NCBI RefSeq assembly: GCF_003202235.1
Contig: NZ_MASU01000021.1
Location: forward strand, 1-64,000
Reading direction: 5' to 3'
Length of the DNA: 64,000 nt
DNA from: Prauserella flavalba
GTDB taxonomy: Bacteria > Actinomycetota > Actinomycetes > Mycobacteriales > Pseudonocardiaceae
In this document: positions 1-64,000 of the stretch, one piece after another
Layout: each line of letters opens with the position of its first letter
Position numbering within the stretch: position 1 is the first letter of the stretch
The notes under the pieces: generated by a model
What the model was told of the DNA's origin: nothing
Seen by the model: only the letters and a program-made list of their open reading frames with translations
Database searches by the model: none
Translations under genes and position numbers: made by a program

Positions 1-44
1 TAGTACTGCAACGGCAGTTGGCGGTGTTGTGGTAGATCATCCCG

Positions 45-1178
45 GTGGTGGTCGATGTGGTGATGGATCAGCTGGACCGGGTGCACGAGCGGATCGCGGG
101 CCGGTTCGGACGGTCTGAACCGCGGAATCGGGCTAGGGAGTACGTATCGGGCCTGGTCGCAGGGTTGGAGCGGAAGAACGGCTGGACGCTGGCCGAGCAG
201 GCCGGGGAGGTGTCCCCGGATGGGATGCAGCGGCTGCTGCGCTGGGCGGACTGGGACATCGACGGGGTCCGGGACGACGTTCGCGACTATGTCATCGAGC
301 ACCTCGGCGAGCCCGGTGGCGTGCTGATCGTGGACGACACCGGGTTCCTGAAGAAGGGCACGCGCTCGGCCGGGGTGCAGCGGCAGTACTCGGGAACAGC
401 CGGTCGGATCGAGAACTGCCAGATCGGCACGTTTCTTGCCTATGCCTCGTCTCGTGGGCATGCGCTGATCGACCGGGAGCTGTATCTGCCCGAGCCGTGG
501 ATCGCCGACCAGGACCGGTGCCGGCGGGCAGCGATCCCGGAGGGCACCGAGTTCGAGACCAAGCCGCGTCAAGCCATGGCGATGCTGGCGCGGGCGTTCG
601 CCGCGAAGGTGCCGTTCGCGTGGATCACTGCTGATGAGGCGTATGGGCAGGTCAAGTACCTGCGGTTGTGGCTGGAAGCCCACGATGCCGCGCACGTGCT
701 GGCCACCAAGGTCAACGACACCCTGGTCACCACCGGCGGTGGCGAGGCCCGAGCCGATGAGCTGATCGCGGAGTTGCCCGCTCGGGCGTGGCGGCGGTTG
801 TCGGTCGGGGCCGGGGCACACGGGCCACGAGAGTATGACTGGGCGCGGGTGCCGATCCGGATCGGCTGGCAGGCCGGGCGCGGGCACTGGCTGCTCGCCC
901 GCCGCTCGCTCTCGGACCCGACCGAGATCGCCTACTACGTCTGCTACGGACCCCGCCGCTCCACCCTGCTGGATCTGGCCTGGATCGCCGGAGCTCGCTG
1001 GCGGATCGAGGAGTGCTTCCAGCAAGCCAAGAACGAAGCTGGACTCGATCAATATCAGGTCCGGTCCTGGCGAGCGTGGTATGCCCACATCACCCTGTCG
1101 ATGCTCGCCCACGCCTGGCTCGCCGTCTCCCGATCCCTCGCCACAAAAGGGGAGCTGACGTCGCTGAGCCGGGCATGA
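45..1178 (+). CDS. IS701-family transposase, main reading frame (C-terminus in another frame)
   Basis: Cut-and-paste DDE transposase. The acidic triad is visible: VLIVDDTGF (D97/D98), ITADEAYG (D197) and WRIEECFQQ (E322/E323). The frame can start at GTG 45 or ATG 63 (MDQLDRV). It stops at 1178, shortly after an A4G4 run at 1145-1152. The usual IS701 C-terminus (LPEIRRLL, then AWSRWRRRRQ) continues in the -1 frame to 1339. The full protein would be about 430 residues rather than 377. This is either a programmed -1 frameshift or a single-base indel. Confidence 0.88.
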   Translation: MVVDVVMDQLDRVHERIAGRFGRSEPRNRAREYVSGLVAGLERKNGWTLAEQAGEVSPDGMQRLLRWADWDIDGVRDDVRDYVIEHLGEPGGVLIVDDTGFLKKGTRSAGVQRQYSGTAGRIENCQIGTFLAYASSRGHALIDRELYLPEPWIADQDRCRRAAIPEGTEFETKPRQAMAMLARAFAAKVPFAWITADEAYGQVKYLRLWLEAHDAAHVLATKVNDTLVTTGGGEARADELIAELPARAWRRLSVGAGAHGPREYDWARVPIRIGWQAGRGHWLLARRSLSDPTEIAYYVCYGPRRSTLLDLAWIAGARWRIEECFQQAKNEAGLDQYQVRSWRAWYAHITLSMLAHAWLAVSRSLATKGELTSLSRA

Positions 1179-1339
1179 TCGGGTTCACGCTACCGGAGAT
1201 CCGGCGCCTGCTCACCAAGTTGGTCTTGCGTGTCACCGACACCGCTCACCACGTCTGGGCCTGGTCCCGCTGGCGCCGCCGACGACAACACCAAGCCCGG
1301 CTCAGCCACTACAAACGCCGCGGCCACCCACTCACCTAA
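1153..1339 (+). pseudogene. C-terminal segment of the IS701 transposase in the -1 frame
   Basis: The frame that enters after the A4G4 run reads GADVAEPGM, then LPEIRRLLTKLV, HHVWAWSRWRRRRQ and HYKRRGHPLT, and ends just before the right inverted repeat. The arginine-rich tail with AWSRWRRR is the usual end of IS701 transposases. It has no start of its own and makes sense only joined to the upstream frame, so I list it as the displaced part of the transposase rather than as a separate gene. Confidence 0.7.
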
Positions 1340-1353
1340 CTGCCGTTGCAGTA

Positions 1354-2232
1354 CTAGTCGATCGGGTCGCGGGCGATCGGGCAGGTCATGCAGTGCCCGC
1401 CTTCCCTACCCCGGCCGAGCTCGGCGCCGACGATCGTGATCACTTCGATCCCGGCCTTGCGCAAGGCTGCGTTGGTGAGGGTGTTGCGGTAGGACACGAT
1501 CGTCACCGACGCGAAGACGGCGAGCACGCTCCCGAAGCCGAGGATCGTCGCACGGCCCACGTCCTCACGGCGGCGGGCGTGCCGGGAGTAAACGCTCGCC
1601 CCCTCGACCCCCAGGAACACGAAAACGGTCACCAGCATCGTGCCGCGCACCTGTTCGAACAACGTTCCCACGTAGTCCGCACCTCGGAAGCTCTCCGCGA
1701 ACACCTGTGGGTCCAAGACGAACAGCGCCAGCAGCACGAAAACGATGATGGGGATGACCTTGTCGACCGTGACGACGCGGTTGATCGCCGTCGCCTCTTT
1801 GATGCCGCGCCGCACCAGCAGGAAGAACAGCCACAGCCCCACCGACGAGCACGCAACCGCCAACAGCGTGTCCCCCGCCCCCAGAGCCGGAATCCACTGG
1901 CCGAGCGTCGACATGATCAGCACCCAGTAGGTGACATTGCCGACGCAGGCACTCGCCCAGTATCCGGCCGCGGAGAAAAACCCGGTGCACTCCCCGAAAC
2001 CGGCCTTCGCGTAGGCATAGAAACCGGCATCGAGGTTCGGTTTGCGAATCGCCAGGCGCTGGAATACCAAGGCGAGCATCAACATGCCCGCACCGGCGAC
2101 CACCCAGGCGATGAGTGCGCCCAGGACTCCGGTCTCCTGCGCGAATCGTCTCGGCAGGGAGAACACAGCCGCGCCCACCAACAGCCTCCACGCCGAAGGG
2201 AGCCGTAGCCCAATCATCGGACTCACCGGCAA
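1354..2232 (-). pseudogene. arcD'-'arcA chimera: amino-acid antiporter fused to the arginine deiminase C-terminus
   Basis: The first ~248 residues are an APC-superfamily arginine:ornithine antiporter ([26 protein letters not shown] and several membrane helices). At about 1488 the sequence switches, without loss of frame, to the last 44 residues of an arginine deiminase ([34 protein letters not shown]). The Cys in HCMTC is the deiminase nucleophile. ArcD is normally ~450-500 residues and ArcA ~400, so a deletion has joined arcD to arcA. The 5' end is also damaged: a VVG...PMIG...AVFSLP series can be recognised but is broken by extra bases, and the only start is TTG. The stop TAG lies in the IS701 target site. 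Neither activity is expected to survive. Confidence 0.8.
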
Positions 2233-2449
2233 GCATCGCCAACAACCAGACAGCTAAACAATGCGCGGAGGGGGCCATGCCAATCGGAACCATTAGTCGG
2301 ATCAGGTGAACCGGAAAGGCCGGAAAGGATTGCCGGACACCGCTTCGTGATCCGGAATTTGTACAGACATATGCAGCGCCGACCGGGAATTGCCAAGGAC
2401 CAAGCCTGGTAAACGGTTTCGCGCACCCGCGGGACCGTGAGACAGTAGG

Positions 2450-3577
2450 TTGGTGACGCTCCACACCGATATTCCGACACGTGACCAGCTCGAGCGGCTG
2501 ATCGCGGCGCGGGATCAGGCCAGCGTCTCGGTGTACCTTCCGACGAGCTCGCTCACCCAGCAAGCGCAGGCGGGCCGGATCGAGCTGAAGAACCTGGCCG
2601 CCGAGGCCGCACGGCAGCTCGAGGAGGCGGGGACGGACCGCGGTGCCGCCGCCGATGTCCGCGAGGCCCTCGACGATCTCGTCGAGGACGACGACTTCTG
2701 GGCCGAGCAGGCGCGCAGTCTGGCGGTGTTCGCTTCACCCGGCAGCATAAAGATGTACCGGTTGCCGAACCGATTGACGAGCTCCGTGGAGGTCAGCGAC
2801 CGCTTCTTCGTGAAACCGCTGCTGCGAGCCGTCACCTTTCCACAGGCCGCGTTCGTCCTCGCGCTCGCGGCAGGATCGGTGCGCCTGGTCGAGGTCACGC
2901 GCGATGGACCGCCCTTCACCATCGACGTTCCAGGCCTGCCCACGGATGCGGCGAGCGCCGTGGGCAAAGCGTCCATCACTGACCGGTCCCCGATCCGTCG
3001 CCTCCAGGGCTCGGAAGGCCACAAGGTCAGGCTGCGCCAGTACGCGCGCAAGGTCGACCAGGCTTTGCGTGGCGTGCTCACCGGCCTCGAGCTACCGCTG
3101 ATCCTCGCCGCCGCCGAACCCCTGAACGCGATCTACCGCTCGCTGAACAGCTACCCACATCTGGCCGACGCGGGGATCACCGGCAGCCCGGAGGGGAGCA
3201 CCGATGCCGAGCTCGCGGCCGCGGCGCGGACGGTCCTCGACGAGATTTACGCGCAGGAACTCGCGCAGGTTCGCGACCACTTCGAGCTGCGCTTCAAGCA
3301 CGGCCGGGCGGCCACGGACCTCGCGACCGTCGCGCGCGCCGCGACCTACGGCATCGTCGACACACTGGTCGCCGACATCGACGTGAAGATGCCCGGATAC
3401 CTCCACGAAGAGTCCGGCGCCGTGACACTCGCCGAGGAGGATGACGCCTCCAACTACGGCGTCGTCGACGAGATCGCCAGGCGCGTGCTGCTGGCCGGCG
3501 GCCGCGTGCTGGCCGTACGCGCCGATGACGTGCCCGAGGGAGGGCCGGTCGCGGCAGTGTTCCGGTATGCGTTCTGA
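2450..3577 (+). CDS. baeRF-family (archaeo-eukaryotic release-factor-like) protein
   Basis: A 375-residue soluble protein. Its layout resembles bacterial relatives of eRF1 (baeRF, probably the family 10/11 type): an N-terminal part with SVSVYLPTSS, a middle part with FVLALAAGSVRLVEVTRDG, and a C-terminal part ending DEIARRVLLAGGRVLAVRADDVPEGG, which is like an L7Ae/Pelota domain. It is predicted to act on ribosomes or in stress-linked translation, but I know of no proven reaction for this family. Start: TTG at 2450 or GTG at 2453. No strong ribosome-binding site is visible. The next gene follows after 57 bp on the same strand. Confidence 0.65.
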   Translation: MVTLHTDIPTRDQLERLIAARDQASVSVYLPTSSLTQQAQAGRIELKNLAAEAARQLEEAGTDRGAAADVREALDDLVEDDDFWAEQARSLAVFASPGSIKMYRLPNRLTSSVEVSDRFFVKPLLRAVTFPQAAFVLALAAGSVRLVEVTRDGPPFTIDVPGLPTDAASAVGKASITDRSPIRRLQGSEGHKVRLRQYARKVDQALRGVLTGLELPLILAAAEPLNAIYRSLNSYPHLADAGITGSPEGSTDAELAAAARTVLDEIYAQELAQVRDHFELRFKHGRAATDLATVARAATYGIVDTLVADIDVKMPGYLHEESGAVTLAEEDDASNYGVVDEIARRVLLAGGRVLAVRADDVPEGGPVAAVFRYAF

Positions 3578-3634
3578 GCCGGCTCAGCGGGTCGCGGAGC
3601 GCCTCTGGGGACCGCGCTGATGCGGGTGGTCTGA

Positions 3635-4606
3635 GTGTCGAGCGCGGTGCTGATCGTCGTCGGTCTCGTGGGCCTTCTGGGCGGCGCCGAGCTGGTGGTC
3701 CGGGGCGGTACCGGTTTGGCGTTGCGACTGGGAGTCACGCCGATCGTCGTCGGCGTCACCGTCGTCTCGCTCGGCACGAGCATGCCGGAACTGGCCATCG
3801 GCGTCGACGCCGCGCGGCAGGGCAACGCCGGTCTGGCGGTCGGCAACATCGTGGGCACGAACCTCGTGAATCTGCTGCTGATTCTCGGCCTGAGCGCGTT
3901 GATCAGTCCGATCGCGTTCGAGAAGCGGACGTTGCGGCTCGATCTTCCGCTGATGACAGCGGCCTCGTTGTTGCTACTGGTCATCGCGCTCGACGGCACG
4001 CTGGGCATGCTGGACGGCGTGGTCCTGGTGCTCTTCGGAATCGGCTACACCCTGGCCATCCTCCGTACCAGTCGTCAGCCGGCCGGCAGCGGGCAAGCGG
4101 AGGACGCCGCAGCGTCCGTCCCGGAGGATGCCGGTCCCGGGAAAGCGCCACTGTGGCGGAACGTGGTGAACCTGGTCGTGGGAATCGCGGTCATCGTGGT
4201 CGGCGCCTCGCTGCTCGTGGACGGCGCGGTGGACGCCGCCAGGGCTCTCGGAGTGAGCGACGCGGTCATCGGGTTGACGATCATCGCCATCGGTACGTCT
4301 GCTCCCGAGCTGGTGACCACGGTCCTCTCGACGCTCAGGGGGAATCGGGACATCGCCCTGGGCAACCTGCTCGGATCGAGCGTCTACAACATCGCGATCA
4401 TTCTCGGGATCACGATCCTGGCGGCGCCGGATGTCGTCCCCGTACCCGACGAGGTGCTCGAAGGCGACCTCCTGCTGATGGCCGCGGCGGCGCTGGCCTG
4501 TGTGCCGGTGTTCGTGTCGGGCAGCCGTATCAACCGCATCGAGGGAGGCGTCTTCGTCGCCACGTACGGCGGCTACCTGGCGTGGTTGCTCGCGACCCAG
4601 GGCTGA
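3635..4606 (+). CDS. Calcium/sodium antiporter, CaCA family (YrbG type)
   Basis: A 323-residue integral membrane exchanger expected to swap Na+ (or H+) for Ca2+. The two inverted alpha-repeats that form the ion site are clear: SLGTSMPELAIGV with GNIVGTNLVNLLLILG in the first half, and AIGTSAPELVTTV with GNLLGSSVYNIAIILG in the second. The acidic residue of each GTS(M/A)PEL motif is the ion ligand. A soluble linker (about residues 148-170, GSGQAEDAAASVPED) separates the halves. About ten membrane segments and the length are normal for the family. GTG start. Confidence 0.93.
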   Translation: MSSAVLIVVGLVGLLGGAELVVRGGTGLALRLGVTPIVVGVTVVSLGTSMPELAIGVDAARQGNAGLAVGNIVGTNLVNLLLILGLSALISPIAFEKRTLRLDLPLMTAASLLLLVIALDGTLGMLDGVVLVLFGIGYTLAILRTSRQPAGSGQAEDAAASVPEDAGPGKAPLWRNVVNLVVGIAVIVVGASLLVDGAVDAARALGVSDAVIGLTIIAIGTSAPELVTTVLSTLRGNRDIALGNLLGSSVYNIAIILGITILAAPDVVPVPDEVLEGDLLLMAAAALACVPVFVSGSRINRIEGGVFVATYGGYLAWLLATQG

Positions 4607-4800
4607 TCGCGGCCTCGATCGGCCCGCCGAGCTGACTTGTCCAGCCGGGGTCAGGGTCGGGTCGTTGACGGCCGTGTCGGCGACCCGTTTCCAAGGACGT
4701 TCGGTTCGACCTGGGAGGAAACAGCCGGGATCGTCTCGTCCCTAATGCAGTCGAAGATCACCTCCCGCGTGTGGGCGCAGGTGCTGACGAACTGCCGTCG

Positions 4801-5106
4801 TTACGCCGATCGGCTCGGGGCGGCAGGCGCACGAGTCCGCTCCGGACCCGACGGGGACGAACCACATCCCGGCGCTCGCGCGCACGGCCGAGGCCGGCGA
4901 GGGGCCGCTGGGCGCGGGCTGGTCAGCGAACGGTCGTCGGGTTTCAGCTGAGCCGTGGACTCGGCCAGCTGCAGGTAGTAGGCCCAGCGGCCCTCGACGC
5001 CCGCGAGCTGGCTACGCAGCGTGTCGATCTCCTGCTCAGTCGCGAACCGCGCCTTCGGTCGGGTTCTGGCGCTGTCGAGCGCGACCTCGGCGAGTTGCTC
5101 AAGCAT
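4801..5106 (-). CDS. Small hypothetical protein, doubtful
   Basis: A 101-residue ORF that I do not recognise. Residues 1-55 look protein-like (MLEQLAEVALDSART, then EQEIDTLRSQLAGVE, with helical heptad character). Residues 56-101 are Arg/Pro/Ala-rich and look like non-coding high-GC read-through. It starts inside the end of the upstream 69-residue ORF (ATG at 5106, overlapping that stop), so the pair could be translationally coupled. The N-terminal part may be a remnant whose original C-terminus is lost. The rest of 4607-4800 holds nothing I can identify. Confidence 0.25.
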   Translation of the reverse strand: MLEQLAEVALDSARTRPKARFATEQEIDTLRSQLAGVEGRWAYYLQLAESTAQLKPDDRSLTSPRPAAPRRPRPCARAPGCGSSPSGPERTRAPAAPSRSA

Positions 5107-5308
5107 GGCGGCACCGACCCTCGTACGGCGTCGCCGAGGTCACCGGGCCATCGACGTCCTCTCCCCTGATGGCCTGAGTCAGCGCCCTGACCAGGCAGGT
5201 ACGCGCCCCTCCGTTCACGACTCCGGAGCGCAGCGTCGGGAGCTCGGTCGTGCAGGTCCAGGCAATGCCGGACGCGTCATCCACCGCTCCGACCGGCACA
5301 GATGCCAT
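5099..5308 (-). CDS. Small hypothetical protein, doubtful
   Basis: A 69-residue ORF of unknown function (MASVPVGAVDDASG, then RTCLVRALTQAIRGED). A purine-rich AGGGGG stretch lies upstream of the ATG at about ribosome-binding distance. Its stop overlaps the ATG of the next minus-strand ORF. No domain or catalytic motif is recognised. It is divergent to tRNA-Leu. Confidence 0.25.
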   Translation of the reverse strand: MASVPVGAVDDASGIAWTCTTELPTLRSGVVNGGARTCLVRALTQAIRGEDVDGPVTSATPYEGRCRHA

Positions 5309-5363
5309 GAGGTGACCCCCTGTACAGCGGCCAGGAGGCTTGGGCTACTCTATTCCCCAGCAA

Positions 5364-5447
5364 GTCCGAGTGGCGGAATGGCAGACGCGCTAGCTTGAGG
5401 TGCTAGTGCCCTTAACGGGCGTGGGGGTTCAAGTCCCCCCTCGGACA
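5364..5447 (+). tRNA. tRNA-Leu (anticodon GAG)
   Basis: A class II tRNA of 84 nt. The acceptor stem GTCCGAG (5364-5370) pairs with CTCGGAC (5440-5446), followed by discriminator A at 5447. Anticodon stem CTAGC/GCTAG encloses loop TTGAGGT, with GAG at 5397-5399. A variable arm (GCCC/GGGC) and a T-arm (GGGGG, loop TTCAAGT, CCCCC) follow. CCA is not encoded. The D-loop is of leucine type. Recombinase-gene debris follows downstream, so the 3' end may once have served as an attachment site. Confidence 0.96.
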
Positions 5448-5556
5448 CAGTTTCGTGGCATCCGTGCTACATCTGACGTACTGGTGCTTCAACACACTCC
5501 AACACCCTGAACTGGCACCATGTCGGTCCAGGCGCCACCCCCAAGGGGTAGTGGGC

Positions 5557-6009
5557 ATGACCGGCGGTGTCATCGACCCGGTCGCTTTCCCTGCCAGCCG
5601 GGTCCAGGACGGACGGGCCGCGACGGCCGCCAACCAGCCACTGCCGCTGCCTGTGGTGCCCACCGGGCGTGCCGGGACGGCGGTGTACGGGCTGGCGGCC
5701 GTGGACGGGTCGCCGACCGTGCGGTGTTCGACGCGCTGCGCTGGGTGGCCGGGACGCCCTTGGGCATCAGCTTCACGCACGGCGTTCTCGTCGTCAGCTC
5801 CGATCCCCGTGGCGGGTTCGGCATGACCCGCCAGGGGCATCTCCGGCTGCCCGCGCCGATACGGCAGCATTGCGGCCTCGGCGCCGGCGACCCGGGTACT
5901 CCTGGCCGCCTACCGCGATCGCGGCATCCTGCTGGTACACCCACCGACGGTGCTCGACAAGTTGTTTGCCGAAATCCACGCCTCACCGCTGGCCGGTGAT
6001 CTGGCATGA
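5557..6009 (+). pseudogene. Frameshifted AbrB/MazE/SpoVT-type DNA-binding protein gene
   Basis: Three adjacent segments in alternating frames make one protein of about 150 residues. Segment 1 starts at ATG 5557 (MTGGVIDPVAFPAS...TAVYGLAAVD). Segment 2, after a shift near 5700, reads RVADRAVFDALRWVAGTPLG, then GGFGMTRQGHLRLPAPIRQ. Segment 3, after a shift back near 5890, reads RVLLAAYRDRGILLVHPPT...AGDLA and stops at 6009. RQGHLRLPAPIR, then GLGAGDRVLLAA, is the swapped-hairpin AbrB fold. From memory, intact relatives in Pseudonocardia-like genomes lie directly before a tyrosine recombinase gene. The two opposite shifts make this a pseudogene. Confidence 0.6.
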
Positions 6010-6176
6010 CCGCCGAGCATCACGGGGCGCCGGTGGATCGGGCGGCCGATCTTGAGGCCGCCAGGCTCTTGCTGGCTCGGATGGGCGTCAGCGGGTCTGT
6101 CAGAGAAAATCTGACACTCGCAAGCAGAGGCCGTCTGAAGGGGATGGTTCCCGGTGAGGTGGCCGTCAGCGGTCGA
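6006..6176 (+). pseudogene. Probable N-terminal stump of a site-specific recombinase gene
   Basis: ATG 6006 overlaps the stop of the AbrB-like pseudogene (ATGA), an arrangement expected of a coupled pair. The start reads MTAEHHGAPVDRAADLEAA, then RLLLARMGVS, which resembles the N-terminus of actinobacterial tyrosine recombinases that follow such AbrB genes. After about 30 residues the similarity ends, and no catalytic R-H-R-Y domain exists downstream. The assignment rests on a short match and on gene order. Confidence 0.35.
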
Positions 6177-6819
6177 TGATCTGGGAGATGAGGATGTCTC
6201 TGGTGTGAGTGAGGTGGCTCTCGACCGCGGCGGAGGCACGGGTTTCGTCGCGCTGGAGAACGGCATCGTGGATCTCCCGATGTGCTGCGAGGACCTCGGT
6301 GAGGGGACGCGTTCTGGTGGTGGAGAGCCGCCGGACGTGTGCCTGGCCCCGCGCGCGGCTGACGGCCTCAGCGACCTGTGCGTTACCCGCGGCGCGGAGT
6401 ATCGCGTCGTGGAACGTCGTGTCGTGTTGCTGGAATGCCATCTCGTCGCCCGCGACGCACGCCGCCTCCATGGCGGTGAACGCCTCCCGCATCCGGTCGA
6501 GTTGCTCGCTGTTGTCCGACGACGCGGCAAACGCCGCGGACGGGACCTCGAGTAACAGGCGCAGCCCGAAGAGGTCGCGGACATCGGTGACGGACGGCTC
6601 GAGGATGCGGACGCCCTTGCTTCGTTCGAAGGAGACGACGCCCTCGGAGGCGAATCGGAGGAGGGCCTCGCGTACCGGTGTGCGGGACACGCCGAGCTGG
6701 CGAGATATCTCGACGACCGAGTGGAGGGTGCCGGCCTCGAGTTCGCCTCGGAGCATGGCCTCTCTCAGCTCGGCGTAGACGCGCTCGGTGAGTGAGACGT
6801 CATCGGCGATCGATCTCAA
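6166..6819 (-). CDS. GntR-family transcriptional regulator, FCD domain
   Basis: A 217-residue regulator. The N-terminal winged helix-turn-helix includes ISRQLGVSRTPVREALLRF (about residues 38-56). The all-helical FCD ligand-binding domain follows, with possible metal/ligand residues in QQHDTTFHDAI, HREIHDAV and HLTHTRD. Such proteins usually bind organic acids, often intermediates of the pathway beside them. It is the last gene of a minus-strand set with the dehydratase and nitrilase-family hydrolase (55 bp gap), so it probably controls that set and the divergent MFS gene. The 24-bp palindromes at 9492-9544 are candidate binding sites. Confidence 0.85.
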   Translation of the reverse strand: MRSIADDVSLTERVYAELREAMLRGELEAGTLHSVVEISRQLGVSRTPVREALLRFASEGVVSFERSKGVRILEPSVTDVRDLFGLRLLLEVPSAAFAASSDNSEQLDRMREAFTAMEAACVAGDEMAFQQHDTTFHDAILRAAGNAQVAEAVSRARGQAHVRRLSTTRTRPLTEVLAAHREIHDAVLQRDETRASAAVESHLTHTRDILISQIIDR

Positions 6820-6874
6820 GTGCAGCCCTTCGCGAACCGGTAGCGGACGGGGAGAAGCCTAACCGCAGTCGTTG

Positions 6875-8569
6875 TCACAGGAAGTCCAGGTCCGCGCCTT
6901 GGCTGGCCGGCAGGACGGTCTGCGCGTACAGCCGTCGCCACCCCCGGGCCGGTGGCTCGGCCCTGGAGTACCTGGTGAGCCGCTCCTCGAGAGTGGCCTG
7001 GTCGATCAGCAGGTCGACCCGGCGCGCGGGGACGTCGAGGCGAATGAGATCGCCGTTCTCGACGGCGGCCAGCGGGCCACCGACCGCGGCCTCGGGGTCG
7101 CAGTGGAGGACCACGGTTCCGTAGGAAGTCCCGCTCATCCGCGCGTCCGAGATCCGGACCATGTCGCGTACGCCCTGCCTGGCGAGCTTCGCCGGGATCG
7201 GCAGGGCGCCACTCTCTGGGAAGCCCGCGGCGACGGGACCCGAATAACGCAGCACCAGAACGTGTTCCTCGGTGATCTCGTTGTCGGGATCGTCGAGGAC
7301 GGCCGCGATGTCCTGGCTCGCATCGACCACGAAAGCGGGGCCGGTGTGCCGCAGCAGGTGCGGGCTCGCGGCCGAGGTCTTGATGATGGCCCCGTTGGGG
7401 GCGAGCGATCCCGTGAGGACGGCCAACGCCCCGGGCCGGCTCAGGGGCCGTTCGAGTGTCGTGATCGCCGTCTGCCACTCCTGGTGCTCGGGCACGTCCG
7501 CGAGCAACTCGCCGAGAGCCGTTCCAGTCGCTCCGGTGGTTGTGAGGTCCAGATGAGGGGCCAGCTGCTTGAGCACGGCCGGGATCCCTCCGGAACGGTG
7601 CAGATCTTCCATGTAGAGCCGACCGGAGGGTTTGAGGTCGACGATGAGTGGAACGTGGGCCGCGACCGTGTCGAACTCGTCGAGGGCGAGGTCGACTCCG
7701 GCACGGCGGGCGACCGCGAGGAGGTGCACGAGGGCGTTGGTGGAACCTCCCAGCGCCGCGAGGACCTTGATCGCGTTCTCGAACGCAGGACGCGTCAGTA
7801 TCTCGCGCGGTAGCCCGCGGCCTTCGCGGGCCATCTCCACGATCCGTCTCCCGGTGAGCGCGCCGTGCCGAAGCCGCGCACCGCTGCTGGCCGGCGGTGT
7901 CGCGCCGCCCGGCAACATCATGCCCAGCACTTCGGTGAGTGACGCCATCGTGGACGCCGTACCCATGACGGCACAGGTGCCCGCTGTCGTCACCAGCTCG
8001 CCCCGTGCTTCGGTGATCTCCGTCTCGTCGAGCACTCCGCCACGGTGGTCGCCCCACAGGCGACGGCAGTCGGTGCAGGCGCCCAGACGCTGGCCGCGCC
8101 AACTGCCGGTCAGCATCGGACCCACCACCTCGAGCAGCACCGGCTTGTCGGCCGAGGCGGCCGCCATGAGCTGCGCGGGCACGGTCTTGTCGCATCCGCC
8201 GAGCAGAACGGCGCCGTCCATGGGCAGGGCCTGGATCATCTCCTCGGTGTCCATCGCCATGAGGTTGCGGTACAGCATGCTCGTCGGCGACGTCAGGATC
8301 TCCCCGAGCGAGATCGTGGGGAACTCCATGGGGAGGCCGCCGGCTTCGAGGACGCCGCGCCGCACCGCCTCGAGCAGACCCGGCATGTCGCGGTGACAGG
8401 TGTTGTAGTCGGACCTGGTGACGGCGATCCCGATGATGGGCCGGTCGAGGTCGACGTCGTCGTAACCGGCGGAGGCGAGGAACGCGCGGCGCAGGTACCG
8501 GCTGAAGCCCTCGTCGCCGTAGCTGGTGCGCGACCGGTCGATCGCCGATCCGGCAGAACTCGGGCTCAT
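6875..8569 (-). CDS. IlvD/Edd-family dehydratase, probably for a sugar acid
   Basis: A 564-residue iron-sulfur dehydratase that removes water from a 2,3-dihydroxy acid to give a 2-keto-3-deoxy acid. Family marks are the cluster Cys in GGCDKTVPAQ, GACTDCRRLWGD, GTCAVMGTASTMASL, and ALGGSTNALVHL. The CTDCRR form is closer to L-arabinonate/D-xylonate dehydratases than to amino-acid-biosynthetic IlvD. With KdgD and an anion-type MFS transporter nearby, a sugar-acid role is likely. Its ATG overlaps the stop of the upstream hydrolase by one base (TGATG), so the two are coupled. The exact substrate cannot be read from sequence. Confidence 0.88.
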   Translation of the reverse strand: MSPSSAGSAIDRSRTSYGDEGFSRYLRRAFLASAGYDDVDLDRPIIGIAVTRSDYNTCHRDMPGLLEAVRRGVLEAGGLPMEFPTISLGEILTSPTSMLYRNLMAMDTEEMIQALPMDGAVLLGGCDKTVPAQLMAAASADKPVLLEVVGPMLTGSWRGQRLGACTDCRRLWGDHRGGVLDETEITEARGELVTTAGTCAVMGTASTMASLTEVLGMMLPGGATPPASSGARLRHGALTGRRIVEMAREGRGLPREILTRPAFENAIKVLAALGGSTNALVHLLAVARRAGVDLALDEFDTVAAHVPLIVDLKPSGRLYMEDLHRSGGIPAVLKQLAPHLDLTTTGATGTALGELLADVPEHQEWQTAITTLERPLSRPGALAVLTGSLAPNGAIIKTSAASPHLLRHTGPAFVVDASQDIAAVLDDPDNEITEEHVLVLRYSGPVAAGFPESGALPIPAKLARQGVRDMVRISDARMSGTSYGTVVLHCDPEAAVGGPLAAVENGDLIRLDVPARRVDLLIDQATLEERLTRYSRAEPPARGWRRLYAQTVLPASQGADLDFL

Positions 8570-9456
8570 CAGCGGTTCTCCTTTGGCGCGGCGGGCAGCG
8601 TGGGGTCGGTGATCGCGGAATAGGAACCCGGCCGGCGTGCGCCGAAGATGCTCACCTCGTACTCCCCTGGGGTGAACACGAGATTCTTGGTGCGGGCTCG
8701 TTCGAGCTGGACCTCGGCGATGAACGTGCCCACCTCGTCACCCGCGTCGAGAACGATGTCGGCGTCGGGGCCGACGATCTGGCTCCGGCCCAGAAAGCGC
8801 AGGCCCGCTTCCTCGTCCGGCCGGTCCGCGATCGCGAGGAAGACCCTGTTCTCCCAGGCCCGCACACGCGTGGCGAGCTCGGCCAACAGCGTCGCGGACG
8901 CCGGCCACGCTGTCGGCATGACGATGATGTCCGCGCCTGCGAGTGCGAGCTCGCGGGCAGACTCCGGGAATCGCAGATCGAAGCAGATCATCATGCCGAC
9001 CCGGCCGAATGGCGTGTCGAACACCCGGGGGGCGCCGTCGCTGCCCGGTGCGACGAATCGATCCGCTCCCATGAACGGAATGTGCTGCTTGCGGTAGTGG
9101 TGACGTGCTCCGTTGGGGGCGAACGCCAGGGCCGTGTTGTAGACCTGCCCGTCAGCCCCGCGCTCCAGGAGACCGAGCACGGCGTGGACCCCGGTCTCGC
9201 TCACGGCGTGACGGAGGGGGCGCAGCGCCGGGTCGTCGAGAGGCAGGGCGGCCCGCCGCACGGCGTCCTCGTCGTCGAACACGTAACCGTGCAGGTAGCA
9301 CTCGGGGAAGATGAGCAGGTCGACCCCCTGCTCCCCCGCGCTGACGATCTCGGCGAGCGCCGAGTCGATGTTGGCGGCGACATCGCCGAGTACGCTGCCG
9401 CGCTGTACCAGCCCAACGCGCGAGGTCCCCGGCGAGGTCGGTCCGGGAGCAGGCAT
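8569..9456 (-). CDS. Carbon-nitrogen hydrolase (nitrilase superfamily)
   Basis: About 295 residues from ATG 9456. The Glu-Lys-Cys triad of the superfamily is present: FPECYLHGY (Glu), HYRKQHIPF (Lys) and MMICFDLRFPE (Cys). These enzymes cleave amides, nitriles or carbamoyl groups. The open frame extends upstream to 9747, but that part runs through the palindromic operators and the start of the divergent MFS gene, so the shorter start is chosen. It is the first gene of the hydrolase-dehydratase-gntR set. The link between amide hydrolysis and sugar-acid dehydration is unclear; a lactam or amide of a sugar acid would be one explanation. Confidence 0.85.
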   Translation of the reverse strand: MPAPGPTSPGTSRVGLVQRGSVLGDVAANIDSALAEIVSAGEQGVDLLIFPECYLHGYVFDDEDAVRRAALPLDDPALRPLRHAVSETGVHAVLGLLERGADGQVYNTALAFAPNGARHHYRKQHIPFMGADRFVAPGSDGAPRVFDTPFGRVGMMICFDLRFPESARELALAGADIIVMPTAWPASATLLAELATRVRAWENRVFLAIADRPDEEAGLRFLGRSQIVGPDADIVLDAGDEVGTFIAEVQLERARTKNLVFTPGEYEVSIFGARRPGSYSAITDPTLPAAPKENR

Positions 9457-9491
9457 ACCGGTCAGGGTTGAGGAGAACACGTCGATGATCC

Positions 9492-9515
9492 TGACATGCT
9501 GCATGCAGCATGTCA
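9492..9515. promoter_or_regulatory. Operator 1: perfect 24-bp palindrome
   Basis: TGACATGCTGCA is followed directly by its exact reverse complement. The site lies 36 bp upstream of the hydrolase ATG and 105 bp upstream of the MFS start, in the divergent promoter. A second, nearly identical copy lies 5 bp away. The likely ligand is the FCD-type GntR protein of this locus, by inference. Confidence 0.75.
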
Positions 9516-9520
9516 AAGCT

Positions 9521-9544
9521 TGACGTGCTGCATGCAGCATGTCA
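9521..9544. promoter_or_regulatory. Operator 2: near-perfect 24-bp palindrome
   Basis: A second copy of the palindrome with one changed base (TGACGTGCTGCA for TGACATGCTGCA). Centre-to-centre distance to the first is 29 bp, nearly three helical turns, which favours cooperative binding on one DNA face. Confidence 0.75.
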
Positions 9545-9619
9545 GAGTCCGCTCGCTCGTTGAACCTCGCGCGACGGCGCGCGACCGGGTCCGCAGCCCA
9601 ACGGGCCGGAGAGAAGGGT

Positions 9620-10981
9620 GTGACAGAGTTGACCACCACAGAACGAACCGACGAGCAGCGTCGCGAGCTCTCGAAAAGAATCTTCCGCAGAATCGTGCCG
9701 CTGCTGTGCGTGGTGTATGTGATCAGCTTCCTGGACCGGACGAACATCGGCTTCGCGAAGGACCGCCTCGAAGTCGATCTCGGGATCTCCGCCGCGGCAT
9801 ACGGACTGGGCGCCGGTCTGTTCTTCCTGACCTACGCCTTGTTCGAGGTACCGAGCAACCTGCTGATGCGCAAGGTCGGCGCCAAATGGTGGATCGCCCG
9901 AATCATGATCACGTGGGGCCTGCTCTCCAGCGCTACCGCGTTCGTGCAGGGCGAGATCTCGTTCTACGTCCTCCGGTTGCTGCTCGGCGCGGCAGAGGCC
10001 GGGCTTTTTCCCGGCGTGATCTTGTACTTCACGTACTGGTTCACCCGTGCCGAACGAGCCAAGGCCAACGGGTACTTCCTGCTCGGCGCCTCGATCGCCA
10101 ACATCGTCGGCTCCCCGCTCGCCGGCGTGCTGCTGAGCCTCGACGGGCTCGGCGGCCTGCACGGCTGGCAATGGCTGTTCATCGTCGAAGGCATTCCCGC
10201 GGTCGTGCTCGCCTTCGTCGTACTCCGGGCATTGCCGAACTCCCCGCACAGCGCATCGTGGGTCACCGAGGAGGAAGCGCGCGATCTCCAGGCTCGGCTG
10301 GACGCCGAGGCCGACGTCGCACAAGACCGGAAGGGTCATAACCCCGTCATGCGGATCCTGCGGGACGGGCAGATCCTCCTCGCGATCGCGGTCTACTTCT
10401 GCCACCAGGTGGCGATCTACGCCGTGGCCTACTTCCTGCCCAGCATCATCGGCAGTGCCCAGTCACTGAGTCCGATTCAGACGGGTTTGCTCAGCATGCT
10501 TCCCTGGCTCGCCTCCGGCATCGGGGCACTGTTGCTGCCACGGCTGGCCACGACCGCGTCCCGTGCTCGGCTGCTCATCGCGTCGGCCTTGATCGTCATG
10601 GCGGCGGGTTTCGTCCTCGGACTCGTCACCGGCCCGGTGTTCGGTCTCATCGGCATGTGCATCTCCGGATTCGCCTTCTGGTGCGTCAACTCCACGATCT
10701 TCACCTTCCCCGCCTCCCGGCTCACCGGTGCGGCCCTCGCGGGCGGTCTCGCGTTCGTCAACTCCTGTGGCATTCTCGGCGGCTTCGTGGGTCCCTACCT
10801 CATGGGACTCATCGAGAACGCCACCGGCAACCCCTCCTCAGGCCTCTGGGCCGTCGCCGCGCTGCTCCTGATCGGGGCCGGGCTGACCATGCTGCTCCGG
10901 CAAGGACACGAACGTCCCAAGGCCGAAACTTTGGGCCACAAAACCAATCCAGCGTTGGACTACAACCAGTCCGGCGGGTGA
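9620..10981 (+). CDS. MFS transporter, anion:cation symporter type
   Basis: About 453 residues from GTG 9620, which has GGAGAGAAG just upstream; the longer frame from 9539 would begin inside operator 2. Twelve membrane segments are expected. The marks of the ACS family are present: FLDRTNIGFAK after helix 1, EVPSNLLMRKVGAKWWIARIM and GAAEAGLFPGVILY. Family members import organic anions such as glucarate/galactarate, tartrate and phthalate. Position opposite a sugar-acid dehydratase and upstream of kdgD points to sugar-acid uptake. The shared divergent promoter holds the two palindromes. Confidence 0.88.
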   Translation: MTELTTTERTDEQRRELSKRIFRRIVPLLCVVYVISFLDRTNIGFAKDRLEVDLGISAAAYGLGAGLFFLTYALFEVPSNLLMRKVGAKWWIARIMITWGLLSSATAFVQGEISFYVLRLLLGAAEAGLFPGVILYFTYWFTRAERAKANGYFLLGASIANIVGSPLAGVLLSLDGLGGLHGWQWLFIVEGIPAVVLAFVVLRALPNSPHSASWVTEEEARDLQARLDAEADVAQDRKGHNPVMRILRDGQILLAIAVYFCHQVAIYAVAYFLPSIIGSAQSLSPIQTGLLSMLPWLASGIGALLLPRLATTASRARLLIASALIVMAAGFVLGLVTGPVFGLIGMCISGFAFWCVNSTIFTFPASRLTGAALAGGLAFVNSCGILGGFVGPYLMGLIENATGNPSSGLWAVAALLLIGAGLTMLLRQGHERPKAETLGHKTNPALDYNQSGG

Positions 10982-10991
10982 ACTGCGTGGC

Positions 10992-11022
10992 TCAGCCATC
11001 CGACATGCTGCCGCATGGCTGA
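10992..11022 (+). terminator. Possible terminator hairpin after the MFS gene
   Basis: TCAGCCAT (10992-10999) is complementary to ATGGCTGA (11015-11022) across a 15-nt loop, 10 bases after the MFS stop. There is no T-tract, so function as a terminator is uncertain. Confidence 0.35.
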
Positions 11023-11109
11023 CCCTCGCACCCACATCTCGCAGGAGACTTCGACTTTTCGCCTTGCCCCGCGGTCACCGCACCAGACCAACGTTCGGGA
11101 GGCCAGAGG

Positions 11110-11994
11110 ATGATGTCGTTCGCGCAGTTGCGCTGTTTCGTCGCCGTCGCCGAGGAGTTGCATTTCGGCCGCGCCGCCCAGCGGCTGCAGATGACACAAC
11201 CTCCGTTGAGCCGTCAGATCGGGCTGCTCGAGCAGGAACTGGGAGTTTCGTTGGTTGACCGGTCCCGCCGATCGATCCGGCTGACCAGGGCAGGAGCCGC
11301 GTTCCTGGACGAAGCCCGGCAGTTGCTCCGCGGTGCCGAGCGCGCCGCGGAGACCGCCCGGTTGATGTCCACCGGCCAGATCGGCCGGCTGGCAATCGGG
11401 TTCACCGCAGCCAGCGCCTACCGGAACCTGGGTCGTGTCCTACGGCAGTTTCAGCGACGACTGCCAGAGATCGAGATCTCGCTGACGGAGATGGTCAGCG
11501 GTGCCCAGCTGGACGCTGTCTCGAACGGGACCCTGGACTTCGCCATGATCCGCCCGCCGGTCCGGCGCGATGACATTGAGTCACGGATCCTCCACAGTGA
11601 AGCACTGGTCGCCGCCGTGCCCTGCGGTGACGCTCTCGCTCAGGCCAGCGAATCGCTGACACCCGCCGACCTCGACGGCCGGGATCTGATCATGTACCGG
11701 CCACCCGAGGCGAGGTACTTCCACGACCTACTCACCCGGATTTTTCATGATGCCGAGGTTTTTCCTCGTTTTCCCCACTACCTCGCACAGATCCACTCCA
11801 TGCTGGCCCTCGTCAACGCCGACCTCGGGGTTGCGCTCGTGCCGGAAGCCGCCGCGCAGCTGCGGTATCCCGGTGTCGAGTTCCGCGCGATCCGCCTCCC
11901 CGATTGGGGGCGAGTCGAGCTGGCGATCGCTTGGCGACGAGACAACGAGAACCCCGCTCTCACTGCGGCGTTGAGCGCGCTGGTCCCTGATTGA
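11110..11994 (+). CDS. LysR-family transcriptional regulator
   Basis: A 294-residue activator or repressor. The N-terminal winged helix (residues 1-65) is typical: FVAVAEELHFGRAAQRLQMTQ, then LSRQIGLLEQELG. A type-2 periplasmic-binding-like effector domain starts at about residue 92 (GRLAIGFTAAS). The start is ATG 11110 or 11113. It lies between the MFS gene and kdgD, all in the same direction, so it probably senses a sugar acid or catabolic intermediate and controls kdgD or itself. The 263 bp after it carry small inverted repeats such as TCGGA(N4)TCCGA at 12125-12138. Confidence 0.9.
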   Translation: MMSFAQLRCFVAVAEELHFGRAAQRLQMTQPPLSRQIGLLEQELGVSLVDRSRRSIRLTRAGAAFLDEARQLLRGAERAAETARLMSTGQIGRLAIGFTAASAYRNLGRVLRQFQRRLPEIEISLTEMVSGAQLDAVSNGTLDFAMIRPPVRRDDIESRILHSEALVAAVPCGDALAQASESLTPADLDGRDLIMYRPPEARYFHDLLTRIFHDAEVFPRFPHYLAQIHSMLALVNADLGVALVPEAAAQLRYPGVEFRAIRLPDWGRVELAIAWRRDNENPALTAALSALVPD

Positions 11995-12172
11995 AAATAG
12001 CCGGTACGCCATGGCGACTCGCTATTCCGTAATTTACAAGCGATACCTGAAATTTCAGGAAATCGTACGTTTGAGCCACTGAAAACCTCGGTTCCGCTCA
12101 CCCGGACCGTCCGGAAACCACACGTCGGATGCGTCCGATCCATTCTTTGTATCGGTACATCCGAAAGTTGTG

Positions 12173-12202
12173 TTGGACTTGTTTTGGTCGCTTCCCTAAC
12201 GT
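12173..12202 (+). promoter_or_regulatory. Possible kdgD promoter
   Basis: TTGGAC (12173-12178) and TAACGT (12197-12202) with an 18-bp spacer resemble a housekeeping promoter 56 bp before the kdgD ATG. Upstream lie TGTA(N4)TACA at about 12148-12159 and TCGGA(N4)TCCGA, which could be regulator sites. This is inferred from weak matches only. Confidence 0.3.
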
Positions 12203-12257
12203 CGACTCGACACGTCCACAAATCCCCCGCCCTCACGGCACAAGGAGTTCAGCGCCG

Positions 12258-13208
12258 ATGCCCGTGTTCACCCCGACCGAACTGGCCGAGCGACTCGGCT
12301 CTGGGTTGCTGTCGTTCCCGGTCACCCATTTCACGCAGGATCTCGCCTTCGACGAGCCTGCTTATCGGGACAACATCGTACGACTCGGCAAGTACGACGT
12401 CGCAGGCCTGTTCGCCGCAGGCGGGACGGGCGAGTTCTTCTCGCTGACGCCGGCCGAGATCGGCGCTGTCGTCCGGGCGGCTGTAGAGAGCGCCACTCCG
12501 GAAACCCCCATCGTGGCCCCGGCGGGCTACGGCACGGCGCAGGCGGTTTCCCTGGCCCGCGACGCCGAGGCCAATGGCGCGGACGGGCTGCTACTGTTCC
12601 CGCCCTACCTCACGGAGTCCTCTCAGGAAGGTCTGGCCGAGCACGTCCGCGCGGTTTGCGGTGCCACCTCGCTCGGTGTCGTCATTTACAGTCGGGCCAA
12701 TGCTGTCTTCGAGCCGGAGACCGTGGCCGCTCTCGCAGCCGACTGTCCGAACTTGATCGGCGTCAAGGACGGCGTGGGGAACGTGGAGACGCTGACCCGC
12801 ATCCACGCACTCCTCGGAGACCGGTTGGTCTACATTGGCGGGCTGCCGACGGCTGAGACGTTCGCGCTGCCGTACCTGGAGCTGGGCGTCACCACGTACA
12901 GTTCAGCCATCTTCAACTTTCTGCCCGAGTTCGCGCTCGACTTCTACGCCGCGGCACGGCGCGGCGACAAAGCCCGGGTCCGTCGATTGCTCGCTGAGGT
13001 CGTGCTGCCCTACACAGCGATCCGTGACCGCCGCGCCGGTTACGCGGTGAGCATCGTCAAGGCAGGCATGGACGTCACCGGATTCCCGGCAGGACTTGTC
13101 CGGTCGCCGTTGACCGACCTGGACACCGACGAGCGCGCGCGGCTAGCCGCGATTGTCACGCGGGCCGAGGCCGCGCTCGGGGACACCTCCACTTTGAACA
13201 CGCCTTAG
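12258..13208 (+). CDS. kdgD: 5-dehydro-4-deoxyglucarate dehydratase
   Basis: About 316 residues of the DapA/NAL (class I aldolase) superfamily. It converts 5-dehydro-4-deoxy-glucarate to 2-oxoglutarate semialdehyde with loss of water and CO2, in glucarate/galactarate use. Visible marks are [34 protein letters not shown] and [10 protein letters not shown], where the Lys is the Schiff-base residue. The start is ATG 12258 with AAGGAG 10 bp upstream; the frame is open to 12129 but the extension is not protein-like. With the MFS transporter and IlvD/Edd dehydratase it forms a sugar-acid locus. A semialdehyde dehydrogenase would be needed next, but none is intact here. Confidence 0.85.
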
Positions 13209-13419
13209 GCAGCCTGCTCCCGGCTGTAACCCTTCCATCGTTGTGAGGACCAATGACACCGCAATCACGGCTATCGGCAGTGCCGCGCGAGTACTCCGTT
13301 GCACCAGCCCGCCCAGCAGGGTGCTCCCTGGCTGCCGACGACCAGCGTCGCCGGCAGCCGATGCCCTTCCACCGGCGGCGGCGCCCGCAAGCGCAGGGTC
13401 GTGATGGAGGGCTGCCGCG
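13209..13419. other. Intergenic stretch, nothing identified
   Basis: It lies between kdgD and the ABC permease. An open frame from ATG 13253 to just before the permease reads as Arg/Pro-rich and has no recognisable domain. The promoter of the ABC operon is presumably here, but I cannot place it. Confidence 0.4.
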
Positions 13420-14268
13420 GTGACCACCTCTGAAATCAGTTCGGACGACGTGCGCCGGTCGGCGCCCGAGGCCATGCTCGTCGGTCAGAAGCCCCGAAGG
13501 CGGCGCCTTGGCCGCGAATCGGTTGCGGCTGGGGCGAAGGCGGTCGCCGGCCTCATCGGGATCTTCGCTCTGTGGCAGGTTCTCGTCGTAGTTCTGGATC
13601 CACCGGAGTTCCTTCTCGTCGGGCCGATTTCTGCGTTCGCCGAGTTGCTCGAGCGGCCGGGGTACTTCGCGAGCAACACCTTCATCACGTTGCAGGAAGC
13701 GCTCGCCGGCTTCGCGCTCGGGACCGCACTGGGAGTCTTGTGCGGCGCGGCGTTGCATTACTCGACGACTGTGCGAAGTTTTCTCTACCCCGCGCTCATC
13801 GCGATCGACACAATCCCGAAGGTGGCGCTCGCGCCGCTGTTCATCGTGTGGTTCGGGTTCGGCTTCGAATCGAAGGCCTTCGTGGCCATGGCCATCGCGT
13901 TCTTCCCGCTGGTGATCAACACCTACGACGGCCTGAGGTCCGTGCCTCACGAGCTCCAGGAGCTCGCCCGCATCAACAAGGCATCGCGGTGGAAGAAGAT
14001 GACGAAGATCGAGTTCATCTATGCGATCCCGGCGATCTTCTCCGGAGCGAAGATCTCGATCTCGCTGGCTGTGGGCGGCGCCGTAGTCGGCGAGTTCATC
14101 GCCGGCTCACAGGGGCTCGGTTACGTGATCCTGCTCGCCAACAGCCAGGTGGACCTGCCGTCGATGTTCGCGGCCTTCATCGTCCTCGCGGTCATCGCGC
14201 TGGCGTTGTTCTTCATCGTCGATCGCGCGGGACGCAAGCTCTTCCCGTGGAAGAACCACTCGAGGTGA
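13420..14268 (+). CDS. ABC transporter permease, SsuC/TauC type
   Basis: A 282-residue inner-membrane permease with about six helices. The BPD_transp_1 core is present, with the EAA-like loop ELQELARINKASRWKKMTKIEF, which contacts the ATPase. The phrases DTIPKVALAPLFIVWFGFG and VGEFIAGSQGLGYVILLA are typical of importers for nitrate, sulfonate, taurine or thiamine-precursor-like molecules. GTG start. The binding protein gene follows after 9 bp, then the ATPase gene, giving a complete importer. The substrate is unknown. Confidence 0.92.
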   Translation: MTTSEISSDDVRRSAPEAMLVGQKPRRRRLGRESVAAGAKAVAGLIGIFALWQVLVVVLDPPEFLLVGPISAFAELLERPGYFASNTFITLQEALAGFALGTALGVLCGAALHYSTTVRSFLYPALIAIDTIPKVALAPLFIVWFGFGFESKAFVAMAIAFFPLVINTYDGLRSVPHELQELARINKASRWKKMTKIEFIYAIPAIFSGAKISISLAVGGAVVGEFIAGSQGLGYVILLANSQVDLPSMFAAFIVLAVIALALFFIVDRAGRKLFPWKNHSR

Positions 14269-14277
14269 CCGCGCGGG

Positions 14278-15315
14278 ATGGAGGCACGGATGCGGGACTC
14301 ACGCCGTTGGATCGCTGTGGCAACGGGCGTGGCGCTGCTCATGGCCCTCGCCGCCTGCGGAAGCAAGAGTGGGAGGGACTCGATGACCCTCATGCTCGAC
14401 GTCGGATATCTCCCGAAGCACGCACTGTTCGTCTCGGCCGTCGAGCGGGGCTTCTTCGAGGCGGAAGGCATCGACCTCACGGTGATGCCGGGTTCGGGAT
14501 CGACCAACACGGTCACCTCCGTCGATGCCGGCAAGGTGGACGCCGGGTGGGCGGATTTCGGGGCGACGATCATCAGCCAGGGCCAGGGTGCCGACGTCAA
14601 ACAGGTCAACCTGCTGCAGGCCAGGTCCGCCTACGCGGTGGTGGCCCTCGCCGACACCGGCATCTCCAGCTGGAAGGACCTGCGGGGTAAGACAGTCGCG
14701 ACCGAAGGAGCCGGCGCGATGACCGCGATGTGGCCGTTCGCGATGAGCAAACTGGGGTTCAAGGAGGGCGACGTCAACGTCGTTCACGCCTCGAGCGGAT
14801 CGAAGATCCCCGGGCTGCTGGCCGGACAGTGGGACGCGAACCTTGCTCTGTACGTGTCCGACCAACCGGCCATCGACGCGCTCGACCGGCAAGCCGTGGT
14901 CCTGAAGTGGTCCGAGCTGGGCATCGATCTCTATGGCAACGGGATCGTCGTCTCCAACGAGAAACTCAGGGCCGATCCCGCCCAGGTGAAGAGGTTCAAC
15001 CGCGCGATGCAGAAGGGTTACCTCTGGGCGTGCGGGCATCCCGCCGAGGCCGCACACGACTTCCAGAAGGAAGTCTCGGGCTTCAAGGACAGGACCATCA
15101 TCCTCGCGATCAACGAGCAGTGCTCCCTCACCTGGGGCGAGGGCGCCTCGGCGAGCAAGTTCGGGGTCATGGACGACGCCGGTGCCCAGGAGATGCTCGA
15201 CGTCGCCCACCAGTTCCTCGGCCTGAGCCCCGACAGCGACCTCACCACAGCCAGCGTGTACAGCAACGACTACCTCGAACCGTTGCAGCGCGACGAGACC
15301 ATCCAAACACCGTGA
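14278..15315 (+). CDS. ABC transporter substrate-binding lipoprotein, NMT1/THI5-like
   Basis: A 345-residue binding protein anchored as a lipoprotein: a basic start (RDSRRW), a hydrophobic stretch, and lipobox LAAC with Cys at about residue 27. The NMT1/THI5 fold is seen in DVGYLPKHALFVSAVERGFFEAEGIDLTV and DAGWADFGATIIS. A second ATG at 14290, preceded by GGAGG, would give a more typical signal peptide. It captures the ligand for the neighbouring permease and ATPase. The family binds pyrimidine precursors, sulfonates, nitrate and other small molecules. Confidence 0.9.
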   Translation: MEARMRDSRRWIAVATGVALLMALAACGSKSGRDSMTLMLDVGYLPKHALFVSAVERGFFEAEGIDLTVMPGSGSTNTVTSVDAGKVDAGWADFGATIISQGQGADVKQVNLLQARSAYAVVALADTGISSWKDLRGKTVATEGAGAMTAMWPFAMSKLGFKEGDVNVVHASSGSKIPGLLAGQWDANLALYVSDQPAIDALDRQAVVLKWSELGIDLYGNGIVVSNEKLRADPAQVKRFNRAMQKGYLWACGHPAEAAHDFQKEVSGFKDRTIILAINEQCSLTWGEGASASKFGVMDDAGAQEMLDVAHQFLGLSPDSDLTTASVYSNDYLEPLQRDETIQTP

Positions 15316-15335
15316 CAGCCGCGACGGAGAGTCAC

Positions 15336-16115
15336 ATGAACAACGAGTACGCCATCTCGGTCAACAACGTGGGCAAGACCTACCGGTCCAAGGACGGCCA
15401 CGACAACACGGTGCTCAAGAATCTGGACTTCCATGTGAAGCCCGGTGAGTTCGTCTCGATCGTCGGGCAGTCCGGAAGCGGGAAGACGACGCTGCTCAAG
15501 ACGATCTCCGGCCTGCAGGAGCTCACGGAGGGCGAGATCCGGGTCAAGGGCAGGCTGATCAGCGAGGGGCTCGAAGACATCGCGATGGTGTTCCAAGCTC
15601 CGGTGCTCCTACCGTGGCGAAACAACATCGACAACGTGCTCCTGCCCCTCGAGTTCCGCGGGACACGGACCGACGAGTCACGCCGCTACGCCCAGGAACT
15701 CCTGGAGATGGTCGGACTGGGCGGCAAGGCCACGCGCTATTCCTACGAGCTCAGCGGCGGAATGCAGCAGCGAGTCGCCATCTGTCGCGCGCTGGTCTCC
15801 CACCCCGAACTGCTGCTCATGGACGAACCTTTCGGCGCGCTCGACGCGATGACCCGCGACTCGATGAACTTCGAGATCCAACGGATCTGGCAGAGCACGG
15901 GCTGCAGCGTCCTCTTCGTCACGCACAGCATTCCCGAGGCAGTCTGGCTCGGTGACCGGGTGGTCGTTGTGGGCGACCGCCCCGGCCGGATCGTCGCCGA
16001 CATCTCGATCGACTTTCCGCGGCCCCGGAACAAGGAGCACAGGTTCTCCGCGGCCTTCTCCGACTACGTGACGGAGATCGAATCCCATATCGGTGTCACG
16101 GCCGGGATCAGCTGA
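15336..16115 (+). CDS. ABC transporter ATP-binding protein, nitrate/sulfonate type
   Basis: A 259-residue ATPase. Walker A is GQSGSGKTTLLKTI, the Q-loop is MVFQAPVLLPWRN, the signature is ELSGGMQQRVAICRA, Walker B is LLLMDEPFGALD and the switch His is in VTHSIPEAVWLGDR. The FQAPVLLPWR form is typical of SsuB/TauB. It starts at ATG 15336, 20 bp after the binding-protein gene; the frame is open far upstream but that part overlaps the binding-protein gene. Confidence 0.93.
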   Translation: MNNEYAISVNNVGKTYRSKDGHDNTVLKNLDFHVKPGEFVSIVGQSGSGKTTLLKTISGLQELTEGEIRVKGRLISEGLEDIAMVFQAPVLLPWRNNIDNVLLPLEFRGTRTDESRRYAQELLEMVGLGGKATRYSYELSGGMQQRVAICRALVSHPELLLMDEPFGALDAMTRDSMNFEIQRIWQSTGCSVLFVTHSIPEAVWLGDRVVVVGDRPGRIVADISIDFPRPRNKEHRFSAAFSDYVTEIESHIGVTAGIS

Positions 16116-16168
16116 CCGACGCCGCCTCGCACCAGTCGAATATCGACAGCGACACAAGAGGAGTACGA

Positions 16169-17818
16169 ATGCTGAGCCTCACCGCGGATGCCTCACAGGT
16201 CGAGCAGATCTACGGACTCGACGCGCGCAAGAGCCTGCTGTTCTCCGCGATCCGTCTCGACTCCTACCCGCTGGTCGCGCCGCTGATCGCGCGGACTGAC
16301 GCGGGCCGGTATCTGCTCGTGCGCCAGCAGGAGCAAGGTAACGCCCTGTCGGCCGGAGTCCCGAAAGCGCAGATCAAGTTCTACGCCCCATGGGTCACGA
16401 TCGACCCTCGCATCGTCGCCGATACCTCCGCCTCGGCGTCCCTGGCGACCCTGGTAGAGGATCTCGCCGACGGCGCGCCGGTCCGTCTTGCGGCCGACGT
16501 CGTCTACAGCCACTACCGCACTCTGGCCGGTTCCGTAGACCTCGTCGTTGACGGCCAGGACCCAACCCCGGTCACCGCCTACGAGATCGACGTCGAGACG
16601 GTCCTCACGCGATTCGCCGGGTGGCGGCAGGAAGGTGTCCGCACCGCACGGCGGCTGATCGAGGACGTTGAGCACCTCTCGGGCCTGTCGGAAGAGTTCT
16701 CCGCTGACCAGGACAGCCGGTTCGAGGCCCTCCGAGCTCTCATCGACGACCGCTCGCTCGACGCCCTGCTCATCACCGCACCACCAAACTTCACCGAGGT
16801 GACCGGGTTCGCCCAGCCGAACGGCGCGGCCGCCCTGTGGCTGCCCGACATGAACAGGCTCATCGTGCTCGCACCCGAGGGCACATCCGGCGTTCACGGG
16901 TCGCCCATCGACCAGTTCCCATCCGTCGGCGCGGCTGTCCGGACGCTGGCCCGTGGAGCACGGACCGGCGTCGAGGACGAGTGGATCACCGTTGGTCTGG
17001 CCCGCGAGCTCGAGGACGAGCACGCGGAGCTCGTCCCTGTCTCCACGGACCTCGCCCATTGGCGGGATGTCCGCGACCACGAGGACCTCGCGTTCCAGGT
17101 CATCGCCGCACGCGCGAGCGTATTCGCGATCGAGGAGGCCCTGGCCTGGGCGGAAGAGGGCCTCGACGCCGGCCGCTCGTTCTCCGAACTCGACATCAAC
17201 GCCGTGTACCTCGACAAGCTCACCGAGTTCCGCACCGCCGACGAGATCCCGTTCGACATCGAGCCGTACTTCACAAACCTGCACTCGTCCAACCGGATGC
17301 TCTTCCCAGGCCCACCAGTGGACTTCCCCATCAACGCCGACACGACCTGCATCCAGCTCGACGCCGGTGTTCGCGTGGTCATCGACGGGGTCACCGTCGC
17401 CACCTCGGACATGGCCCGAACGCTCCCCCGCACCGCGGCGGCGAAGGAGGCGTACAACTTCTTCTTCGAGGTGGTCCGGCAGGGGATCATCGGCCAGCTC
17501 AGGCCCGGCGTGGTGTGTGAGGACGTGCACGAGGGAACCCTGCGTTACCTCGCGCCTCACCTCGATCGGATGGTCGAGATCGGAATGCTCGGAACGGACG
17601 TCGATTTCAACACCGAGTACCGCAAACGGAACGTCGGGCACCTCATGGGGAAGCAGGAATCGTTCGCGAACGAGCTCAGGCCCGGCTACAAGCACGTCCT
17701 CGAGGTCGGTTCCTACGGTGCTGCCGAGATCCCGTGGCGCTACGAGAACGCCGCGATCGGCACCGAAGACCTCTGGTACGTCGGACGAGACCGAACCTAC
17801 ATCGTGAGCAAGCGATGA
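16169..17818 (+). CDS. M24 (creatinase/prolidase) family metallohydrolase with a long N-terminus
   Basis: A 549-residue protein, longer than the usual 350-400. The C-terminal pita-bread domain keeps five metal-ligand positions: IQLDAG (Asp), SDMARTLP (Asp), NVGHLMG (His), VLEVGSYG (Glu) and ENAAIGTED (Glu). The PG after the first Glu is changed to GS, so activity may be altered. The ~370-residue N-terminal part looks like two creatinase N-like domains in series (about 1-150 and 190-330, the second with ALLITAPPNFTEVTGF). It lies between the ABC importer and RidA and overlaps ridA by 4 bp. It probably cleaves the imported substrate: a proline-containing peptide, a creatine-like compound or another amide. 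Confidence 0.8.
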   Translation: MLSLTADASQVEQIYGLDARKSLLFSAIRLDSYPLVAPLIARTDAGRYLLVRQQEQGNALSAGVPKAQIKFYAPWVTIDPRIVADTSASASLATLVEDLADGAPVRLAADVVYSHYRTLAGSVDLVVDGQDPTPVTAYEIDVETVLTRFAGWRQEGVRTARRLIEDVEHLSGLSEEFSADQDSRFEALRALIDDRSLDALLITAPPNFTEVTGFAQPNGAAALWLPDMNRLIVLAPEGTSGVHGSPIDQFPSVGAAVRTLARGARTGVEDEWITVGLARELEDEHAELVPVSTDLAHWRDVRDHEDLAFQVIAARASVFAIEEALAWAEEGLDAGRSFSELDINAVYLDKLTEFRTADEIPFDIEPYFTNLHSSNRMLFPGPPVDFPINADTTCIQLDAGVRVVIDGVTVATSDMARTLPRTAAAKEAYNFFFEVVRQGIIGQLRPGVVCEDVHEGTLRYLAPHLDRMVEIGMLGTDVDFNTEYRKRNVGHLMGKQESFANELRPGYKHVLEVGSYGAAEIPWRYENAAIGTEDLWYVGRDRTYIVSKR

Positions 17819-18291
17819 CGCCCGCCTCCATGACCACCGCGTTGGAGCGTCTCGAGTCACTGCGCCTCGAACTACCCGTACTAGGAGCACCTCGCTACGC
17901 GTATGAGGCCAGCGTGCGCTGGGGCAACCTGCTGTTCGTATCCGGCCAGATCTCGAGGACCGCGGCAGGTGAGGTCCTAACGGGTCGGCTGGGAGACAAC
18001 ATCGACACGACCGCCGGGGCGTCGGCGGCCCGGGTTTCCGCGCTCAACCTGCTGGCACGCCTCCACGACGCGGTCGGCCTCGACAAGATCGAACGGATTC
18101 TCAAAATCACCACGTGGGTCACGAGTACGCACGACTTCGTCGATCAGCCGACCGTGGCGGACGGCGCGTCACGGCTGCTGCCCGACGTTCTCGGCGACGC
18201 GGGTCGGCACGCCCGAACCGCTCTACCCGCACACGTGCTCCCTGCGGGTGCGCTCGTGGAGATCGAAGCCACGGTCGCCGTACGCGACTAG
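17815..18291 (+). CDS. RidA/YjgF family protein (imine/enamine deaminase)
   Basis: A 158-residue protein of the RidA fold, which hydrolyses reactive enamines/imines made by amino-compound catabolism. Features are GNLLFVSGQISRTAAGEV, ARVSALNLLARLHDAVGLDKIERILKITTWV and the C-terminal PAHVLPAGALVEIEATVA. The canonical catalytic Arg (C-R-x-x-x-G-V form) is replaced around LPAHVLPAGA, so it belongs to a divergent subgroup (RutC/Rid4-7 like). The ATG overlaps the M24 stop (ATGA), which suggests the hydrolase product is an amine or imine. Confidence 0.85.
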   Translation: MTPASMTTALERLESLRLELPVLGAPRYAYEASVRWGNLLFVSGQISRTAAGEVLTGRLGDNIDTTAGASAARVSALNLLARLHDAVGLDKIERILKITTWVTSTHDFVDQPTVADGASRLLPDVLGDAGRHARTALPAHVLPAGALVEIEATVAVRD

Positions 18292-18308
18292 CATCGCGTG
18301 CGCGATGC
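18291..18308 (+). terminator. Hairpin right after ridA
   Basis: GCATCGC (18291-18297), loop GTGC and GCGATGC (18302-18308) form a perfect 7-bp stem that starts at the last base of the ridA stop codon. No T-tract follows. It probably marks the end of the ABC-M24-ridA operon. Confidence 0.45.
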
Positions 18309-18491
18309 GAGCTCGCTCGCCCTCGTGCTCAGAACGGCCCTCCGCCCTGCACACGCCAGGCGATCGCGGCATCGCACTGCCGCCCGCGCCATCCTCCGAG
18401 CCATGCTGTGGCGTGTGGGCGGCCCGGTCTCCGGAACTGCTCGAGAAGTCAGCGAAACCCGCCCTTGACGACAATCAGCCTCCGACCTAAC

Positions 18492-18520
18492 TTGAGATCT
18501 CAGATGACTTGAGATCTCAA
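18492..18520. promoter_or_regulatory. Tandem palindromic operators (TTGAGATCTCA) before the secernin-like gene
   Basis: TTGAGATCTCAG (18492-18503) and TTGAGATCTCAA (18509-18520) are direct repeats of a 12-bp palindrome, 17 bp apart. The second is perfect and ends within the ribosome-binding site AAGGAG (18519-18524), 4 bp before the spacing to ATG 18529. A protein bound here would block translation initiation or transcription of the following three-gene operon. The candidate binder is the AbrB-domain fusion protein of the same operon, or a GntR-type protein. Confidence 0.7.
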
Positions 18521-18528
18521 GGAGCGAT

Positions 18529-19965
18529 ATGCCGGCGTGGAGCTGCGACACCCTGGTGGCCTTGCCTTCCACCGAAGGCGAGCCGGTGCTGCTGGGCAAG
18601 AACAGCGACCGTCCGGTTTTCGACGCCCAGCCGCTCCGTTTCTTTCCTCGCCGCAGCGCCAGCGGGGCCGGCCGGCTGCCCTTGGCCTACGTCGAGCTGC
18701 CGGAGGCGGCGGAGTCGTTCGCCCACCTCGGCGGGTCGCCGTACTGGTGCTGGGGCCACGAGATCGGCCTGTCCGAGCGGGGCGTCGCGATCGGCAACGA
18801 GGCACTGTTCACCCGGGACGTGGCCGCGAACATCGCAGCCACGAACCGCGGCGAGGTCCTCCCCCGGGGGATTCTCGGCATGGAACTGGTGCGACTGGGG
18901 CTGGAACGCGGGCGGAGCGCCGAGGACGCCGTGGAGGTCATGGCGGAACTGGTGCAGCGGTATGGCCAGTGGGGCTCGGGTGTGCCCGGCAGAGCCCCTG
19001 TGGAGGGCGCCTACGACAACTCCTACCTGGTGGCCGATTCACGGGAAGCGTGGGTGCTGGAGACCTCGGGCCGCCGGTGGGCGGCCAAGCGGATCGACCG
19101 GGGCACGTACGCGATCTCCAACCAGCCGACCATCCGTCGTTCCTGGGACGCCGGCAGTCCCGACCTGCTGGCACACGCCGTCCGGTCCGGATGGTGGCCG
19201 GAGCAGCGGGGCGAGCTCGACTTCGCCAGGGCCTACACCGACCCGGCCGTGCCGTTGCAGGCGTCGCATCTGCGCCTGAGCCGCTCGCGGCAGCTGCTGG
19301 CCGAGGCCACGGACCTCGGCGGCGTGGACGTGCCTGGCATCAAGCGGATCCTGCGCGACCACTACGAGGACACGTTCCTCAACGGTCCGTACTTCACCGC
19401 GGCACTGCCGGATTTCCTGTCGCTGTGCATGCACTCACATCCCGCGGGCTTCACCTGGGGCAACACCGCGAGCTCGAGCGTGTGCGTGCTGCCGCGCGAG
19501 GGCGAGGGCCTGCCGCACCTGTGGTGGACGCCGCTGACCCCGTGCACGGGCGTGTACTTGCCGGTCTTCGTCGCAGCGGGAACGGTGCCCGAGGATTTCA
19601 CGAGAGCGGGCGCCACCGCGGCACGGGCCAGGCCGGAGGACGCCGCGCCCGACAGCTTCAGCAGTGACTCCTACTGGTGGCGGTTCCATCAGCTGTTGGA
19701 GGCGGTCAAGGGCGACGCACTGGGCTGGGACTTCGACGACCGCCGTCCGATCGTGCGCGCCGCATTCGATCCGCTGGAAGCCCGTTGGGCGGCCCGGCTG
19801 CCCGAGGTCGAGAAGCAGGCGCTCGAACTCATCGGGCAGGGCGCGGGCACCCGGGCGGCCGCGGAGCTCGCACGATTCACCGACGACTGCGCACGCGAGG
19901 CGACGGCCGTGCTCACGGAACTGCTCGACGGATTCGGCATACCCACAGGGGAAGGACGAGCATGA
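18529..19965 (+). CDS. Secernin-like / peptidase C69 family Ntn-hydrolase
   Basis: A 478-residue protein. The start MPAWSCDTLVALP puts Cys6 where the C69/secernin family has its nucleophile after N-terminal trimming. Other marks are GKNSDRPVFDAQP, GVAIGNEALFTRD, EGAYDNSYLVAD and HSHPAGFTWGNTASSS. Family members hydrolyse dipeptides or amides; the exact substrate is unknown. It is the first gene after the tandem operators, and its stop overlaps the next start by 4 bp. The NCS1 permease two genes downstream suggests the operon handles a cyclic amide or nucleobase-like compound, by inference. Confidence 0.82.
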   Translation: MPAWSCDTLVALPSTEGEPVLLGKNSDRPVFDAQPLRFFPRRSASGAGRLPLAYVELPEAAESFAHLGGSPYWCWGHEIGLSERGVAIGNEALFTRDVAANIAATNRGEVLPRGILGMELVRLGLERGRSAEDAVEVMAELVQRYGQWGSGVPGRAPVEGAYDNSYLVADSREAWVLETSGRRWAAKRIDRGTYAISNQPTIRRSWDAGSPDLLAHAVRSGWWPEQRGELDFARAYTDPAVPLQASHLRLSRSRQLLAEATDLGGVDVPGIKRILRDHYEDTFLNGPYFTAALPDFLSLCMHSHPAGFTWGNTASSSVCVLPREGEGLPHLWWTPLTPCTGVYLPVFVAAGTVPEDFTRAGATAARARPEDAAPDSFSSDSYWWRFHQLLEAVKGDALGWDFDDRRPIVRAAFDPLEARWAARLPEVEKQALELIGQGAGTRAAAELARFTDDCAREATAVLTELLDGFGIPTGEGRA

Positions 19966-21473
19966 CGGAACGGCAGGAAGCGCCGCAAATCGCACACGTG
20001 CGCAGCAACGGACAGGTCACCCTGCCCGTGCACGTCCGGCGCGCCGCCGAGCTGCGGGAGGGCGATGTCGTCGAGGTGGTGCTGCAACCCGACGGGGCCA
20101 TCCTGCTCCGACCGGTCGACGTGCTCGACCGGGTGCATGCCGACGCGCTGTACCAGGCCGGACCACCGGACCTGCCCTCGCTGGCGGACGTCAGCCCCGA
20201 GCAGCGGGCGAGCGAACTGGTCCGGCGGCGGCAGCTTCCGCCCCGCACGGGTCGTCGTCTCGAGGAGTTGCTGCGGCGCTACCTGCGTGGCGCGCTGAGC
20301 CACAAGGCACTGGTCACCGAGGCGTTGGTGCTGGGCCTGCCCGCGGCGTCGATCGCCAACCTGCTCGCCGAACCCGGAACGCCGGATCAGGGCCGGATCA
20401 CGGCCGGTCCCCCGCGCTCACGTGCGTTGCCAGGCACCGCGACGGCGAGCGGAGACGCCCGCGTCGTACGGATCGCCCAGGCGTTCCACTCTCTGCTCTA
20501 CCTCCCGCTCTACGTCGCGCACGACGCCGGCTTCTTCGCCGAGGAGGGGCTCACCGTCGAGATCAGCACCGCCGGTGGCGGCGCCGAAGCCTGGTCGACC
20601 GTGGAGAGCGGACATGCCGACTACGCCGTGCACGACCCGGTGTTCGTGATGCGGGCCGTGGAACAGGGAGTCGAGGACGCGGTGGTAGTCGGCTCGGTGT
20701 GCAACGGCCAAGCGATCGTCGCGCTCGCGAAGGATCCGCGGATCGAGGCCACCGACGACCCGCACACGTTCATCACCGAGACCGTCGCCGGGCGCACCAT
20801 TTCCACGCAGCCACAACCGGACTCGCAGTGGGCGCTGTTGCGTTTCCTCAAGTTCCTCTGCGAGAGCGGTGGTGCCGCGGACTACCGCAACCTCCAGGTC
20901 CCCATCGGCACGGAACCGAGAGCGGTCTTCGACGGCACGGCCGATCTCTGCCTCGCCTTCTCACCACAGGCAGAGTCGGCGATCTCGGAGGGATTGCACG
21001 AAGTCTTCGACTTCTCGCGCTTCTTCGGCCCGTACCTGCTGTCCGCGCTCAGCAGTCTCCGCTCGACGGTGCACGAGGACCCCGCCGTCCACCACGCCGT
21101 GCTCCGGGCACTCGAACGTGCTTGTCAGTACGCGCACGCGTTCCCCGAGCAGGCCCTCGACATCGCCCGGCACGAGTTTCCCGACGTCGATCCGGGCGTC
21201 GTGAAGGCAGCCACATACCGCTGCCTGCGCCACAACTTCCTGCCCGAACACGTCGCCGTCGACGCCGAGGCATGGAAGGAGAACGGGGTCATCAACCGCT
21301 TCGTCGGGACGATCCAGCAGTACCGAGAGATGGCCGAGCTCGTCGACAACGAAGCCGGCCTGCACGCCTACCGCACGCTGGGCAACCTGCGTCTCACCTG
21401 GGACACGCCGAGGCCGATCACCAGGGTCGTGAACCCGGCAGGACGTCCGGACAAGCCGCCCACTATCCGCTGA
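19962..21473 (+). CDS. Fusion: AbrB/SpoVT DNA-binding domain + NMT1/THI5-like ligand-binding domain
   Basis: A 503-residue protein with an unusual order. Residues ~8-50 form a swapped-hairpin AbrB domain (HVRSNGQVTLPVHVRRAAEL, then GDVVEVVLQPDGAILLRPVD). Residues ~55-145 are helical (EQRASELVRRRQL, LVTEALVLGLPAASIANLLAEP). From ~165 there is a substrate-binding-protein domain (QAFHSLLYLPLYVAHDAGFFAEEGL, then GGGAEAWSTVESGHADYAVHDP). There is no signal peptide or lipobox, so it should stay in the cytoplasm. I infer a ligand-sensing regulator built from an importer binding protein. The ATG overlaps the upstream stop (ATGA), and an NCS1 permease gene follows after 34 bp. Confidence 0.75.
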   Translation: MTERQEAPQIAHVRSNGQVTLPVHVRRAAELREGDVVEVVLQPDGAILLRPVDVLDRVHADALYQAGPPDLPSLADVSPEQRASELVRRRQLPPRTGRRLEELLRRYLRGALSHKALVTEALVLGLPAASIANLLAEPGTPDQGRITAGPPRSRALPGTATASGDARVVRIAQAFHSLLYLPLYVAHDAGFFAEEGLTVEISTAGGGAEAWSTVESGHADYAVHDPVFVMRAVEQGVEDAVVVGSVCNGQAIVALAKDPRIEATDDPHTFITETVAGRTISTQPQPDSQWALLRFLKFLCESGGAADYRNLQVPIGTEPRAVFDGTADLCLAFSPQAESAISEGLHEVFDFSRFFGPYLLSALSSLRSTVHEDPAVHHAVLRALERACQYAHAFPEQALDIARHEFPDVDPGVVKAATYRCLRHNFLPEHVAVDAEAWKENGVINRFVGTIQQYREMAELVDNEAGLHAYRTLGNLRLTWDTPRPITRVVNPAGRPDKPPTIR

Positions 21474-21507
21474 ACCTCCGCCAACCGCAGAACGGATGGT
21501 CTGACAC

Positions 21508-22950
21508 ATGTCGCTGCGCGAGAAGTTCCGAGGGCCGACCACCTCCATCGACGAACAGATCGAGAGCTACGCGATCGACCGCGTACCGGCCTCGAAGAGA
21601 TGGCCCATCCCCGCGATCAGCCTCGTGCTGCTGGGCAACGCCACCGCGATGTTCTTCTTCTCCTTCGGCGCGCAGCAGACCTTCCTGGTCGGCTGGCCGT
21701 GGCTGCTCGCGCCGATCGGTTACTTCTTCCTCGGGGCCATCGGCATCGGCATGCTCACGATGCGCATGGCCAGCAGGGAAGGTCTTTCGCAGAACCTGCT
21801 GAGCAGGGGACTCGGCTTCGGTAGCCGAGGCGCGGCCGTCACCTCCTTCATCTACGCGATCAACTACATCTACTACTTCCTGTTCGAGGGCACCATCGTC
21901 TCCCACGCGATCTCCTACCAGTTCGGTATCGAGGTCGGCTCGGCAGGCGGCATCGCCATCTTCGCCCTGGTCGGCCTCGCCACCCTGGCCCTCGTCTGGC
22001 GTGGCATGCACGCCATGTCGTTCCTGCAGGCCTGGGGCTTTCCCTTGTTCCTGATCCTGCTCGCCTACGCACTGTGGCGACTGGGCACCGCGCACGAGCC
22101 GGTCGGCCCCTCGGGGTGGCACGCGACCGGTGAGGTCGGTTGGGCCGCGATGTGGAGCGCGTTCAGCTTCGCCAACGGCCAGATGATCTTTCAGGGGTTG
22201 ATGGCCACCGACTACGGCCGCTTCGCCGCCCAGCGGATCCGCTACCGGGGCACGGCCGCGATCATGCTCGGCGAGCTGATCCCCATGTTCGCGGTGATCT
22301 TCCTGGGCGTGTTCCTCGGCGCGAGCCTGCTCACCGAGCTCGGCCCGGGCGGACAGTCCCAGGCACAGGATCCGGGATTCATGTTCGTGCACACCATGGG
22401 CTTCGCCGGGGTGCTCTTCGTACTCGTCACCCAGATCCGGATCAACGTCATGAACCTCTACTCCGGATCCGTCGCGCTGGCCAGTGGGTTCGACGTCGCC
22501 GCACACTTCCGGCCTGGGCGTCCGTGGTGGATGTTCCTCGTCTGGTTCGTCGGCGTCATCTTCTACGCTGTCAACGTCATCGACAGCCTGGGCACGTTCC
22601 TCGCGATCACCGGCGTGCTCACCAACACCTGGGTGCTGATCATCCTCGCCGACTACTTCATCTGCCGCCGCCTGCTGGGACTGGCAAGGCGCGAACAGAT
22701 CGAGTTCCGCGAGCACGAGGTCAGGGCATGGAACCCGTGCGGACTGACCTCTCTCGGCGTCGCGGTGCTGGTGGGCGCGCTCGGTATCGTCGGGATCTAC
22801 CCGATCTACTACGCCTCGTTCGCCGCGATGCTGCTCGGGCCGGTACTCCACGTCGCCATTACCGTCGCCACCCGCGGTCGGTTCTACCGAGTACCCACCA
22901 AAAAGGACAGCAGCCAGGAGGCCGCCGACACCCCCGTTATCGAACGATGA
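21508..22950 (+). CDS. NCS1-family permease (cytosine/purine/hydantoin/allantoin type)
   Basis: A 480-residue transporter with about 12 helices that imports nucleobase-like compounds with H+ or Na+. Features are the cytoplasmic start with IESYAIDRVPASKRWP, NATAMFFFSFGAQQTFLVGW in helices 1-2, and NVIDSLGTFLAITGVLTNTWVLIILADYFICRR toward the end. It is the last gene of the three-gene operon. Its substrate may also be the ligand of the AbrB fusion protein. The short C-terminal tail is Lys/Ser/Glu-rich. Confidence 0.87.
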   Translation: MSLREKFRGPTTSIDEQIESYAIDRVPASKRWPIPAISLVLLGNATAMFFFSFGAQQTFLVGWPWLLAPIGYFFLGAIGIGMLTMRMASREGLSQNLLSRGLGFGSRGAAVTSFIYAINYIYYFLFEGTIVSHAISYQFGIEVGSAGGIAIFALVGLATLALVWRGMHAMSFLQAWGFPLFLILLAYALWRLGTAHEPVGPSGWHATGEVGWAAMWSAFSFANGQMIFQGLMATDYGRFAAQRIRYRGTAAIMLGELIPMFAVIFLGVFLGASLLTELGPGGQSQAQDPGFMFVHTMGFAGVLFVLVTQIRINVMNLYSGSVALASGFDVAAHFRPGRPWWMFLVWFVGVIFYAVNVIDSLGTFLAITGVLTNTWVLIILADYFICRRLLGLARREQIEFREHEVRAWNPCGLTSLGVAVLVGALGIVGIYPIYYASFAAMLLGPVLHVAITVATRGRFYRVPTKKDSSQEAADTPVIER

Positions 22951-23035
22951 CCTCAACGCGTCAGCGCCTCACCGCGGAGGCTCGGGCGATCTCCGCGATC
23001 TGCCGCTGGCCGCTCGAACCACACGTTGGCCATCG

Positions 23036-23239
23036 TCCGCAGCCGACGGCATCTGGACGAAGGACCTCGCGCGCGCCCACCGGCTAGCCGGGAGGCTGGA
23101 GGCCGGGACGGTGTGGGTCAACACCTACCGCGCAATGTCGCCCATGTCGCCCCGCTCCGGCTAGTACACCCGCTTCAAGAGCGTCCGGATCAACACCGGC
23201 GAAGAACCGGCGGGCGACCCCTTCGTCCTGCGCTCCTGA
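23036..23239 (+). pseudogene. Aldehyde dehydrogenase gene remnant (3' end)
   Basis: The + frame reads AADGIWTKDLARAHRLAGRL, then EAGTVWVNTYRAMSPMSP, followed by a TAG at 23162-23164. It continues in frame as YTRFKSVRINTGEEPAGDPFVLRS to TGA 23239. These are the C-terminal parts of an ALDH (GTVWVNTYR, and the KSVW..T.EEP.ADPF ending), with the segment between them deleted and a stop in place. The catalytic Cys region is missing. Confidence 0.72.
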
Positions 23240-23411
23240 CCACCTGCAGTTCCGCCGCGGCCATGGCCACCCTCGGCATGGTCGACCCGGCAACTGGCCA
23301 GACTGGCCTGCTCCCCGAGTTGTGTGCATCCGGACGCGGCATTGCGGGGATACCCGCGGCCCGCGCCACCGGGTGGCGGGGTGACTGCGACCCGGTGCCA
23401 GGTGGACCAGC
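23240..23411. other. Intergenic stretch, nothing identified
   Basis: It lies between the ALDH remnant (+) and the MaoC gene (-), which converge here. No clear hairpin terminator or gene was found. Confidence 0.35.
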
Positions 23412-24230
23412 CTAGGAGGAGACCACCTTGAACCGCGCGACGCCGTCGCGAAGTACCGTCGTGTCACCGACCTGGGCAGTGAACGCCGTCGTGTGCTCGG
23501 CAGGACCCGCTGAGAGGTCGAGTGTGTCGCCGGGCAGGACGGGGGCGGTGAATCGAGCTTCGAGCTCGACGAGATCGCATGGATGGGCCTGCGCTGCCTC
23601 CGCAACCGATTTCGCCGCGATGCCCAGAGTGCAGAGGCCGTGCAGGATCGGCCGGGGGAAGCCGTTGGCAGCGGAAACCTCGGGGTCGATGTGAATCGGG
23701 TGGCGGTCGCCAGTCAGCCGGTACAACGCGGCCAGGTTCACGGGGGTGGGATACTGCGCCTCCCAGGCTGGCTGGAAGGTCCGGCCGCGTGAGCCGGGGC
23801 CGCGCCGGCCGCCCCACCCGCCGAGTCCGGGAAGGAAGATCGAGTAGGTCGCCGTCCAGTCCGCACATTCCGCGACGACGTCGACGAGCGCGCCCTTACC
23901 CTTGTCCCACACTGCGGTGACCGCTCCGGACACCCGGACGGTGCCGGACGGCCGCAACGGGCCGCGAACCTCCAGCCGTTGTGCGGCGTGGAGCGACCGC
24001 GCCGGGTCGTACGCGCCGAGCGCACCGGTCGCTTCCACGGTCCACAACCCGAGCGTGAGGGCGAAGGCCGGCAGAACCCTCAGATCTCGCTCGTACACGA
24101 GATCGAGTTCGTCCTCGCGGGCGCCGACCGCCAGCGCGTACAGAATCGCGTCGCGTTCGGTGTAGGAGAGCTCCCGCTCGCCGAGACTCGTCCCCGCGAG
24201 ATCCTGCACCCTGATGGTCGTGCTGCTCAT
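23412..24230 (-). CDS. MaoC-like (R)-enoyl-CoA hydratase, double hot-dog
   Basis: A 272-residue protein. The hydratase-2 motif is in the C-terminal half: YRLTGDRHPIHIDPEVSAANGFPRPILHGLC, with Asp and His as catalytic residues. The N-terminal half is a degenerate hot-dog (YALAVGAREDELDLVYE). It hydrates 2-enoyl-CoA to (3R)-hydroxyacyl-CoA. It is the last gene of the seven-gene minus-strand operon that begins at 30310 and overlaps the upstream crotonase gene by 4 bp. Confidence 0.87.
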   Translation of the reverse strand: MSSTTIRVQDLAGTSLGERELSYTERDAILYALAVGAREDELDLVYERDLRVLPAFALTLGLWTVEATGALGAYDPARSLHAAQRLEVRGPLRPSGTVRVSGAVTAVWDKGKGALVDVVAECADWTATYSIFLPGLGGWGGRRGPGSRGRTFQPAWEAQYPTPVNLAALYRLTGDRHPIHIDPEVSAANGFPRPILHGLCTLGIAAKSVAEAAQAHPCDLVELEARFTAPVLPGDTLDLSAGPAEHTTAFTAQVGDTTVLRDGVARFKVVSS

Positions 24231-24919
24231 CGAAACGCTCCCCTTCTGCTGATCGCCTGGCGACGTTCGTCCGAATCCAGCAACTCCAACCGCACGCGCT
24301 CCCAGCGCCCGGTGTCCCAGACCGCGTCGTCGAGTTCGGCCAGTAGTGCCTTGGTCTGTCGGAACGCCGGGCCGGGCACCGGCAACTTCTCCGCGACGGC
24401 ATGGGCGCGCGCGACCGCCTGCCCGCTGGCCACCACTTCCGACGCCAGGCCGTCATCGGCGTCGAGCCGCTGGCCGAGTAGCACCAGGCGGGTCACGATG
24501 TCGCGGGGCAGTGTGCGATGCAGCCGGGCAATGGTCTCCGGCCGGTAGAGCAGTCCCAGGTCCACCGCGGGCACCCGGAACCACGCGCCCGCCCCCGCGA
24601 TGCGGAGATCACAGGCCAGTGCGAGCTCCACGGCGGCGCCGAGGCACGGGCCCTCGATGGCGGCCACCACCGGCACGGGCACGGCGCGCACCGCCTCGAT
24701 CGTCGCCGCCAGCTCCTCGTCGAACGCGAGGTCGGCGCGCGTCCCGGTCAGCTCACGGAGGTCAGCGCCCGCGCTGAACACGTCGCCGTCGCCGCTGAGC
24801 ACGACTGCGGTCGTCTCGCCGGGCAATGTGGCGAGGTCCGCACGCAAGAGAGCGAGCACCCGGCGGGACATGGCATTCCGCCGTTCCGGCGCGTCGATGC
24901 GTACGTCGTGGACGCTCAC
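24227..24919 (-). CDS. Enoyl-CoA hydratase/isomerase (crotonase) family
   Basis: About 230 residues from GTG 24919, slightly shorter than the usual ~255 because the first strand is brief (VSVHDVRIDAPERRNAM). The first oxyanion-hole segment is FSAGADLREL and the second is EGPCLGAAVELALACDLRIA. The first usual catalytic Glu position (about GLG...E) is Ala/Val here, and the second is at DLGLLY with Asp, so it may be an isomerase or hydrolase rather than a hydratase. GTG overlaps the amidase stop (GTGA). Confidence 0.83.
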   Translation of the reverse strand: MSVHDVRIDAPERRNAMSRRVLALLRADLATLPGETTAVVLSGDGDVFSAGADLRELTGTRADLAFDEELAATIEAVRAVPVPVVAAIEGPCLGAAVELALACDLRIAGAGAWFRVPAVDLGLLYRPETIARLHRTLPRDIVTRLVLLGQRLDADDGLASEVVASGQAVARAHAVAEKLPVPGPAFRQTKALLAELDDAVWDTGRWERVRLELLDSDERRQAISRRGAFR

Positions 24920-26295
24920 CGGACCGCCGCCGACTGTGAGTCCCAGCGCCGCAGCACCGGGTCGCGGTCGAACTCGACGGCGGACTCCAGCTCCTCGGCC
25001 ACGTCGAGCAGTAGACCTTCGCGGTCGTGGCCGCCGACGAGCTGGGCGGCCACCGGCAGTCCTTCCACGGTTCCACACGGAATCGTGACCGCGGGGGTGC
25101 CCGCGACATTGAAGGGCACTGCGAAGGGGAACGCGCCCCACAGTGCGCCGACCGGCTCGCCGGCGATCTCGCGCGGCCGTTGCCGCAAGGGGAACGGCGG
25201 GACGGCGGTCGCGGGGGTCAGCACGAGATCCACCTCGTCGAACAATGCCGCGACCCGGGCCCGGTACTCCGGCAGAGCCCGCCGAGCGGAGGTGACCGTC
25301 GCGGGGTCGAGTTCGGCCGCCGCTCGCAGGGTCGCGCGCTGGTATTCGGTGATGCGTTCGGACTCGGCGAGCAGGTGGCCGCGTTCCGCGCGCTCGTCGG
25401 CCAGCACGAGGGGCCCGAAGACGTCCTGCCACCCGGCGACGGGCAGGTCGCGCTCCTCGACGAGATGCCCTTGTGCCTCCAGGACCTGCGCGACCCGCGC
25501 CACCGCCGCGGCCACGCCAGGGTCGACGGGGCGGTGCTCGGGATTGGCGCACCAGGCGATGCGCAGCGGCCGCGGAACCATGCCGCGCGGATACCGCCGG
25601 CCCGCCAGCACTTCGAGGATGACCCGCGCGTCGTCCACCCGCCAGGCGAGCGGCCCCGGGCTGACGAAGTCCGTCATGGCGCGGAAACCGCCTTCATCCC
25701 GGCATCGGCCGAGCGTCGGCTTGACGCCCACGAGCCCGCAGAACGCAGCGGGGATGCGAATCGACCCACCACCGTCGGACCCCACGGCAGCAACGGCGAG
25801 ACCGGCCGCGACCGAGGCCGCCGCACCCCCGCTGGAACCGCCGGGCGTCCGGGCCGGATCCCACGGGTTCGCGGTGTCGTCACCGAGCAGGTTGTCGGTC
25901 GTCGCCGACTGCCCGAACTCGGCGGTGTTCGTCTTCCCGGTGAACACCGAGCCCGCGGCGCGCAGCCGCCTCACCACCCCCGAATCGCCGGGCGCGATCT
26001 GTCCACGATGGACGAGTGAGCCCAGGGTGGTCTCGACGCCCTTGACGTGGAACGCGTCCTTGACCGACAGGGGAACACCGAGCAACGGCGCGCTCTCTCC
26101 GCGCCGGTACGCCGCCGTCGCCTCGGCCGCCTGCTCCCGAGCCTGCTCGGTCACCACGGTGACGTAGGCGTGCAGCGTGCCGTCGAACTCCTCGATGCGG
26201 GCCAGCACGTCTTCCAGCAGTTCCACCGGACTCAGCGTGCCCGCCCGGAACTCGGCGGTGAGCTGCCGGATCGGCCGGTACACCGGTTCAGGCAT
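24916..26295 (-). CDS. Amidase (amidase signature family)
   Basis: A 459-residue enzyme from ATG 26295. The Ser-cisSer-Lys triad is visible: Lys in LLGVPLSVKDAFHVKG, cis-Ser in RTPGGSSGGAAASVAAG and the nucleophile Ser in GSDGGGSIRIPA. It hydrolyses an amide to acid plus ammonia or amine. In an operon led by an acyl-CoA ligase it could release a carboxylic acid that the ligase then activates. The gene overlaps the SDR gene end by 8 bp and the crotonase start by 4 bp. Confidence 0.9.
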   Translation of the reverse strand: MPEPVYRPIRQLTAEFRAGTLSPVELLEDVLARIEEFDGTLHAYVTVVTEQAREQAAEATAAYRRGESAPLLGVPLSVKDAFHVKGVETTLGSLVHRGQIAPGDSGVVRRLRAAGSVFTGKTNTAEFGQSATTDNLLGDDTANPWDPARTPGGSSGGAAASVAAGLAVAAVGSDGGGSIRIPAAFCGLVGVKPTLGRCRDEGGFRAMTDFVSPGPLAWRVDDARVILEVLAGRRYPRGMVPRPLRIAWCANPEHRPVDPGVAAAVARVAQVLEAQGHLVEERDLPVAGWQDVFGPLVLADERAERGHLLAESERITEYQRATLRAAAELDPATVTSARRALPEYRARVAALFDEVDLVLTPATAVPPFPLRQRPREIAGEPVGALWGAFPFAVPFNVAGTPAVTIPCGTVEGLPVAAQLVGGHDREGLLLDVAEELESAVEFDRDPVLRRWDSQSAAVR

Positions 26296-27043
26296 GGGGC
26301 GCCACTCCCCCGCTGATCCCGTAGACCTCGCCGGTGATGTAGCCGGCGTGCGGACCGACGAGGAACGCCACCAGCGCGGCCACGTCGTCCGGCACGCCGA
26401 CCCGGCCGACAAGCGATCGTTGCTGGGCGTAGCCGTCGAAGAACTCGTCCGGGTAGATGCGGCGCAGGAAGTCGTTGTAGATCAGGCCAGGCGCCACCGC
26501 GTTCACCCGGATTCCGTGCGGGCCGTTCTCGGCAGCGGCGACTCTCGTGAGCGCGAGTACGCCGGCCTTCGCGGCGGCGTAGGCGGCGCCGTGATCGGTG
26601 CTGGTCTCCCAGGCCGCGATCGAGCTGATGTTCACGATCGAGCCACGGCCACGCTCGATCATGTGCGGCAACGCGAACCGCATCGCGTGGAACGTCCCGG
26701 TGAGGTCGACATCGAGACAACGCCGCCAGGTCTCGACCGACATCTTCGCGACGGGTTCGATCTTGCTCCAGCCGGCGTTGTTCACCAGCACGTCGATGCG
26801 GCCACGGTGCTCCACGACCTCCTCCATCACCTCCTCGACAGCGGCCGGGTAGGTGACGTCCAACGGCAGCGACAGGAACGGACGGCCGTGTTCCTCGGCC
26901 AGCCGCGCCGCGAGTTCCTTGCTCCGCCGTTCGTGTGCGTCAGTGATCACGACGTCGAAGCCGTCGGCGGCGAGCCTGTGGGCAACGGCCGACCCGATCC
27001 CGGCCCCGGCCGCCGCGGTGACCACGGCAACGTCCCCCGTCAT
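26288..27043 (-). CDS. Short-chain dehydrogenase/reductase (SDR)
   Basis: A 251-residue NAD(P)-dependent oxidoreductase. The cofactor loop is TAAAGAGIGSAVA, the structural motif is NNAG, the catalytic Ser is in IVNISSIAAWE and YxxxK is in AYAAAKAGVLAL. The C-terminus has YITGEVYGISGGV. It probably oxidises a 3-hydroxyacyl-CoA made by one of the hydratases of the operon. Coupled to the LLM gene upstream by a 4-bp overlap. Confidence 0.9.
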   Translation of the reverse strand: MTGDVAVVTAAAGAGIGSAVAHRLAADGFDVVITDAHERRSKELAARLAEEHGRPFLSLPLDVTYPAAVEEVMEEVVEHRGRIDVLVNNAGWSKIEPVAKMSVETWRRCLDVDLTGTFHAMRFALPHMIERGRGSIVNISSIAAWETSTDHGAAYAAAKAGVLALTRVAAAENGPHGIRVNAVAPGLIYNDFLRRIYPDEFFDGYAQQRSLVGRVGVPDDVAALVAFLVGPHAGYITGEVYGISGGVAPHA

Positions 27044-28044
27044 GCGGTCACCGCCGGAATGATCCGCTGCGCCAGTTGTTCCATCCGGCGGCGCCGCCCT
27101 CCGGAGAGCAGGGCGAAGGTGATCCGATCGAGGTCCAGCGAGGCCAGTTCGCGCAACCGCTCCACACAGTGCTGTTCGTCTCCCACCAGGGCGACCGATC
27201 GCACGAACTCGTCGCTCACGAGGTCCTTGTGGCCGGCGTGCAGAGAAAGGTGGTCGACGAGGTGATAGTTGTCGTTGGCGGCGGTGAACTCGGGCCGGAA
27301 CCGTTCCCAGGCCGGTGGCATGTTCTTCCAGACGGCGAAGGTCGCTGCCTGGCTCGTCGCCCACGCGCGCACGTCGGCCAGGGCCTTCTCCTCATCCTCG
27401 TCGACGCTCATGGTCACGATCAGATCGATCAGCAGCTCGCTGCGATCGCGCCCCGCCTTCTCCAGACCCTCATAGATGTAGTCCAGCTGCCACCGGCAGA
27501 ACTCGGGGTCAGCGGCGCCCATGAGGATCGCGCCGTCGCAGCGTTCTCCGGCCAGGCGCAGCATGCCGGGCTGCGACACCGCGAGGTAGATGGGAATCTG
27601 CCGACGAGCCGTCGCGAGCCGCACCTCGGTGCCGTACAACTCCTGTTCCTCCCCGCTGAACAGGGCTCGGAACTCGCCTATTCCGGCGCGGAGATCACCC
27701 AGTTTGGACGGTTCTCGGCCGACCGCGTGCACCGCCGACCAGCCGGCGCCAAGGCCGAGCATCGCGTGCCCGCCGGACAGCTCGTCGAGCGCCGCCGTGG
27801 CGCTCGCCGTCACGGTCGGATGGCGGGTCACCAGGTTGGTGACCGCGGCACCGATGTGCAGCCGCTCGGTCCCGAGCGCGGCCAGGTACATCGCGGCATA
27901 GACATCCTTCATGCCGAGATGGAAGTCGATGAACCACATCGCGTCGAATCCGTGTGACTCGGCTTCCTTGGCCAGGTCGGTGATTCCGCTCAGCGGTTCG
28001 CGTGGGCTCACTCCCATGGACAGGCCCCAGCGGTTCATGGTCAT
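27040..28044 (-). CDS. LLM-class (luciferase-like) flavin/F420-dependent oxidoreductase
   Basis: A 334-residue TIM-barrel protein. Typical segments are SHGFDAMWFIDFHLG, TERLHIGAAVTNLVTRHPTVTASA and LGLGAGWSAVH. The N-terminal MNRWGLSMGVSP and the F420-type spacing are consistent with an F420-dependent dehydrogenase/reductase or an FMN monooxygenase; the cofactor cannot be fixed from sequence. Start ATG 28044 overlaps the end of the hydrolase gene. In this operon it may perform the oxygenation or reduction step. Confidence 0.85.
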   Translation of the reverse strand: MTMNRWGLSMGVSPREPLSGITDLAKEAESHGFDAMWFIDFHLGMKDVYAAMYLAALGTERLHIGAAVTNLVTRHPTVTASATAALDELSGGHAMLGLGAGWSAVHAVGREPSKLGDLRAGIGEFRALFSGEEQELYGTEVRLATARRQIPIYLAVSQPGMLRLAGERCDGAILMGAADPEFCRWQLDYIYEGLEKAGRDRSELLIDLIVTMSVDEDEEKALADVRAWATSQAATFAVWKNMPPAWERFRPEFTAANDNYHLVDHLSLHAGHKDLVSDEFVRSVALVGDEQHCVERLRELASLDLDRITFALLSGGRRRRMEQLAQRIIPAVTA

Positions 28045-28823
28045 CGCGTGCTCTCCAGGGCTTGGCGGAGGGTCTTGGTGACGGCCTCCGGTTGGTCGAC
28101 GTTCATCAGGTGTCCGGCGTCCGGGATCTCCGCGTACTCGGCGTGCGGCAGCGAGCCGAGGATGATGTCCGCCGCCTTGCGCGGGCAGAACATGTCGTGC
28201 TCGGCGCCGATCACGGTGACAGCGCAACGAATTCCGGCCAGCGCGGGAGTCAGCGGCCGCTCGTACAGCTGTGCCATGGCGCGGGCGGCGTTCACGTAGC
28301 CCAGGCCGGAACCGATGGCCTCGAGCCGCCACTTCGTCAGCTGTCCGACATCCGTTCGCGCGTTGCGGAGGGCCGCGGTGGTGTCGGAGTGCATCGCCTC
28401 CGCGACGCGGTCCCCCTGCCGGACGCGCTCGATCCGTTCCTGGTAAAAGCCGACCGCCGCGCGGCCGACGACCGTGGAGGTGCCCAGCACCACCGCTGCA
28501 CGCACAAGGTCCGGTCGCCGGGCGGCCGCGCCGAGCACCACGGTGCCACCCAGCGAGAAGCCGATGCAGATCGCCGGGCCGCTCACCGCCTCGAGAAAGC
28601 CGATCAAGTCGTCCCGCAGCTGCTCCGGGGAGCCGTCGGCCGCTCCCAGCGAGGTGCCGCCGTGGCCGCGGAGGTCGTAGGCGTAGGTGCGGTAGTCGGT
28701 GAGCGCGTCCTGCTGCGTGCGCCAGCTCGTGTGGTCCTCGGCGAGGCCATGCACGAACACGACCGCCGGGCCCGCACCCTCCGCACGGAAGGCGACGTCG
28801 ATATCGCCCACCCGCTGTGTCAT
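28041..28823 (-). CDS. Alpha/beta-hydrolase
   Basis: About 260 residues; start ATG 28823 (MTQRVGDID) or 28829. The oxyanion HG is in VVFVHGLAEDH, the nucleophile elbow is GFSLGG, and the acid/base are in GAEHDMFCP and DAGHLMN. It resembles lactonases, esterases and ring-fission-product hydrolases (CatD/MhpC-like). With the LLM protein upstream in the pathway it could open a lactone. It overlaps both neighbours by 4 bp. Confidence 0.88.
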   Translation of the reverse strand: MTQRVGDIDVAFRAEGAGPAVVFVHGLAEDHTSWRTQQDALTDYRTYAYDLRGHGGTSLGAADGSPEQLRDDLIGFLEAVSGPAICIGFSLGGTVVLGAAARRPDLVRAAVVLGTSTVVGRAAVGFYQERIERVRQGDRVAEAMHSDTTAALRNARTDVGQLTKWRLEAIGSGLGYVNAARAMAQLYERPLTPALAGIRCAVTVIGAEHDMFCPRKAADIILGSLPHAEYAEIPDAGHLMNVDQPEAVTKTLRQALESTR

Positions 28824-30310
28824 CGGCACTCCTTCGCCAATCGGTTACGCAGTTCCACCTTGCGGATCTTGCCTGCGGCGGTCTGCGGCATCTCGTCCAC
28901 GAACCACAGCCGTTCCGGCCAATGCCGCCGCGGCACGTTCCGCTCGGCCAGCCACCGACACAGCCCGTCGAGATCGGGCCTCGCCTCATCGGGTTGCACG
29001 ACCGCGCAGATGCGCTCGCCGAGCCGCTCGTCCGGCACCCCGATCACGGCGACGCGGCGCACGGCCGGATGCGCGGACAGCGCGTTTTCCAGCGGCAGCG
29101 GAGAGATGTTGATGCCGCCGCGAATGATGAGGTCCTTCAGCCGGCCCGTGATGCGGACATAGCCGTCCGGATCGAGCACCGCGAGATCGCCGGTGCGGAA
29201 GAATCCTTCGGGCGTCAGCGAATCCCGGTAGAGCTCGGGCTGGCCGAGGTAGTCGACGAAGACACCCGGGCCCCGCATGACCAGCTCGCCCTCTCCCCCG
29301 GGCGGACCGAGCGTGCGCAGGTCGAGGCCGGGCAACCCGGTGCCCGCGGTCTCGCGCACCCGCCGCAGAGGATCGCCGGGAACGCATGTGGTGACTCCGC
29401 CTTCGGTCATGCCCCACAACACGCTGACGAACGTGCCGGGCGCCTCCCGCGCGGCCTGGTCCACGAGCGCGGGCGGCACCGGCGCCCCACCACACAGGAA
29501 GGTGCGCAAACCACCGAGCTTCTCCATGCCCGGCTGATCGAGGAGATCCTTGAGAAACGGGGTGGCCGCCGCGGTGAAACCACATCGGTGCTCGCGGATC
29601 AGCGACACCGCGAGAGCGGGTTCCCAGCGTTCCTGCAACACCAGCTCCGCGCCAGTGAACAACGACAGGCGGCCACCGTGCCACGCCCCGACGCTGTGTC
29701 CCAACGGGGAAGCCATGAAGATCGGCCGCTGCGTGTCGATGCCGAACCGCTGCACGAACCCGGCATTGACCGCGCCGAGGGTCGACTCGGTATGTGCCAC
29801 CGCCTTCGGCATGCCCGTGGTGCTCGACGTGAACATGAGGTGCGCGAAAGTGGTCGGCGCGCGCTCCCCACTGTCAGCGCGATACCAGGTACGTTCGCCG
29901 TCGTCGACCAGCCCCACCGTGACCGGCCGCCCGCTCGCCCTCGCCGCGGCGACGGCGGCCTCGCCCGCGGTTCCGGCACCGTGACGAGCGGCGACGAGCG
30001 CTCGCGCGCCGATGAGGTCGCAGATGTAGGTGACGGTCTCGGCCGGCGTGATCGTCGGGAGCGTCGCCGGGACGGCCCCGAGCCGGAGGCAACCGAGGAA
30101 CACGACCTGCCAGCCGACGCGGTTCGGCAGGCACTGCAGCACCACGTCTCCCGCGGCGACGCCGTGACCGGCCAGCTCGGCGGCGACCCGGCCGGCCTCC
30201 TCCCACAAGGCCTGACGAGTGAGGGCCAACCCACGATCATCCCGAACGGCCGGTGCATCCGGCGCGGCAGAGACGAGCCGACGGAACCGGTCTACCAGGG
30301 GTTCAATCAT
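28820..30310 (-). CDS. AMP-forming acyl-CoA ligase
   Basis: A 496-residue ANL-superfamily ligase. The phosphate loop is FTSSTTGMPKAVAHT, the A5 motif is LWGMTEGGV, A7-A8 is FFRTGDLAVLDPDGYVRITGRLKDLIIRGG and the catalytic Lys is in QTAAGKIRKVEL. It activates a carboxylic acid to its CoA ester through an adenylate. It is the first gene of the seven-gene minus-strand operon: ATG 30310 with GAGGAG upstream. The promoter region holds the 30372-30413 element, also found downstream of tetR, so TetR control is likely. Confidence 0.9.
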   Translation of the reverse strand: MIEPLVDRFRRLVSAAPDAPAVRDDRGLALTRQALWEEAGRVAAELAGHGVAAGDVVLQCLPNRVGWQVVFLGCLRLGAVPATLPTITPAETVTYICDLIGARALVAARHGAGTAGEAAVAAARASGRPVTVGLVDDGERTWYRADSGERAPTTFAHLMFTSSTTGMPKAVAHTESTLGAVNAGFVQRFGIDTQRPIFMASPLGHSVGAWHGGRLSLFTGAELVLQERWEPALAVSLIREHRCGFTAAATPFLKDLLDQPGMEKLGGLRTFLCGGAPVPPALVDQAAREAPGTFVSVLWGMTEGGVTTCVPGDPLRRVRETAGTGLPGLDLRTLGPPGGEGELVMRGPGVFVDYLGQPELYRDSLTPEGFFRTGDLAVLDPDGYVRITGRLKDLIIRGGINISPLPLENALSAHPAVRRVAVIGVPDERLGERICAVVQPDEARPDLDGLCRWLAERNVPRRHWPERLWFVDEMPQTAAGKIRKVELRNRLAKECR

Positions 30311-30371
30311 GATCGGCGCTCCTCGCTCCGCGGGGCCAGTGCACCTCATGGTGAGCAGGGCCGACAGCCAA

Positions 30372-30413
30372 GTCAAGAGAGTGACATCGCTTTTTTTCGA
30401 TATGTGCGTCGCT
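30372..30413. promoter_or_regulatory. Putative TetR operator, copy 1
   Basis: It contains GTCAAGAG, GTGACATCGCTTTTTTT (30381-30397) and GCGTCGCTTT, and lies between the acyl-CoA ligase and tetR, which are divergent. A matching element in inverted orientation is found at 31131-31174, before the MFS gene. The two differ by only a few bases and a 2-bp length change in the T-run. Confidence 0.7.
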
Positions 30414-30472
30414 TTCAGTCCGAAGGAGCAGTAACATGAAGCAACGACGGGCAAGAGCCGAGGGAGGCGTTC

Positions 30473-31081
30473 GTGGCTGCAGTTCCGACCACGCCGAAAG
30501 GCAAGCAGACACGACAAGACATCCTTGGCGCGGCGCGTCGGGTGTTCGCGCGCGACGGCTACGTCGCGGCCACGATGAGCAGCGTCGCCACCGAAGCCGG
30601 ACTGTCACTCGGCGGCCTGTACCGGTACTTCTCCAATAAGGAAGACGTGTTCGAGTCGCTCATCGGAGACATCCACGAGGAGCTGTACCGGGCCAGCGGC
30701 GCAGAGCACGACTTCGCCGAGAATCCGTACGATGCGCTGCTCGACGCCAACCGCGGGTACCTCGACCACTACTACAGCAACCGGGACGTCATGCGCGCGC
30801 TCATCGAAGCGGCCAATGTGGACGCACGCTTTCGCGATTTCTGGTTCAAGATGCGGGACCGGCACATCGACCGGTTCGTGGAGGCTCTGCGCGAGCAGCA
30901 CGGGATCGAGAAGATCGACGGCCTGCCCGCCCGGCTCGCCGCCGAGGCCGCCGCATGCATGGTGGAGCAGTCCGCCTACGTCTGGTACGCCCACGAGGAG
31001 CTGCGCACGGAGACGGTCCCGGTCGAGGACGCCGCGCGACTGGTGACGCACGCCTGGCACAACATGTTCTTTCGCGGCTGA
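30473..31081 (+). CDS. TetR-family transcriptional repressor
   Basis: A 202-residue regulator. The N-terminal helix-turn-helix is complete (QDILGAARRVFARDGYVAATM, then VATEAGLSLGGLYRYFSNKEDVF). The C-terminal part is a ligand-binding helical domain. It starts at GTG 30473 with AGGGAGG at 30461-30467. It is divergent from the ligase operon and upstream of an MFS gene, with the same operator-like element in both flanking gaps. The effector is probably an acyl-CoA or substrate of the operon. Confidence 0.92.
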   Translation: MAAVPTTPKGKQTRQDILGAARRVFARDGYVAATMSSVATEAGLSLGGLYRYFSNKEDVFESLIGDIHEELYRASGAEHDFAENPYDALLDANRGYLDHYYSNRDVMRALIEAANVDARFRDFWFKMRDRHIDRFVEALREQHGIEKIDGLPARLAAEAAACMVEQSAYVWYAHEELRTETVPVEDAARLVTHAWHNMFFRG

Positions 31082-31130
31082 CCACGGTTCCGACCGTGAC
31101 CCAGAGTGGCGGCCGCTCACCCTAGAAACA

Positions 31131-31174
31131 AAAGCGACACCACCTTTGCGAAAAAGCGATGTCACCCTCTTGAC
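31131..31174. promoter_or_regulatory. Putative TetR operator, copy 2 (inverted)
   Basis: Read on the minus strand it gives GTCAAGAG, GTGACATCGCTTTTTCG and GTCGCTTT, in the same order as the copy at 30372-30413. It precedes the MFS gene by about 160 bp. A further partial copy, TGACATCGGTGAC, lies at 31171-31183. Confidence 0.7.
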
Positions 31175-31333
31175 ATCGGTGACACAAGACACAATCATTG
31201 AGTCGCACGCGGCGTGACCTGCCGCTTTCACCGCGCAGAGCGTTCGCCCGGCCGCGCATGCCTGAGCGAACCCCATATCGGCGGACCTCGCCGGTCCTCC
31301 CGGCGCCGCCACTCATCAGTCACGAGGTGCCTC

Positions 31334-32680
31334 ATGGCTACGCAGGATGACGCCCTGACCACTACGCGGAACCCCTCCCCCACGCGCTCCGGTGACCGTT
31401 CCCGGAAGGCCTTGATCGGCGCCTGGCTCGGGTTCTTCGTCGACCTGTTCGACATCTACCTGCCGATCATCGCGCTCGCCCCAGCGATCGCCTACTTCAT
31501 CTCCCCAGGGCTCGGCACGGCCGGAGTCGGCATCGTGAGCGGCTGCATCTTCGCGGCCACACTGGTCGGCCGGCCGATCGGCGCGGCCATCTTCGGCCGG
31601 ATCGCCGACACCGTGGGCCGCCGACGGGCCACGATCGTGGCGATGACCGGCGCCGGCGTGGTCACGCTCGCCATCGCGGTACTGCCCGGCTACCACCAGC
31701 TCGGCATCCTCAGCGTCGTGCTCTTCATTCTGCTGCGGCTGCTGGCCGGCGTCTTCCTCGGCGGCGAGTACACCGGAGCGAACCCGCTGGCGATGGAAGC
31801 CGCACCGCGCGAGAAACGTGGCCTGTACAGCGGAATCATCAACACCGGGTTCCCGCTCGCCTACGCCGCCGTCTCGATCATCACCCTGGTGCTGTTGCTG
31901 ATCATGCCCTCACAGGGCGTGGACAGTGCGTACGCGCAGTGGGGCTGGCGGATCCCGTTCGTGATCGGCGCCGTGCTGTCCTTCGTACTGGTGCTGTACT
32001 ACCGGAAAACGGTTGAAGAGTCGGCCGTGTTCACCAAGGCGACCCGCACGGGCTCCCCGCTCAAACAGCTGTTCACCGGAACCAACGCCGTGAGTTTCTT
32101 CCAGGTTTTCGTGCTCATGACCGGCTTCTGGCTCTCACTCCAGCCGATCGCCGCCTCGCTGCCCCTGCTGCTCGGCAAGAACGGCCTCGGCATGTCCAGC
32201 CGGTCGGTCACACTCGTGCTGGTGGTGGCCTACCTCCTACTGGCGGTGGTGGACATCGCCGCAGCTGTGCTGAGCCAGCGGATCGGCCGACGGCGATTCC
32301 TCGTCCTGGCGAGCGCCGCGATGGCCACGGTCGCGACCGTCGTGTATCTCGCATTGGTGCGATACGGCGCCACCAACTCGGTCCTCGCCGTCATCGCGAC
32401 GATAGCCCTCGTACTCCTCGTCGTGAGCCCGTGGGCAGTCCTGCCCGCCTACATCAACGAGCGATTCCCCACCTCCGTGCGAGCCTCCGGCTACGGACTC
32501 GCCTACAGCCTCGCGGTGGTCCTGCCGTCGTTCTACGCCTTCTACCAAGCGGGCCTCGGCACGATCATGCCGTTCAACTACACCGGAGCGGTCCTGTTGT
32601 TCCTCGGCGCCGTACTGGTTCTCGCTGCGGCACTCTGGGGCCCCGAAACCAGGGACGTCGACCTCCACACCGGACAATGA
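31334..32680 (+). CDS. MFS transporter, metabolite:H+ symporter (MHS) type
   Basis: A 448-residue permease with 12 expected helices. The loop 2-3 motif is GRIADTVGRRRATIVAM, and GVFLGGEYTGANPLAMEAAP in the first half and INERFPTSVRASGYGLAYSL in the second are usual for sugar-porter/MHS members such as benzoate, shikimate or proline/betaine transporters. It starts at ATG 31334. The promoter gap carries the same element as the ligase promoter, so it probably imports the acid or amide used by the minus-strand operon. Confidence 0.88.
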   Translation: MATQDDALTTTRNPSPTRSGDRSRKALIGAWLGFFVDLFDIYLPIIALAPAIAYFISPGLGTAGVGIVSGCIFAATLVGRPIGAAIFGRIADTVGRRRATIVAMTGAGVVTLAIAVLPGYHQLGILSVVLFILLRLLAGVFLGGEYTGANPLAMEAAPREKRGLYSGIINTGFPLAYAAVSIITLVLLLIMPSQGVDSAYAQWGWRIPFVIGAVLSFVLVLYYRKTVEESAVFTKATRTGSPLKQLFTGTNAVSFFQVFVLMTGFWLSLQPIAASLPLLLGKNGLGMSSRSVTLVLVVAYLLLAVVDIAAAVLSQRIGRRRFLVLASAAMATVATVVYLALVRYGATNSVLAVIATIALVLLVVSPWAVLPAYINERFPTSVRASGYGLAYSLAVVLPSFYAFYQAGLGTIMPFNYTGAVLLFLGAVLVLAAALWGPETRDVDLHTGQ

Positions 32681-32944
32681 GCCGTCGGCGGGAAATCTGC
32701 CGTTGCGGCCTGACCGGGAGGTCGGTCATCAAGAGTCCACTGAGGTCGCCAGCGAAGGTGGAAGCCATCGACGACATCGGTTCCGCCTTCGCCGGCGCGG
32801 CGACCTTCCGTCTCGTTAGGACTGACAAGTCCCAGCGATCGCGAGGAACTGCGCGCGGTGATCGCGCAGCAGAGGATGTCGCCATGAGCGGAGAACGAGC
32901 GGAGAGCACCCACGCGGCGGCGCCGCTGGCACCCCGCTTATTCT

Positions 32945-33178
32945 CCTCCGATGCCGGTCGTCCTTGCGCAGGACCGGTTGACTGCCGTTTCTGCAGTGTG
33001 GCCTGCAGCAGGATCGCGTTGTCGCCTGGCGGACGGCCGTTGGGGGAGTCGTGCGGGAGTGCCCAGGCGCGCGTGCCGAGTTCGTCGCGGTGGTGAGTGC
33101 CGGGAAGACGTGGCGGCCGATCACGACATCGTCGAAGCCGGTTACCGAAACGTCACCCGGGACGGAAAGGTCCGTTGA
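32945..33178 (-). pseudogene. LacI-family regulator remnant (C-terminal end)
   Basis: The minus strand begins in LSVPGDVSVTGFDDVVIGRH, then VFPALTTAT, the effector-domain end of LacI regulators. A frameshift follows, after which NGRPPGDNAILLQATLQKRQ reads on in another frame and ends in REST-like low-complexity sequence. The DNA-binding half is absent. It is cut at about 33180, beside an oppositely oriented dehydrogenase fragment. The 32681-32944 stretch before it has no gene I can name. Confidence 0.6.
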
Positions 33179-33193
33179 CGCAGCTTGGAGATG

Positions 33194-33556
33194 GCGCCGA
33201 TGCCGGCGCACCGCCTCGCGCTGGCGGCACCATTGGGCGCTACCGGAACCATCGACGTTCGGCAGGCCTCGCTGACCACGGCCGGATACGAACCCGATGT
33301 CCTGCTGGAGTGCTCCGGCATGCCCAAAGCACTGACACTGCGGCTGGCGCACGTGCAGAACTTCGAGATCGAACTCACCGGCACGTTCCGATACGCCAAC
33401 ACCTGGCCGACGGCCATCGCGCTCTCCGCTTCCGGCGCGGTCGACCTCGACCGACTGGTCACCCACCGGTTCGGCCTCGCCGACGTCGAACAAGCGCTCA
33501 CCGTTTCCACCCGTGACAAGACGGCGGTCAAGGCCGTGGTGTATCCGCAGGAGCAG
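33194..33556 (+). pseudogene. Zinc-type alcohol/polyol dehydrogenase remnant (C-terminal half)
   Basis: The frame reads AHRLALAAPLGATGTIDVRQ, then DVLLECSGMPKALTL, FRYANTWPTAIALSASGAVD and FGLADVEQALTVS, ending TAVKAVVYPQE. This is the end of a sorbitol/xylitol/threonine-type medium-chain dehydrogenase (MDR). The zinc-binding N-terminal half and part of the Rossmann domain are missing. The frame runs on without homology. It adjoins the LacI remnant, and together with the ROK fragment it suggests a lost sugar/polyol locus. Confidence 0.65.
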
Positions 33557-33670
33557 AGGCCAACCTGGTGGCGACGAGTTGAAGCTGGTCACATGGTGAT
33601 GGAGAAATGGCCCTCGTCGTCCGGAGGACCCGTGGGCACCGCCTCGACGTTCTCGCGGCTTCTCACGACG

Positions 33671-33892
33671 GTGCGCGCTGGAATCGAAGAACATCGGAAC
33701 GTCCACTACGGCAGCGATGCCACGCATCGACACGTCGGTCCACCCCAGCACCGGATGCGAACGCACGGTACCGCTCCGCGGATCGACCCATCCCCCGGCG
33801 CACACGCCCGCGGCGAGCAGGTCGGCGCCGATCCCGTCACACGCGGCGAGCAGAAGGTCCGACGCCTCTTTGACCACCTCGTCCGGATCGCG
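33671..33892 (-). pseudogene. ROK-family fragment fused to the antitoxin remnant
   Basis: About 74 residues in frame with the upstream antitoxin remnant: DEVVKEASDLLLAACDGIG, then AAGVCAGGWVDPRSGTVRSH and PVLGWTDVSMRG. The VDP.TGTVR...LGW pattern is the N-terminal nucleotide-binding lobe of ROK sugar kinases/repressors. The start and the rest of the ROK protein are missing. Confidence 0.5.
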
Positions 33893-34192
33893 CCGAGACA
33901 CGTTGAGCATGTCCGCGGCTTCCTGCGTGGTCAGCACGGCGTTGCGCGGCACGATGTTGATGGCCTGGCCCTGTGCCATCGCGGCCACCACCTGCTGCAA
34001 CACCTCGTACACCTCATGCGGCAGAGGCACACGGGTACCGTCCGGGCCCACCAGCTCCGCAGTGTCCTGCTCGTGCGGCTCCGACCGGTCGTGCCGACGG
34101 CCAGGCTGCTCCACATGGAGTGCCTGCAGAAGTGGCTCGAGCTCGGCGGGCCCGGCCGGGAACACCGTGTGCTGCTCAATCGCGGCAGTCAT
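33893..34192 (-). pseudogene. Truncated excisionase-type/antitoxin DNA-binding protein
   Basis: From ATG 34192 (AGGGAGGGG just upstream) about 100 residues remain: MTAAIEQHTVFPAGPAELEP, then EVYEVLQQVVAAMAQGQAIN and IVPRNAVLTTQEAADMLNVSR. VLTTQEAADMLNVSR is the first helix pair of an excisionase-like HTH, as in antitoxins of 140-160 residues. At SR the sequence switches to a ROK fragment, so the rest of the HTH and the C-terminus (often paired with a PIN toxin) are lost. The start signals are still intact, so a chimeric protein could be made. Confidence 0.55.
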
Positions 34193-34332
34193 CAGACCCC
34201 TCCCTGATCGCTGTGCCACCTTTAACGACCTCCAATGACCGGTCTAAACGAAAAAAACGAAACCCTCTAGTGTGGCCTGCCCCGGATCACCCTTGCGCCA
34301 AGACGGCAACCCTTCAACCGACCGCCTATCAT

Positions 34333-34348
34333 TCGAATAGGTGTTCGA
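34333..34348. promoter_or_regulatory. LexA (SOS) box before dnaE2
   Basis: TCGAATAGGTGTTCGA matches the actinobacterial/Bacillus-type SOS box TCGAAC(N4)GTTCGA with one mismatched base in the left arm. It lies 79-64 bp before the chosen GTG start of the error-prone polymerase, a gene known to be LexA-controlled in mycobacteria. Confidence 0.85.
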
Positions 34349-34411
34349 ATTGTGTCAGCTTCCCCCTGGCATGGGCACGTCTCGGCGTTCTGCGGGAAGG
34401 GAGCGAGTGAC

Positions 34412-37400
34412 GTGGCGTTCACCAGCGGTCACGGGTCCAGCTGGACCGCGCTGGAGGGCAGGCTGTCGGGCCGGGTGCTGACCTCGGCTGATGGGCATGA
34501 CAGTCCGACGTCGCGGCAGTCCCGGGACGGCTACGTGCCCCCAGATGATCTCCTTGGCCCGCGCCGGGGCCCGGACGATCCCTCCGACGTCGCGCGGGTG
34601 CCGTATGCGGAGCTGCACGTGCATTCGAACGTCTCCTTCCTGGACGGTGCCAGCCACCCGGAGGAGCTGGTGGAGGAGGCCGCCCGGCTGGGTTTGGATG
34701 CGTTGGCGATCACCGATCACGACGGTCTTTACGGTGCGGTGCGGGCCGCGAACGCGGGGCGGGAGCTGGGGGTGCGGATCGTCTACGGCGCCGAGCTCAA
34801 CCTCGACCGCCCCGGTGAGCGTTCCGGGCCGACCGACCCCGGCGGCGAGCACCTGCTCGTGCTCGCCCGCGGCGCCGAGGGGTATGCGCGGTTGTGCCGG
34901 GTGATCTCCTCGGCGCACCTGCGCGGCGGGGAGAAGGGCCGCCCGGTCTACGACCTGGACGAGGTGGTGGGCGAGCTCGCCGGGCACGTCCTGGTACTGA
35001 CCGGCTGCCGCCACGGCGCCGTGCGCCGCGCGCTCGGCGAACAGGCCGAGCACCCCGAGCCCGCCCGCACCGCACTGGAGCGGCTGGTAGCCCAGTTCGG
35101 CGCCGAGCACGTCGCGGTCGAGCTCACCACCCACGCCGGGCCGCTGGACTCCACCCGCAACGATGTCCTGCACGGATTGGCTGGCGAACTGCGCCTGCCG
35201 GTCGTGGCGACCACCGCGGCGCACTACCACCATCCCCGCCGGGTGTATCTGGCGCAGGCGATGTCGGCGGTGCGGGCCCGGCGGTCGCTGGCCGAGATGG
35301 AGGGCTACCAGCACGCCGCCGGCGTGGCCCACCTCAAATCCGGCACCGAGATGCGGTACTGGTTCGACCGATGGCCCGGCACCGTGCAGAACGCCGCCCT
35401 GCTCGGCGTCGAGCTCGCCCTGGACCTCGACCTGATCGCCCCGGACCTGCTGCCCTTCCCCGTACCCGACGGGCACACGGAGGCCAGCTGGTTGCGCGAG
35501 CTCACGCTGCGGGGCGCGGCCGAGCGCTACGGCCCACCAGAATCCGCACGGCAGGCGTACCGGCAGCTGGAGCACGAGCTGGCGGTGATCGAGCAGCTCG
35601 GGTTCCCGGGCTATTTCCTGATCGTGTGGGAGATCGCCGACTTCTGCCGCCGCCACAGCATCCTCGTGCAGGGCCGAGGGTCGGCCGCGAACTCCGCGGT
35701 CTGTTACGCGCTCGGGATCACCAACTGCGACCCCGTCCAGTGGGGGCTGCTGTTCGAGCGATTCCTGTCGCCGGAGCGGGACGGCTACCCCGACATCGAC
35801 CTGGACATCGAGTCCGACACCCGCGAACAGGTCATCCAGCACGTCTACCAGCGCTACGGGCGCCGCCACGCCGCCCAGGTGGCCAACGTGATCACCTACC
35901 GGGCCCGCTCCGCGGTGCGTGACGCCGCCCGCGCCCTGGGCTACTCGATCGGGCAGATCGACGCCTGGTCCAAGACCGTCGACCCCTGGTCCACCGTGGC
36001 CGGCGCGGCCGCCGAACCCGACCCGGAGCACGACATCCCCCGGGACGTGCTCGGTCTTGCCGCGGCTTTCGAGGGCGCGCCCCGCCACCTCGGGATCCAC
36101 TCTGGCGGGATGGTGATCTGCGACCGCCCGGTCAGCGAGGTGTGCCCGGTCGAGCACGCCCGGATGGAGAACCGGACCGTGCTGCAGTGGGACAAGGACG
36201 ACTGCGCCGACGCCGGCCTGGTCAAGATCGACCTCCTCGGCCTGGGCATGCTCTCGGCCATCCACTACGCGATCGAGGGCATCGCGGTCGACATCGCGAA
36301 ACTGCCCCTCGACGATCCCCGGGTCTACGACATGCTCTGCGAGGCCGACAGTGTCGGGGTGTTCCAGGTCGAGTCGCGGGCGCAGATGGCCACCCTGCCC
36401 CGCCTGAAGCCGCGGGACATGTGGGATCTGGCGGTGGAGGTGGCGTTGATCCGGCCCGGCCCTATCCAGGGCGGCGCCGTGCACCCCTACCTGCGCCGCC
36501 GCGACGGTGAACCCTGGCAGCACCTGCACCCCGCGATGGCCGGCGCCCTGGACCGCACCTACGGGGTGATCCTGTTCCAGGAACAGGTCATGCAGCTCGC
36601 GATCGACGTCGCCGGATTCACCGCGGCCGAGGCCGACTCCCTGCGCCGGGCGATGGGCTCCAAACGGAGCCACCGCAAAATGGAGCGCCTCCGGCAGCGC
36701 TTCCTCGAGGGCGCGGCCGCCAACGGCCTGGTCGGCGCGGACGCCGAGCGGCTGTTCGCGCAGATGGCCGCCTTCTCCGACTACGGCTTCCCCATGTCCC
36801 ACGCGCTGTCGTTCGCGCACCTGGTGTTCGTGTCCGCCTGGCTGAAGCGCTACCACCCGGCCGCGTTCTGCGCCGCACTACTACGGGCGCAGCCGATGGG
36901 CTTCTACTCCCCGCAGTCCCTGGTCGCCGACGCCCGCCGCCACGGCGTCCGCGTCCACGGCGTCGACCTCAACGCCAGCCTGGTCCACGCCACCCTCGAA
37001 CCCGACCCCGACTCCACCGGCGGGCACGCCGTCCGGCTCGGCCTCGGCTCGGTACGCACCCTCGGCGACGAGCCCGCCGCACTAATCGTCGACGACCGCC
37101 ACCGCGGCGGCCCCTACGGCAGCGTCGCCGACCTCGGCCACCGCGTGAACCTGACCCGCCCGCAGATGGAAGCCCTCGCCACCGCCGGCGCCTACCGCGG
37201 CCTCGAAACCTCGCGTACCGCGGCGCTGTGGTCGGCAGGCGAAGCCGCCCGTCACCGACCGGGCATGCTCCCCGGCACCAGCACCACCACCGTCCCACCA
37301 CAATCGCTACCCGGAATGAACGCCTGGGAGCTGATGGCCGCCGACATCTGGGCCACCGGCATCACCCCCAACCGGCACCCCGTCGAGATGCTGCGCGCCC

Positions 37401-37732
37401 AACTCGACCAGCTCGGCGCCCTGCCCACCGGGACGCTGCGGCAGGTGCCGTCCGGGACACGAATTCAGGTCGGCGGCGCCGTCACCCACCGGCAATCCCC
37501 GCACACCGCCGGCGGGGTCACCTTCCTCAACCTCGAAGACGAAACCGGCATGGTCAACGTCGTCGTCTCCCAAGGCTTGCGCCGCAAATACCGGCACGCC
37601 GTGCGCGCCGCTCCCGCGCTACTCGTGCGCGGCGTCCTCGAAACCGGCAACGGCGCCATCAACCTCGTCGCCGACCAACTCACCCCGCTCGACATGCGCC
37701 AACTCGCCACACCCTCACGCGACTTCCACTGA
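34412..37732 (+). CDS. dnaE2: Error-prone DNA polymerase III alpha subunit DnaE2
   Basis: About 1106 residues from GTG 34412 (AAGGGAG upstream); the frame is also open from GTG 34352, which sits only 4 bp after the LexA box. The PHP domain opens with ELHVHSNVSFLDGASHPEELVEEA and AITDHDGLYG. The polymerase core has RGSAANSAVCYALGIT and GYPDIDLDIESDTRE, whose Asp residues bind metal. A helix-hairpin-helix segment and OB fold follow (GGAVTHRQSP, then TFLNLEDETGMVNVVV). It copies past DNA lesions and causes induced mutation. In mycobacteria it works with ImuA' and ImuB, which are not next to it here. Confidence 0.95.
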   Translation: MAFTSGHGSSWTALEGRLSGRVLTSADGHDSPTSRQSRDGYVPPDDLLGPRRGPDDPSDVARVPYAELHVHSNVSFLDGASHPEELVEEAARLGLDALAITDHDGLYGAVRAANAGRELGVRIVYGAELNLDRPGERSGPTDPGGEHLLVLARGAEGYARLCRVISSAHLRGGEKGRPVYDLDEVVGELAGHVLVLTGCRHGAVRRALGEQAEHPEPARTALERLVAQFGAEHVAVELTTHAGPLDSTRNDVLHGLAGELRLPVVATTAAHYHHPRRVYLAQAMSAVRARRSLAEMEGYQHAAGVAHLKSGTEMRYWFDRWPGTVQNAALLGVELALDLDLIAPDLLPFPVPDGHTEASWLRELTLRGAAERYGPPESARQAYRQLEHELAVIEQLGFPGYFLIVWEIADFCRRHSILVQGRGSAANSAVCYALGITNCDPVQWGLLFERFLSPERDGYPDIDLDIESDTREQVIQHVYQRYGRRHAAQVANVITYRARSAVRDAARALGYSIGQIDAWSKTVDPWSTVAGAAAEPDPEHDIPRDVLGLAAAFEGAPRHLGIHSGGMVICDRPVSEVCPVEHARMENRTVLQWDKDDCADAGLVKIDLLGLGMLSAIHYAIEGIAVDIAKLPLDDPRVYDMLCEADSVGVFQVESRAQMATLPRLKPRDMWDLAVEVALIRPGPIQGGAVHPYLRRRDGEPWQHLHPAMAGALDRTYGVILFQEQVMQLAIDVAGFTAAEADSLRRAMGSKRSHRKMERLRQRFLEGAAANGLVGADAERLFAQMAAFSDYGFPMSHALSFAHLVFVSAWLKRYHPAAFCAALLRAQPMGFYSPQSLVADARRHGVRVHGVDLNASLVHATLEPDPDSTGGHAVRLGLGSVRTLGDEPAALIVDDRHRGGPYGSVADLGHRVNLTRPQMEALATAGAYRGLETSRTAALWSAGEAARHRPGMLPGTSTTTVPPQSLPGMNAWELMAADIWATGITPNRHPVEMLRAQLDQLGALPTGTLRQVPSGTRIQVGGAVTHRQSPHTAGGVTFLNLEDETGMVNVVVSQGLRRKYRHAVRAAPALLVRGVLETGNGAINLVADQLTPLDMRQLATPSRDFH

Positions 37733-37734
37733 CA

Positions 37735-37755
37735 GCGAACTAGTTGCTAGTTCGC
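37735..37755. terminator. Terminator-like hairpin between dnaE2 and the minus-strand P450 set
   Basis: GCGAACTAG (37735-37743), loop TTG and CTAGTTCGC (37747-37755) form a perfect 9-bp stem two bases after the dnaE2 stop. No T-tract is present. It could act in both directions, since genes converge here, or it may mark a deletion or insertion scar, because the minus-strand gene here is cut short. Confidence 0.55.
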
Positions 37756-37857
37756 GCAACCCATTCGTGAGCTGCGTTCCATCGCTTTGGCCAGCACCGG
37801 GTAGAGCCGGGCGAAGACGGGGTGGCGGATCGGCCGGCCGCTCATGGTGGTCACCAT
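37749..37857 (-). pseudogene. Truncated gene, probably a SAM-dependent methyltransferase N-terminus
   Basis: ATG 37857 overlaps the P450 stop (ATGGTGA). It encodes MVTTMSGRPIRHPVFARLYP, then VLAKAMERSSRMGCAN, and stops at 37749. R.IRHP.FAR.Y..L..AME is how many actinobacterial class I methyltransferases begin, before the GxGxG loop; here about 28 residues remain. The cut lies within the hairpin next to dnaE2. The identification rests on a short match. Confidence 0.4.
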
Positions 37858-39026
37858 CGCACCGGGAGTTCGACCAGTCCACCGGTCAGCACGTCGTGGC
37901 GCATACGCAACTCCTCAACATCGACGGCCAAGCGCAGTCCCGGGAACCGGGTGGCCAGCTGAGTGAAGACCGCGTGGAGTTCCAGGCGGGCCAGCGGGGC
38001 GCCGATGCAGTACCGCGCACCGCGCCCGAAGCTCAGGTGCGCCCCGGCCGCGCGGGTGATGTCGACGCGATCAGGGTCCGGGAACACCGCGGGATCGTGG
38101 TTCGCCGCTCCGTTGTCGAGCAGGACGAGGTCACCAGCGCGGACGGTGTGGCCGTCGATGTCGAGGTCGGTGCGGGCGTAGCGCGGGATGCCGCCACCGC
38201 CTTTGCCCGGTGCTCGCAGCATTTCCTCGACGGCGTTGGTCACCAGTCCTGGGTCGGCCACCAGTTTCCGCCACTGCTCTGGGTTGGCGAGCAGGTGCAG
38301 GGCGCCGAGGCCGATCTGGACCACGGTGGTCTCGTGCCCGGCGAACAGCAGCGCCATGGACAGCATGGCGGCCTCGTCGTCGGAGACGCCGTCGGTCGCG
38401 CACAGCCGGGAGATCACGTCGTCGCCGGGCTCGTTGCGTTTGCGGGCGACCAGTTCCCGGCCGTAGCCGAACAACTCGCCGAGGCCGCGCTCGGAGCGGG
38501 CGCGGTCGTGGATGTTGGCGGCATCGGCGGTCCAGGCGCGGAACTGGTCACGGTCTTCGTAGGGCACGCCGAGCAGTTCGCAGATCACCAGGATGGGCAG
38601 CGGGACCGCCAGTGCGGCGTGCAGGTCCGCCGGTGGTCCCTGCTCGGCCAGCCCGTCGAGCAGCCGGGTGGTCAGCTCCTCCACTCTGGGCCGCAAGCCG
38701 CGCAGGTGCTTGGGCGAGAAGTGTGGCTGCAGCAGGGCGCGCATCCGGGCGTGGTCGGCGTGCTCGGTGTCGAAGTTGCCCTGGGGTCCGCCGAACAGCG
38801 CCGACTTCCCGGTCCGGGCCGCGGTGTCCGGGGCGCGGTGGGCGCGGCCGAGGCGGTCGTCGTCGAGCAGGGCCCGGACCTGGGCGTGGCCGGTGACCAG
38901 CCAGGCCTCGTCCCCCACCGCGGTGCGCACCCGGTGGATCGCGCCCTGCGCACACAGTTCGCGCAGCCGCGGTGCACTGGCCAGGGGTCCCGTCTGCTCG
39001 AACGGTAACTCGGCGAGAACGTCCAT
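37851..39026 (-). CDS. Cytochrome P450
   Basis: A 391-residue soluble bacterial P450. The I-helix oxygen-binding motif is LLFAGHETT (residues ~236-244), the ExxR pair is EEML...R, and the heme ligand loop is LSFGRGARYCIGAPLAR with the Cys ligand. Length and lack of a membrane anchor are usual for actinobacterial class I P450s, which take electrons from ferredoxin; no ferredoxin gene is adjacent. It is divergent from a TetR gene across an 88-bp gap with a palindrome-like site. It may detoxify or hydroxylate a hydrophobic compound. Confidence 0.95.
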   Translation of the reverse strand: MDVLAELPFEQTGPLASAPRLRELCAQGAIHRVRTAVGDEAWLVTGHAQVRALLDDDRLGRAHRAPDTAARTGKSALFGGPQGNFDTEHADHARMRALLQPHFSPKHLRGLRPRVEELTTRLLDGLAEQGPPADLHAALAVPLPILVICELLGVPYEDRDQFRAWTADAANIHDRARSERGLGELFGYGRELVARKRNEPGDDVISRLCATDGVSDDEAAMLSMALLFAGHETTVVQIGLGALHLLANPEQWRKLVADPGLVTNAVEEMLRAPGKGGGGIPRYARTDLDIDGHTVRAGDLVLLDNGAANHDPAVFPDPDRVDITRAAGAHLSFGRGARYCIGAPLARLELHAVFTQLATRFPGLRLAVDVEELRMRHDVLTGGLVELPVRW

Positions 39027-39042
39027 CGCACACCTCCATGAT

Positions 39043-39067
39043 GTTCATATGTATTGTACAAGGTAAC
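39043..39067. promoter_or_regulatory. Candidate TetR operator between P450 and tetR
   Basis: An interrupted palindrome GTT(N4)TGTA-TTG-TACA(N4)AAC lies in the short divergent gap, including TTGTACAA at 39054-39061. Its position over the P450 promoter suggests repression by the adjacent TetR protein. Confidence 0.5.
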
Positions 39068-39114
39068 TTAAACAAGCTGCGCGTCTAAGCTGCTGTGAAC
39101 AAGAGGAGGGAAAG

Positions 39115-39696
39115 ATGGCCACCGACTCCCCGGCCGTGAAGCGCCTCCCGCGGGCGCAGCGGCGCGAACAGCTCCTCGACGCCGCCACCCGTGCCTTCGC
39201 CCGCAGCGGCTACGCCGCGACCGGCCTGGACGACGTCGCCGCGGAAGCGGGCGTGACCCACGTGATCCTCTACCGGCACTTCGCGTCGAAAGCCGAGCTG
39301 TACTTGGCAGTTCTCGACCGTGCTTGCGCCCGGCTCAGCCAGGACGTCGGCCCCAGCACCGGCGAGTTCGACGACAACGCCATCCCCGCACTGCTGCGCG
39401 CCGCCGCAGCCGACCCGGAGGCCTTCCGGCTGCTGTTCCGCCACGCCGCCCGCGAACCGGAGTTCCGCGACGTGGTCGACAGCGTCCGCTCGGCGTCGGC
39501 GGAGATCGCCCACCGCCACCTCCGCGAGGCGATCCCCGCCGGCCCGTGGCAGCAGTGGGCCACCCAGCTGGTCCCGGCGCTGACCCTTGAAGCCGCCATC
39601 GCCTGGCTCGACGCAGGCCAGCCCGACGACCCCGTCCACGCGGCCCAGCGCATCAGCCAGGCCATCGAGGGTGTGATCCAGGCGGCCAGCGGCTGA
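39115..39696 (+). CDS. TetR-family transcriptional regulator
   Basis: A 193-residue regulator. The HTH is in QLLDAATRAFARSGYAATGLDDVAAEAG, then VILYRHFASKAELYLAV. The C-terminal helical domain is typical of drug- or lipid-responsive TetRs. AGGAGGG precedes ATG 39115. It is divergent from the P450 gene and probably represses it until a substrate binds. Confidence 0.92.
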   Translation: MATDSPAVKRLPRAQRREQLLDAATRAFARSGYAATGLDDVAAEAGVTHVILYRHFASKAELYLAVLDRACARLSQDVGPSTGEFDDNAIPALLRAAAADPEAFRLLFRHAAREPEFRDVVDSVRSASAEIAHRHLREAIPAGPWQQWATQLVPALTLEAAIAWLDAGQPDDPVHAAQRISQAIEGVIQAASG

Positions 39697-39707
39697 CTTC
39701 CGTTGCG

Positions 39708-40031
39708 TCAGCGTTCCTGCGCGATCAGCGGCAGCGCGGGCACCCCGACCTTCGGGCCCAGGACGTCGGGGCCCTCACGATGCTCGGCGCGGGCAGCCAG
39801 GACTTTCTGCTCGACCTCATCGCAGGTCCTGGTGGGCATCGTGTGCGGCCGCGACGAGCGCGTGACCAGACCGGCTTCGCCCTCGACCGCATAACGGTCG
39901 ATCCAGGTCTTCACACACTGACGAGAAACGCCCATCGCGGCGGCGATGTGGGCCTGTGGCCAGCCTGCTTCGTGGCGTTGAACGATCAGTCGACGACCAT
40001 GCACGGCCAGCCGGGCACTACCGTGGGACAC
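39708..40031 (-). pseudogene. IS481-family transposase remnant (N-terminal HTH)
   Basis: From GTG 40031 it reads VSHGSARLAVHGRRLIVQRH, then GWPQAHIAAAMGVSRQCVKTW, GLVTRSSRPHTMPT and REGPDVLGPKVGVPA. This is the helix-turn-helix start of IS481 transposases. The sequence is lost after GVPA, where RTVSRIL is expected, and ends LPLIAQER. The DDE domain is absent. Confidence 0.7.
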
Positions 40032-40089
40032 GAGAACCTCCGGGTCGGAGTGGGCCTTAGACAAGCCACATCCCATCCGGAGGTTCTCG
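40031..40089. repeat. 13-bp inverted repeat at the IS481 remnant
   Basis: CGAGAACCTCCGG (40031-40043) and its exact complement CCGGAGGTTCTCG (40077-40089), 33 bp apart, flank the 5' edge of the IS481 remnant. They may come from transposon ends or a hairpin at the junction with the IS3 remnant that follows. Confidence 0.5.
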
Positions 40090-40138
40090 CCCGTTCAACC
40101 AGGCTCGCCGCTACCAACGTCCTGGCCGGGTACAGCTA

Positions 40139-40568
40139 GATGCCTATTCTCGCCGCATCATCGGCTGATCCCTGGGCGAGCAGCAGACAACGGGACTCGT
40201 CACCGACGCACTCGGCATGGCAATGCTCCGCAGAAACCCCAAGCCCGAATCAACGATTCTGCATTCCGATCACGGCACGCAATTTACATCGTGGGCTTTC
40301 GGGAAACGGTTGCGCGACGCCGGGTTGCTCGGCTCGATGGGTACGGTCGGTGACCGCTATGACAATTCAATGAATGGAGTCGTTCTGGGGAACTATGCAA
40401 CTCGAACTACTCGACACACGATCATGGGAAACACGGGGCCAGCTTGCCAATGCGATCTTCGAGTGGGTAGAATGCTGGTATAATCCCCGGCAGCGCCATT
40501 CCAGTATTGGAATGCTCAGCCCCATCGACTATGAGACACATTTATGCCCGCCCCCGCAGGGCACCTGA
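40139..40568 (+). pseudogene. IS3-family transposase remnant (OrfB C-terminal half)
   Basis: The frame from 40139 reads DAYSRRIIG, an in-frame TGA where Trp is expected, then EQQTTGLVTDALGMAMLRR, ILHSDHGTQFTSWAF and DRYDNSM. A one-base insertion shifts the frame at about 40373, and ESFWGTMQLELLDTRSW, then EWVECWYNPRQRHSSIGMLS follows to 40568. The second Asp (SDHGTQF) and Glu (ESFWG) of the DDE set are kept, but the first half is gone. Confidence 0.75.
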
Positions 40569-40599
40569 CCCCACACCCAACGTGCCCGCCAAACGGGGG

Positions 40600-40932
40600 C
40601 ATCGACAGCCCGGGGCGCTGCGCGGTGAGGGTCGGGTCGTGGTCGAGAACGGCCATCAGGACTTGTCGTTCGTCGAGTTTGGGGTCGGCCAAGGCCCAGG
40701 TGACCGGCAGCCCTGCCGGGGTGCAGACCAGGTGCAGGCGCGGCCCCAGAAGAACCGGGAGTGCGACGGGCAGTAGCTGTAGCCCGCCCAGCCGGCGAGG
40801 TTCGAGCGTTTGGCGCCTCCGCCGGGAGCGGGCGCATTCGATCGGGGTGGAGTCGACGGCCCTTACGGATCTGCTGCTAGCACTGGCAACCGGACGGTTT
40901 TCGACGTGGCAGCGCACCTGGCCTCCCCATCC
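40600..40932 (-). pseudogene. IS982-family transposase remnant
   Basis: The minus strand reads SVRAVDSTPIECARSRRR, then, in a shifted frame, AKRSNLAGWAGYSYCPSHSR, and back in the first frame RLHLVCTPAGLPVTWALADP, then LDERQVLMAVLDHDPTLTAQ. VDSTPIECARS and RLHL.CTP.GLPV.W are usual for IS982 transposases. Both ends are missing. It lies tight against the stop of the racemase gene. Confidence 0.65.
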
Positions 40933-40936
40933 TGTG

Positions 40937-42055
40937 TCAGCGGACCGAGGGATTGTCAGCGGCGTCCCACTCTGCCCGCACACTGGCCGTGTCCTGCCCC
41001 GGAACCGGCGGATTGCTCGGCGTGCCCGGCCTGCTGCGGGAGAATCGCGGCGCGGGCATGGCCTGGCGACCGTTGCCCGGATCGGACACCGTGCTCCGGG
41101 CGACGAGTTGTGGGTGTGCCGCAGCCTCATCGAGGTCCAGGACCGGCGAGACGCAGGCGTCTGTGTCGGCGAAGGCCTCGGCCCACTCGTCCCGGGTCCG
41201 CGCCAGAAACGCCTCCGCGAGCACTGTGCGCAAGCGCGGCCAGCCGGAGCGGTCGAGCTGGTCCGGCAGTGCCGAAGAGTCCAGGCCGAGGACCATGAGC
41301 AACTGTGCGTAGAAGGCGGGCTCGACCGCACCGACCGCCACGTAGCGACCGTCCCTGCACTCGTAGGTGTCGTAGAACGGTGCGCCCGTGTCGACGACGT
41401 TCGTGCCCCTCTCCAGAGACCATAACCCCGCCTCGTGAAGACCCCAGACCATCTGCATCAGCAGACTGCTGCCGTCGACGATCGCGGCATCCACGACCTG
41501 CCCCTTCCCGGATCGCCCGCGTTCCAGCAGGGCCGCCAGGACTCCGAGAGCGAGGAACATCGAGCCGCCGCCGAGGTCACCGACCAGGTTGAGTGGTGGC
41601 ACCGGTGGGCCCCCGGCCCGGCCGATCGCGTGCAGAACGCCCGAAACGGCGAGGTAGTTGATGTCGTGGCCCGCCCGCTCGGCCAGCGGCCCGTCCTGCC
41701 CCCAGCCGGTCACGCTCGCGTAGATCAGGCGCGGATTCAGAGCCAGGCAGTCCTCGGGGCCGAACCCGAGCCGGGCCATGACACCGGGACGGAATCCCTC
41801 GATGAGCACGTCGGCACGCCGGACGAGAGCATCCACCAGCTCACGCCCTTCGGCTGACTTGAGGTCCGCGGTGACCGACCGCCGACCGCGTAGCACGAAA
41901 TCCTGCTCCGGAGGCAAGAGCACTGTCGCGTCACCACCCGGGCGCTCCACGCGGACAACATCGGCGCCGAGATCGGCGAGGAGCATCGCCGCATGCGGGC
42001 CCGGCCCCATGCCCGCAAGCTCGACGACTCGCACGCCACACAGAGGTCCACCCAT
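40937..42055 (-). CDS. CoA-transferase family III protein, alpha-methylacyl-CoA racemase-like
   Basis: A 372-residue protein. The family core is GMGPGPHAAMLLADLGADVVRVERP, DVLIEGFRPGVMARLGFGPED and GWGQDGPLAERAGHDINYLAVSG. The His in AGHDINY and the Asp in QVVDAAIVDGSSLL match catalytic His126/Asp156 of Mcr from M. tuberculosis, so racemisation of a 2-methylacyl-CoA is more likely than CoA transfer. It is the last gene of the minus-strand set beginning with the MaoC pair at 44618, and starts 2 bp after the ligase stop. Confidence 0.83.
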   Translation of the reverse strand: MGGPLCGVRVVELAGMGPGPHAAMLLADLGADVVRVERPGGDATVLLPPEQDFVLRGRRSVTADLKSAEGRELVDALVRRADVLIEGFRPGVMARLGFGPEDCLALNPRLIYASVTGWGQDGPLAERAGHDINYLAVSGVLHAIGRAGGPPVPPLNLVGDLGGGSMFLALGVLAALLERGRSGKGQVVDAAIVDGSSLLMQMVWGLHEAGLWSLERGTNVVDTGAPFYDTYECRDGRYVAVGAVEPAFYAQLLMVLGLDSSALPDQLDRSGWPRLRTVLAEAFLARTRDEWAEAFADTDACVSPVLDLDEAAAHPQLVARSTVSDPGNGRQAMPAPRFSRSRPGTPSNPPVPGQDTASVRAEWDAADNPSVR

Positions 42056-42057
42056 CG

Positions 42058-43743
42058 TCACGCCCCACGCACGGCCGCGTCGCGCGCATAACGCACACCT
42101 TCGCGCACCTCGACCGGGACGACCGGGATCGCGCCCTCGACGACCTGCGCTCGAAGCACGTGTTTCCGGATCTTGCCCGACGGTGTCAGCGGGAACTGAT
42201 CCACCGCCGCCCACAACACGGGAACCTTGGCGTAGGCCAAGCGATCGGCGCAGTACTCATAGAGCTCCTCCACCGGCAGCCGTCCCCCGTCCCTCACCCT
42301 GACCACGGCGGCAACGATCTCCCCCAACTTCTCGTCGGGGACGCCGATGACCGCGACATCGGCCACCGCAGGATGAGTGAACACGAGCTCCTCGATCTCC
42401 CGCGCGTAGAGGTTCTCCCCACCTCTGATGATCATGTCCTTGAGCCGGCCGGTGATCCGGACGAAACCACGTTCGTCCATTGTGGCCAGATCACCAGTAC
42501 GCAGCCAACCGTCTTCGGTGACTGTTGCCCGCGTGGCCTCCGGATTGCGGTAGTAGCCGTTCATGACCGAGTAGGCACGGATCCAGATCTCACCGGGATT
42601 GCCGCATGGCAGGAACTCGTGCGTGTGTGGATCGACGATGGCGAGCTCGACATTCGCCTGCGGCTGACCGATCGTCTCCGACTGGTCCTGAGGGGAATCC
42701 GTGAGGTGGGTCTGCAGGACGATGGGCCCCTCCGTCATGCCGTACACGATCGAGAACCCGCAGTCGAAGGCGTTCTTGACCCGCTCGACGAGTTCCACCG
42801 GCACGGTGGCGGCACCGGAGATGACCGCACGGAGGGTTCCGAGGTCACGGTTGCCGAAGTCGGGATCCTCCAGCATCGCGATCAGCATGGTGGGAACGGC
42901 GAGAGTAAGGGTGCACTGCTCTTCTTCAATGGTCTGGAGGACCTGTGCGGGATCGAAGCGGTTCAGGATCACGACCGTGCCGCGGTGCGACAGCGGTCCG
43001 ATCGTCGCGGTGATACAACCCGCGATGTGGGAGAGCGGCAGCATGTTGGCCCACACACCGCCATCCGCGAACCCCGCCCGGCGGGCGCAGTAGAACGACG
43101 TGTTGACGACCGCGAGGTGATGGAGCTCCGCGCCTTTCGGGAACCCGGTGGTTCCAGATGTGTACTGGATCTGCACGGTCGACGTCGGATCGAGCCGTGG
43201 CAAAGCCACCGCCGGCGGCTCCTTCCCGAGCAGATCGGGCCCCAGAAGATCGAGCACCTCACGAAGCTCGGGCAGGTTCGGTCGTAGCTCCGCGATGACT
43301 TCGGCCCTGGAGAAGCCCCGGCCGGTGTCGTCGTGGACGATCCCCGCCGCGTTCGACTGCCCCAGGATGTAGGCGAGCTCCGAGGTCCGATACGCCGGGT
43401 CAACGGCCACGAGCACCACCCCGGCCAGAGCCGCTCCCAACTGGGTGATGATCCACTCCGGCGAGTTGCTTCCCCACACGGCGACACGCTCACCGGTGTC
43501 GAAGCGCTCGAGGAGGTTGCCTGCTACCCGTTCGGCGGCCGTGAGCAGCTCGGCGTACGTCCACCGGCGCCGGGTCTCGAGGGGCGCGCTCCCGTCGACA
43601 AGGGCAACGCGATCGGGCACCTCGGCGGCGACCCGACGCAGCAGCTCTCCCACCGTGGTGGTCAACAGAGGCTCTTCGTCACTGGTCCAGTGGGAGAGCC
43701 GCGAGCTCCCCGACGATGTCGCTGGCAACATTGCCGACTCCAT
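42058..43743 (-). CDS. AMP-forming acyl-CoA synthetase
   Basis: About 561 residues from ATG 43743; ATG 43731 has GGAG 6 bases upstream and may be the true start. The phosphate loop is IQYTSGTTGFPKGAELH, then IVYGMTEGP, WLRTGDLATMDERGFVRITGRLKDMIIRGGEN and the catalytic Lys in LTPSGKIRKHVL. It makes an acyl-CoA from a medium-chain or cyclic acid. It is closely similar in layout to the ligase at 53593, which suggests two related acids in the regulon. Downstream of the MaoC pair. Confidence 0.9.
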   Translation of the reverse strand: MESAMLPATSSGSSRLSHWTSDEEPLLTTTVGELLRRVAAEVPDRVALVDGSAPLETRRRWTYAELLTAAERVAGNLLERFDTGERVAVWGSNSPEWIITQLGAALAGVVLVAVDPAYRTSELAYILGQSNAAGIVHDDTGRGFSRAEVIAELRPNLPELREVLDLLGPDLLGKEPPAVALPRLDPTSTVQIQYTSGTTGFPKGAELHHLAVVNTSFYCARRAGFADGGVWANMLPLSHIAGCITATIGPLSHRGTVVILNRFDPAQVLQTIEEEQCTLTLAVPTMLIAMLEDPDFGNRDLGTLRAVISGAATVPVELVERVKNAFDCGFSIVYGMTEGPIVLQTHLTDSPQDQSETIGQPQANVELAIVDPHTHEFLPCGNPGEIWIRAYSVMNGYYRNPEATRATVTEDGWLRTGDLATMDERGFVRITGRLKDMIIRGGENLYAREIEELVFTHPAVADVAVIGVPDEKLGEIVAAVVRVRDGGRLPVEELYEYCADRLAYAKVPVLWAAVDQFPLTPSGKIRKHVLRAQVVEGAIPVVPVEVREGVRYARDAAVRGA

Positions 43744-43782
43744 TCCTGATGTCGTTCTCGGCCCCTGCGAAAGCCACACCTC

Positions 43783-44211
43783 TCAACCAGGCATGGCGGG
43801 CGCGAGGACCGCTGAGGCACGTCCCTTCAGCACGACCGTCTCGCCTTTGGCCGCGACGACGGTGAGCCTGGCGACCTCACGGCCGTCGTCGCCGGACGCC
43901 ACGTCGGCGATCTCCCCTGTCAACGTGATCGTGTCGCCGACCAGTACGGGCGCCACGAAGCGGACCTCGAAGTCGGCGAGCCGCTCGACACCGCACCAGT
44001 CGGCGATCCACGCGGCGACGATGCCCGCCGTCATCTGCCCCATCGCGATGGGGGCGTCGAAGCCCGCGCGCCTGGCCAGCTCCGTGTCGTAGTGGAGGGG
44101 GTTGAAGTCCCCGCACGCCCCGGCGAACCGTAGAACGTCGGCCTGTGTGAGGGGTCCCAGGATCCGCTCGGGCAACTTCTGTCCCGTTTCCACGACGAAC
44201 GATCCGCTCAC
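43783..44211 (-). CDS. MaoC-like hydratase, hot-dog subunit B
   Basis: A 142-residue hot-dog protein with the hydratase-2 residues in DVLRFAGACGDFNPLHYDTELARRAGF (Asp and His), then APIAMGQMTAG. It is probably the catalytic half of a heterodimer with the upstream gene, as in HadBA-type or steroid-degradation ChsH-type dehydratases. GTG overlaps the upstream stop (GTGA), fitting 1:1 production. Confidence 0.85.
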   Translation of the reverse strand: MSGSFVVETGQKLPERILGPLTQADVLRFAGACGDFNPLHYDTELARRAGFDAPIAMGQMTAGIVAAWIADWCGVERLADFEVRFVAPVLVGDTITLTGEIADVASGDDGREVARLTVVAAKGETVVLKGRASAVLAPAMPG

Positions 44212-44618
44212 GTGCTCGGCCTCTCGATCACGACATCTTCCTCCGTCGCGACGATCTGCCCGGTCGCGTCGACGAAGTCGGTCTCCAACGTCAGCACCCG
44301 CAAATCGCCGCCCGACCCCGGCTTCCGCTCGTCCTTCACCACGCGTCGTGTTCCGACGATCATGTCGCCGACGACCATCGGGCGCCGGTAGGTCCAGCGG
44401 ACGGAGCCCACCACCACGCGCCCGATGTCGAGTCCGAGCTGAGCGACCCACTCACGCTGGTCGCGATAGTGGAGGCTCACGACGACGTACGTCGGGGTTG
44501 CGACGACGTCGGCGTGCCCCCTGGCCACGGCGACCTCCCGATCGGTGTAGACGGGATCCTCGGCGAAGGTCGCCCGCGCGAACTCCCGCACCTTGCCCCG
44601 CTCCACCTCGAACGACAC
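44208..44618 (-). CDS. MaoC-N / FAS1-like dehydratase, hot-dog subunit A
   Basis: A 136-residue hot-dog protein of the MaoC_dehydrat_N (HadA/ChsH-like) type: VREFARATFAEDPVYTDREVA, then VATPTYVVVSLHYRDQ and WTYRRPMVVGDMI. It lacks the catalytic D..H of subunit B and probably gives the substrate pocket. GTG start at 44618. It is the first gene of this minus-strand set, with a TGGTCTGACCA operator 38 bp upstream. Confidence 0.82.
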   Translation of the reverse strand: MSFEVERGKVREFARATFAEDPVYTDREVAVARGHADVVATPTYVVVSLHYRDQREWVAQLGLDIGRVVVGSVRWTYRRPMVVGDMIVGTRRVVKDERKPGSGGDLRVLTLETDFVDATGQIVATEEDVVIERPST

Positions 44619-44655
44619 GACATCGACAACGCGTTCCAGAACGACTCCTTGAATT

Positions 44656-44666
44656 TGGTCTGACCA
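44656..44666. promoter_or_regulatory. FadR/GntR operator, site A (perfect)
   Basis: TGGTCTGACCA, a perfect palindrome around the central T, upstream of the MaoC-ligase-racemase set. Other copies at 49116, 59576, 61744 and 61802. TGGT(N3)ACCA is the known rule for FadR-type GntR proteins. Confidence 0.8.
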
Positions 44667-44739
44667 TGATTTTGGACACAGCTGTCCCAGGTCAGACGAG
44701 CTGAATCCGCTGACCAGCGCCCCTGCGCCCGAGCCTGGC

Positions 44740-45522
44740 TCAGTCGGCAGGGACGTCGATCTCGACCCGGTCCTCGACGAGCTTGACGGCCGAGGCGTAC
44801 GCGTGCACGTGCTTGCTCATGCGACGAGCGGCGGCAGCCTCGTCCTGGTCCCTGATCGCCTGGGTGACCGCCTCGTGCGCGCGGGCCGTCGCCTTGCGGA
44901 CGTTCTCGTCGACGAAGCTGCGGTTCTCGGTCGACAGGTAGATCGCCTTCGACAGCGCCGACATCAGGCCGACGAGTAGCTCGTTGTGGCTGGCCTCGGC
45001 AACCCCGACGTGCCAGTCGACGTTGGCCTGCAAGAAGTCCGCCAGCGAGCCGGCCGACCGCGCCATGGCGGCGTTCGCCGCGTCGATGCGCTCGAGATCG
45101 GCATCCGTGCGCCGCCTCGCCGCCAACTGCGCGAGCATGGGCTCGATCGTCTCGCGTGTCTCGAGCAGCGTTTCCATGCGAATCCGACGGCCCTTGATGA
45201 ACATGCTGACCGTGCTGGCGACCGACTCCTCACCCGGCAGGCGGACGAACGCACCGCCGGCCCGTCCGGTCTTGAGCCTGACGAATCCCTGTGCCTCGAG
45301 GATGCGCAGCGCCTCGCGCACCGTCGTGCGGCTCATCTGCGCCTGCGTGACCAGGTCCCGCTCCGGTGGCAGGGCCGTGTCCTCGGGGAAGTCACCGGAG
45401 AGGATGCGCTCGCGCAGCGTGTCCGCCAGCACGTCCGAGGCCTTCGGAACCTCGATATGGGGCAGCTGCACGAACGTCCGGACCGTGGTGGCCTGCTGGT
45501 CTGTGTCACGTTCCATGGACAT
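44740..45522 (-). CDS. FadR-type GntR regulator (FCD domain), probable regulator of the cluster
   Basis: A 260-residue regulator with an unusually long N-terminal arm (28 residues), then a winged HTH: VLADTLRERILSGDFPED, then LPPERDLVTQAQMSRTTVREALRILEAQG. The FCD domain follows (ETIEPMLAQLAARR, HVGVAEASHNELLVGL). It is the last gene of the minus-strand dehydratase set, 18 bp after the activator gene. Five sites with a TGGTCTGACCA-like core lie at promoters of this cluster, so it probably controls the whole set, including itself, in response to an acyl-CoA. Confidence 0.88.
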   Translation of the reverse strand: MSMERDTDQQATTVRTFVQLPHIEVPKASDVLADTLRERILSGDFPEDTALPPERDLVTQAQMSRTTVREALRILEAQGFVRLKTGRAGGAFVRLPGEESVASTVSMFIKGRRIRMETLLETRETIEPMLAQLAARRRTDADLERIDAANAAMARSAGSLADFLQANVDWHVGVAEASHNELLVGLMSALSKAIYLSTENRSFVDENVRKATARAHEAVTQAIRDQDEAAAARRMSKHVHAYASAVKLVEDRVEIDVPAD

Positions 45523-45540
45523 CTGTTTCTTCCCTCTCCC

Positions 45541-46473
45541 CTAGACCACGCGACCAGACGGCGCTGTCAACGTCAACATGGTGACACTCGACTCTGTCTT
45601 GCTACCGGCGCAGTCAGCGCATGATCCTGATCCGCCGTGGTCATGGGGAGGAGCCGGGGCAGTCGCGTTCTGGTCCGGCTGCGAGCCTCCGTCGAGCGAC
45701 TCGGCCGCGAGCAGTGCCGCACCGTAGGCACCGGTGATCTGGGGGTTCTCCGGAATCAGAAGTTCCTCACCCAACGCCTCTGACAAGGAGTGGACCACCG
45801 CCGCGTTTCGTGCGACGCCACCGGTCAGGGCGACCGGCGAGGCCTTGCCGACCTGACCGATCAGCCCGAGGGTGCGAGCGGCGGCCGCATGGTGGACCGA
45901 GGCCGCGATATCGGCGGGATCATGTCCCTTGGCGAGCAGAGCGATCACCTCCGTGACCGCGAAGGTTGCGCACAGGCTGCTGATCTCGAGATCCGCCTTC
46001 CCCCTGCTCGCGAACTCGCCGAGGGACTCGATGTCGGTTTCGAGCGCGTGGGCGAGGCCCTCGTAGAAGCGACCGGTACCGCTTGCGCACCGATCGTTCA
46101 TCGCGAAGCGTTCGACCCGCCCTGCCTCGTCGACCTGGATCGCTTTGGTGTCCTGGCCGCCGATGTCCACCACGAGCCGCACCCCCGGGAACAGCGCCGC
46201 GACGCCCCGGGCGTGCGCACTGATCTCGGTGAAGACGAAGTCGGCGCCGCCCGGAACGAGTCGTCGCCCGTAGCCGGTGGCGGCGACGGCCCGCACCAGG
46301 TCGCGCTCGATCCCGGCTTCGCCGAAGGCCTCGTCGATGGCGCGCTGAAGCCCCTTCCGGCTGACCGTGCCGGTCTCGACGACCGCGGTCGCGACGATCT
46401 CGCGCCGCTCGTCGATCACCACGCACTCAGCCGACGTAGACCCCAGGTCCATGCCCACGACGTAGGCGCTCAT
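45541..46473 (-). CDS. ATPase activator of 2-hydroxyacyl-CoA dehydratase / benzoyl-CoA reductase (BadF/BadG/BcrA/BcrD family)
   Basis: A 310-residue ASKHA ATPase that passes one high-energy electron to the dehydratase/reductase at the cost of ATP. Phosphate loop 1 is MDLGSTSAECVVID, phosphate loop 2 is VVDIGGQDTKAI, and the adenosine motif is ALTGGVARNAAV. Cys129 (NDRCASGTGRF) and Cys168 (SSLCATFA) match the pair that holds one [4Fe-4S] cluster between two monomers, with nearly the same spacing as HgdC. The C-terminal ~45 residues (Asp/His/Cys-rich, GGSGSCADCAGS) are an added tail. Start ATG 46473 with AAGGAG. One activator gene suggests a homodimer. Confidence 0.88.
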   Translation of the reverse strand: MSAYVVGMDLGSTSAECVVIDERREIVATAVVETGTVSRKGLQRAIDEAFGEAGIERDLVRAVAATGYGRRLVPGGADFVFTEISAHARGVAALFPGVRLVVDIGGQDTKAIQVDEAGRVERFAMNDRCASGTGRFYEGLAHALETDIESLGEFASRGKADLEISSLCATFAVTEVIALLAKGHDPADIAASVHHAAAARTLGLIGQVGKASPVALTGGVARNAAVVHSLSEALGEELLIPENPQITGAYGAALLAAESLDGGSQPDQNATAPAPPHDHGGSGSCADCAGSKTESSVTMLTLTAPSGRVV

Positions 46474-46535
46474 CAGCACTCCTTCTCCGCTACCTACCCT
46501 GACCGCATCCGCCGGGACGCACCGTCCCGGCCGGG

Positions 46536-47861
46536 TCAGTTTCGCGCCCGCTTGGCATCGATCGTCTCCAGCAACGCGGCGAGGCGCGTCTCCAGGATTT
46601 CATCCTTGTAGAAGGCCGCGTCGGCGATGTCGCCTTCGAAGAAGGCCGTCGGAATCCCGAGCTGGTTCTCGGCGACGCGGGCGAGCAGGTGCTGGTGGTT
46701 GGTGTAAGCCCGGCAGGTACGCGACGCGTGGAAGATGACCCCGTCGATCCCGTAGTCGTCACAGTCCTTGGTCATCGCCTGCTTCAGCGTCTTGAATCCC
46801 TGACTGTTGGAACACAGCAGGTAATGCTGCGCCAGTCCCCGCAACGGGTTCTCCGGATCGATCAGCTGAGGTTCCTGCCAGAAGTTCTGGTGGGTGTAGC
46901 GCCCGCAGATCACGGCAGCATCGGCGTCGGCGAACTTCCTGGCAAGCCAGCCGAGCTTGTTCCAGTTCATGATCCCGTCAAAGTACAGGCGGTACCGTTC
47001 GTCGGCCACGCCGGCGACACCGCTGGCGAGCCGGTCGGCGACCTCGTCCTTGACGCCCTGGAAGTAGTCGATGAGGCGCTGCTCGGCAGGCATGAAGTTG
47101 ATGTGCGCGATGCTCGCGACCCAGTCCCAGTACGTCGCGGGGGCTGGCTTGGCCATGCAGAGCGCCATGGCTTCCCGGCGCAGCTGCGAGGCGGCCTTGA
47201 TGTAGCTCATGATCTCGCCGAGCTTGTCGTGGTCGAAGGGCCGCCCGGTCTGAACCTCGAGGAACTCGATCAGTTTCTCGAGCTGGTCCACCACATAGTC
47301 GGTGGCTGTCTCCCACTCCTCGCCGACGAGGTAGCCCGCATCCGGTTTGCTGCCGAACATGTACGGCAGCGAGAGCGTGAAGATCGGGACCTTCTTGCCG
47401 AGGATCCGGTAGGACATCTGGTCCCACTGCTGCCCGGTGCTACAGCCCTGGTAGCCGTTGACGAAGAAGTCGGGCTCCGGGAGACGGCTCGCGAGCTCCC
47501 GTTGGTCCACCGTGTCGACGATGCCCGTCTCGCTCTCGCCGAAATCATTGGTGAGGACCGCACACCCCAGGTGCGTGCGCGAGTAGGAGCACAGCTCGTT
47601 CACGTAGCCGTACTCCTCCCCCGCGAGCTGTGCCGGGCCCTCGAGGTGCTGAGCCGCCAGCCGAGCGGAGAAGGCCTCGCCGTGGCACCACGAGATTCCG
47701 GCCGCTTGGAACAGCGGGTTGAGCGCGTGGCCGTTGTACCAGACGACCTGGGCGCCACGCTCCCGCGCGGTGAACAGCTCGTCCCAGTACGCGCCGACCA
47801 GTTCGCCGCCGCGGCCCGTCATCCTGAGCCGGTTGGACTTGTCTTCGAGCAGACTCGCCAT
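46536..47861 (-). CDS. 2-hydroxyacyl-CoA dehydratase / benzoyl-CoA reductase subunit, HgdA/BcrB type
   Basis: A 441-residue catalytic subunit. Three Cys positions expected to ligate a [4Fe-4S] cluster are present: Cys91 (NELCSYSRTHLG), Cys140 (NGYQGCSTGQQWD) and Cys383 (ASRTCRAYTN). ELCSYSRT and H.SRTC..Y are typical of the family. With the other subunit and the activator it would dehydrate a 2-hydroxyacyl-CoA by a ketyl radical, or reduce an aromatic ring of a CoA ester. These activities are oxygen-sensitive. Start ATG 47861 with GGAAGGGA. Sequence alone does not tell dehydratase from reductase. Confidence 0.85.
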   Translation of the reverse strand: MASLLEDKSNRLRMTGRGGELVGAYWDELFTARERGAQVVWYNGHALNPLFQAAGISWCHGEAFSARLAAQHLEGPAQLAGEEYGYVNELCSYSRTHLGCAVLTNDFGESETGIVDTVDQRELASRLPEPDFFVNGYQGCSTGQQWDQMSYRILGKKVPIFTLSLPYMFGSKPDAGYLVGEEWETATDYVVDQLEKLIEFLEVQTGRPFDHDKLGEIMSYIKAASQLRREAMALCMAKPAPATYWDWVASIAHINFMPAEQRLIDYFQGVKDEVADRLASGVAGVADERYRLYFDGIMNWNKLGWLARKFADADAAVICGRYTHQNFWQEPQLIDPENPLRGLAQHYLLCSNSQGFKTLKQAMTKDCDDYGIDGVIFHASRTCRAYTNHQHLLARVAENQLGIPTAFFEGDIADAAFYKDEILETRLAALLETIDAKRARN

Positions 47862-47893
47862 CGTGTTCCCTTCCGTGCGGGGTCGCACCCGCG

Positions 47894-49069
47894 TCAGGCA
47901 GTCGGCACCCGCGTGAGCGTCCTGCTGCGCTTGGCCTGTTCGAACATCGCCTCGATCCGCGTGCGCATGGTCTCGAGCGGCATCCCCTCGTGCTCGGTTT
48001 CCAGGAGCAGGTGGGGGATCCCCTTCGCTTCGAGCGCCTTGCGGAGTTCGGGGAGGTAGAGCATGTGCGGTTCGCAGTACTTGACGAGCAGCGAGATCAC
48101 CACTTCGGCGCCGCTGGAATGCACTGCGTTCAGAAGGTAGGTGTCCCAGTCGACATCGGACTGGGCACGAGTGGGACAGGGGATGTTGACGTTGCGGTCG
48201 AGGTACTGGCCCACGAGAGCGTCGACGGGCGAGCCGGACTCGTCCGCGTCCGTCGAGATGTAGCGGGCGCCGTGGAAGAGGTCGTCGTCCACCACGATGC
48301 CGCCGCTTTCCTCGATCACCTCCAGCAGCTCCGGCTTGGGCGCATGACAGAAGTGCCCGGAGAGGTGGACCCGGACACGGTCGTCACGCGGCGCGGCCGA
48401 GGACTGCGCGACCAACTCCTCCAGAAGCGCGTTATGTTCCTCGCGCTGCATGACCATGCTCGACTTCACCATGGTCTGCAGCTCGCCCGAGGTGAACCGC
48501 GAGTCTCCAGAGCGTCGCTGCTCGTACAGAGCGCGCAGCAGCCTGCGACCACGGTTGTAGGTCTTGATGCTCTCGCGGAGCCGCTCGTCGGTGATCTGGA
48601 CGCCGGCGAAGGACGACAGCTCGTCGACGAAGTCGGTCATCGTGAGCCGGGCCTGGTCGGTCGTCCACGGGTCGTTCATCGAGGAGATGAGCTGACCGAA
48701 GTAGAACCGCCGGCCGGCGGTGAGCTCGCGGATCACGTCGGCGGCGCCGATGAGCTGGATGCAGTGGTCGGCCATGAAGAAGCCGTCGTAGGCGTCGAGG
48801 CGGCCCGTGGCGGCCTGGTCGGCGAGGTTGCGGGAGTAGCCACAGTTGAACTCGCTCAGGAGGTTGTTGCCCAGCGTGATCGGATTGCGGTCCTCTTGCA
48901 CGATCACGGGCAACAGGCCTGCCGCGTGGGCGATCTCAGCCGGGAAGTTCATGGGGAACGCGGCGATCGCGCGCCCTCCGGTCCTCGCCTTCCACTGCTC
49001 GACGTAGCCGGTCGGGTCCTCCGCGGCCCTCGACATGGCCGCCAGTGGACTCACCGCTGTGTGCTCCAT
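47894..49069 (-). CDS. 2-hydroxyacyl-CoA dehydratase / benzoyl-CoA reductase subunit, HgdB/BcrC type
   Basis: A 391-residue partner subunit. Its own likely cluster ligands are Cys76 (EFNCGYSRN), Cys103 (ADHCIQL) and Cys332 (VKYCEPHML). AFPMNFPAEIAHAAGLLPV is the usual N-terminal signature. It is the first gene of a four-gene minus-strand set (subunit, subunit, activator, FadR). Start ATG 49069 with AGGAAGGAAGG. A TGGTCTGATCA operator sits 47 bp upstream. No ferredoxin gene lies next to it, so the electron donor must be encoded elsewhere. Confidence 0.85.
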   Translation of the reverse strand: MEHTAVSPLAAMSRAAEDPTGYVEQWKARTGGRAIAAFPMNFPAEIAHAAGLLPVIVQEDRNPITLGNNLLSEFNCGYSRNLADQAATGRLDAYDGFFMADHCIQLIGAADVIRELTAGRRFYFGQLISSMNDPWTTDQARLTMTDFVDELSSFAGVQITDERLRESIKTYNRGRRLLRALYEQRRSGDSRFTSGELQTMVKSSMVMQREEHNALLEELVAQSSAAPRDDRVRVHLSGHFCHAPKPELLEVIEESGGIVVDDDLFHGARYISTDADESGSPVDALVGQYLDRNVNIPCPTRAQSDVDWDTYLLNAVHSSGAEVVISLLVKYCEPHMLYLPELRKALEAKGIPHLLLETEHEGMPLETMRTRIEAMFEQAKRSRTLTRVPTA

Positions 49070-49115
49070 GGCGAAGCCTTCCTTCCTCAAATCCGTCCGA
49101 CACGCGAACGAATTA

Positions 49116-49126
49116 TGGTCTGATCA
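49116..49126. promoter_or_regulatory. FadR/GntR operator, site B
   Basis: TGGTCTGATCA, one base different from site A, within ATGGTCTGATCAT, upstream of the dehydratase-activator-fadR set. It implies autoregulation of fadR. Confidence 0.75.
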
Positions 49127-49169
49127 TAAATCTGTTGGTAATTCTCTGCAAGGGTCCAACCAAATACGC

Positions 49170-50429
49170 TCACTCGTGTGTGTCCAGGGAGCTCAACCCG
49201 CGTTCGAGCGACTCGCGGTGCGCCGGGGCCGCGACGGCGATCAGCCTCCGGGCGCGTTCGGCGACCGTGCACCCGGTGAGCAGCGCGATGCCGTGCTCGG
49301 TGACGACGGCATCGACGTCGACTCGCGCCGTGGAGACGACCCCACCGTGGAGCGCTGGCACGATCGTGGACTGCCCCTTCACCTCCGACCTCAACGCGAT
49401 GATCGAACGCGCGCCGGTCAGGGACGCGGCCCTGCTGAAATCCACCTGTCCGCCGACGGCGCCGATGTGCACGCCCCGCGACAGCTCCGCGCCGACCTGG
49501 CCCAGCAGGTCGACCTCGATCGCGGAGTTGATCGACACGAGCGACCTCAACCGCGAGAGCACGGCGGGCGCGTGCGTGTAGCTGGCCGGCCGGAACTCGG
49601 CGGGCATCTCTGGGATCCGGTCGTAGAGCGACGCCGATCCGAGTGCCGCCCCCGTGACGACGAGACCCGGGTCGATCTCCTTACGTGCGCCGGTGAGGAC
49701 GCCCTTCTCGATCAGGGTCAGCACGCCGTCGGTGATCAAGCCCGTGTGCATGCCGAGGTCGCGGTGCCCCGACAGCGATTCCAGGACGGCGTTGGGCAGG
49801 GTCCCGACGCCGATCTGGAGCGTGTCGCCGTCCTCGACGAGCGAGGCGACGTACGACGCGATGCGCCGGTCCGCGTCGTCGGGCGGCCGGGCGATCGACT
49901 CCCGCAACGGCCGGCAGGTCTCGATGACGGCGGAGAACCGGCTCAGAGGAAGGCGAACGCCCCCCACGGTCGGCGGCATGCGGTGGTTGATCTCGGCGAC
50001 GAGCCTGGTCGTGTGAGGGATCGCGTCGGCGGCGTAGTCGACGCCGATGCCCAGCCCGACCTTGCCGTCGGGCCCCGGCGGTGAGACCTGGACGAGCCCC
50101 AGGTCGGTCGGCAGCTGGCCGCGCTCGAACATGCGCGGGATCGACGAGTAGTGACAGGGCACCACCTCGAGCAACCCGTGCTTCGACAGCCCGCGCAGCT
50201 GTCCGAGCCCGCCGTAGGACAGGACGGTGAGGCCGTCCGGGAGGTCACCGGCGAGCCGCTCGTTCCAGGTCAGTCCGCTGAAGGCGCGGATCGGGCCGAT
50301 CGAGTCGACCTGATCGAGGAGTGTGTCGACCAGCGGCTCGGGCTCGGCACCCGCCTGACTCCACCACAGGCCGCCGCCGGGCCGCAGCAGCCTGGTGAAG
50401 TCGATCTGGCCGGCGAGGGACATCGTCAT
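49170..50429 (-). CDS. CoA-transferase/CoA-hydrolase (acetyl-CoA hydrolase / 4-hydroxybutyrate CoA-transferase family)
   Basis: A 419-residue family I CoA-transferase-like enzyme. The C-terminal half contains TEHGIALLTG, typical of the family, and GVHIGAVGGQVDFSRAA, plus IGVGTLPNAVLESL in the first half. The usual catalytic Glu lies in the (S/N)E.G..(A/V) stretch near INSAIEVDLLGQVGAE. It swaps or hydrolyses CoA on a short or dicarboxylic acyl group. It is the last gene of the long minus-strand set from 59547; its ATG overlaps the thiolase stop (ATGA). Confidence 0.82.
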   Translation of the reverse strand: MTMSLAGQIDFTRLLRPGGGLWWSQAGAEPEPLVDTLLDQVDSIGPIRAFSGLTWNERLAGDLPDGLTVLSYGGLGQLRGLSKHGLLEVVPCHYSSIPRMFERGQLPTDLGLVQVSPPGPDGKVGLGIGVDYAADAIPHTTRLVAEINHRMPPTVGGVRLPLSRFSAVIETCRPLRESIARPPDDADRRIASYVASLVEDGDTLQIGVGTLPNAVLESLSGHRDLGMHTGLITDGVLTLIEKGVLTGARKEIDPGLVVTGAALGSASLYDRIPEMPAEFRPASYTHAPAVLSRLRSLVSINSAIEVDLLGQVGAELSRGVHIGAVGGQVDFSRAASLTGARSIIALRSEVKGQSTIVPALHGGVVSTARVDVDAVVTEHGIALLTGCTVAERARRLIAVAAPAHRESLERGLSSLDTHE

Positions 50430-51616
50430 ACCCGCTGCACCAGCGTGGCGGTGCCGAGGCCGCCGCCGCAGCACATCGTGACGAGACCGGTCTCCACGTC
50501 GCGGCGCTCCATCTCCGCCAGGAGGGTGGCGAAGAGCCGCGCGCCGGTCGCGCCGACCGGGTGGCCGAGCGCGATCGCGCCACCGTTGACGTTCACCTTG
50601 TCGAGATCGGCCTTGAGCTCCTGCTCCCAGGCGAGCACGACGGACGAGAACGCTTCGTTGACCTCGATGAGGTCGATGTCGTCGATCGTCATCCCGTTGC
50701 GCTCGAGCAACTTCCGGGTCGCGGGAATCGGTCCGGTCAGCATGATCGCCGGGTCGACACCGACGGTGGTCTGGTCCAGGATCCGCGCGCGCCTGGGCAG
50801 ACCGAAGCGGTCCACGGCCGAGTCCGAAGCCAGGACCAGCCCCGCGGCCCCGTCGGTCATCGGGGACGCGCTGCCCGCGGTGATCCTGCCCGGGTGCGGG
50901 CCGTCTTCGGGGCGGAAGACCGGCTTGAGGCGGGCGAGGGACTCCACCGACGAGTCGGCCCTGATGCCCTGGTCGCTGGTTCGCACGGCCCCGTCGAGCT
51001 CGAAGGGGATGATCTCCCGTTCGAAGCGACCTGCGGACACGGCGTCGGCCGCGAGCCGGTGCGATCGCACGGCGAACTCGTCCATCGCCTCGCGGGTCAG
51101 TCCCCACTGCTCGGCGATCCGCTCCGCGGCCTCCCCCATCGACGGGAAGTCCCACACCTCGAGCAACTCGGCCGGCCATGCCGGGCCGTAGAGCTTCTCG
51201 ATCTCGCCGACCGCCGCCATCGGGATGTGGCCCATGTGCTCGACTCCGCCCGCGATCACGACATCGTGCGTGCCTGACGAGACGCAGGCCGCCGCCATCG
51301 CGACGGCGCTCTGGGCCGAGCCGCAGCGCCGGTCGAGCTGCGCGGCCGGGACCATCGGCGAGTAGCCGGCGGTCAGCCAGGCGTTGCGCCCCACGTTGCG
51401 CGACTGCTCACCGAACGGGGCCGTGTTGCCGATGAGCACGTCCTCGACGTCGGTGTGGGCGAGACCGGTCCCGGCCAACAGCGCCTGGTAGACCGTCGCG
51501 AGCATGGTGTTCGGGTGCACCTCGCGGTACCACCCCTTCTCGCGGTGGCCGCGGCCCATCGGGGTGCGGAGCGCCTCGACGATCCACGCGTCGCGGCCGG
51601 TTCCTGCGAACGCCAT
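50426..51616 (-). CDS. Thiolase (acetyl-CoA C-acyltransferase)
   Basis: A 396-residue thiolase. The nucleophile Cys is in AAQLDRRCGSAQSAV, the second active-site set is VNEAFSSVV and GGAIALGHPVGATGAR, and the catalytic Cys/His region ends MCCGGGLGTATLV. It cleaves 3-ketoacyl-CoA to acetyl-CoA and a shortened acyl-CoA. ATG 51616 overlaps the stop of the SDR gene by one base. Confidence 0.94.
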   Translation of the reverse strand: MAFAGTGRDAWIVEALRTPMGRGHREKGWYREVHPNTMLATVYQALLAGTGLAHTDVEDVLIGNTAPFGEQSRNVGRNAWLTAGYSPMVPAAQLDRRCGSAQSAVAMAAACVSSGTHDVVIAGGVEHMGHIPMAAVGEIEKLYGPAWPAELLEVWDFPSMGEAAERIAEQWGLTREAMDEFAVRSHRLAADAVSAGRFEREIIPFELDGAVRTSDQGIRADSSVESLARLKPVFRPEDGPHPGRITAGSASPMTDGAAGLVLASDSAVDRFGLPRRARILDQTTVGVDPAIMLTGPIPATRKLLERNGMTIDDIDLIEVNEAFSSVVLAWEQELKADLDKVNVNGGAIALGHPVGATGARLFATLLAEMERRDVETGLVTMCCGGGLGTATLVQRV

Positions 51617-52371
51617 CAGATCACCGTCCCTCCATCGACCGGCAGGATCTGCCCGGTGATGTACGAGGCGGCGTCCGAGGCGAAGAACACGAACGTCGCC
51701 GAGACCTCCTCGGGCTCCGCCCACCGGCCGAGGGGGATGCGCGCGAGGGTCAGCTCCGCGAGCTTCTCGTTACCGCGGATGTTGGCGGTCATGTTCGTGG
51801 CGGCCAGCGGTGCGACCGCGTTGACCGTGATGTTCCTCTTCGCCAGCTCCCTGGCCAGTGACTTGGTGAGCCCGACGACCCCGGCCTTCGCCGCGCCGTA
51901 GTTGGCCTGGCCGATCGTCCCGACCAGGCCGGCCGCGGACGTCACGTTGATGACCCGGCCCGTGCCGTCCTGAGGCAGGTACGGCAGCACAGCGTGCGTC
52001 ACGGTGAAGGTGCCGCCCACGTGCACGTTCAGCACGTCGTTGAACTGTTCGGCGGTCATCTTGTCGAACATCGCGGGGGAGATCGCGCCCGCGTTGTTGA
52101 CGACGATGTGGACGGTGCCGTCACCCAGCGCGGCAGCGTTTTCCGCGGCAGCGGCAGCGGCCCCGGCGTCGCGGACGTCGACCGCGGCCGAGCGCGCCGT
52201 GCCGCCCGCCGCCGTGATCTCGTCGGCGACCGCCTGCGCGGCGTCCTTGTCGAGATCTGCGACCAGCACTGCCGCTCCGGAAGCCGCGTAGGCCTTCGCG
52301 ACAGCGGCGCCGATGCCGTTGCCCGCGCCCGTGACGAGGGCGGTGCGGCCGGCGAGGGAGAAGAGAGACAT
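51616..52371 (-). CDS. SDR-family 3-hydroxyacyl-CoA dehydrogenase-like protein
   Basis: A 251-residue FabG-like oxidoreductase. Motifs are TGAGNGIGAAVAKAY, NNAG, VINVTSAAGLVG with Ser, and YGAAKAGVVGLTKSLA with Tyr/Lys. It lies between an acyl-CoA dehydrogenase and a thiolase, where a 3-hydroxyacyl-CoA dehydrogenase is needed. It overlaps both neighbours by one base. Confidence 0.88.
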   Translation of the reverse strand: MSLFSLAGRTALVTGAGNGIGAAVAKAYAASGAAVLVADLDKDAAQAVADEITAAGGTARSAAVDVRDAGAAAAAAENAAALGDGTVHIVVNNAGAISPAMFDKMTAEQFNDVLNVHVGGTFTVTHAVLPYLPQDGTGRVINVTSAAGLVGTIGQANYGAAKAGVVGLTKSLARELAKRNITVNAVAPLAATNMTANIRGNEKLAELTLARIPLGRWAEPEEVSATFVFFASDAASYITGQILPVDGGTVI

Positions 52372-53537
52372 CAGTAGCTCCTGGGAAGTCCGAGAACGTG
52401 CTCGCCGAGGAAGTTCAGGACCATCTCCTGGCTGATCGGCGCGATGCGGGTGAGGCGGGCCTCGCGGAAGTAGCGGGAGACGTGGTACTCCTCCGAGTAC
52501 CCCATGCCGCCGTGGGTCTGCAACGCGCGGTCGGCGGCCGCGAAGCCGGCGTCGGCGCAGAGGTACTTGGCGGTGTTCGCCTCACGACCGCAGGGCTGAC
52601 CGCTGTCGTAGAGCCAGGTCGCCTTCCGCAGCACGAGTTCCGCGGCGTCGAGCCGGGCGAGCGCATCGGCGAGCGGGAACTGGATGCCCTGGTTCATGCC
52701 GATCCGCCGGCCGAACACCTCGCGCTCGTTGCCGTATCGGACGGCGCGGCTCAGTGCCGCGCGGCCGATGCCCAGTGCCTCGGCGGCGACCAGACAGCGC
52801 TCCGGGTTGAGGCCGTCGAGGATGTACTTGAACCCCCGTCCCTCCTCGCCGACCCGGTGCTCCTCGGGGATGCGAAGATCGTCGATGAACAGCTCGTTGG
52901 ACGTGACCGCGTTGCGGCCCATCTTCCTGATCGGACGGATGTCGACGTGCGCGCGGTCGAGGTCGGTGAAGAAGAGCGTCAGGCCGTCGGTCTTCCTGCT
53001 GACGTCCTCCGCCTTGGAGGTACGCGTGAGCAGGAGGATCTTGTCCGACTCCATCGCCTTGGAGATCCACACCTTGCGGCCGTTGACGACGTAGTCGGTG
53101 CCGTCCCGCCTGGCGAACGTGGTGATCTTCGTGGTGTCCAGCCCGGCGCCCGGTTCGGTCACACCGAAGCAGACGTGCAGGTCTCCCTTCACCAGCCGGG
53201 GAAGGTTCTCCTGCTTCAGCTCGTCCGAGCCGTGCATGATCACCGGGTGCATGCCGAAGATGGACATGTGCATGGAGCTCGCGCCGTTCATGCCCGCGCC
53301 CGAGGCGGCCACCTCCTCGAGGAGTATCGATGCCTCGGTGATGCCGAAACCACTGCCGCCGTACTCCTCGGGGGTGGTGATGCCGAGCCAGCCGCCGTCC
53401 GCGAACGCCTGGTAGAACTCGGTCGGGAACTCGTGGTTGGCGTCCTTCTCCAGCCAGTACTGGTCATCGAACTTGGCTGCCAGGTCGGCCGCTGCCGTGC
53501 GGATCAGTTGCTGGTCCTCGGTGAGTTCGAAGTTCAC
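52371..53537 (-). CDS. Acyl-CoA dehydrogenase
   Basis: A 388-residue flavoenzyme from GTG 53537 (GAAGGGGG upstream). Marks are LGITTPEEYGGSGFG, CFGVTEPGAGLDTTKI, KVWISKAMESDK, LQTHGGMGYSEEYHVSRYFREARLTRIAPISQEM. It makes the 2,3-double bond of an acyl-CoA with FAD. In the pathway proposed it could act on cyclohexanecarboxyl-CoA-like or chain acyl-CoA. One of two such enzymes in the regulon. Confidence 0.92.
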   Translation of the reverse strand: MNFELTEDQQLIRTAAADLAAKFDDQYWLEKDANHEFPTEFYQAFADGGWLGITTPEEYGGSGFGITEASILLEEVAASGAGMNGASSMHMSIFGMHPVIMHGSDELKQENLPRLVKGDLHVCFGVTEPGAGLDTTKITTFARRDGTDYVVNGRKVWISKAMESDKILLLTRTSKAEDVSRKTDGLTLFFTDLDRAHVDIRPIRKMGRNAVTSNELFIDDLRIPEEHRVGEEGRGFKYILDGLNPERCLVAAEALGIGRAALSRAVRYGNEREVFGRRIGMNQGIQFPLADALARLDAAELVLRKATWLYDSGQPCGREANTAKYLCADAGFAAADRALQTHGGMGYSEEYHVSRYFREARLTRIAPISQEMVLNFLGEHVLGLPRSY

Positions 53538-53592
53538 CTGGAACCCCCTTCGAGTCTGATGAGTTGTGGCGGGCCGCCGGGAGGAACAGGAG

Positions 53593-55236
53593 TCACGCCT
53601 TCGGAGCCGTCGGTGCGAGCGAGCCGCCCATGATGGAGTCGCGCAGCGCGAACTTCTGGATCTTCCCGGCCGCTGTGGTCGGGTACGCGTCGACGAAGAA
53701 CCAGACCGACGGGGCCTTGAAGCGGGCGATCTTGTTCCGGCAGTACTGCTGCAGATCCGAGGGCGTGACCGTGGACGAGGGAACGGTTCGGACGACCGCT
53801 GCGACAACCTCGCCCAGCTCGTCGTCAGGAATCCCGAGCACGACGGCTTCCGCCACGTCGGGGTGCTCGAAGAGCACGTCCTCGACCTCACGCGGGGAGA
53901 TGTTCTCCCCGCCGCGGATGATCATGTCCTTCAGCCGGCCGGTGATCCGGAGGTACCCGCGTTCGTCCATCGACCCGAGATCGCCGGTGTGCAGCCAGCC
54001 CTCCTCGTCGAGCGTGAGACGGGTCGTCTCCGGGTCGTCGAGGTAACCGATCATCATCTGGTGGCCGCGGCCGCAGATCTCGCCCTCGACGCCGAGCGGG
54101 ACGATGCTCCCGTCGACGGGGTCCGCGATCTTGATCTCGACCTGCTTCACGGGCCGTCCGATGGTCTCGGACTGGTCCTCGGGGGTGTCGTCGACACGCG
54201 TCGTGGTGACGACACCGGAAACCTCCGTCTGCCCGTAGATGTTGGTGAAGCTGCAGCCGAACGCCGCCTTCGTCCGGCGGATGAGCTCGGCCGGAACCGG
54301 CGCGGCGCCGGACACGAGCGTGTGCACGCTCGACATGTCCCGCTCGGCGAAGCGGGGGTGGTCGAGCAGCCTGATCAGCATCGTCGGCACGAAGAGACCC
54401 ATGTTCACCCGCTCGCTCTCCATGAGCTCCAGCACGAGACCGGGTTCGAACTCGGGTGCGACGACGTGGGTGCCCTGGCGCGCGACGATGCCGAGGCAGG
54501 CCGTCACGCAGCCGCCGACGTGGAAGAGCGGCATCGCATTGAGCCACACGTCACCGAGTTCCATCCCGCACTGGGTGAGGACGAGGTTCGGCGTGTTGCA
54601 GATGCCACGGTGGTGGAGGAGCACTCCCTTGGGGAACCCGGTCGTCCCGCCCGTGTACTGGATCTGCGCCGGGGACGCGGCGTCGACCACGGGTAGCTCG
54701 ACGTCCGGGCGACCGGCCGCGAGGAAGTCCTCCCACTCGCTGAAGCGCAGGATCGTCCGCACCGACGGAATGTCCTTGGCCAGCCGCGTGACCGTGGCGA
54801 GGAGGTCGTGACCCCGGTACTCGTCAGCCAGGAAGACCCCCGCCGCCGCGGACTTGCGGAGGACGTACTCGATCTCGCGTTCCTGGTACGCCGGGTTGGC
54901 GGTGGCGAGGACGAGCCCCGCGAGGCCCGCGCCCAGCTGCAGAACCACCCACCGCGCCGAGTTCGGCGCGAGGATGAGGATCCGCTCCCCCGGCTCGAAC
55001 CGATCGAGCAGGGTGCGCGCCACCGATCGGGCCTCCTCGAGCAGCTCGGCGTACGTCCACCGGCGCCGCGCCGCGGGGTCGCGCAGGCCATCGACCAGCG
55101 CGACGCGGTCCGGCGCCTGTGCGGCCGCGCGCTCGAGCAGCTTGCCCACCGTGAGGTCGTTCTCGATCTGGTAGGACCTGTCGGCAGGCCAGTACGACGT
55201 CGTCAACGGAAGCGCCCGCGTCTTCTCCATGATCAT
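53593..55236 (-). CDS. AMP-forming acyl-CoA ligase, possibly for an alicyclic acid
   Basis: A 547-residue ANL ligase. The phosphate loop is IQYTGGTTGFPKGVLLH, then NIYGQTEVSGVV, WLHTGDLGSMDERGYLRITGRLKDMIIRGGEN, and catalytic Lys in TTAAGKIQKFALR. The opening (LPLTTSYWPADRSYQIENDLTVGKLLE) is like the 42058 ligase and like AliA/BadA-group proteins. In a set with BadH/BadI-like genes it probably activates a cyclic carboxylate. ATG 55236 with GGAGAA; ATG 55230 also possible. Confidence 0.9.
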   Translation of the reverse strand: MIMEKTRALPLTTSYWPADRSYQIENDLTVGKLLERAAAQAPDRVALVDGLRDPAARRRWTYAELLEEARSVARTLLDRFEPGERILILAPNSARWVVLQLGAGLAGLVLATANPAYQEREIEYVLRKSAAAGVFLADEYRGHDLLATVTRLAKDIPSVRTILRFSEWEDFLAAGRPDVELPVVDAASPAQIQYTGGTTGFPKGVLLHHRGICNTPNLVLTQCGMELGDVWLNAMPLFHVGGCVTACLGIVARQGTHVVAPEFEPGLVLELMESERVNMGLFVPTMLIRLLDHPRFAERDMSSVHTLVSGAAPVPAELIRRTKAAFGCSFTNIYGQTEVSGVVTTTRVDDTPEDQSETIGRPVKQVEIKIADPVDGSIVPLGVEGEICGRGHQMMIGYLDDPETTRLTLDEEGWLHTGDLGSMDERGYLRITGRLKDMIIRGGENISPREVEDVLFEHPDVAEAVVLGIPDDELGEVVAAVVRTVPSSTVTPSDLQQYCRNKIARFKAPSVWFFVDAYPTTAAGKIQKFALRDSIMGGSLAPTAPKA

Positions 55237-55270
55237 GTCCGTTTCTCCGACTGACTCGGCTGACGAGGCG

Positions 55271-56032
55271 TCAGGCCATGGTCAGGCCACCACTGACCGA
55301 CAGCGTCTGTCCGGTGATGAACCCGGCCCCGTCGCTGGCGAAGAACCGGACGGCGGCGGCGATGTCGGCCGGCTCGCCCAGACGGCGCATCGGGACCGCG
55401 CGGACCATGGCCTGCATCGTCGCCTCGGCCTTCTCTTGCTTCTCCAGGACGCTCTCCATCGCCGGGGTCCGCGTGGGCCCGGGGCAGACCGTGTTCGCGG
55501 TGACGCCGGCACGCGCGGACTCGCGCGCGATGGTCTTGGTGAACGCGATGATGCCGCCCTTCGCACCGGAGTAGACGGCCTCCATCGAGGACCCCACCCG
55601 GCCCGCGTCGGAGCCGATGTTGATGATGCGACCGGCCTTGCGCTCGAGCATTCCCGGCAGCACCTGCCGGACGAACCGGAGCGCGGCCTTGAAGTTGACG
55701 TCGATGATCCGGTCCCAGAAAGTCTCCTCGGTGTCCACGAAGAGCAGGTGCTCATCGAAGCCCGCGTTGTTGACCAGGACGTGGATCGGTCCGACGGTCG
55801 TTGTGATCTCGTCCACGACGGCCGCGACACGGGCGCTGCCGGTCACGTCGACCCGATGCGGCGACGCGGCCAGTCCGCGGTCCTGGAGGGCCTTGGCCAC
55901 TTCGCTCGCCGTCGCCTCGTCACGGTCGACGATGGCGACGTGGAAGCCGTCCTCGGCCAGCGCCTCGGAGATCCCGCGGCCGATGCCCTGACCGCCACCG
56001 GTGACGATCGCAACTCGCTTGTCGGTACCCAC
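55271..56032 (-). CDS. SDR similar to 2-hydroxycyclohexanecarboxyl-CoA dehydrogenase (BadH)
   Basis: A 253-residue SDR from GTG 56032 (AAGGAG 8 bp upstream). TGGGQGIGRGISEAL, NNAG, IINIGSDAGRVGSSMEAVYS, GAKGGIIAFTKTIARE. The Ser loop GSDAGRVGSS, CPGPTRTP, and the end GFITGQTLSVSGGLTMA closely match the BadH of Rhodopseudomonas palustris as I know it. BadH oxidises 2-hydroxy- to 2-ketocyclohexanecarboxyl-CoA. Members also act on related 3-hydroxyacyl-CoA. Confidence 0.8.
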   Translation of the reverse strand: MGTDKRVAIVTGGGQGIGRGISEALAEDGFHVAIVDRDEATASEVAKALQDRGLAASPHRVDVTGSARVAAVVDEITTTVGPIHVLVNNAGFDEHLLFVDTEETFWDRIIDVNFKAALRFVRQVLPGMLERKAGRIINIGSDAGRVGSSMEAVYSGAKGGIIAFTKTIARESARAGVTANTVCPGPTRTPAMESVLEKQEKAEATMQAMVRAVPMRRLGEPADIAAAVRFFASDGAGFITGQTLSVSGGLTMA

Positions 56033-56063
56033 TGTCTTCACTCCTTGTTGATTTCGCGGGGCG

Positions 56064-56819
56064 CTAGCCCAGGTCGACCTTCGTCGCTCCCCCATCGACA
56101 GACAGGGTTTCGCCGGTGATCCATGCCGCGTGGTCCGAGAGCAGGAAGCAGACCGCGGGTGCGACATCCTCCGGGGTCCCGAAACGGCGCATCGGGTAGC
56201 GCGTGAGCAACTCGTCCTCGTGTCCACTGGTTCTCGCCTCCGAGAACCGGGTCTTGATGATCGCCGGAGCGACCGCGTTGACGCGCACACGTGGTGCGAG
56301 CTCGAAAGCGAGCTGCATGGTCATGTGCCCGATCGCCGCCTTGGACATGGCGTAGACACCGAGGTTCTCGGCGGTGTGCCTTGCGGCCACGGACGTCACG
56401 TTGACCACGGCGCCGCCGGCCTCGGCCAGCCCGTTGCGGCAGGCGCTCTGGATCATCGACAGGCAGCCGACCACGTTGATCTCGAAGGTCTTGAGCACCA
56501 CCGGCGCGGAGGCATCGACCAGCGGGCCGTAGAACGGGCTCGCACCGACGTTGTTGACCAGGAAGTCCAGCGTTCCGAAGCGCTCGCGGACCTTCGACGT
56601 CACCGCGTCCGCCGCCTCGGCGTCTCGCACGTCGGCCTGGACCAGCAGCAGACGGTCACTTCCGAGCTCCCGTTCGGCCTCCGCGAGCGACTCGGTCTTG
56701 CGCGCCGTGATGGCGACGTTGGCACCGCGGCCGTGAAGCTCTCGCGCGATCTCGAACCCGATCCCCCGAGTCCCGCCGGTGACGATGGCCGTGCGTCCGT
56801 CGAACTGTGTCTGGTTCAT
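56064..56819 (-). CDS. SDR-family oxidoreductase
   Basis: A 251-residue SDR. Motifs: TGGTRGIGFEIARELHGRG, NNVG (a variant of NNAG), VVNVTSVAARHTAENLGVYAMSKAAIGHM with Ser, Tyr, Lys, and WITGETLSVDGGA. The third SDR of the set; its substrate is unclear. It may oxidise a ring alcohol or a 3-hydroxyacyl-CoA of a later round. ATG 56819, AGGAG upstream; 67 bp after the APH-like gene. Confidence 0.87.
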   Translation of the reverse strand: MNQTQFDGRTAIVTGGTRGIGFEIARELHGRGANVAITARKTESLAEAERELGSDRLLLVQADVRDAEAADAVTSKVRERFGTLDFLVNNVGASPFYGPLVDASAPVVLKTFEINVVGCLSMIQSACRNGLAEAGGAVVNVTSVAARHTAENLGVYAMSKAAIGHMTMQLAFELAPRVRVNAVAPAIIKTRFSEARTSGHEDELLTRYPMRRFGTPEDVAPAVCFLLSDHAAWITGETLSVDGGATKVDLG

Positions 56820-56886
56820 GGGCGCTCCTGTGTCTTGCGGGACACCCGCACGCGGTCGCGACGACGACTCGCTTCGCAATTTTCGG

Positions 56887-57951
56887 TCATCGTCGCTCCA
56901 ACGTCCGTCGTGATTGATCGAGAAGCGGCGCGATGAGATCCCCGACCGTCTCAAAGCCCTCGGGCGTGTTGCCTTCCAGGAAACGCCGGTGGATGCGACC
57001 GCGGAGGACCGCGAGCTTGAGATAGCCGAAGGCGGCGTACCACGAGAGCCCAGCGGGTTCGGTGCCGGTGCGCGTCGCATAGCGTTCGCTCAGCTCGCCG
57101 AACTCCGGGAAGCCGAGGGCCGGGTCGATGCCCTTCCGCATCCCGTCACCGCCGGGGTTGTCGACTCCCTCCCAGTAGCACTGGAGGAGCCCGAGGTCGG
57201 TGAGCGGGTCGCCGAGGGTGGCCATCTCCCAGTCGAGGACGGCGACGATGCGCCCGTCCCCGGACACCAGCACGTTGTCGAGACGGTAGTCGCCGTGCAC
57301 GATCGCGGAGCCCTGACTCTCCGGCATCCCGGTGCGCAGACGCTCCACCAGCGTCTCGACACCGGCGAAGCCGGCGAGCACGTCCTCGGCCTGACCGGTC
57401 CAGCGGGCGACCTGCCGCTGGAGGAATCCGGCCGGACGACCGAAGTGACCGAGTCCGACAGCCTCGGGATCGACGCCGTGCAGAGCGGCGAGCACGTCCA
57501 CCAGCTCAAACGACACGTCGTGAGCGCGTTCGGCCCCCAGCAGCGCGGTCTGCGCCGTGGTGCGGAAGACCGTGCCCTCGACGAAGGCCGACAGGTGGAA
57601 CGCGGCGCCGATGACCGACGGATCCTCGCAGTAGTGCAGCACCTCCGGCACGGGAACATCACTGGCCGCCAGTGCGCCCATGACGCGGTACTCGCGGCCC
57701 ATGTCGTGGGAGGCGGACGGCCGCTCCCCCAGCGGCGGCCGCCGCAGGACCCACCGCCCGGCGCCAGCCCCCAGCTCGAACGTCAGGTTGGAGTGCCCTC
57801 CGGCGAGCAGCATCGCGGTGAGCTCGCCCGACACAAGCCCCGGGACGGTTCTGTCGAGATAGGACCGCAGCGCACGAAGGTCGAGCCCGGGAGGCGACTC
57901 ATCGTGTCCGGACGCGCCCTGTGGTGGCGCCGTTGCCATTGTGTCGTTCAT
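56887..57951 (-). CDS. APH/ACAD10-type phosphotransferase family protein
   Basis: A 354-residue kinase-like protein. The catalytic loop is VHGDYRLDNVLV and the metal motif is LDWEMATLGDPLTDLG. In animals the related ACAD10/11 domains phosphorylate 4-hydroxyacyl-CoAs ahead of dehydrogenase; bacterial ones are common in acyl-CoA clusters. Here it may phosphorylate a hydroxyacyl-CoA intermediate. It adds to the evidence of an acyl-CoA pathway with hydroxylated substrates. Confidence 0.88.
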   Translation of the reverse strand: MNDTMATAPPQGASGHDESPPGLDLRALRSYLDRTVPGLVSGELTAMLLAGGHSNLTFELGAGAGRWVLRRPPLGERPSASHDMGREYRVMGALAASDVPVPEVLHYCEDPSVIGAAFHLSAFVEGTVFRTTAQTALLGAERAHDVSFELVDVLAALHGVDPEAVGLGHFGRPAGFLQRQVARWTGQAEDVLAGFAGVETLVERLRTGMPESQGSAIVHGDYRLDNVLVSGDGRIVAVLDWEMATLGDPLTDLGLLQCYWEGVDNPGGDGMRKGIDPALGFPEFGELSERYATRTGTEPAGLSWYAAFGYLKLAVLRGRIHRRFLEGNTPEGFETVGDLIAPLLDQSRRTLERR

Positions 57952-57962
57952 CGTCCATCCGT

Positions 57963-58751
57963 TCACTGAAACCGCGGCGGCCGCTTCTCGAGGAACGCCC
58001 GCATGCCCTCGCGTGCGTCCGGCCCGTCGAAGAGCGCCTCGACACGCGACACCTCGCCCGCCAGGCCCTCGGCGAGCGGGACCTCGAAGCTGGCGTCGAC
58101 CAGCTGGATCACGTCCGTCAGCGCGGGAATCGACAGCCCTGCCATACGCGTCGCGAGGCTGACGGCCTGTGCCTCGGCCTGGCCCGTCTCCGCGACGCGG
58201 TCGACCAGTCCCAGCTCGAGGGCTTCGTCCGCGTCGAGGAGCCGGGCGGTCAGCATCAGCTCGAGAGCGCGCCCGCGCCCGACGTACTTCGGGAGACGCT
58301 GGGTGGCGCCCGCACTCGGGATCAGACCGATCTTGGCTTCGGGAAGCCCCAGCTTGCCACCCCGAGCGGCAACGCGAAGATCGCACGCCAGCGCGAGTTC
58401 CAAGCCGCCGCCGAGCGCGCTTCCCTCGATCGCCGCGATCGTCGGCCGGTCGAGTGCCGCGACGCGCTCGACGGTCGAGCGAAGCCTCCGTCCGTACGCC
58501 ATGAAGCCGTCGCGGTCCACGTCGACCATCGTCTTGATGTCCGCACCGGCCGCGAAGAAACCGTCCACACCGGACGCGATCACGATGACGCGGGCACCGT
58601 CCTTCTCCGCGACGTCGAGCGCCTCGTCCAGGCCGTCGAGCAGCTGAGGCGCGAGCGCGTTGACGGGAGGGTTCTCCATCCGGATGACGAAGACGCCGTC
58701 CCCGCCTGCGGATGCGCTCACCGCCGTGGATGTGACCTCCGGGCTCACCAT
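57963..58751 (-). CDS. Enoyl-CoA hydratase, BadK-like
   Basis: A 262-residue crotonase. Oxyanion-hole segments FFAAGADIKTM and EGSALGGGLELALACDLRVA; catalytic Glu residues in ALGGGLELAL and GLPEAKIGLIPSAG. Both Glu residues are kept, so it should be a true hydratase. BadK hydrates cyclohex-1-ene-carboxyl-CoA to the 2-hydroxy form, which fits the neighbouring BadH- and BadI-like genes, but general enoyl-CoA hydratases look the same. Confidence 0.85.
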   Translation of the reverse strand: MVSPEVTSTAVSASAGGDGVFVIRMENPPVNALAPQLLDGLDEALDVAEKDGARVIVIASGVDGFFAAGADIKTMVDVDRDGFMAYGRRLRSTVERVAALDRPTIAAIEGSALGGGLELALACDLRVAARGGKLGLPEAKIGLIPSAGATQRLPKYVGRGRALELMLTARLLDADEALELGLVDRVAETGQAEAQAVSLATRMAGLSIPALTDVIQLVDASFEVPLAEGLAGEVSRVEALFDGPDAREGMRAFLEKRPPRFQ

Positions 58752-58761
58752 GACCCTCCCG

Positions 58762-59547
58762 TCACAGGTACTGCGCGAAGTCGGGCTTGCGCTTCTCGGA
58801 GAAGGCGCGGGCCCCTTCCATCGCCTCGTCGGAGTTCGCGAACGTGTCGAGCCCCACCTCCGACAGCAGTGCGATGCCGGCCTGGTGCTCGGTGTCGGCG
58901 TTGAAGGCCTTCTTGAGGAAGCGGAGTGCGGTCGGGCTGTAGTCGGCCATCGTGTTCACCCACTCCTTGGCGGCGGGGATGAGCTCCTCCTTGGGCACGA
59001 CCTTGTTCACCAGACCCCAGTTCAGCGCGTCCTGGGCGGTGTACTTGTCCAGCAGGAACCAGATCTCGCGGGCGCGCTTCTCGCCGACGACCCGGGCGAG
59101 ATACGACGCGCCGAAGCCACCGTCGAACGAGCCCACGCGCGGGCCGCTCTGGGCGAAGGTGGCGTGCTCGGCCGCGATCGACAGGTCGCAGATGACGTGC
59201 AGGACGTGCCCACCGCCGATCGCGATGCCGTTCACCGCGGCGATCACCGGCACCGGGACATCGCGGATCAGTCGCTGCAGGTACGTGCCTTCGAACAGAC
59301 CGTTGGACGTCGGGCCGTAGTCGCCGGTCTCCGCCCGCTGCTTCACATCGCCACCCACGCAGAAGGCGCGGTCGCCTGCGCCGGTCAGGACGATCCCACG
59401 CACCGACTTGTCCGCCCAAGCCCGCTTGAAGGCGTGGATGAGCTCCTCCGTCGTCTTGGCGCGGAAGGCGTTCATCCTGTCCGGCCGGTTGATCGTGAGG
59501 ACAGCGGCCGGGCCGTCGACTTCGTAGGAGATGTCCTCGTAGTCCAT
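58762..59547 (-). CDS. badI: 2-ketocyclohexanecarboxyl-CoA hydrolase-like crotonase (BadI-like)
   Basis: A 261-residue crotonase, the same length as R. palustris BadI (~260). Shared pattern: ISYEVDGPAAVLTINRPDRM, GAGDRAFCVGGDVKQR, AIGGGHVLHVICDLSIAAEH, SFDGGFGASYLARVVGEKRA, REIWFLLDKYTAQDA, and the end FSEKRKPDFAQYL. This is also the MenB-like ring-acting branch of crotonases. BadI adds water to a 2-keto ring CoA ester and opens it to pimelyl-CoA. It is the first gene of a ten-gene set (59547 to 49170) with an operator-like site 29 bp upstream. Confidence 0.78.
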   Translation of the reverse strand: MDYEDISYEVDGPAAVLTINRPDRMNAFRAKTTEELIHAFKRAWADKSVRGIVLTGAGDRAFCVGGDVKQRAETGDYGPTSNGLFEGTYLQRLIRDVPVPVIAAVNGIAIGGGHVLHVICDLSIAAEHATFAQSGPRVGSFDGGFGASYLARVVGEKRAREIWFLLDKYTAQDALNWGLVNKVVPKEELIPAAKEWVNTMADYSPTALRFLKKAFNADTEHQAGIALLSEVGLDTFANSDEAMEGARAFSEKRKPDFAQYL

Positions 59548-59575
59548 GTTCGCTACTACCTTTCTAATGGTCGAA

Positions 59576-59586
59576 TGGTATGAGCA
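59576..59586. promoter_or_regulatory. FadR/GntR operator-like, site C
   Basis: TGGTATGAGCA upstream of the BadI-like gene. Two mismatches to TGGTCTGACCA and one to TGGTCTGAGCA at 61744. The weakest of the five sites. Confidence 0.5.
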
Positions 59587-59649
59587 TATATACCGCTAGG
59601 GGGCGAGACAAGAGGTTCCGCAGCCCTTCGGCGACCGCTGACGCGTGTC

Positions 59650-60333
59650 TCATCGCAGGACCACCGGCTTCACGTGGAGGGCAGCCGCGACGGCAACGTC
59701 TCCGCGACACAGCAGTGCCCAGGTCGCCGCATCCGCGTACGCGGCACGCAGAGCGGGGAGGTCCTCCCACCACAGTTCGTCGACGGCGTCGTACGCCGGG
59801 CGTGCCGTGCCGACCGGCCAGCCGGTGACGGTGTTCTGGACGTACCGGCACAATCCCGGAACGCGCTTCAGCTCTGTCGGCGAACCGAACCAGGCTTCCT
59901 GGAACTGCCGCGACGCGGTACGGGCCCGCCTCCTCGCCAGCAGGACGGTCTTCACCCGGCCCTCCGACCGAGTCAGGACCGCGGTCTCCTCCACGCGCAG
60001 GTAGTCGTGGCGAGTGACGTCCATGAAGGTGGGCTCGTCGCGCCGGGCTCCCTCGAGGTAGGCCGGGTCGGCGTGCAGTCCACCGGTGCCGTCTTCGGGG
60101 CCCGCATCGTCGAGCCAGGCTTCACTGATCCCATCCAGCACCGGCGGCTCCACGGGCGAGAAGGGCCAGGGCTGCACGTGGTTCTGCACGTAATGGCGCA
60201 GGCCCGGAATGCGGAGCGCGAGCGGGCCGTGCACCGTGCGCCAATGAGCCGAGAACGCCGCCTGGGACAAGCCCGGGCGGCGCACGATCAGCGCGAACAG
60301 CTTGCGCCCGCTGGGAGTTCTTGCTTCAACCAT
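59650..60333 (-). CDS. Double EthD-domain protein
   Basis: A 227-residue protein with two EthD-like (dimeric alpha-beta barrel) repeats: about residues 8-110 (KLFALIVRRPGLSQAAFSAHWRTVHG, GLRHYVQNHV) and 125-220 (VKTVLLARRRARTASRQFQEAW, GLCRYVQNTVTGWPVG). The repeated RYVQN motif marks each. EthD proteins accompany oxidative degradation genes but have no defined reaction in general. 31 bp after the acyl-CoA dehydrogenase gene. Confidence 0.82.
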   Translation of the reverse strand: MVEARTPSGRKLFALIVRRPGLSQAAFSAHWRTVHGPLALRIPGLRHYVQNHVQPWPFSPVEPPVLDGISEAWLDDAGPEDGTGGLHADPAYLEGARRDEPTFMDVTRHDYLRVEETAVLTRSEGRVKTVLLARRRARTASRQFQEAWFGSPTELKRVPGLCRYVQNTVTGWPVGTARPAYDAVDELWWEDLPALRAAYADAATWALLCRGDVAVAAALHVKPVVLR

Positions 60334-60364
60334 CGATTTCCCTTCCGCGCAAGCCGCGACGGTG

Positions 60365-61606
60365 CTATCCCCTGCTCGGACCGCTGAGGCGAAAGTTCGG
60401 GTCGTGCTTGCGGATCTCGCGGCGGGCGATGGACATCTTGTGGACCTCGTCAGGTCCGTCGGCGAGGCGAAGGGTCCGCATCTTGGCGTACATGTAGGCC
60501 AGCGGAGTGAACTGCGTGACGCCGGCAGCTCCGTGCACCTGGACGGCGCGGTCGACGACCTCGAAGCAGATCTCCGGAATCGCCACCTTGATCCCGCCAA
60601 TCTCGGTCGCCGCCTCCTTGTTCCCGACCGTGTCCATGAGATGCGCGGCATGCAGGACGTACTGGCGCGCCATGTCGATGTTGATCCGGGACTCGGCGAT
60701 CCACTGCTGGATCGTCCCCTTGTGAGCGAGCGTGGAGCCGAACGTGCGGCGCCGCAGGGAGCGGGTGATCATGAGCTCCAGCGCACGCTCCGCCACCCCG
60801 ATCGCACGCATGCAGTGGTGGATCCTGCCCGGGCCGAGCCGGGCCTGGGCGATGGCGAAACCTCCGCCCTCCTCGCCGAGCAGGTTGTCGACCGGCACCC
60901 GGACCTCGCGGAAGATCACCTCGGGATGACCGCCGCGCTCCTGGTATCCGAAGACCGTCGGCAGCGCGCCGAACTCGATCCCGGGCGTGTCCAAGGGCAC
61001 GGCGAGCATGGAATGCTGCCGGTGCCGCGGAGCGTCCGGGTTGCTCCGCCCCATCACCACCAGGAGCTTGCACCGCTGGGCCTTGGCACCCGAGCTGAAC
61101 CACTTCCGACCGTCGAGAACGTAGTGGTCCCCGTCCCGGGTGATTCGAAGATCGATGTTGGTCGCGTCCGACGACGCGGCGTCGGGCTCGGACATCGAGT
61201 AGGCACTGCGGATCTCACCGCTGAGCAGCGGCCCGAGCCAGCGGCCCTTGACCGCCGGGGTGGCGTACTGGTTGAGGATCTCGATGTTGCCCGAGTCCGG
61301 TGGCTGGCAGTTGAACACCTCGGAGGCGAACCACACTTTGCCGAGCTGCTCCGAGATCGGCGCGTAGTCGACGTTCGACAGACGCGTGCCCGGCTGGCCG
61401 GGCTCGAGCTCGGGCAGGAAGAGGTTCCACAGCCCTTCGGCGGCGGCCTTCGCCTTCAACTCGTCGACGACGGGCGGATGACCGAACGGCCCGACCTCCT
61501 CGAGCTCTTCGTAGTAGCGACCTTCACTCGGATAGATGTGCTGGTCCATGAAGCGCTGGGCGGACTCGAGGACCCGCCGGCCCTCGGCACTGAATTCGTA
61601 AGGCAT
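60365..61606 (-). CDS. Acyl-CoA dehydrogenase (ACAD11-like)
   Basis: A 413-residue flavoenzyme. Marks: AYSMSEPDAASSDATNI, RKWFSSGAKAQRCKLLVVMG, RLGPGRIHHCMRAIGVAERALE and VQVHGAAGVTQFTPLAYMYAKMRTLRLADGPDEVHKM. The HGAAG.....P form with GPDEVH is typical of the ACAD10/11-like branch, which in turn fits the APH-like protein at 56887. ATG 61606. Divergent from the synthetase at 61868 with two operator sites between. Confidence 0.9.
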   Translation of the reverse strand: MPYEFSAEGRRVLESAQRFMDQHIYPSEGRYYEELEEVGPFGHPPVVDELKAKAAAEGLWNLFLPELEPGQPGTRLSNVDYAPISEQLGKVWFASEVFNCQPPDSGNIEILNQYATPAVKGRWLGPLLSGEIRSAYSMSEPDAASSDATNIDLRITRDGDHYVLDGRKWFSSGAKAQRCKLLVVMGRSNPDAPRHRQHSMLAVPLDTPGIEFGALPTVFGYQERGGHPEVIFREVRVPVDNLLGEEGGGFAIAQARLGPGRIHHCMRAIGVAERALELMITRSLRRRTFGSTLAHKGTIQQWIAESRINIDMARQYVLHAAHLMDTVGNKEAATEIGGIKVAIPEICFEVVDRAVQVHGAAGVTQFTPLAYMYAKMRTLRLADGPDEVHKMSIARREIRKHDPNFRLSGPSRG

Positions 61607-61743
61607 CGAGCATCCTTGCCGTCGATCTGCTGTTGAGCTGGGCGTTGCGGGTCTCGAGCGTCCCGGCGTGCCGCCTGCCGGGGCATCGGTCACCACCGCG
61701 AAGAGCGACCTCAGACTAGGCCGGTTTGGTTGACTGAGCAATA

Positions 61744-61754
61744 TGCTCAGACCA
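61744..61754. promoter_or_regulatory. FadR/GntR operator, site D
   Basis: TGCTCAGACCA, which on the minus strand is TGGTCTGAGCA, one base different from site A. It lies in the divergent gap between the acyl-CoA dehydrogenase and the synthetase. Confidence 0.7.
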
Positions 61755-61801
61755 AACTACAAGCGCGCATCGAAACCAACTGGCCATTGCCATTGCGAGT
61801 T

Positions 61802-61812
61802 CGGTCTGACCA
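61802..61812. promoter_or_regulatory. FadR/GntR operator, site E
   Basis: CGGTCTGACCA, one base different from site A, 58 bp centre to centre from site D in the same divergent promoter. It also lies 56 bp before the synthetase GTG. Confidence 0.75.
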
Positions 61813-61867
61813 TACTGAGGCGCTTCCTTCGGGAGGGAACGCCGACACGAGAGGCGGGCGATCAACC

Positions 61868-63799
61868 GTGACGTACGAATGGCAGCCGACGGCTGACTAC
61901 CTGGAGCACTCCAACGTCGCCCGGCTGATGCAGCGACTCGACGTGAAGACGGCCGACGACCTCCGCGCGGTGTCGGTCGAGGACATCGGGAAGTTCTGGC
62001 AGACCGTGGTCGACGACCTGGCGATCCCCTTCCACACGCCGTACACGCAGGTCCTCGACCTCTCGGGCGGCGTCGAGTGGCCCGAGTGGTTCGTCGGCGG
62101 CGGCGTGAACGCCGCCGAGGCCTGCCTGTCGCGTTGGGCGGCGGAAGACCCGAGCGCGCTCGCTGTCGTACACGAGAATGAGGACGGAGAGGTCACCACC
62201 CTCACCTTCGCCGAGCTCGACGAGGCCGCCTCGAGGCTGCGAGCCGCGCTGCGCGAGCTCGGCGTCGGCAAGGGCGACGCCGTGGCGGTCTACCTGCCCA
62301 TGATCGCCGAGGCCGTCGTCGCGACCTATGCGGTGGCCGGCATCGGAGCGATCCTCGTCCCACTCTTCTCCGGCTTCTCGCCCTCGGCGATCGCGGCACG
62401 CCTCCGCGACGCGGGCGCCGTCGCGGTCGTGACCGCCGACGGCACCCGCCGGCGCCGACGGCCGGTCCCGATGCTCCAGCAGCTGCGGGCGGCCCGGGAG
62501 CAGTGCCCGACGGTCCGTACGACCGTGGTCGTGCACAACCTGGACGAGCCGCTCGACCTGACCGAGGGCGAGGTCAGCTGGGCCCGTCTTCTCGAGAACG
62601 ACCCCGACCCGGTGGTCGAGCCGACCGCGGCATCGGACGTACTCCTGCTCGCCTACACCTCGGGCACCACCGGAAAGCCGAAAGGCGCGGTGCACACCCA
62701 TGCCGGCTTCGTGCTCAAAACCGCGTCCGAGCTCGCCTACGGCTTCGAGGTCACCCGCGGCCGAACCCTCGCCTGGATCACCGACATGGGCTGGATCATG
62801 GGCCCGCTGTCGATTTTCGGAACGCACTCCAACGGAGGCACTCTTCTCCTCTACGAAGGCTCGCCCGACATTCCGGACACGGCCAGACTGTGGAACCTGG
62901 TCGAGAAGCACCGCATCTCGACACTCGGCCTGAGCCCGACCCTCACTCGCACACTGCGGGCGGCGTCCACGGCGAGGCCGAACCAGGACCTCTCGACCCT
63001 GCGCGTCATCGGATCGACGGGCGAGCCGTGGGATCCGGAGTCCTACGAGTGGCTCGCCCGCGGCGTGCTGCGCGAGCGGGTTCCGATTATCAACTTCTCC
63101 GGAGGCACCGAGGTCGGCGGGTCCTTCCTGTGTCCCTATCCGGTCGAGCCCATCAGGAGCTGCTCCCTGGGCGGCCCGGCACTGGGGATGGACGTCGACG
63201 TGGTCGACGACCACGGCACGAGCCTGCGGGGCGCCATCGGCGAGCTCGTGTGCCGCCAGCCGTGGCCGTCGATGACTCGCGGTGTGTGGCAGGACCCGGA
63301 CCGCTACCACGAGGCCTACTGGTCGACGTTCCCCGGGATCTGGCGCCACGGCGACTTCGCCAGGGCCGACGAAGACGGCTGGTACATCCTCGGGCGGTCG
63401 GACGACGTCATGAACGTTGCGGGCAAGCGCGTCGCGCCCGCCGAGATCGAGTCGGTCGTCGCCGCCGATCCCGATGTCGCGGAGTCCGCGGTCGTCGGCG
63501 TGCCCAACCCGCAGAAGGGCGAGGCCATCTGGGTCTTCTACGTCGCCCGCGCAGCGGCCGCGAGCTCCGACGACGACATCGCACGGCGCGTGCGCACCTC
63601 CGTCGCGGAAGAGGTCGGGAAACCGTTCGCGCCGAGCCGCGTCGTCCGCGTCGAGCAGCTGCCGAAGACCCGCTCCGCCAAAATCCTTCGCCGCGCGATC
63701 CGTGCGGCCGTCCTCGACAGCGATCCCGGCGACCTGTCGGGTGCGGAGAACCCCTCGGCAGTGGATCAGATCCGCCTGCAGCTGCACCGCGAGCGCTGA
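61868..63799 (+). CDS. Acetyl/propionyl-CoA synthetase-like AMP-forming ligase
   Basis: About 643 residues from GTG 61868. The extended N-terminal helical region (SVEDIGKFWQTVVDDLAIPF, VEWPEWFVGGGVNAAE) marks the Acs/AacS branch. Phosphate loop LLLAYTSGTTGKPKGAVHTHAGF, motif NFSGGTEVGG (in place of the YGxTE of other ligases), WRHGDFARADEDGWYILGRSDDVMNVAGKRVAPAEIES and catalytic Lys in LPKTRSAKILRR. It activates a short-chain or branched acid. Its divergent promoter has two operator sites. A lyase-like gene follows after 32 bp. Confidence 0.9.
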   Translation: MTYEWQPTADYLEHSNVARLMQRLDVKTADDLRAVSVEDIGKFWQTVVDDLAIPFHTPYTQVLDLSGGVEWPEWFVGGGVNAAEACLSRWAAEDPSALAVVHENEDGEVTTLTFAELDEAASRLRAALRELGVGKGDAVAVYLPMIAEAVVATYAVAGIGAILVPLFSGFSPSAIAARLRDAGAVAVVTADGTRRRRRPVPMLQQLRAAREQCPTVRTTVVVHNLDEPLDLTEGEVSWARLLENDPDPVVEPTAASDVLLLAYTSGTTGKPKGAVHTHAGFVLKTASELAYGFEVTRGRTLAWITDMGWIMGPLSIFGTHSNGGTLLLYEGSPDIPDTARLWNLVEKHRISTLGLSPTLTRTLRAASTARPNQDLSTLRVIGSTGEPWDPESYEWLARGVLRERVPIINFSGGTEVGGSFLCPYPVEPIRSCSLGGPALGMDVDVVDDHGTSLRGAIGELVCRQPWPSMTRGVWQDPDRYHEAYWSTFPGIWRHGDFARADEDGWYILGRSDDVMNVAGKRVAPAEIESVVAADPDVAESAVVGVPNPQKGEAIWVFYVARAAAASSDDDIARRVRTSVAEEVGKPFAPSRVVRVEQLPKTRSAKILRRAIRAAVLDSDPGDLSGAENPSAVDQIRLQLHRER

Positions 63800-63831
63800 G
63801 CTCCCCCGGCGAAACGACAGAGGAGCAGAAC

Positions 63832-64000
63832 ATGCCCCAGTACGACAACACCATCGAAGGCGAGACCCGGCGCGTCCACATCCGTGAGGTCGGGCCGAGG
63901 GACGGGTTCCAGAACGAGCCCGAGACCATCCCGACCTCTGACAAGATCCGATTGATCAACGCGCTCGGCCGGGCCGGTCTCAAACGCATCGAGGTCGCGA
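63832..64000 (+). CDS. HMG-CoA lyase-like (HMGL family) protein, start only
   Basis: The first ~56 residues, cut by the window end: MPQYDNTIEGETRRVHIREV, GPRDGFQNEPETIPTSDKIR, NALGRAGLKRIEVA. REVGPRDGFQNE is the start of the TIM barrel of hydroxymethylglutaryl-CoA lyases, with the catalytic Arg and metal-binding Asp. Other members are re-citrate-synthase-like, so the reaction is not fixed. ATG 63832 has GAGGAG upstream. In an operon with the synthetase it may end branched-chain breakdown. Confidence 0.88.
   Translation, partial: MPQYDNTIEGETRRVHIREVGPRDGFQNEPETIPTSDKIRLINALGRAGLKRIEVA

Follow-up and report, generated by a model that had tools for sequence, protein, structure and literature searches.

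A candidate ATP-driven iron–sulfur radical enzyme of the BCR/HAD superfamily in Prauserella flavalba and its actinobacterial relatives

Known members of the BCR/HAD family, treated as enzymes of anaerobic life, handle electrons of very low potential and form ketyl radicals. What, then, could a set of genes for such an enzyme be doing in Prauserella flavalba, whose genome has five COX1 matches, no match for class III RNR and no NarG match over the cut-off? We analyzed a 64,000-nucleotide stretch of this genome (the window), in which the genes occupy positions 45541–49069 of the minus strand. The locus represents an uncharacterised, separate branch of this known ATP-driven Fe–S radical family that is carried by aerobic soil bacteria. 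No aerobic member of the family is announced in the best-ranked titles and abstract openings of the open-access literature. An aerobic branch whose activator carries a lineage-specific cysteine tail would make the survival of such chemistry in air directly testable, and the enzyme points to an unrecognised step in aerobic alicyclic breakdown.

Subunits, cluster cysteines and activator

The subunits, their ligands, the single activator and the surrounding genes can be read from the sequence. All three reading frames are open and intact. They encode a C subunit (P0003, HadC/BcrC/BzdN-like; 47894..49069; PF06050, 216 bits), a B subunit (P0002, HadB/BzdO-like; 46536..47861; PF06050, 182 bits) and an activator ATPase (P0001, HgdC/HadI-like; 45541..46473; PF01869, 190 bits; TIGR00241, 226 bits, above cut-off). 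A GntR/FCD (FadR-type) regulator gene (44740..45522, minus strand; PF00392, PF07729) lies 18 bp downstream of the activator. Pfam domains and intact frames agree with the earlier note, which had placed two catalytic subunits, an ATPase and a FadR regulator together here.

The cysteines singled out in that note, whose numbering implies later starts, are conserved in alignments that count the window's own sequence among the relatives. Cys91/140/383 of the B subunit correspond to P0002 Cys100/149/392 (kept in 53/54, 54/54 and 54/54), Cys76/103/332 of the C subunit to P0003 Cys83/110/339 (53/53 each) and Cys129/168 of the activator to P0001 Cys131/170 (51/51). Together with the catalytic Glu71, the three B-subunit cysteines reproduce the superfamily site in 53–54 of the 54 sequences, and residue tables show the active-site Glu/Tyr to be conserved; Cys109 (51/54), Cys244 (53/54) and Cys359 (54/54) are further conserved positions. 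The C subunit keeps two more cysteines, Cys248 (52/53) and Cys305 (53/53), so that five are conserved in all (P0003 83, 110, 248, 305 and 339; 52–53/53). This five-cysteine arrangement is not unique, as the same columns hold Cys in the row Bcrlike_G253b and in five of nine pairs from small actinobacterial genomes. P0002 is likely to be the substrate-binding catalytic subunit and P0003 the electron-relay cluster subunit.

A single activator gene per enzyme set, as first read from this locus, is found at most of the 59 loci compared: 52 have one activator match, four have two and three have none. Three of the two-match loci (L018, L035 and L044) contain two enzyme sets, and the second match at L055 scores 43 bits. 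Two of the three loci with no activator in reach end just behind the B gene. The arrangement is the HAD one, two PF06050 subunits with one activator gene, and not the two-gene, heterodimeric activator of class I benzoyl-CoA reductases.

Relationship to dehydratases, reductases and double-cubane proteins

The enzyme had been described as HgdABC/BcrABC-like. This holds at the level of the ATP-driven BCR/HAD superfamily, but the enzyme is of neither type, because it forms its own clade and misses the equivalog cut-offs. NCBIfam scores fall far short for HadB (140 bits, cut-off 750), HadC (124, cut-off 700), BcrB (91, cut-off 487), BcrC (151, cut-off 421), BzdO (78, cut-off 449) and BzdN (134, cut-off 454), and the cut-offs for double-cubane cluster proteins (DCCPs) are also missed widely. 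The phylogeny proposed earlier was run, and the subunits group with neither HAD nor BCR; each falls in its own 100/100 clade outside the sampled HAD enzymes, benzoyl-CoA reductases and DCCPs. In these trees, whose HAD side consists of only two proven HAD rows, HAD is closer to Bcr/Mbd than to the window's family. Cut-offs and trees together rule out a known HAD or BCR member.

HadB is the best solved relative of the B subunit in the PDB (92 bits versus 67 and 63 for reductases) and its best Foldseek match (E 1.1e-20, 23% identity), with nearly equal TM-scores for HadB (0.81) and MbdO (0.80). The PDB matches of the C subunit are MbdN (the best), HadC and BzdN. With (R)-2-hydroxyisocaproyl-CoA dehydratase (HadBC and its activator; PDB 3o3m, 4eht) the enzyme shares two PF06050 subunits, a single activator, the three-Cys catalytic site with its catalytic Glu, and C-subunit cysteines 73/100/293/327 (BzdN numbering), Cys36 and Cys263 being missing in both. 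It differs from HadBC in its separate clade, a Gly in the column of the HAD active-site Ser, an altered loop, an extra GxFC cysteine, the tail on the activator and its occurrence in aerobes.

The reductases BcrBC, MbdON and BzdNO (PDB 9g87, 8s02) have the fold, the cluster ligands and ring-acid gene neighbours in common with the window's enzyme, and Bcr/Mbd also share the GxFC cysteine of the C subunit; all five cysteines recur in one Mbd-clade row, Bcrlike_G253b. The enzyme departs from class I benzoyl-CoA reductases in its single activator, its separate clade and the residue aligned with BzdO Q274, which is Ile in 20/20 family rows, in the two HAD rows and in nine pairs from small actinobacterial genomes; the four reductase rows having a letter there read Q/P/P/A. 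In contrast to BzdN, its C subunit is without double-cubane ligands. We infer the six ligand positions from co-conservation with DCCP; two of them, Cys36 and Cys263 in BzdN, are occupied by P and F/Y/W in 20/20 family rows. The double-cubane cluster protein itself (PDB 6eno, 7yyl; E. coli YjiM) shares the superfamily and a single activator, but the window's enzyme has two unlike subunits, lacks Cys36/Cys263 and is distant in the trees.

Relatives and catabolic surroundings

The enzyme is not peculiar to one organism, as relatives with 53–69% identity are encoded at 53 loci, 49 of them actinobacterial. These loci, some near-duplicate (L040/L042, L046/L047), are near relatives by construction because the search patterns came from P0002 itself. 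Rhodococcus, Gordonia, Nocardia and Amycolatopsis are among the host genera, which are generally held to be aerobic, and some copies lie on plasmids. Rhodococcus jostii and R. opacus are two of the species with the locus. Across dozens of genomes the genes of the enzyme stay together and the cluster cysteines are kept.

Catabolic genes continue on the same strand on both sides of the operon. Directly upstream of the C subunit lies an acetyl-CoA hydrolase/CoA-transferase-like gene (49170..50430, start approximate; PF13336/PF02550), followed by genes for a thiolase (50426..51610; PF00108/PF02803) and, from domain searches, an SDR dehydrogenase (51616..52371) and an acyl-CoA dehydrogenase (52371..53537). 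Further minus-strand genes encode an acyl-CoA ligase of neighbour cluster c4 (53593..55236), a second SDR dehydrogenase (55271..56020), an enoyl-CoA hydratase (57963..58751) and a BadI/MenB-like candidate ring-cleaving hydrolase (58762..59547; TIGR03210, 302 bits; PRK07396, 321 bits; both below cut-off). An acetate/acetoacetate-CoA ligase-like gene (61730..63799) is on the plus strand, and an HMG-CoA lyase gene runs from ~63868 past the window edge. On the other side, again on the minus strand, are two MaoC-type hydratase genes (43783..44618), a second c4 acyl-CoA ligase (42058..43779) and a CaiB-type family III CoA-transferase (40937..42043; PF02515, 310 bits). Both BadI-like genes of the island miss the BadI equivalog cut-off of 468 bits, scoring 302 and 276; the latter clears two MenB cut-offs (431, cut-off 380; 382, cut-off 343). 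A MenB-type gene above cut-off and the SDR c1 relative lie just past the window edge.

The island has counterparts on a Rhodococcus ruber megaplasmid: matches to genes of this plasmid occur at 19 places, including the regulator (65% identity), the acetyl-CoA hydrolase-like gene (64%), the thiolase (68%), the first SDR (71%) and the acyl-CoA dehydrogenase (84%). The SDR at 55271..56020 is 60% identical to an R. ruber island SDR and 46% to a KH32C SDR, which we equate with the MrcD relative. On pAZKH the enzyme genes lie ~24 kb from a gene set whose order matches mrc. The island shares a BadI/MenB-like hydrolase, SDR, hydratase, ligase and acyl-CoA dehydrogenase with the bad-ali and mrc pathways; no such radical enzyme is named for the aerobic bad-ali route or for mrc in the portions of the pathway literature compared.

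We counted flanking genes at the 41 of 53 loci with at least 16 kb and in 20 control stretches from 11 genomes of the host's family/order, unmatched for catabolic islands. SDR (40/41), PaaX (35/41), acyl-CoA ligase (34/41), BadI-like (15/41), CaiB-type family III CoA-transferase (13/41) and CHC-CoA dehydrogenase-like (7/41) genes are near the relatives and in 0/20 controls each; none of the 41 has a thiolase or ACAD52 gene of the window's type nearby. Shikimate or quinate is a weak candidate substrate: the ShiA-like MFS gene that suggests it matches below cut-off and belongs to a broad family. Steroid degradation is conceivable from the host genera alone.

Possible chemistry and the activator tail

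Our tentative preference, held at rather less than even confidence, is for a BCR/HAD-type radical enzyme of two subunits, primed by a homodimeric ATP-driven activator, that performs dehydratase chemistry in the degradation of cyclic acids as CoA thioesters in air-breathing bacteria. The island ligase would make the thioester. The activator dimer would hold one [4Fe-4S] between its monomers through Cys131/Cys170 and, at the expense of ATP, drive a single electron onto the cluster of the C subunit, from which it would pass to a three-Cys [4Fe-4S]-OH2 in the B subunit, adjoining Glu71. The thioester would be reduced to a ketyl radical, the hydroxyl lost and the electron recycled; 1-hydroxycycloalkane-carboxyl-CoA would fit as substrate, giving a product of the cyclohexene-carboxyl-CoA type. 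Ring opening could then fall to the hydratase, SDR and BadI/MenB-like hydrolase encoded nearby, with beta-oxidation down to HMG-CoA and acetoacetate. The pathway fed would be one for alicyclic, perhaps terpenoid, acids, a role favoured by the enriched SDR, PaaX, ligase, BadI-like and CHC-CoA dehydrogenase-like genes and weakened because no gene names the substrate and BadI-like genes are near only 15/41 loci.

A dehydratase is somewhat more likely than a reductase, because the B subunit is nearer HadB by NCBIfam, PDB and Foldseek and has Ile at Q274, and because each enzyme set has one activator and Cys36/Cys263 are absent. A class I benzoyl-CoA-reductase-like enzyme, which would use ATP to add two electrons to an aromatic or conjugated cyclic CoA ester and pass the product to BadH/BadI-like enzymes as in Rhodopseudomonas, is in our view improbable for these same reasons of activator number, B-subunit affinity and Ile at Q274. 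A [4Fe-4S] ferredoxin motif, moreover, is found at only 4/59 loci, one of them doubtful, and aerobes have oxygenase routes for aromatics. The C subunit nevertheless leans this way: it scores higher with BcrC than with HadC, has MbdN as best PDB match and carries the GxFC cysteine of Bcr/Mbd and the five cysteines of Bcrlike_G253b. A KGOR-type gene in the genome (649 bits) could provide reduced ferredoxin, and the nearby genes of BadI-, BadH- and AliB-like type resemble the bad-ali set described in PMC9795900.

Dehydratase chemistry is also weakened by the trees, in which the family lies outside both HAD and BCR, by the Ser-to-Gly change, by the near-equal TM-scores and by the 3/59 loci with no activator in reach. 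The deep clade, together with five residues (Gly53, His69, Gly152, Asn310 and Lys311) that are invariant in 20/20 family rows and found in no other row compared, might instead reflect a third chemistry fitted to its own pocket, such as reductive dehydroxylation or radical rearrangement. We regard this as unlikely: the family keeps the customary catalytic Glu, Tyr and cluster ligands; two neighbours of Asn310 and Lys311 in the MNWNK loop are shared, Asn308 with BcrB rows and Trp309 with HAD rows; and a different substrate may alone account for the pocket. A relic or moonlighting operon that makes no working radical enzyme would suit an aerobic-looking host, given the oxygen sensitivity ascribed to known members. 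The same genome has a second HGD-D pair whose B-type protein lacks all three cluster cysteines and whose C-type protein keeps one of three, so the fold can persist without them. This pair, with no activator match in its 15 kb stretch, is ruled out as a functionally equivalent paralogue. However, it belongs to a different branch in the trees, and the cysteines and gene linkage of the present enzyme are kept in dozens of genomes, leaving a relic very improbable.

An AlphaFold2 model of the activator was made; its C-terminal tail is disordered and contains a conserved Cys-x-x-Cys (287/290). It is conceivable, though we are doubtful, that the family makes up a third functional class among the BCR/HAD radical enzymes, one that works in aerobes, with the tail as a swinging arm. 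In the homodimer the arm would bring four thiols together, either to form an additional metal site holding rubredoxin-like Fe, Zn or Fe-S, or to act as a redox relay that could recharge the bridging cluster or shield it from oxygen. Such an enzyme would enable a step not known from aerobic pathways for breaking down cyclic acids or terpenoids. The tail had been noted as unusual; it is real, but conservation across the relatives' activators, with Cys287 in 50/51 and Cys290 in 49/51, makes tail and cysteine pair a trait of the lineage and not an oddity of the P. flavalba genome.

The enzyme genes and their place in the superfamily

The three genes lie on the minus strand and encode the C subunit (P0003, 47894–49069) and the B subunit (P0002, 46536–47861), both HGD-D proteins (PF06050), and the activator ATPase (P0001, 45541–46473, PF01869), with a GntR/FCD regulator, recognized by a domain match, 18 bp downstream of the activator. 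Every cluster cysteine reported in an earlier note is present in the three proteins, the numbering used there being that of later ATG starts. In separate trees of the B and C subunits (44 rows each, 20 of them the P. flavalba proteins and their relatives, here called the family), the family is a 100/100 clade by itself; HadB/HgdA, Bcr/Mbd, Bzd, the double-cubane cluster proteins (DCCP) and nine pairs from small actinobacterial genomes all fall outside it. Among the deep joins, several involve long branches and are unsure. In this phylogeny, which the earlier note had called for, the family, a member of the superfamily, falls in neither the 2-hydroxyacyl-CoA dehydratase (HAD) nor the class I benzoyl-CoA reductase (BCR) clade.

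Matches to the HAD, BCR and DCCP equivalog models were far under cut-off. The B subunit is closest to HadB (140 bits vs 91 for BcrB and 78 for BzdO), and the C subunit to BcrC (151 bits vs 134 for BzdN and 124 for HadC). The AlphaFold2 model of the B subunit (pLDDT 82) has HadB as its top Foldseek match (E 1.1e-20, TMq 0.81); Mbd (0.80) and Bzd (0.77) score almost as high, and the predicted fold does not discriminate between dehydratase and reductase. The enzyme is real and not an ordinary one: it lies outside every named family tested and forms a distinct branch within a known type of enzyme, one that may be used in air.

Active sites, activator and reaction type

Residues are numbered after BzdNO (PMC11971306) unless P0002 is stated. 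In the B subunit, Cys95, Cys128, Cys380, Glu65 and Tyr97 are retained in 20/20 family rows, His131 is replaced by Gly and the Ser44 column is Gly. Gln274, which contacts the thioester oxygen according to PMC11971306, is Ile in the family; the HAD rows and the small-genome pairs, all nine of them, have Ile here too. Directly after this position come P0002 positions 308–311, where Asn308 also occurs in both BcrB rows and Trp309 in HAD and other rows; Asn310 and Lys311, like Gly53, His69 and Gly152 (P0002), are invariant in the family and found in none of the other rows compared.

The passages of PMC11971306 on the double-cubane site describe six cysteines without numbering them; because Cys36, 73, 100, 263, 293 and 327 are common to BzdN and three DCCP rows, we take these to be the likely ligands. 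The family C subunit lacks Cys36 and Cys263. Like HadC, it has Cys73, 100, 293 and 327, and it also has the GxFC cysteine of Bcr/Mbd. This five-cysteine set is not a unique trait, since it is complete in Bcrlike_G253b, a protein of the Mbd clade, and in five of the nine small-genome pairs. All 20 family rows retain Arg267, and 19 retain Arg290 and 19 His330; Arg53 is not conserved. As a separate observation, the HadC-like subunit of all nine small-genome pairs (L110–L118) carries the six double-cubane cysteines beside a HAD-like B partner, and these pairs may form an undescribed group.

Activator matches number one in 52 of 59 loci, two in four and none in three, two of which stop just behind the B gene. 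Three of the loci with two matches (L018, L035 and L044) hold two full C-B-activator sets, which suggests two related substrates; in the fourth, L055, the second match scores 43 bits. The activator model reaches pLDDT of at least 90 at 202/312 residues and falls below 50 in the tail at 273–286 and 292–312, with the stretch holding a Cys pair in between not below 50. This pair is retained in 49–50 of 51 relatives and invariant in a separate alignment of 30 activators, where Asp269 is the sole further tail residue at 90% or above; in four deeper proteobacterial rows, three or four residues separate the two Cys. No comparable tail was present in four activator rows of HgdC, YjiL, BCR and DCCP type. 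In a homodimer, a flexible Cys pair of this kind could bind metal or relay electrons.

The genes, cluster ligands, single activator and neighbour genes are observed directly. Electrons would, judging by homology, pass from the activator through C to B; a ketyl radical would form and lose hydroxyl to give the product, and ring cleavage would follow downstream. We tentatively prefer dehydration to reduction because there is a single activator, B resembles HadB and the full double-cubane ligand set is absent. A class I benzoyl-CoA-reductase-like enzyme is an unlikelier reading, and these same features tell against it; because a reductase-clade protein, Bcrlike_G253b, shares all five C-subunit cysteines, we slightly lowered the weight of dehydration and slightly raised that of reduction. 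The Bcr-like features of the C subunit and the changed pocket speak against a plain HAD.

Neighbouring genes and candidate substrate

Neighbours were counted in 41 loci of at least 16 kb and in 20 arbitrary control stretches, in which none of the following occurred (0/20 each). An SDR dehydrogenase (SDR c1; 40/41 loci), PaaX (35/41) and a ligase (34/41) are, by these counts, the core partners. A BadI-like ring hydrolase is found in about a third of loci (15/41), followed by CaiB (13), NMO-like (12), APH (10), P450 (8), CHC-CoA dehydrogenase-like (7), MFS (5) and GntR (5) genes. The lower-pathway genes of the window occur in few: an acetoacetyl-CoA-ligase-like gene in two loci and HMG-CoA lyase in one, while its thiolase and ACAD52 were found in 0/41 loci and 0/20 controls. 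The SDR c1 relative that belongs to this locus (52%) is found 4 kb past the window end, together with an HMG-CoA lyase (78%). Also past the end, inside the catabolic island, a MenB-type gene (L160:5159-5998; contig positions 67158–67997) scores over two MenB cut-offs; it is probably a ring-cleaving homologue, for which the family name may mislead.

At 19 places between 41 and 69 kb, the contig has matches (39–84%) to one or more genes of a Rhodococcus ruber megaplasmid region, the three enzyme genes being additional; that region also encodes a P450, a ferredoxin, an FAD-dependent oxidoreductase and alcohol and aldehyde dehydrogenases. On Azoarcus KH32C plasmid pAZKH, a MaoC-MaoC-hydratase-BadI-like-SDR set lies ~24 kb from the enzyme genes. 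KH32C proteins are described as the closest relatives of MrcDEF, of monoterpene ring cleavage, in the text of Petasch et al. (PMC4109377), and since the gene order agrees, the pAZKH set would be the genes in question. The neighbourhood lends support to a cyclic and perhaps terpenoid acid as the candidate substrate. The window also holds a P450 gene (37851–39026, minus strand) beside a TetR gene; its nearest model is pentalenolactone synthase (397 bits, cut-off 700).

Distribution and probably aerobic hosts

A genome scan with P0002 found relatives at 53 loci, with 53–69% identity over the best segment. By record title, 49 of these are actinobacterial (Rhodococcus, Gordonia, Nocardia, Amycolatopsis, Saccharopolyspora, Pseudonocardia, Nocardioides, Brevibacterium and others) and the remainder in Zhongshania (two), Hydrocarboniphaga and Steroidobacter. 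Relatives at 46–54% are plasmid-borne in R. ruber (pmega_1), Sphingopyxis macrogoltabida (two plasmids), Azoarcus KH32C (pAZKH) and a Rhodobacteraceae strain. The order C-B-activator is constant in all genome loci having the three genes; in Sphingopyxis the activator lies upstream of the enzyme genes on the opposite strand. No near relative was found in 59 other genomes of the host's genus, family and order, and occurrence of the family is sporadic. Some PF06050 match exists in 136/396 actinobacterial genomes, host included, chiefly small ones.

The host itself has a second HGD-D pair (contig C5, 700305–702640; L125:6306-8641), whose B-type protein lacks all three cluster cysteines and whose C-type protein lacks two of three. 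No activator match was found in the 15 kb stretch around it. It has close relatives in genomes G002, G028 and G047, and three of the 59 related genomes match this Cys-poor pair solely.

Most of the carrier genera are aerobes. The host genome has five COX1 matches, no match to class III ribonucleotide reductase (NRDD) and nothing over cut-off for NarG, just weak partial matches. Reduced ferredoxin could come from the product of a further host gene, of KGOR type (649 bits against a cut-off of 483). Near the enzyme genes of three other loci, open frames carry the ferredoxin motif CxDCGACEPxCP (L007:7071-7413, L011:6862-7279 and L027:13608-13995) and encode a possible electron donor.
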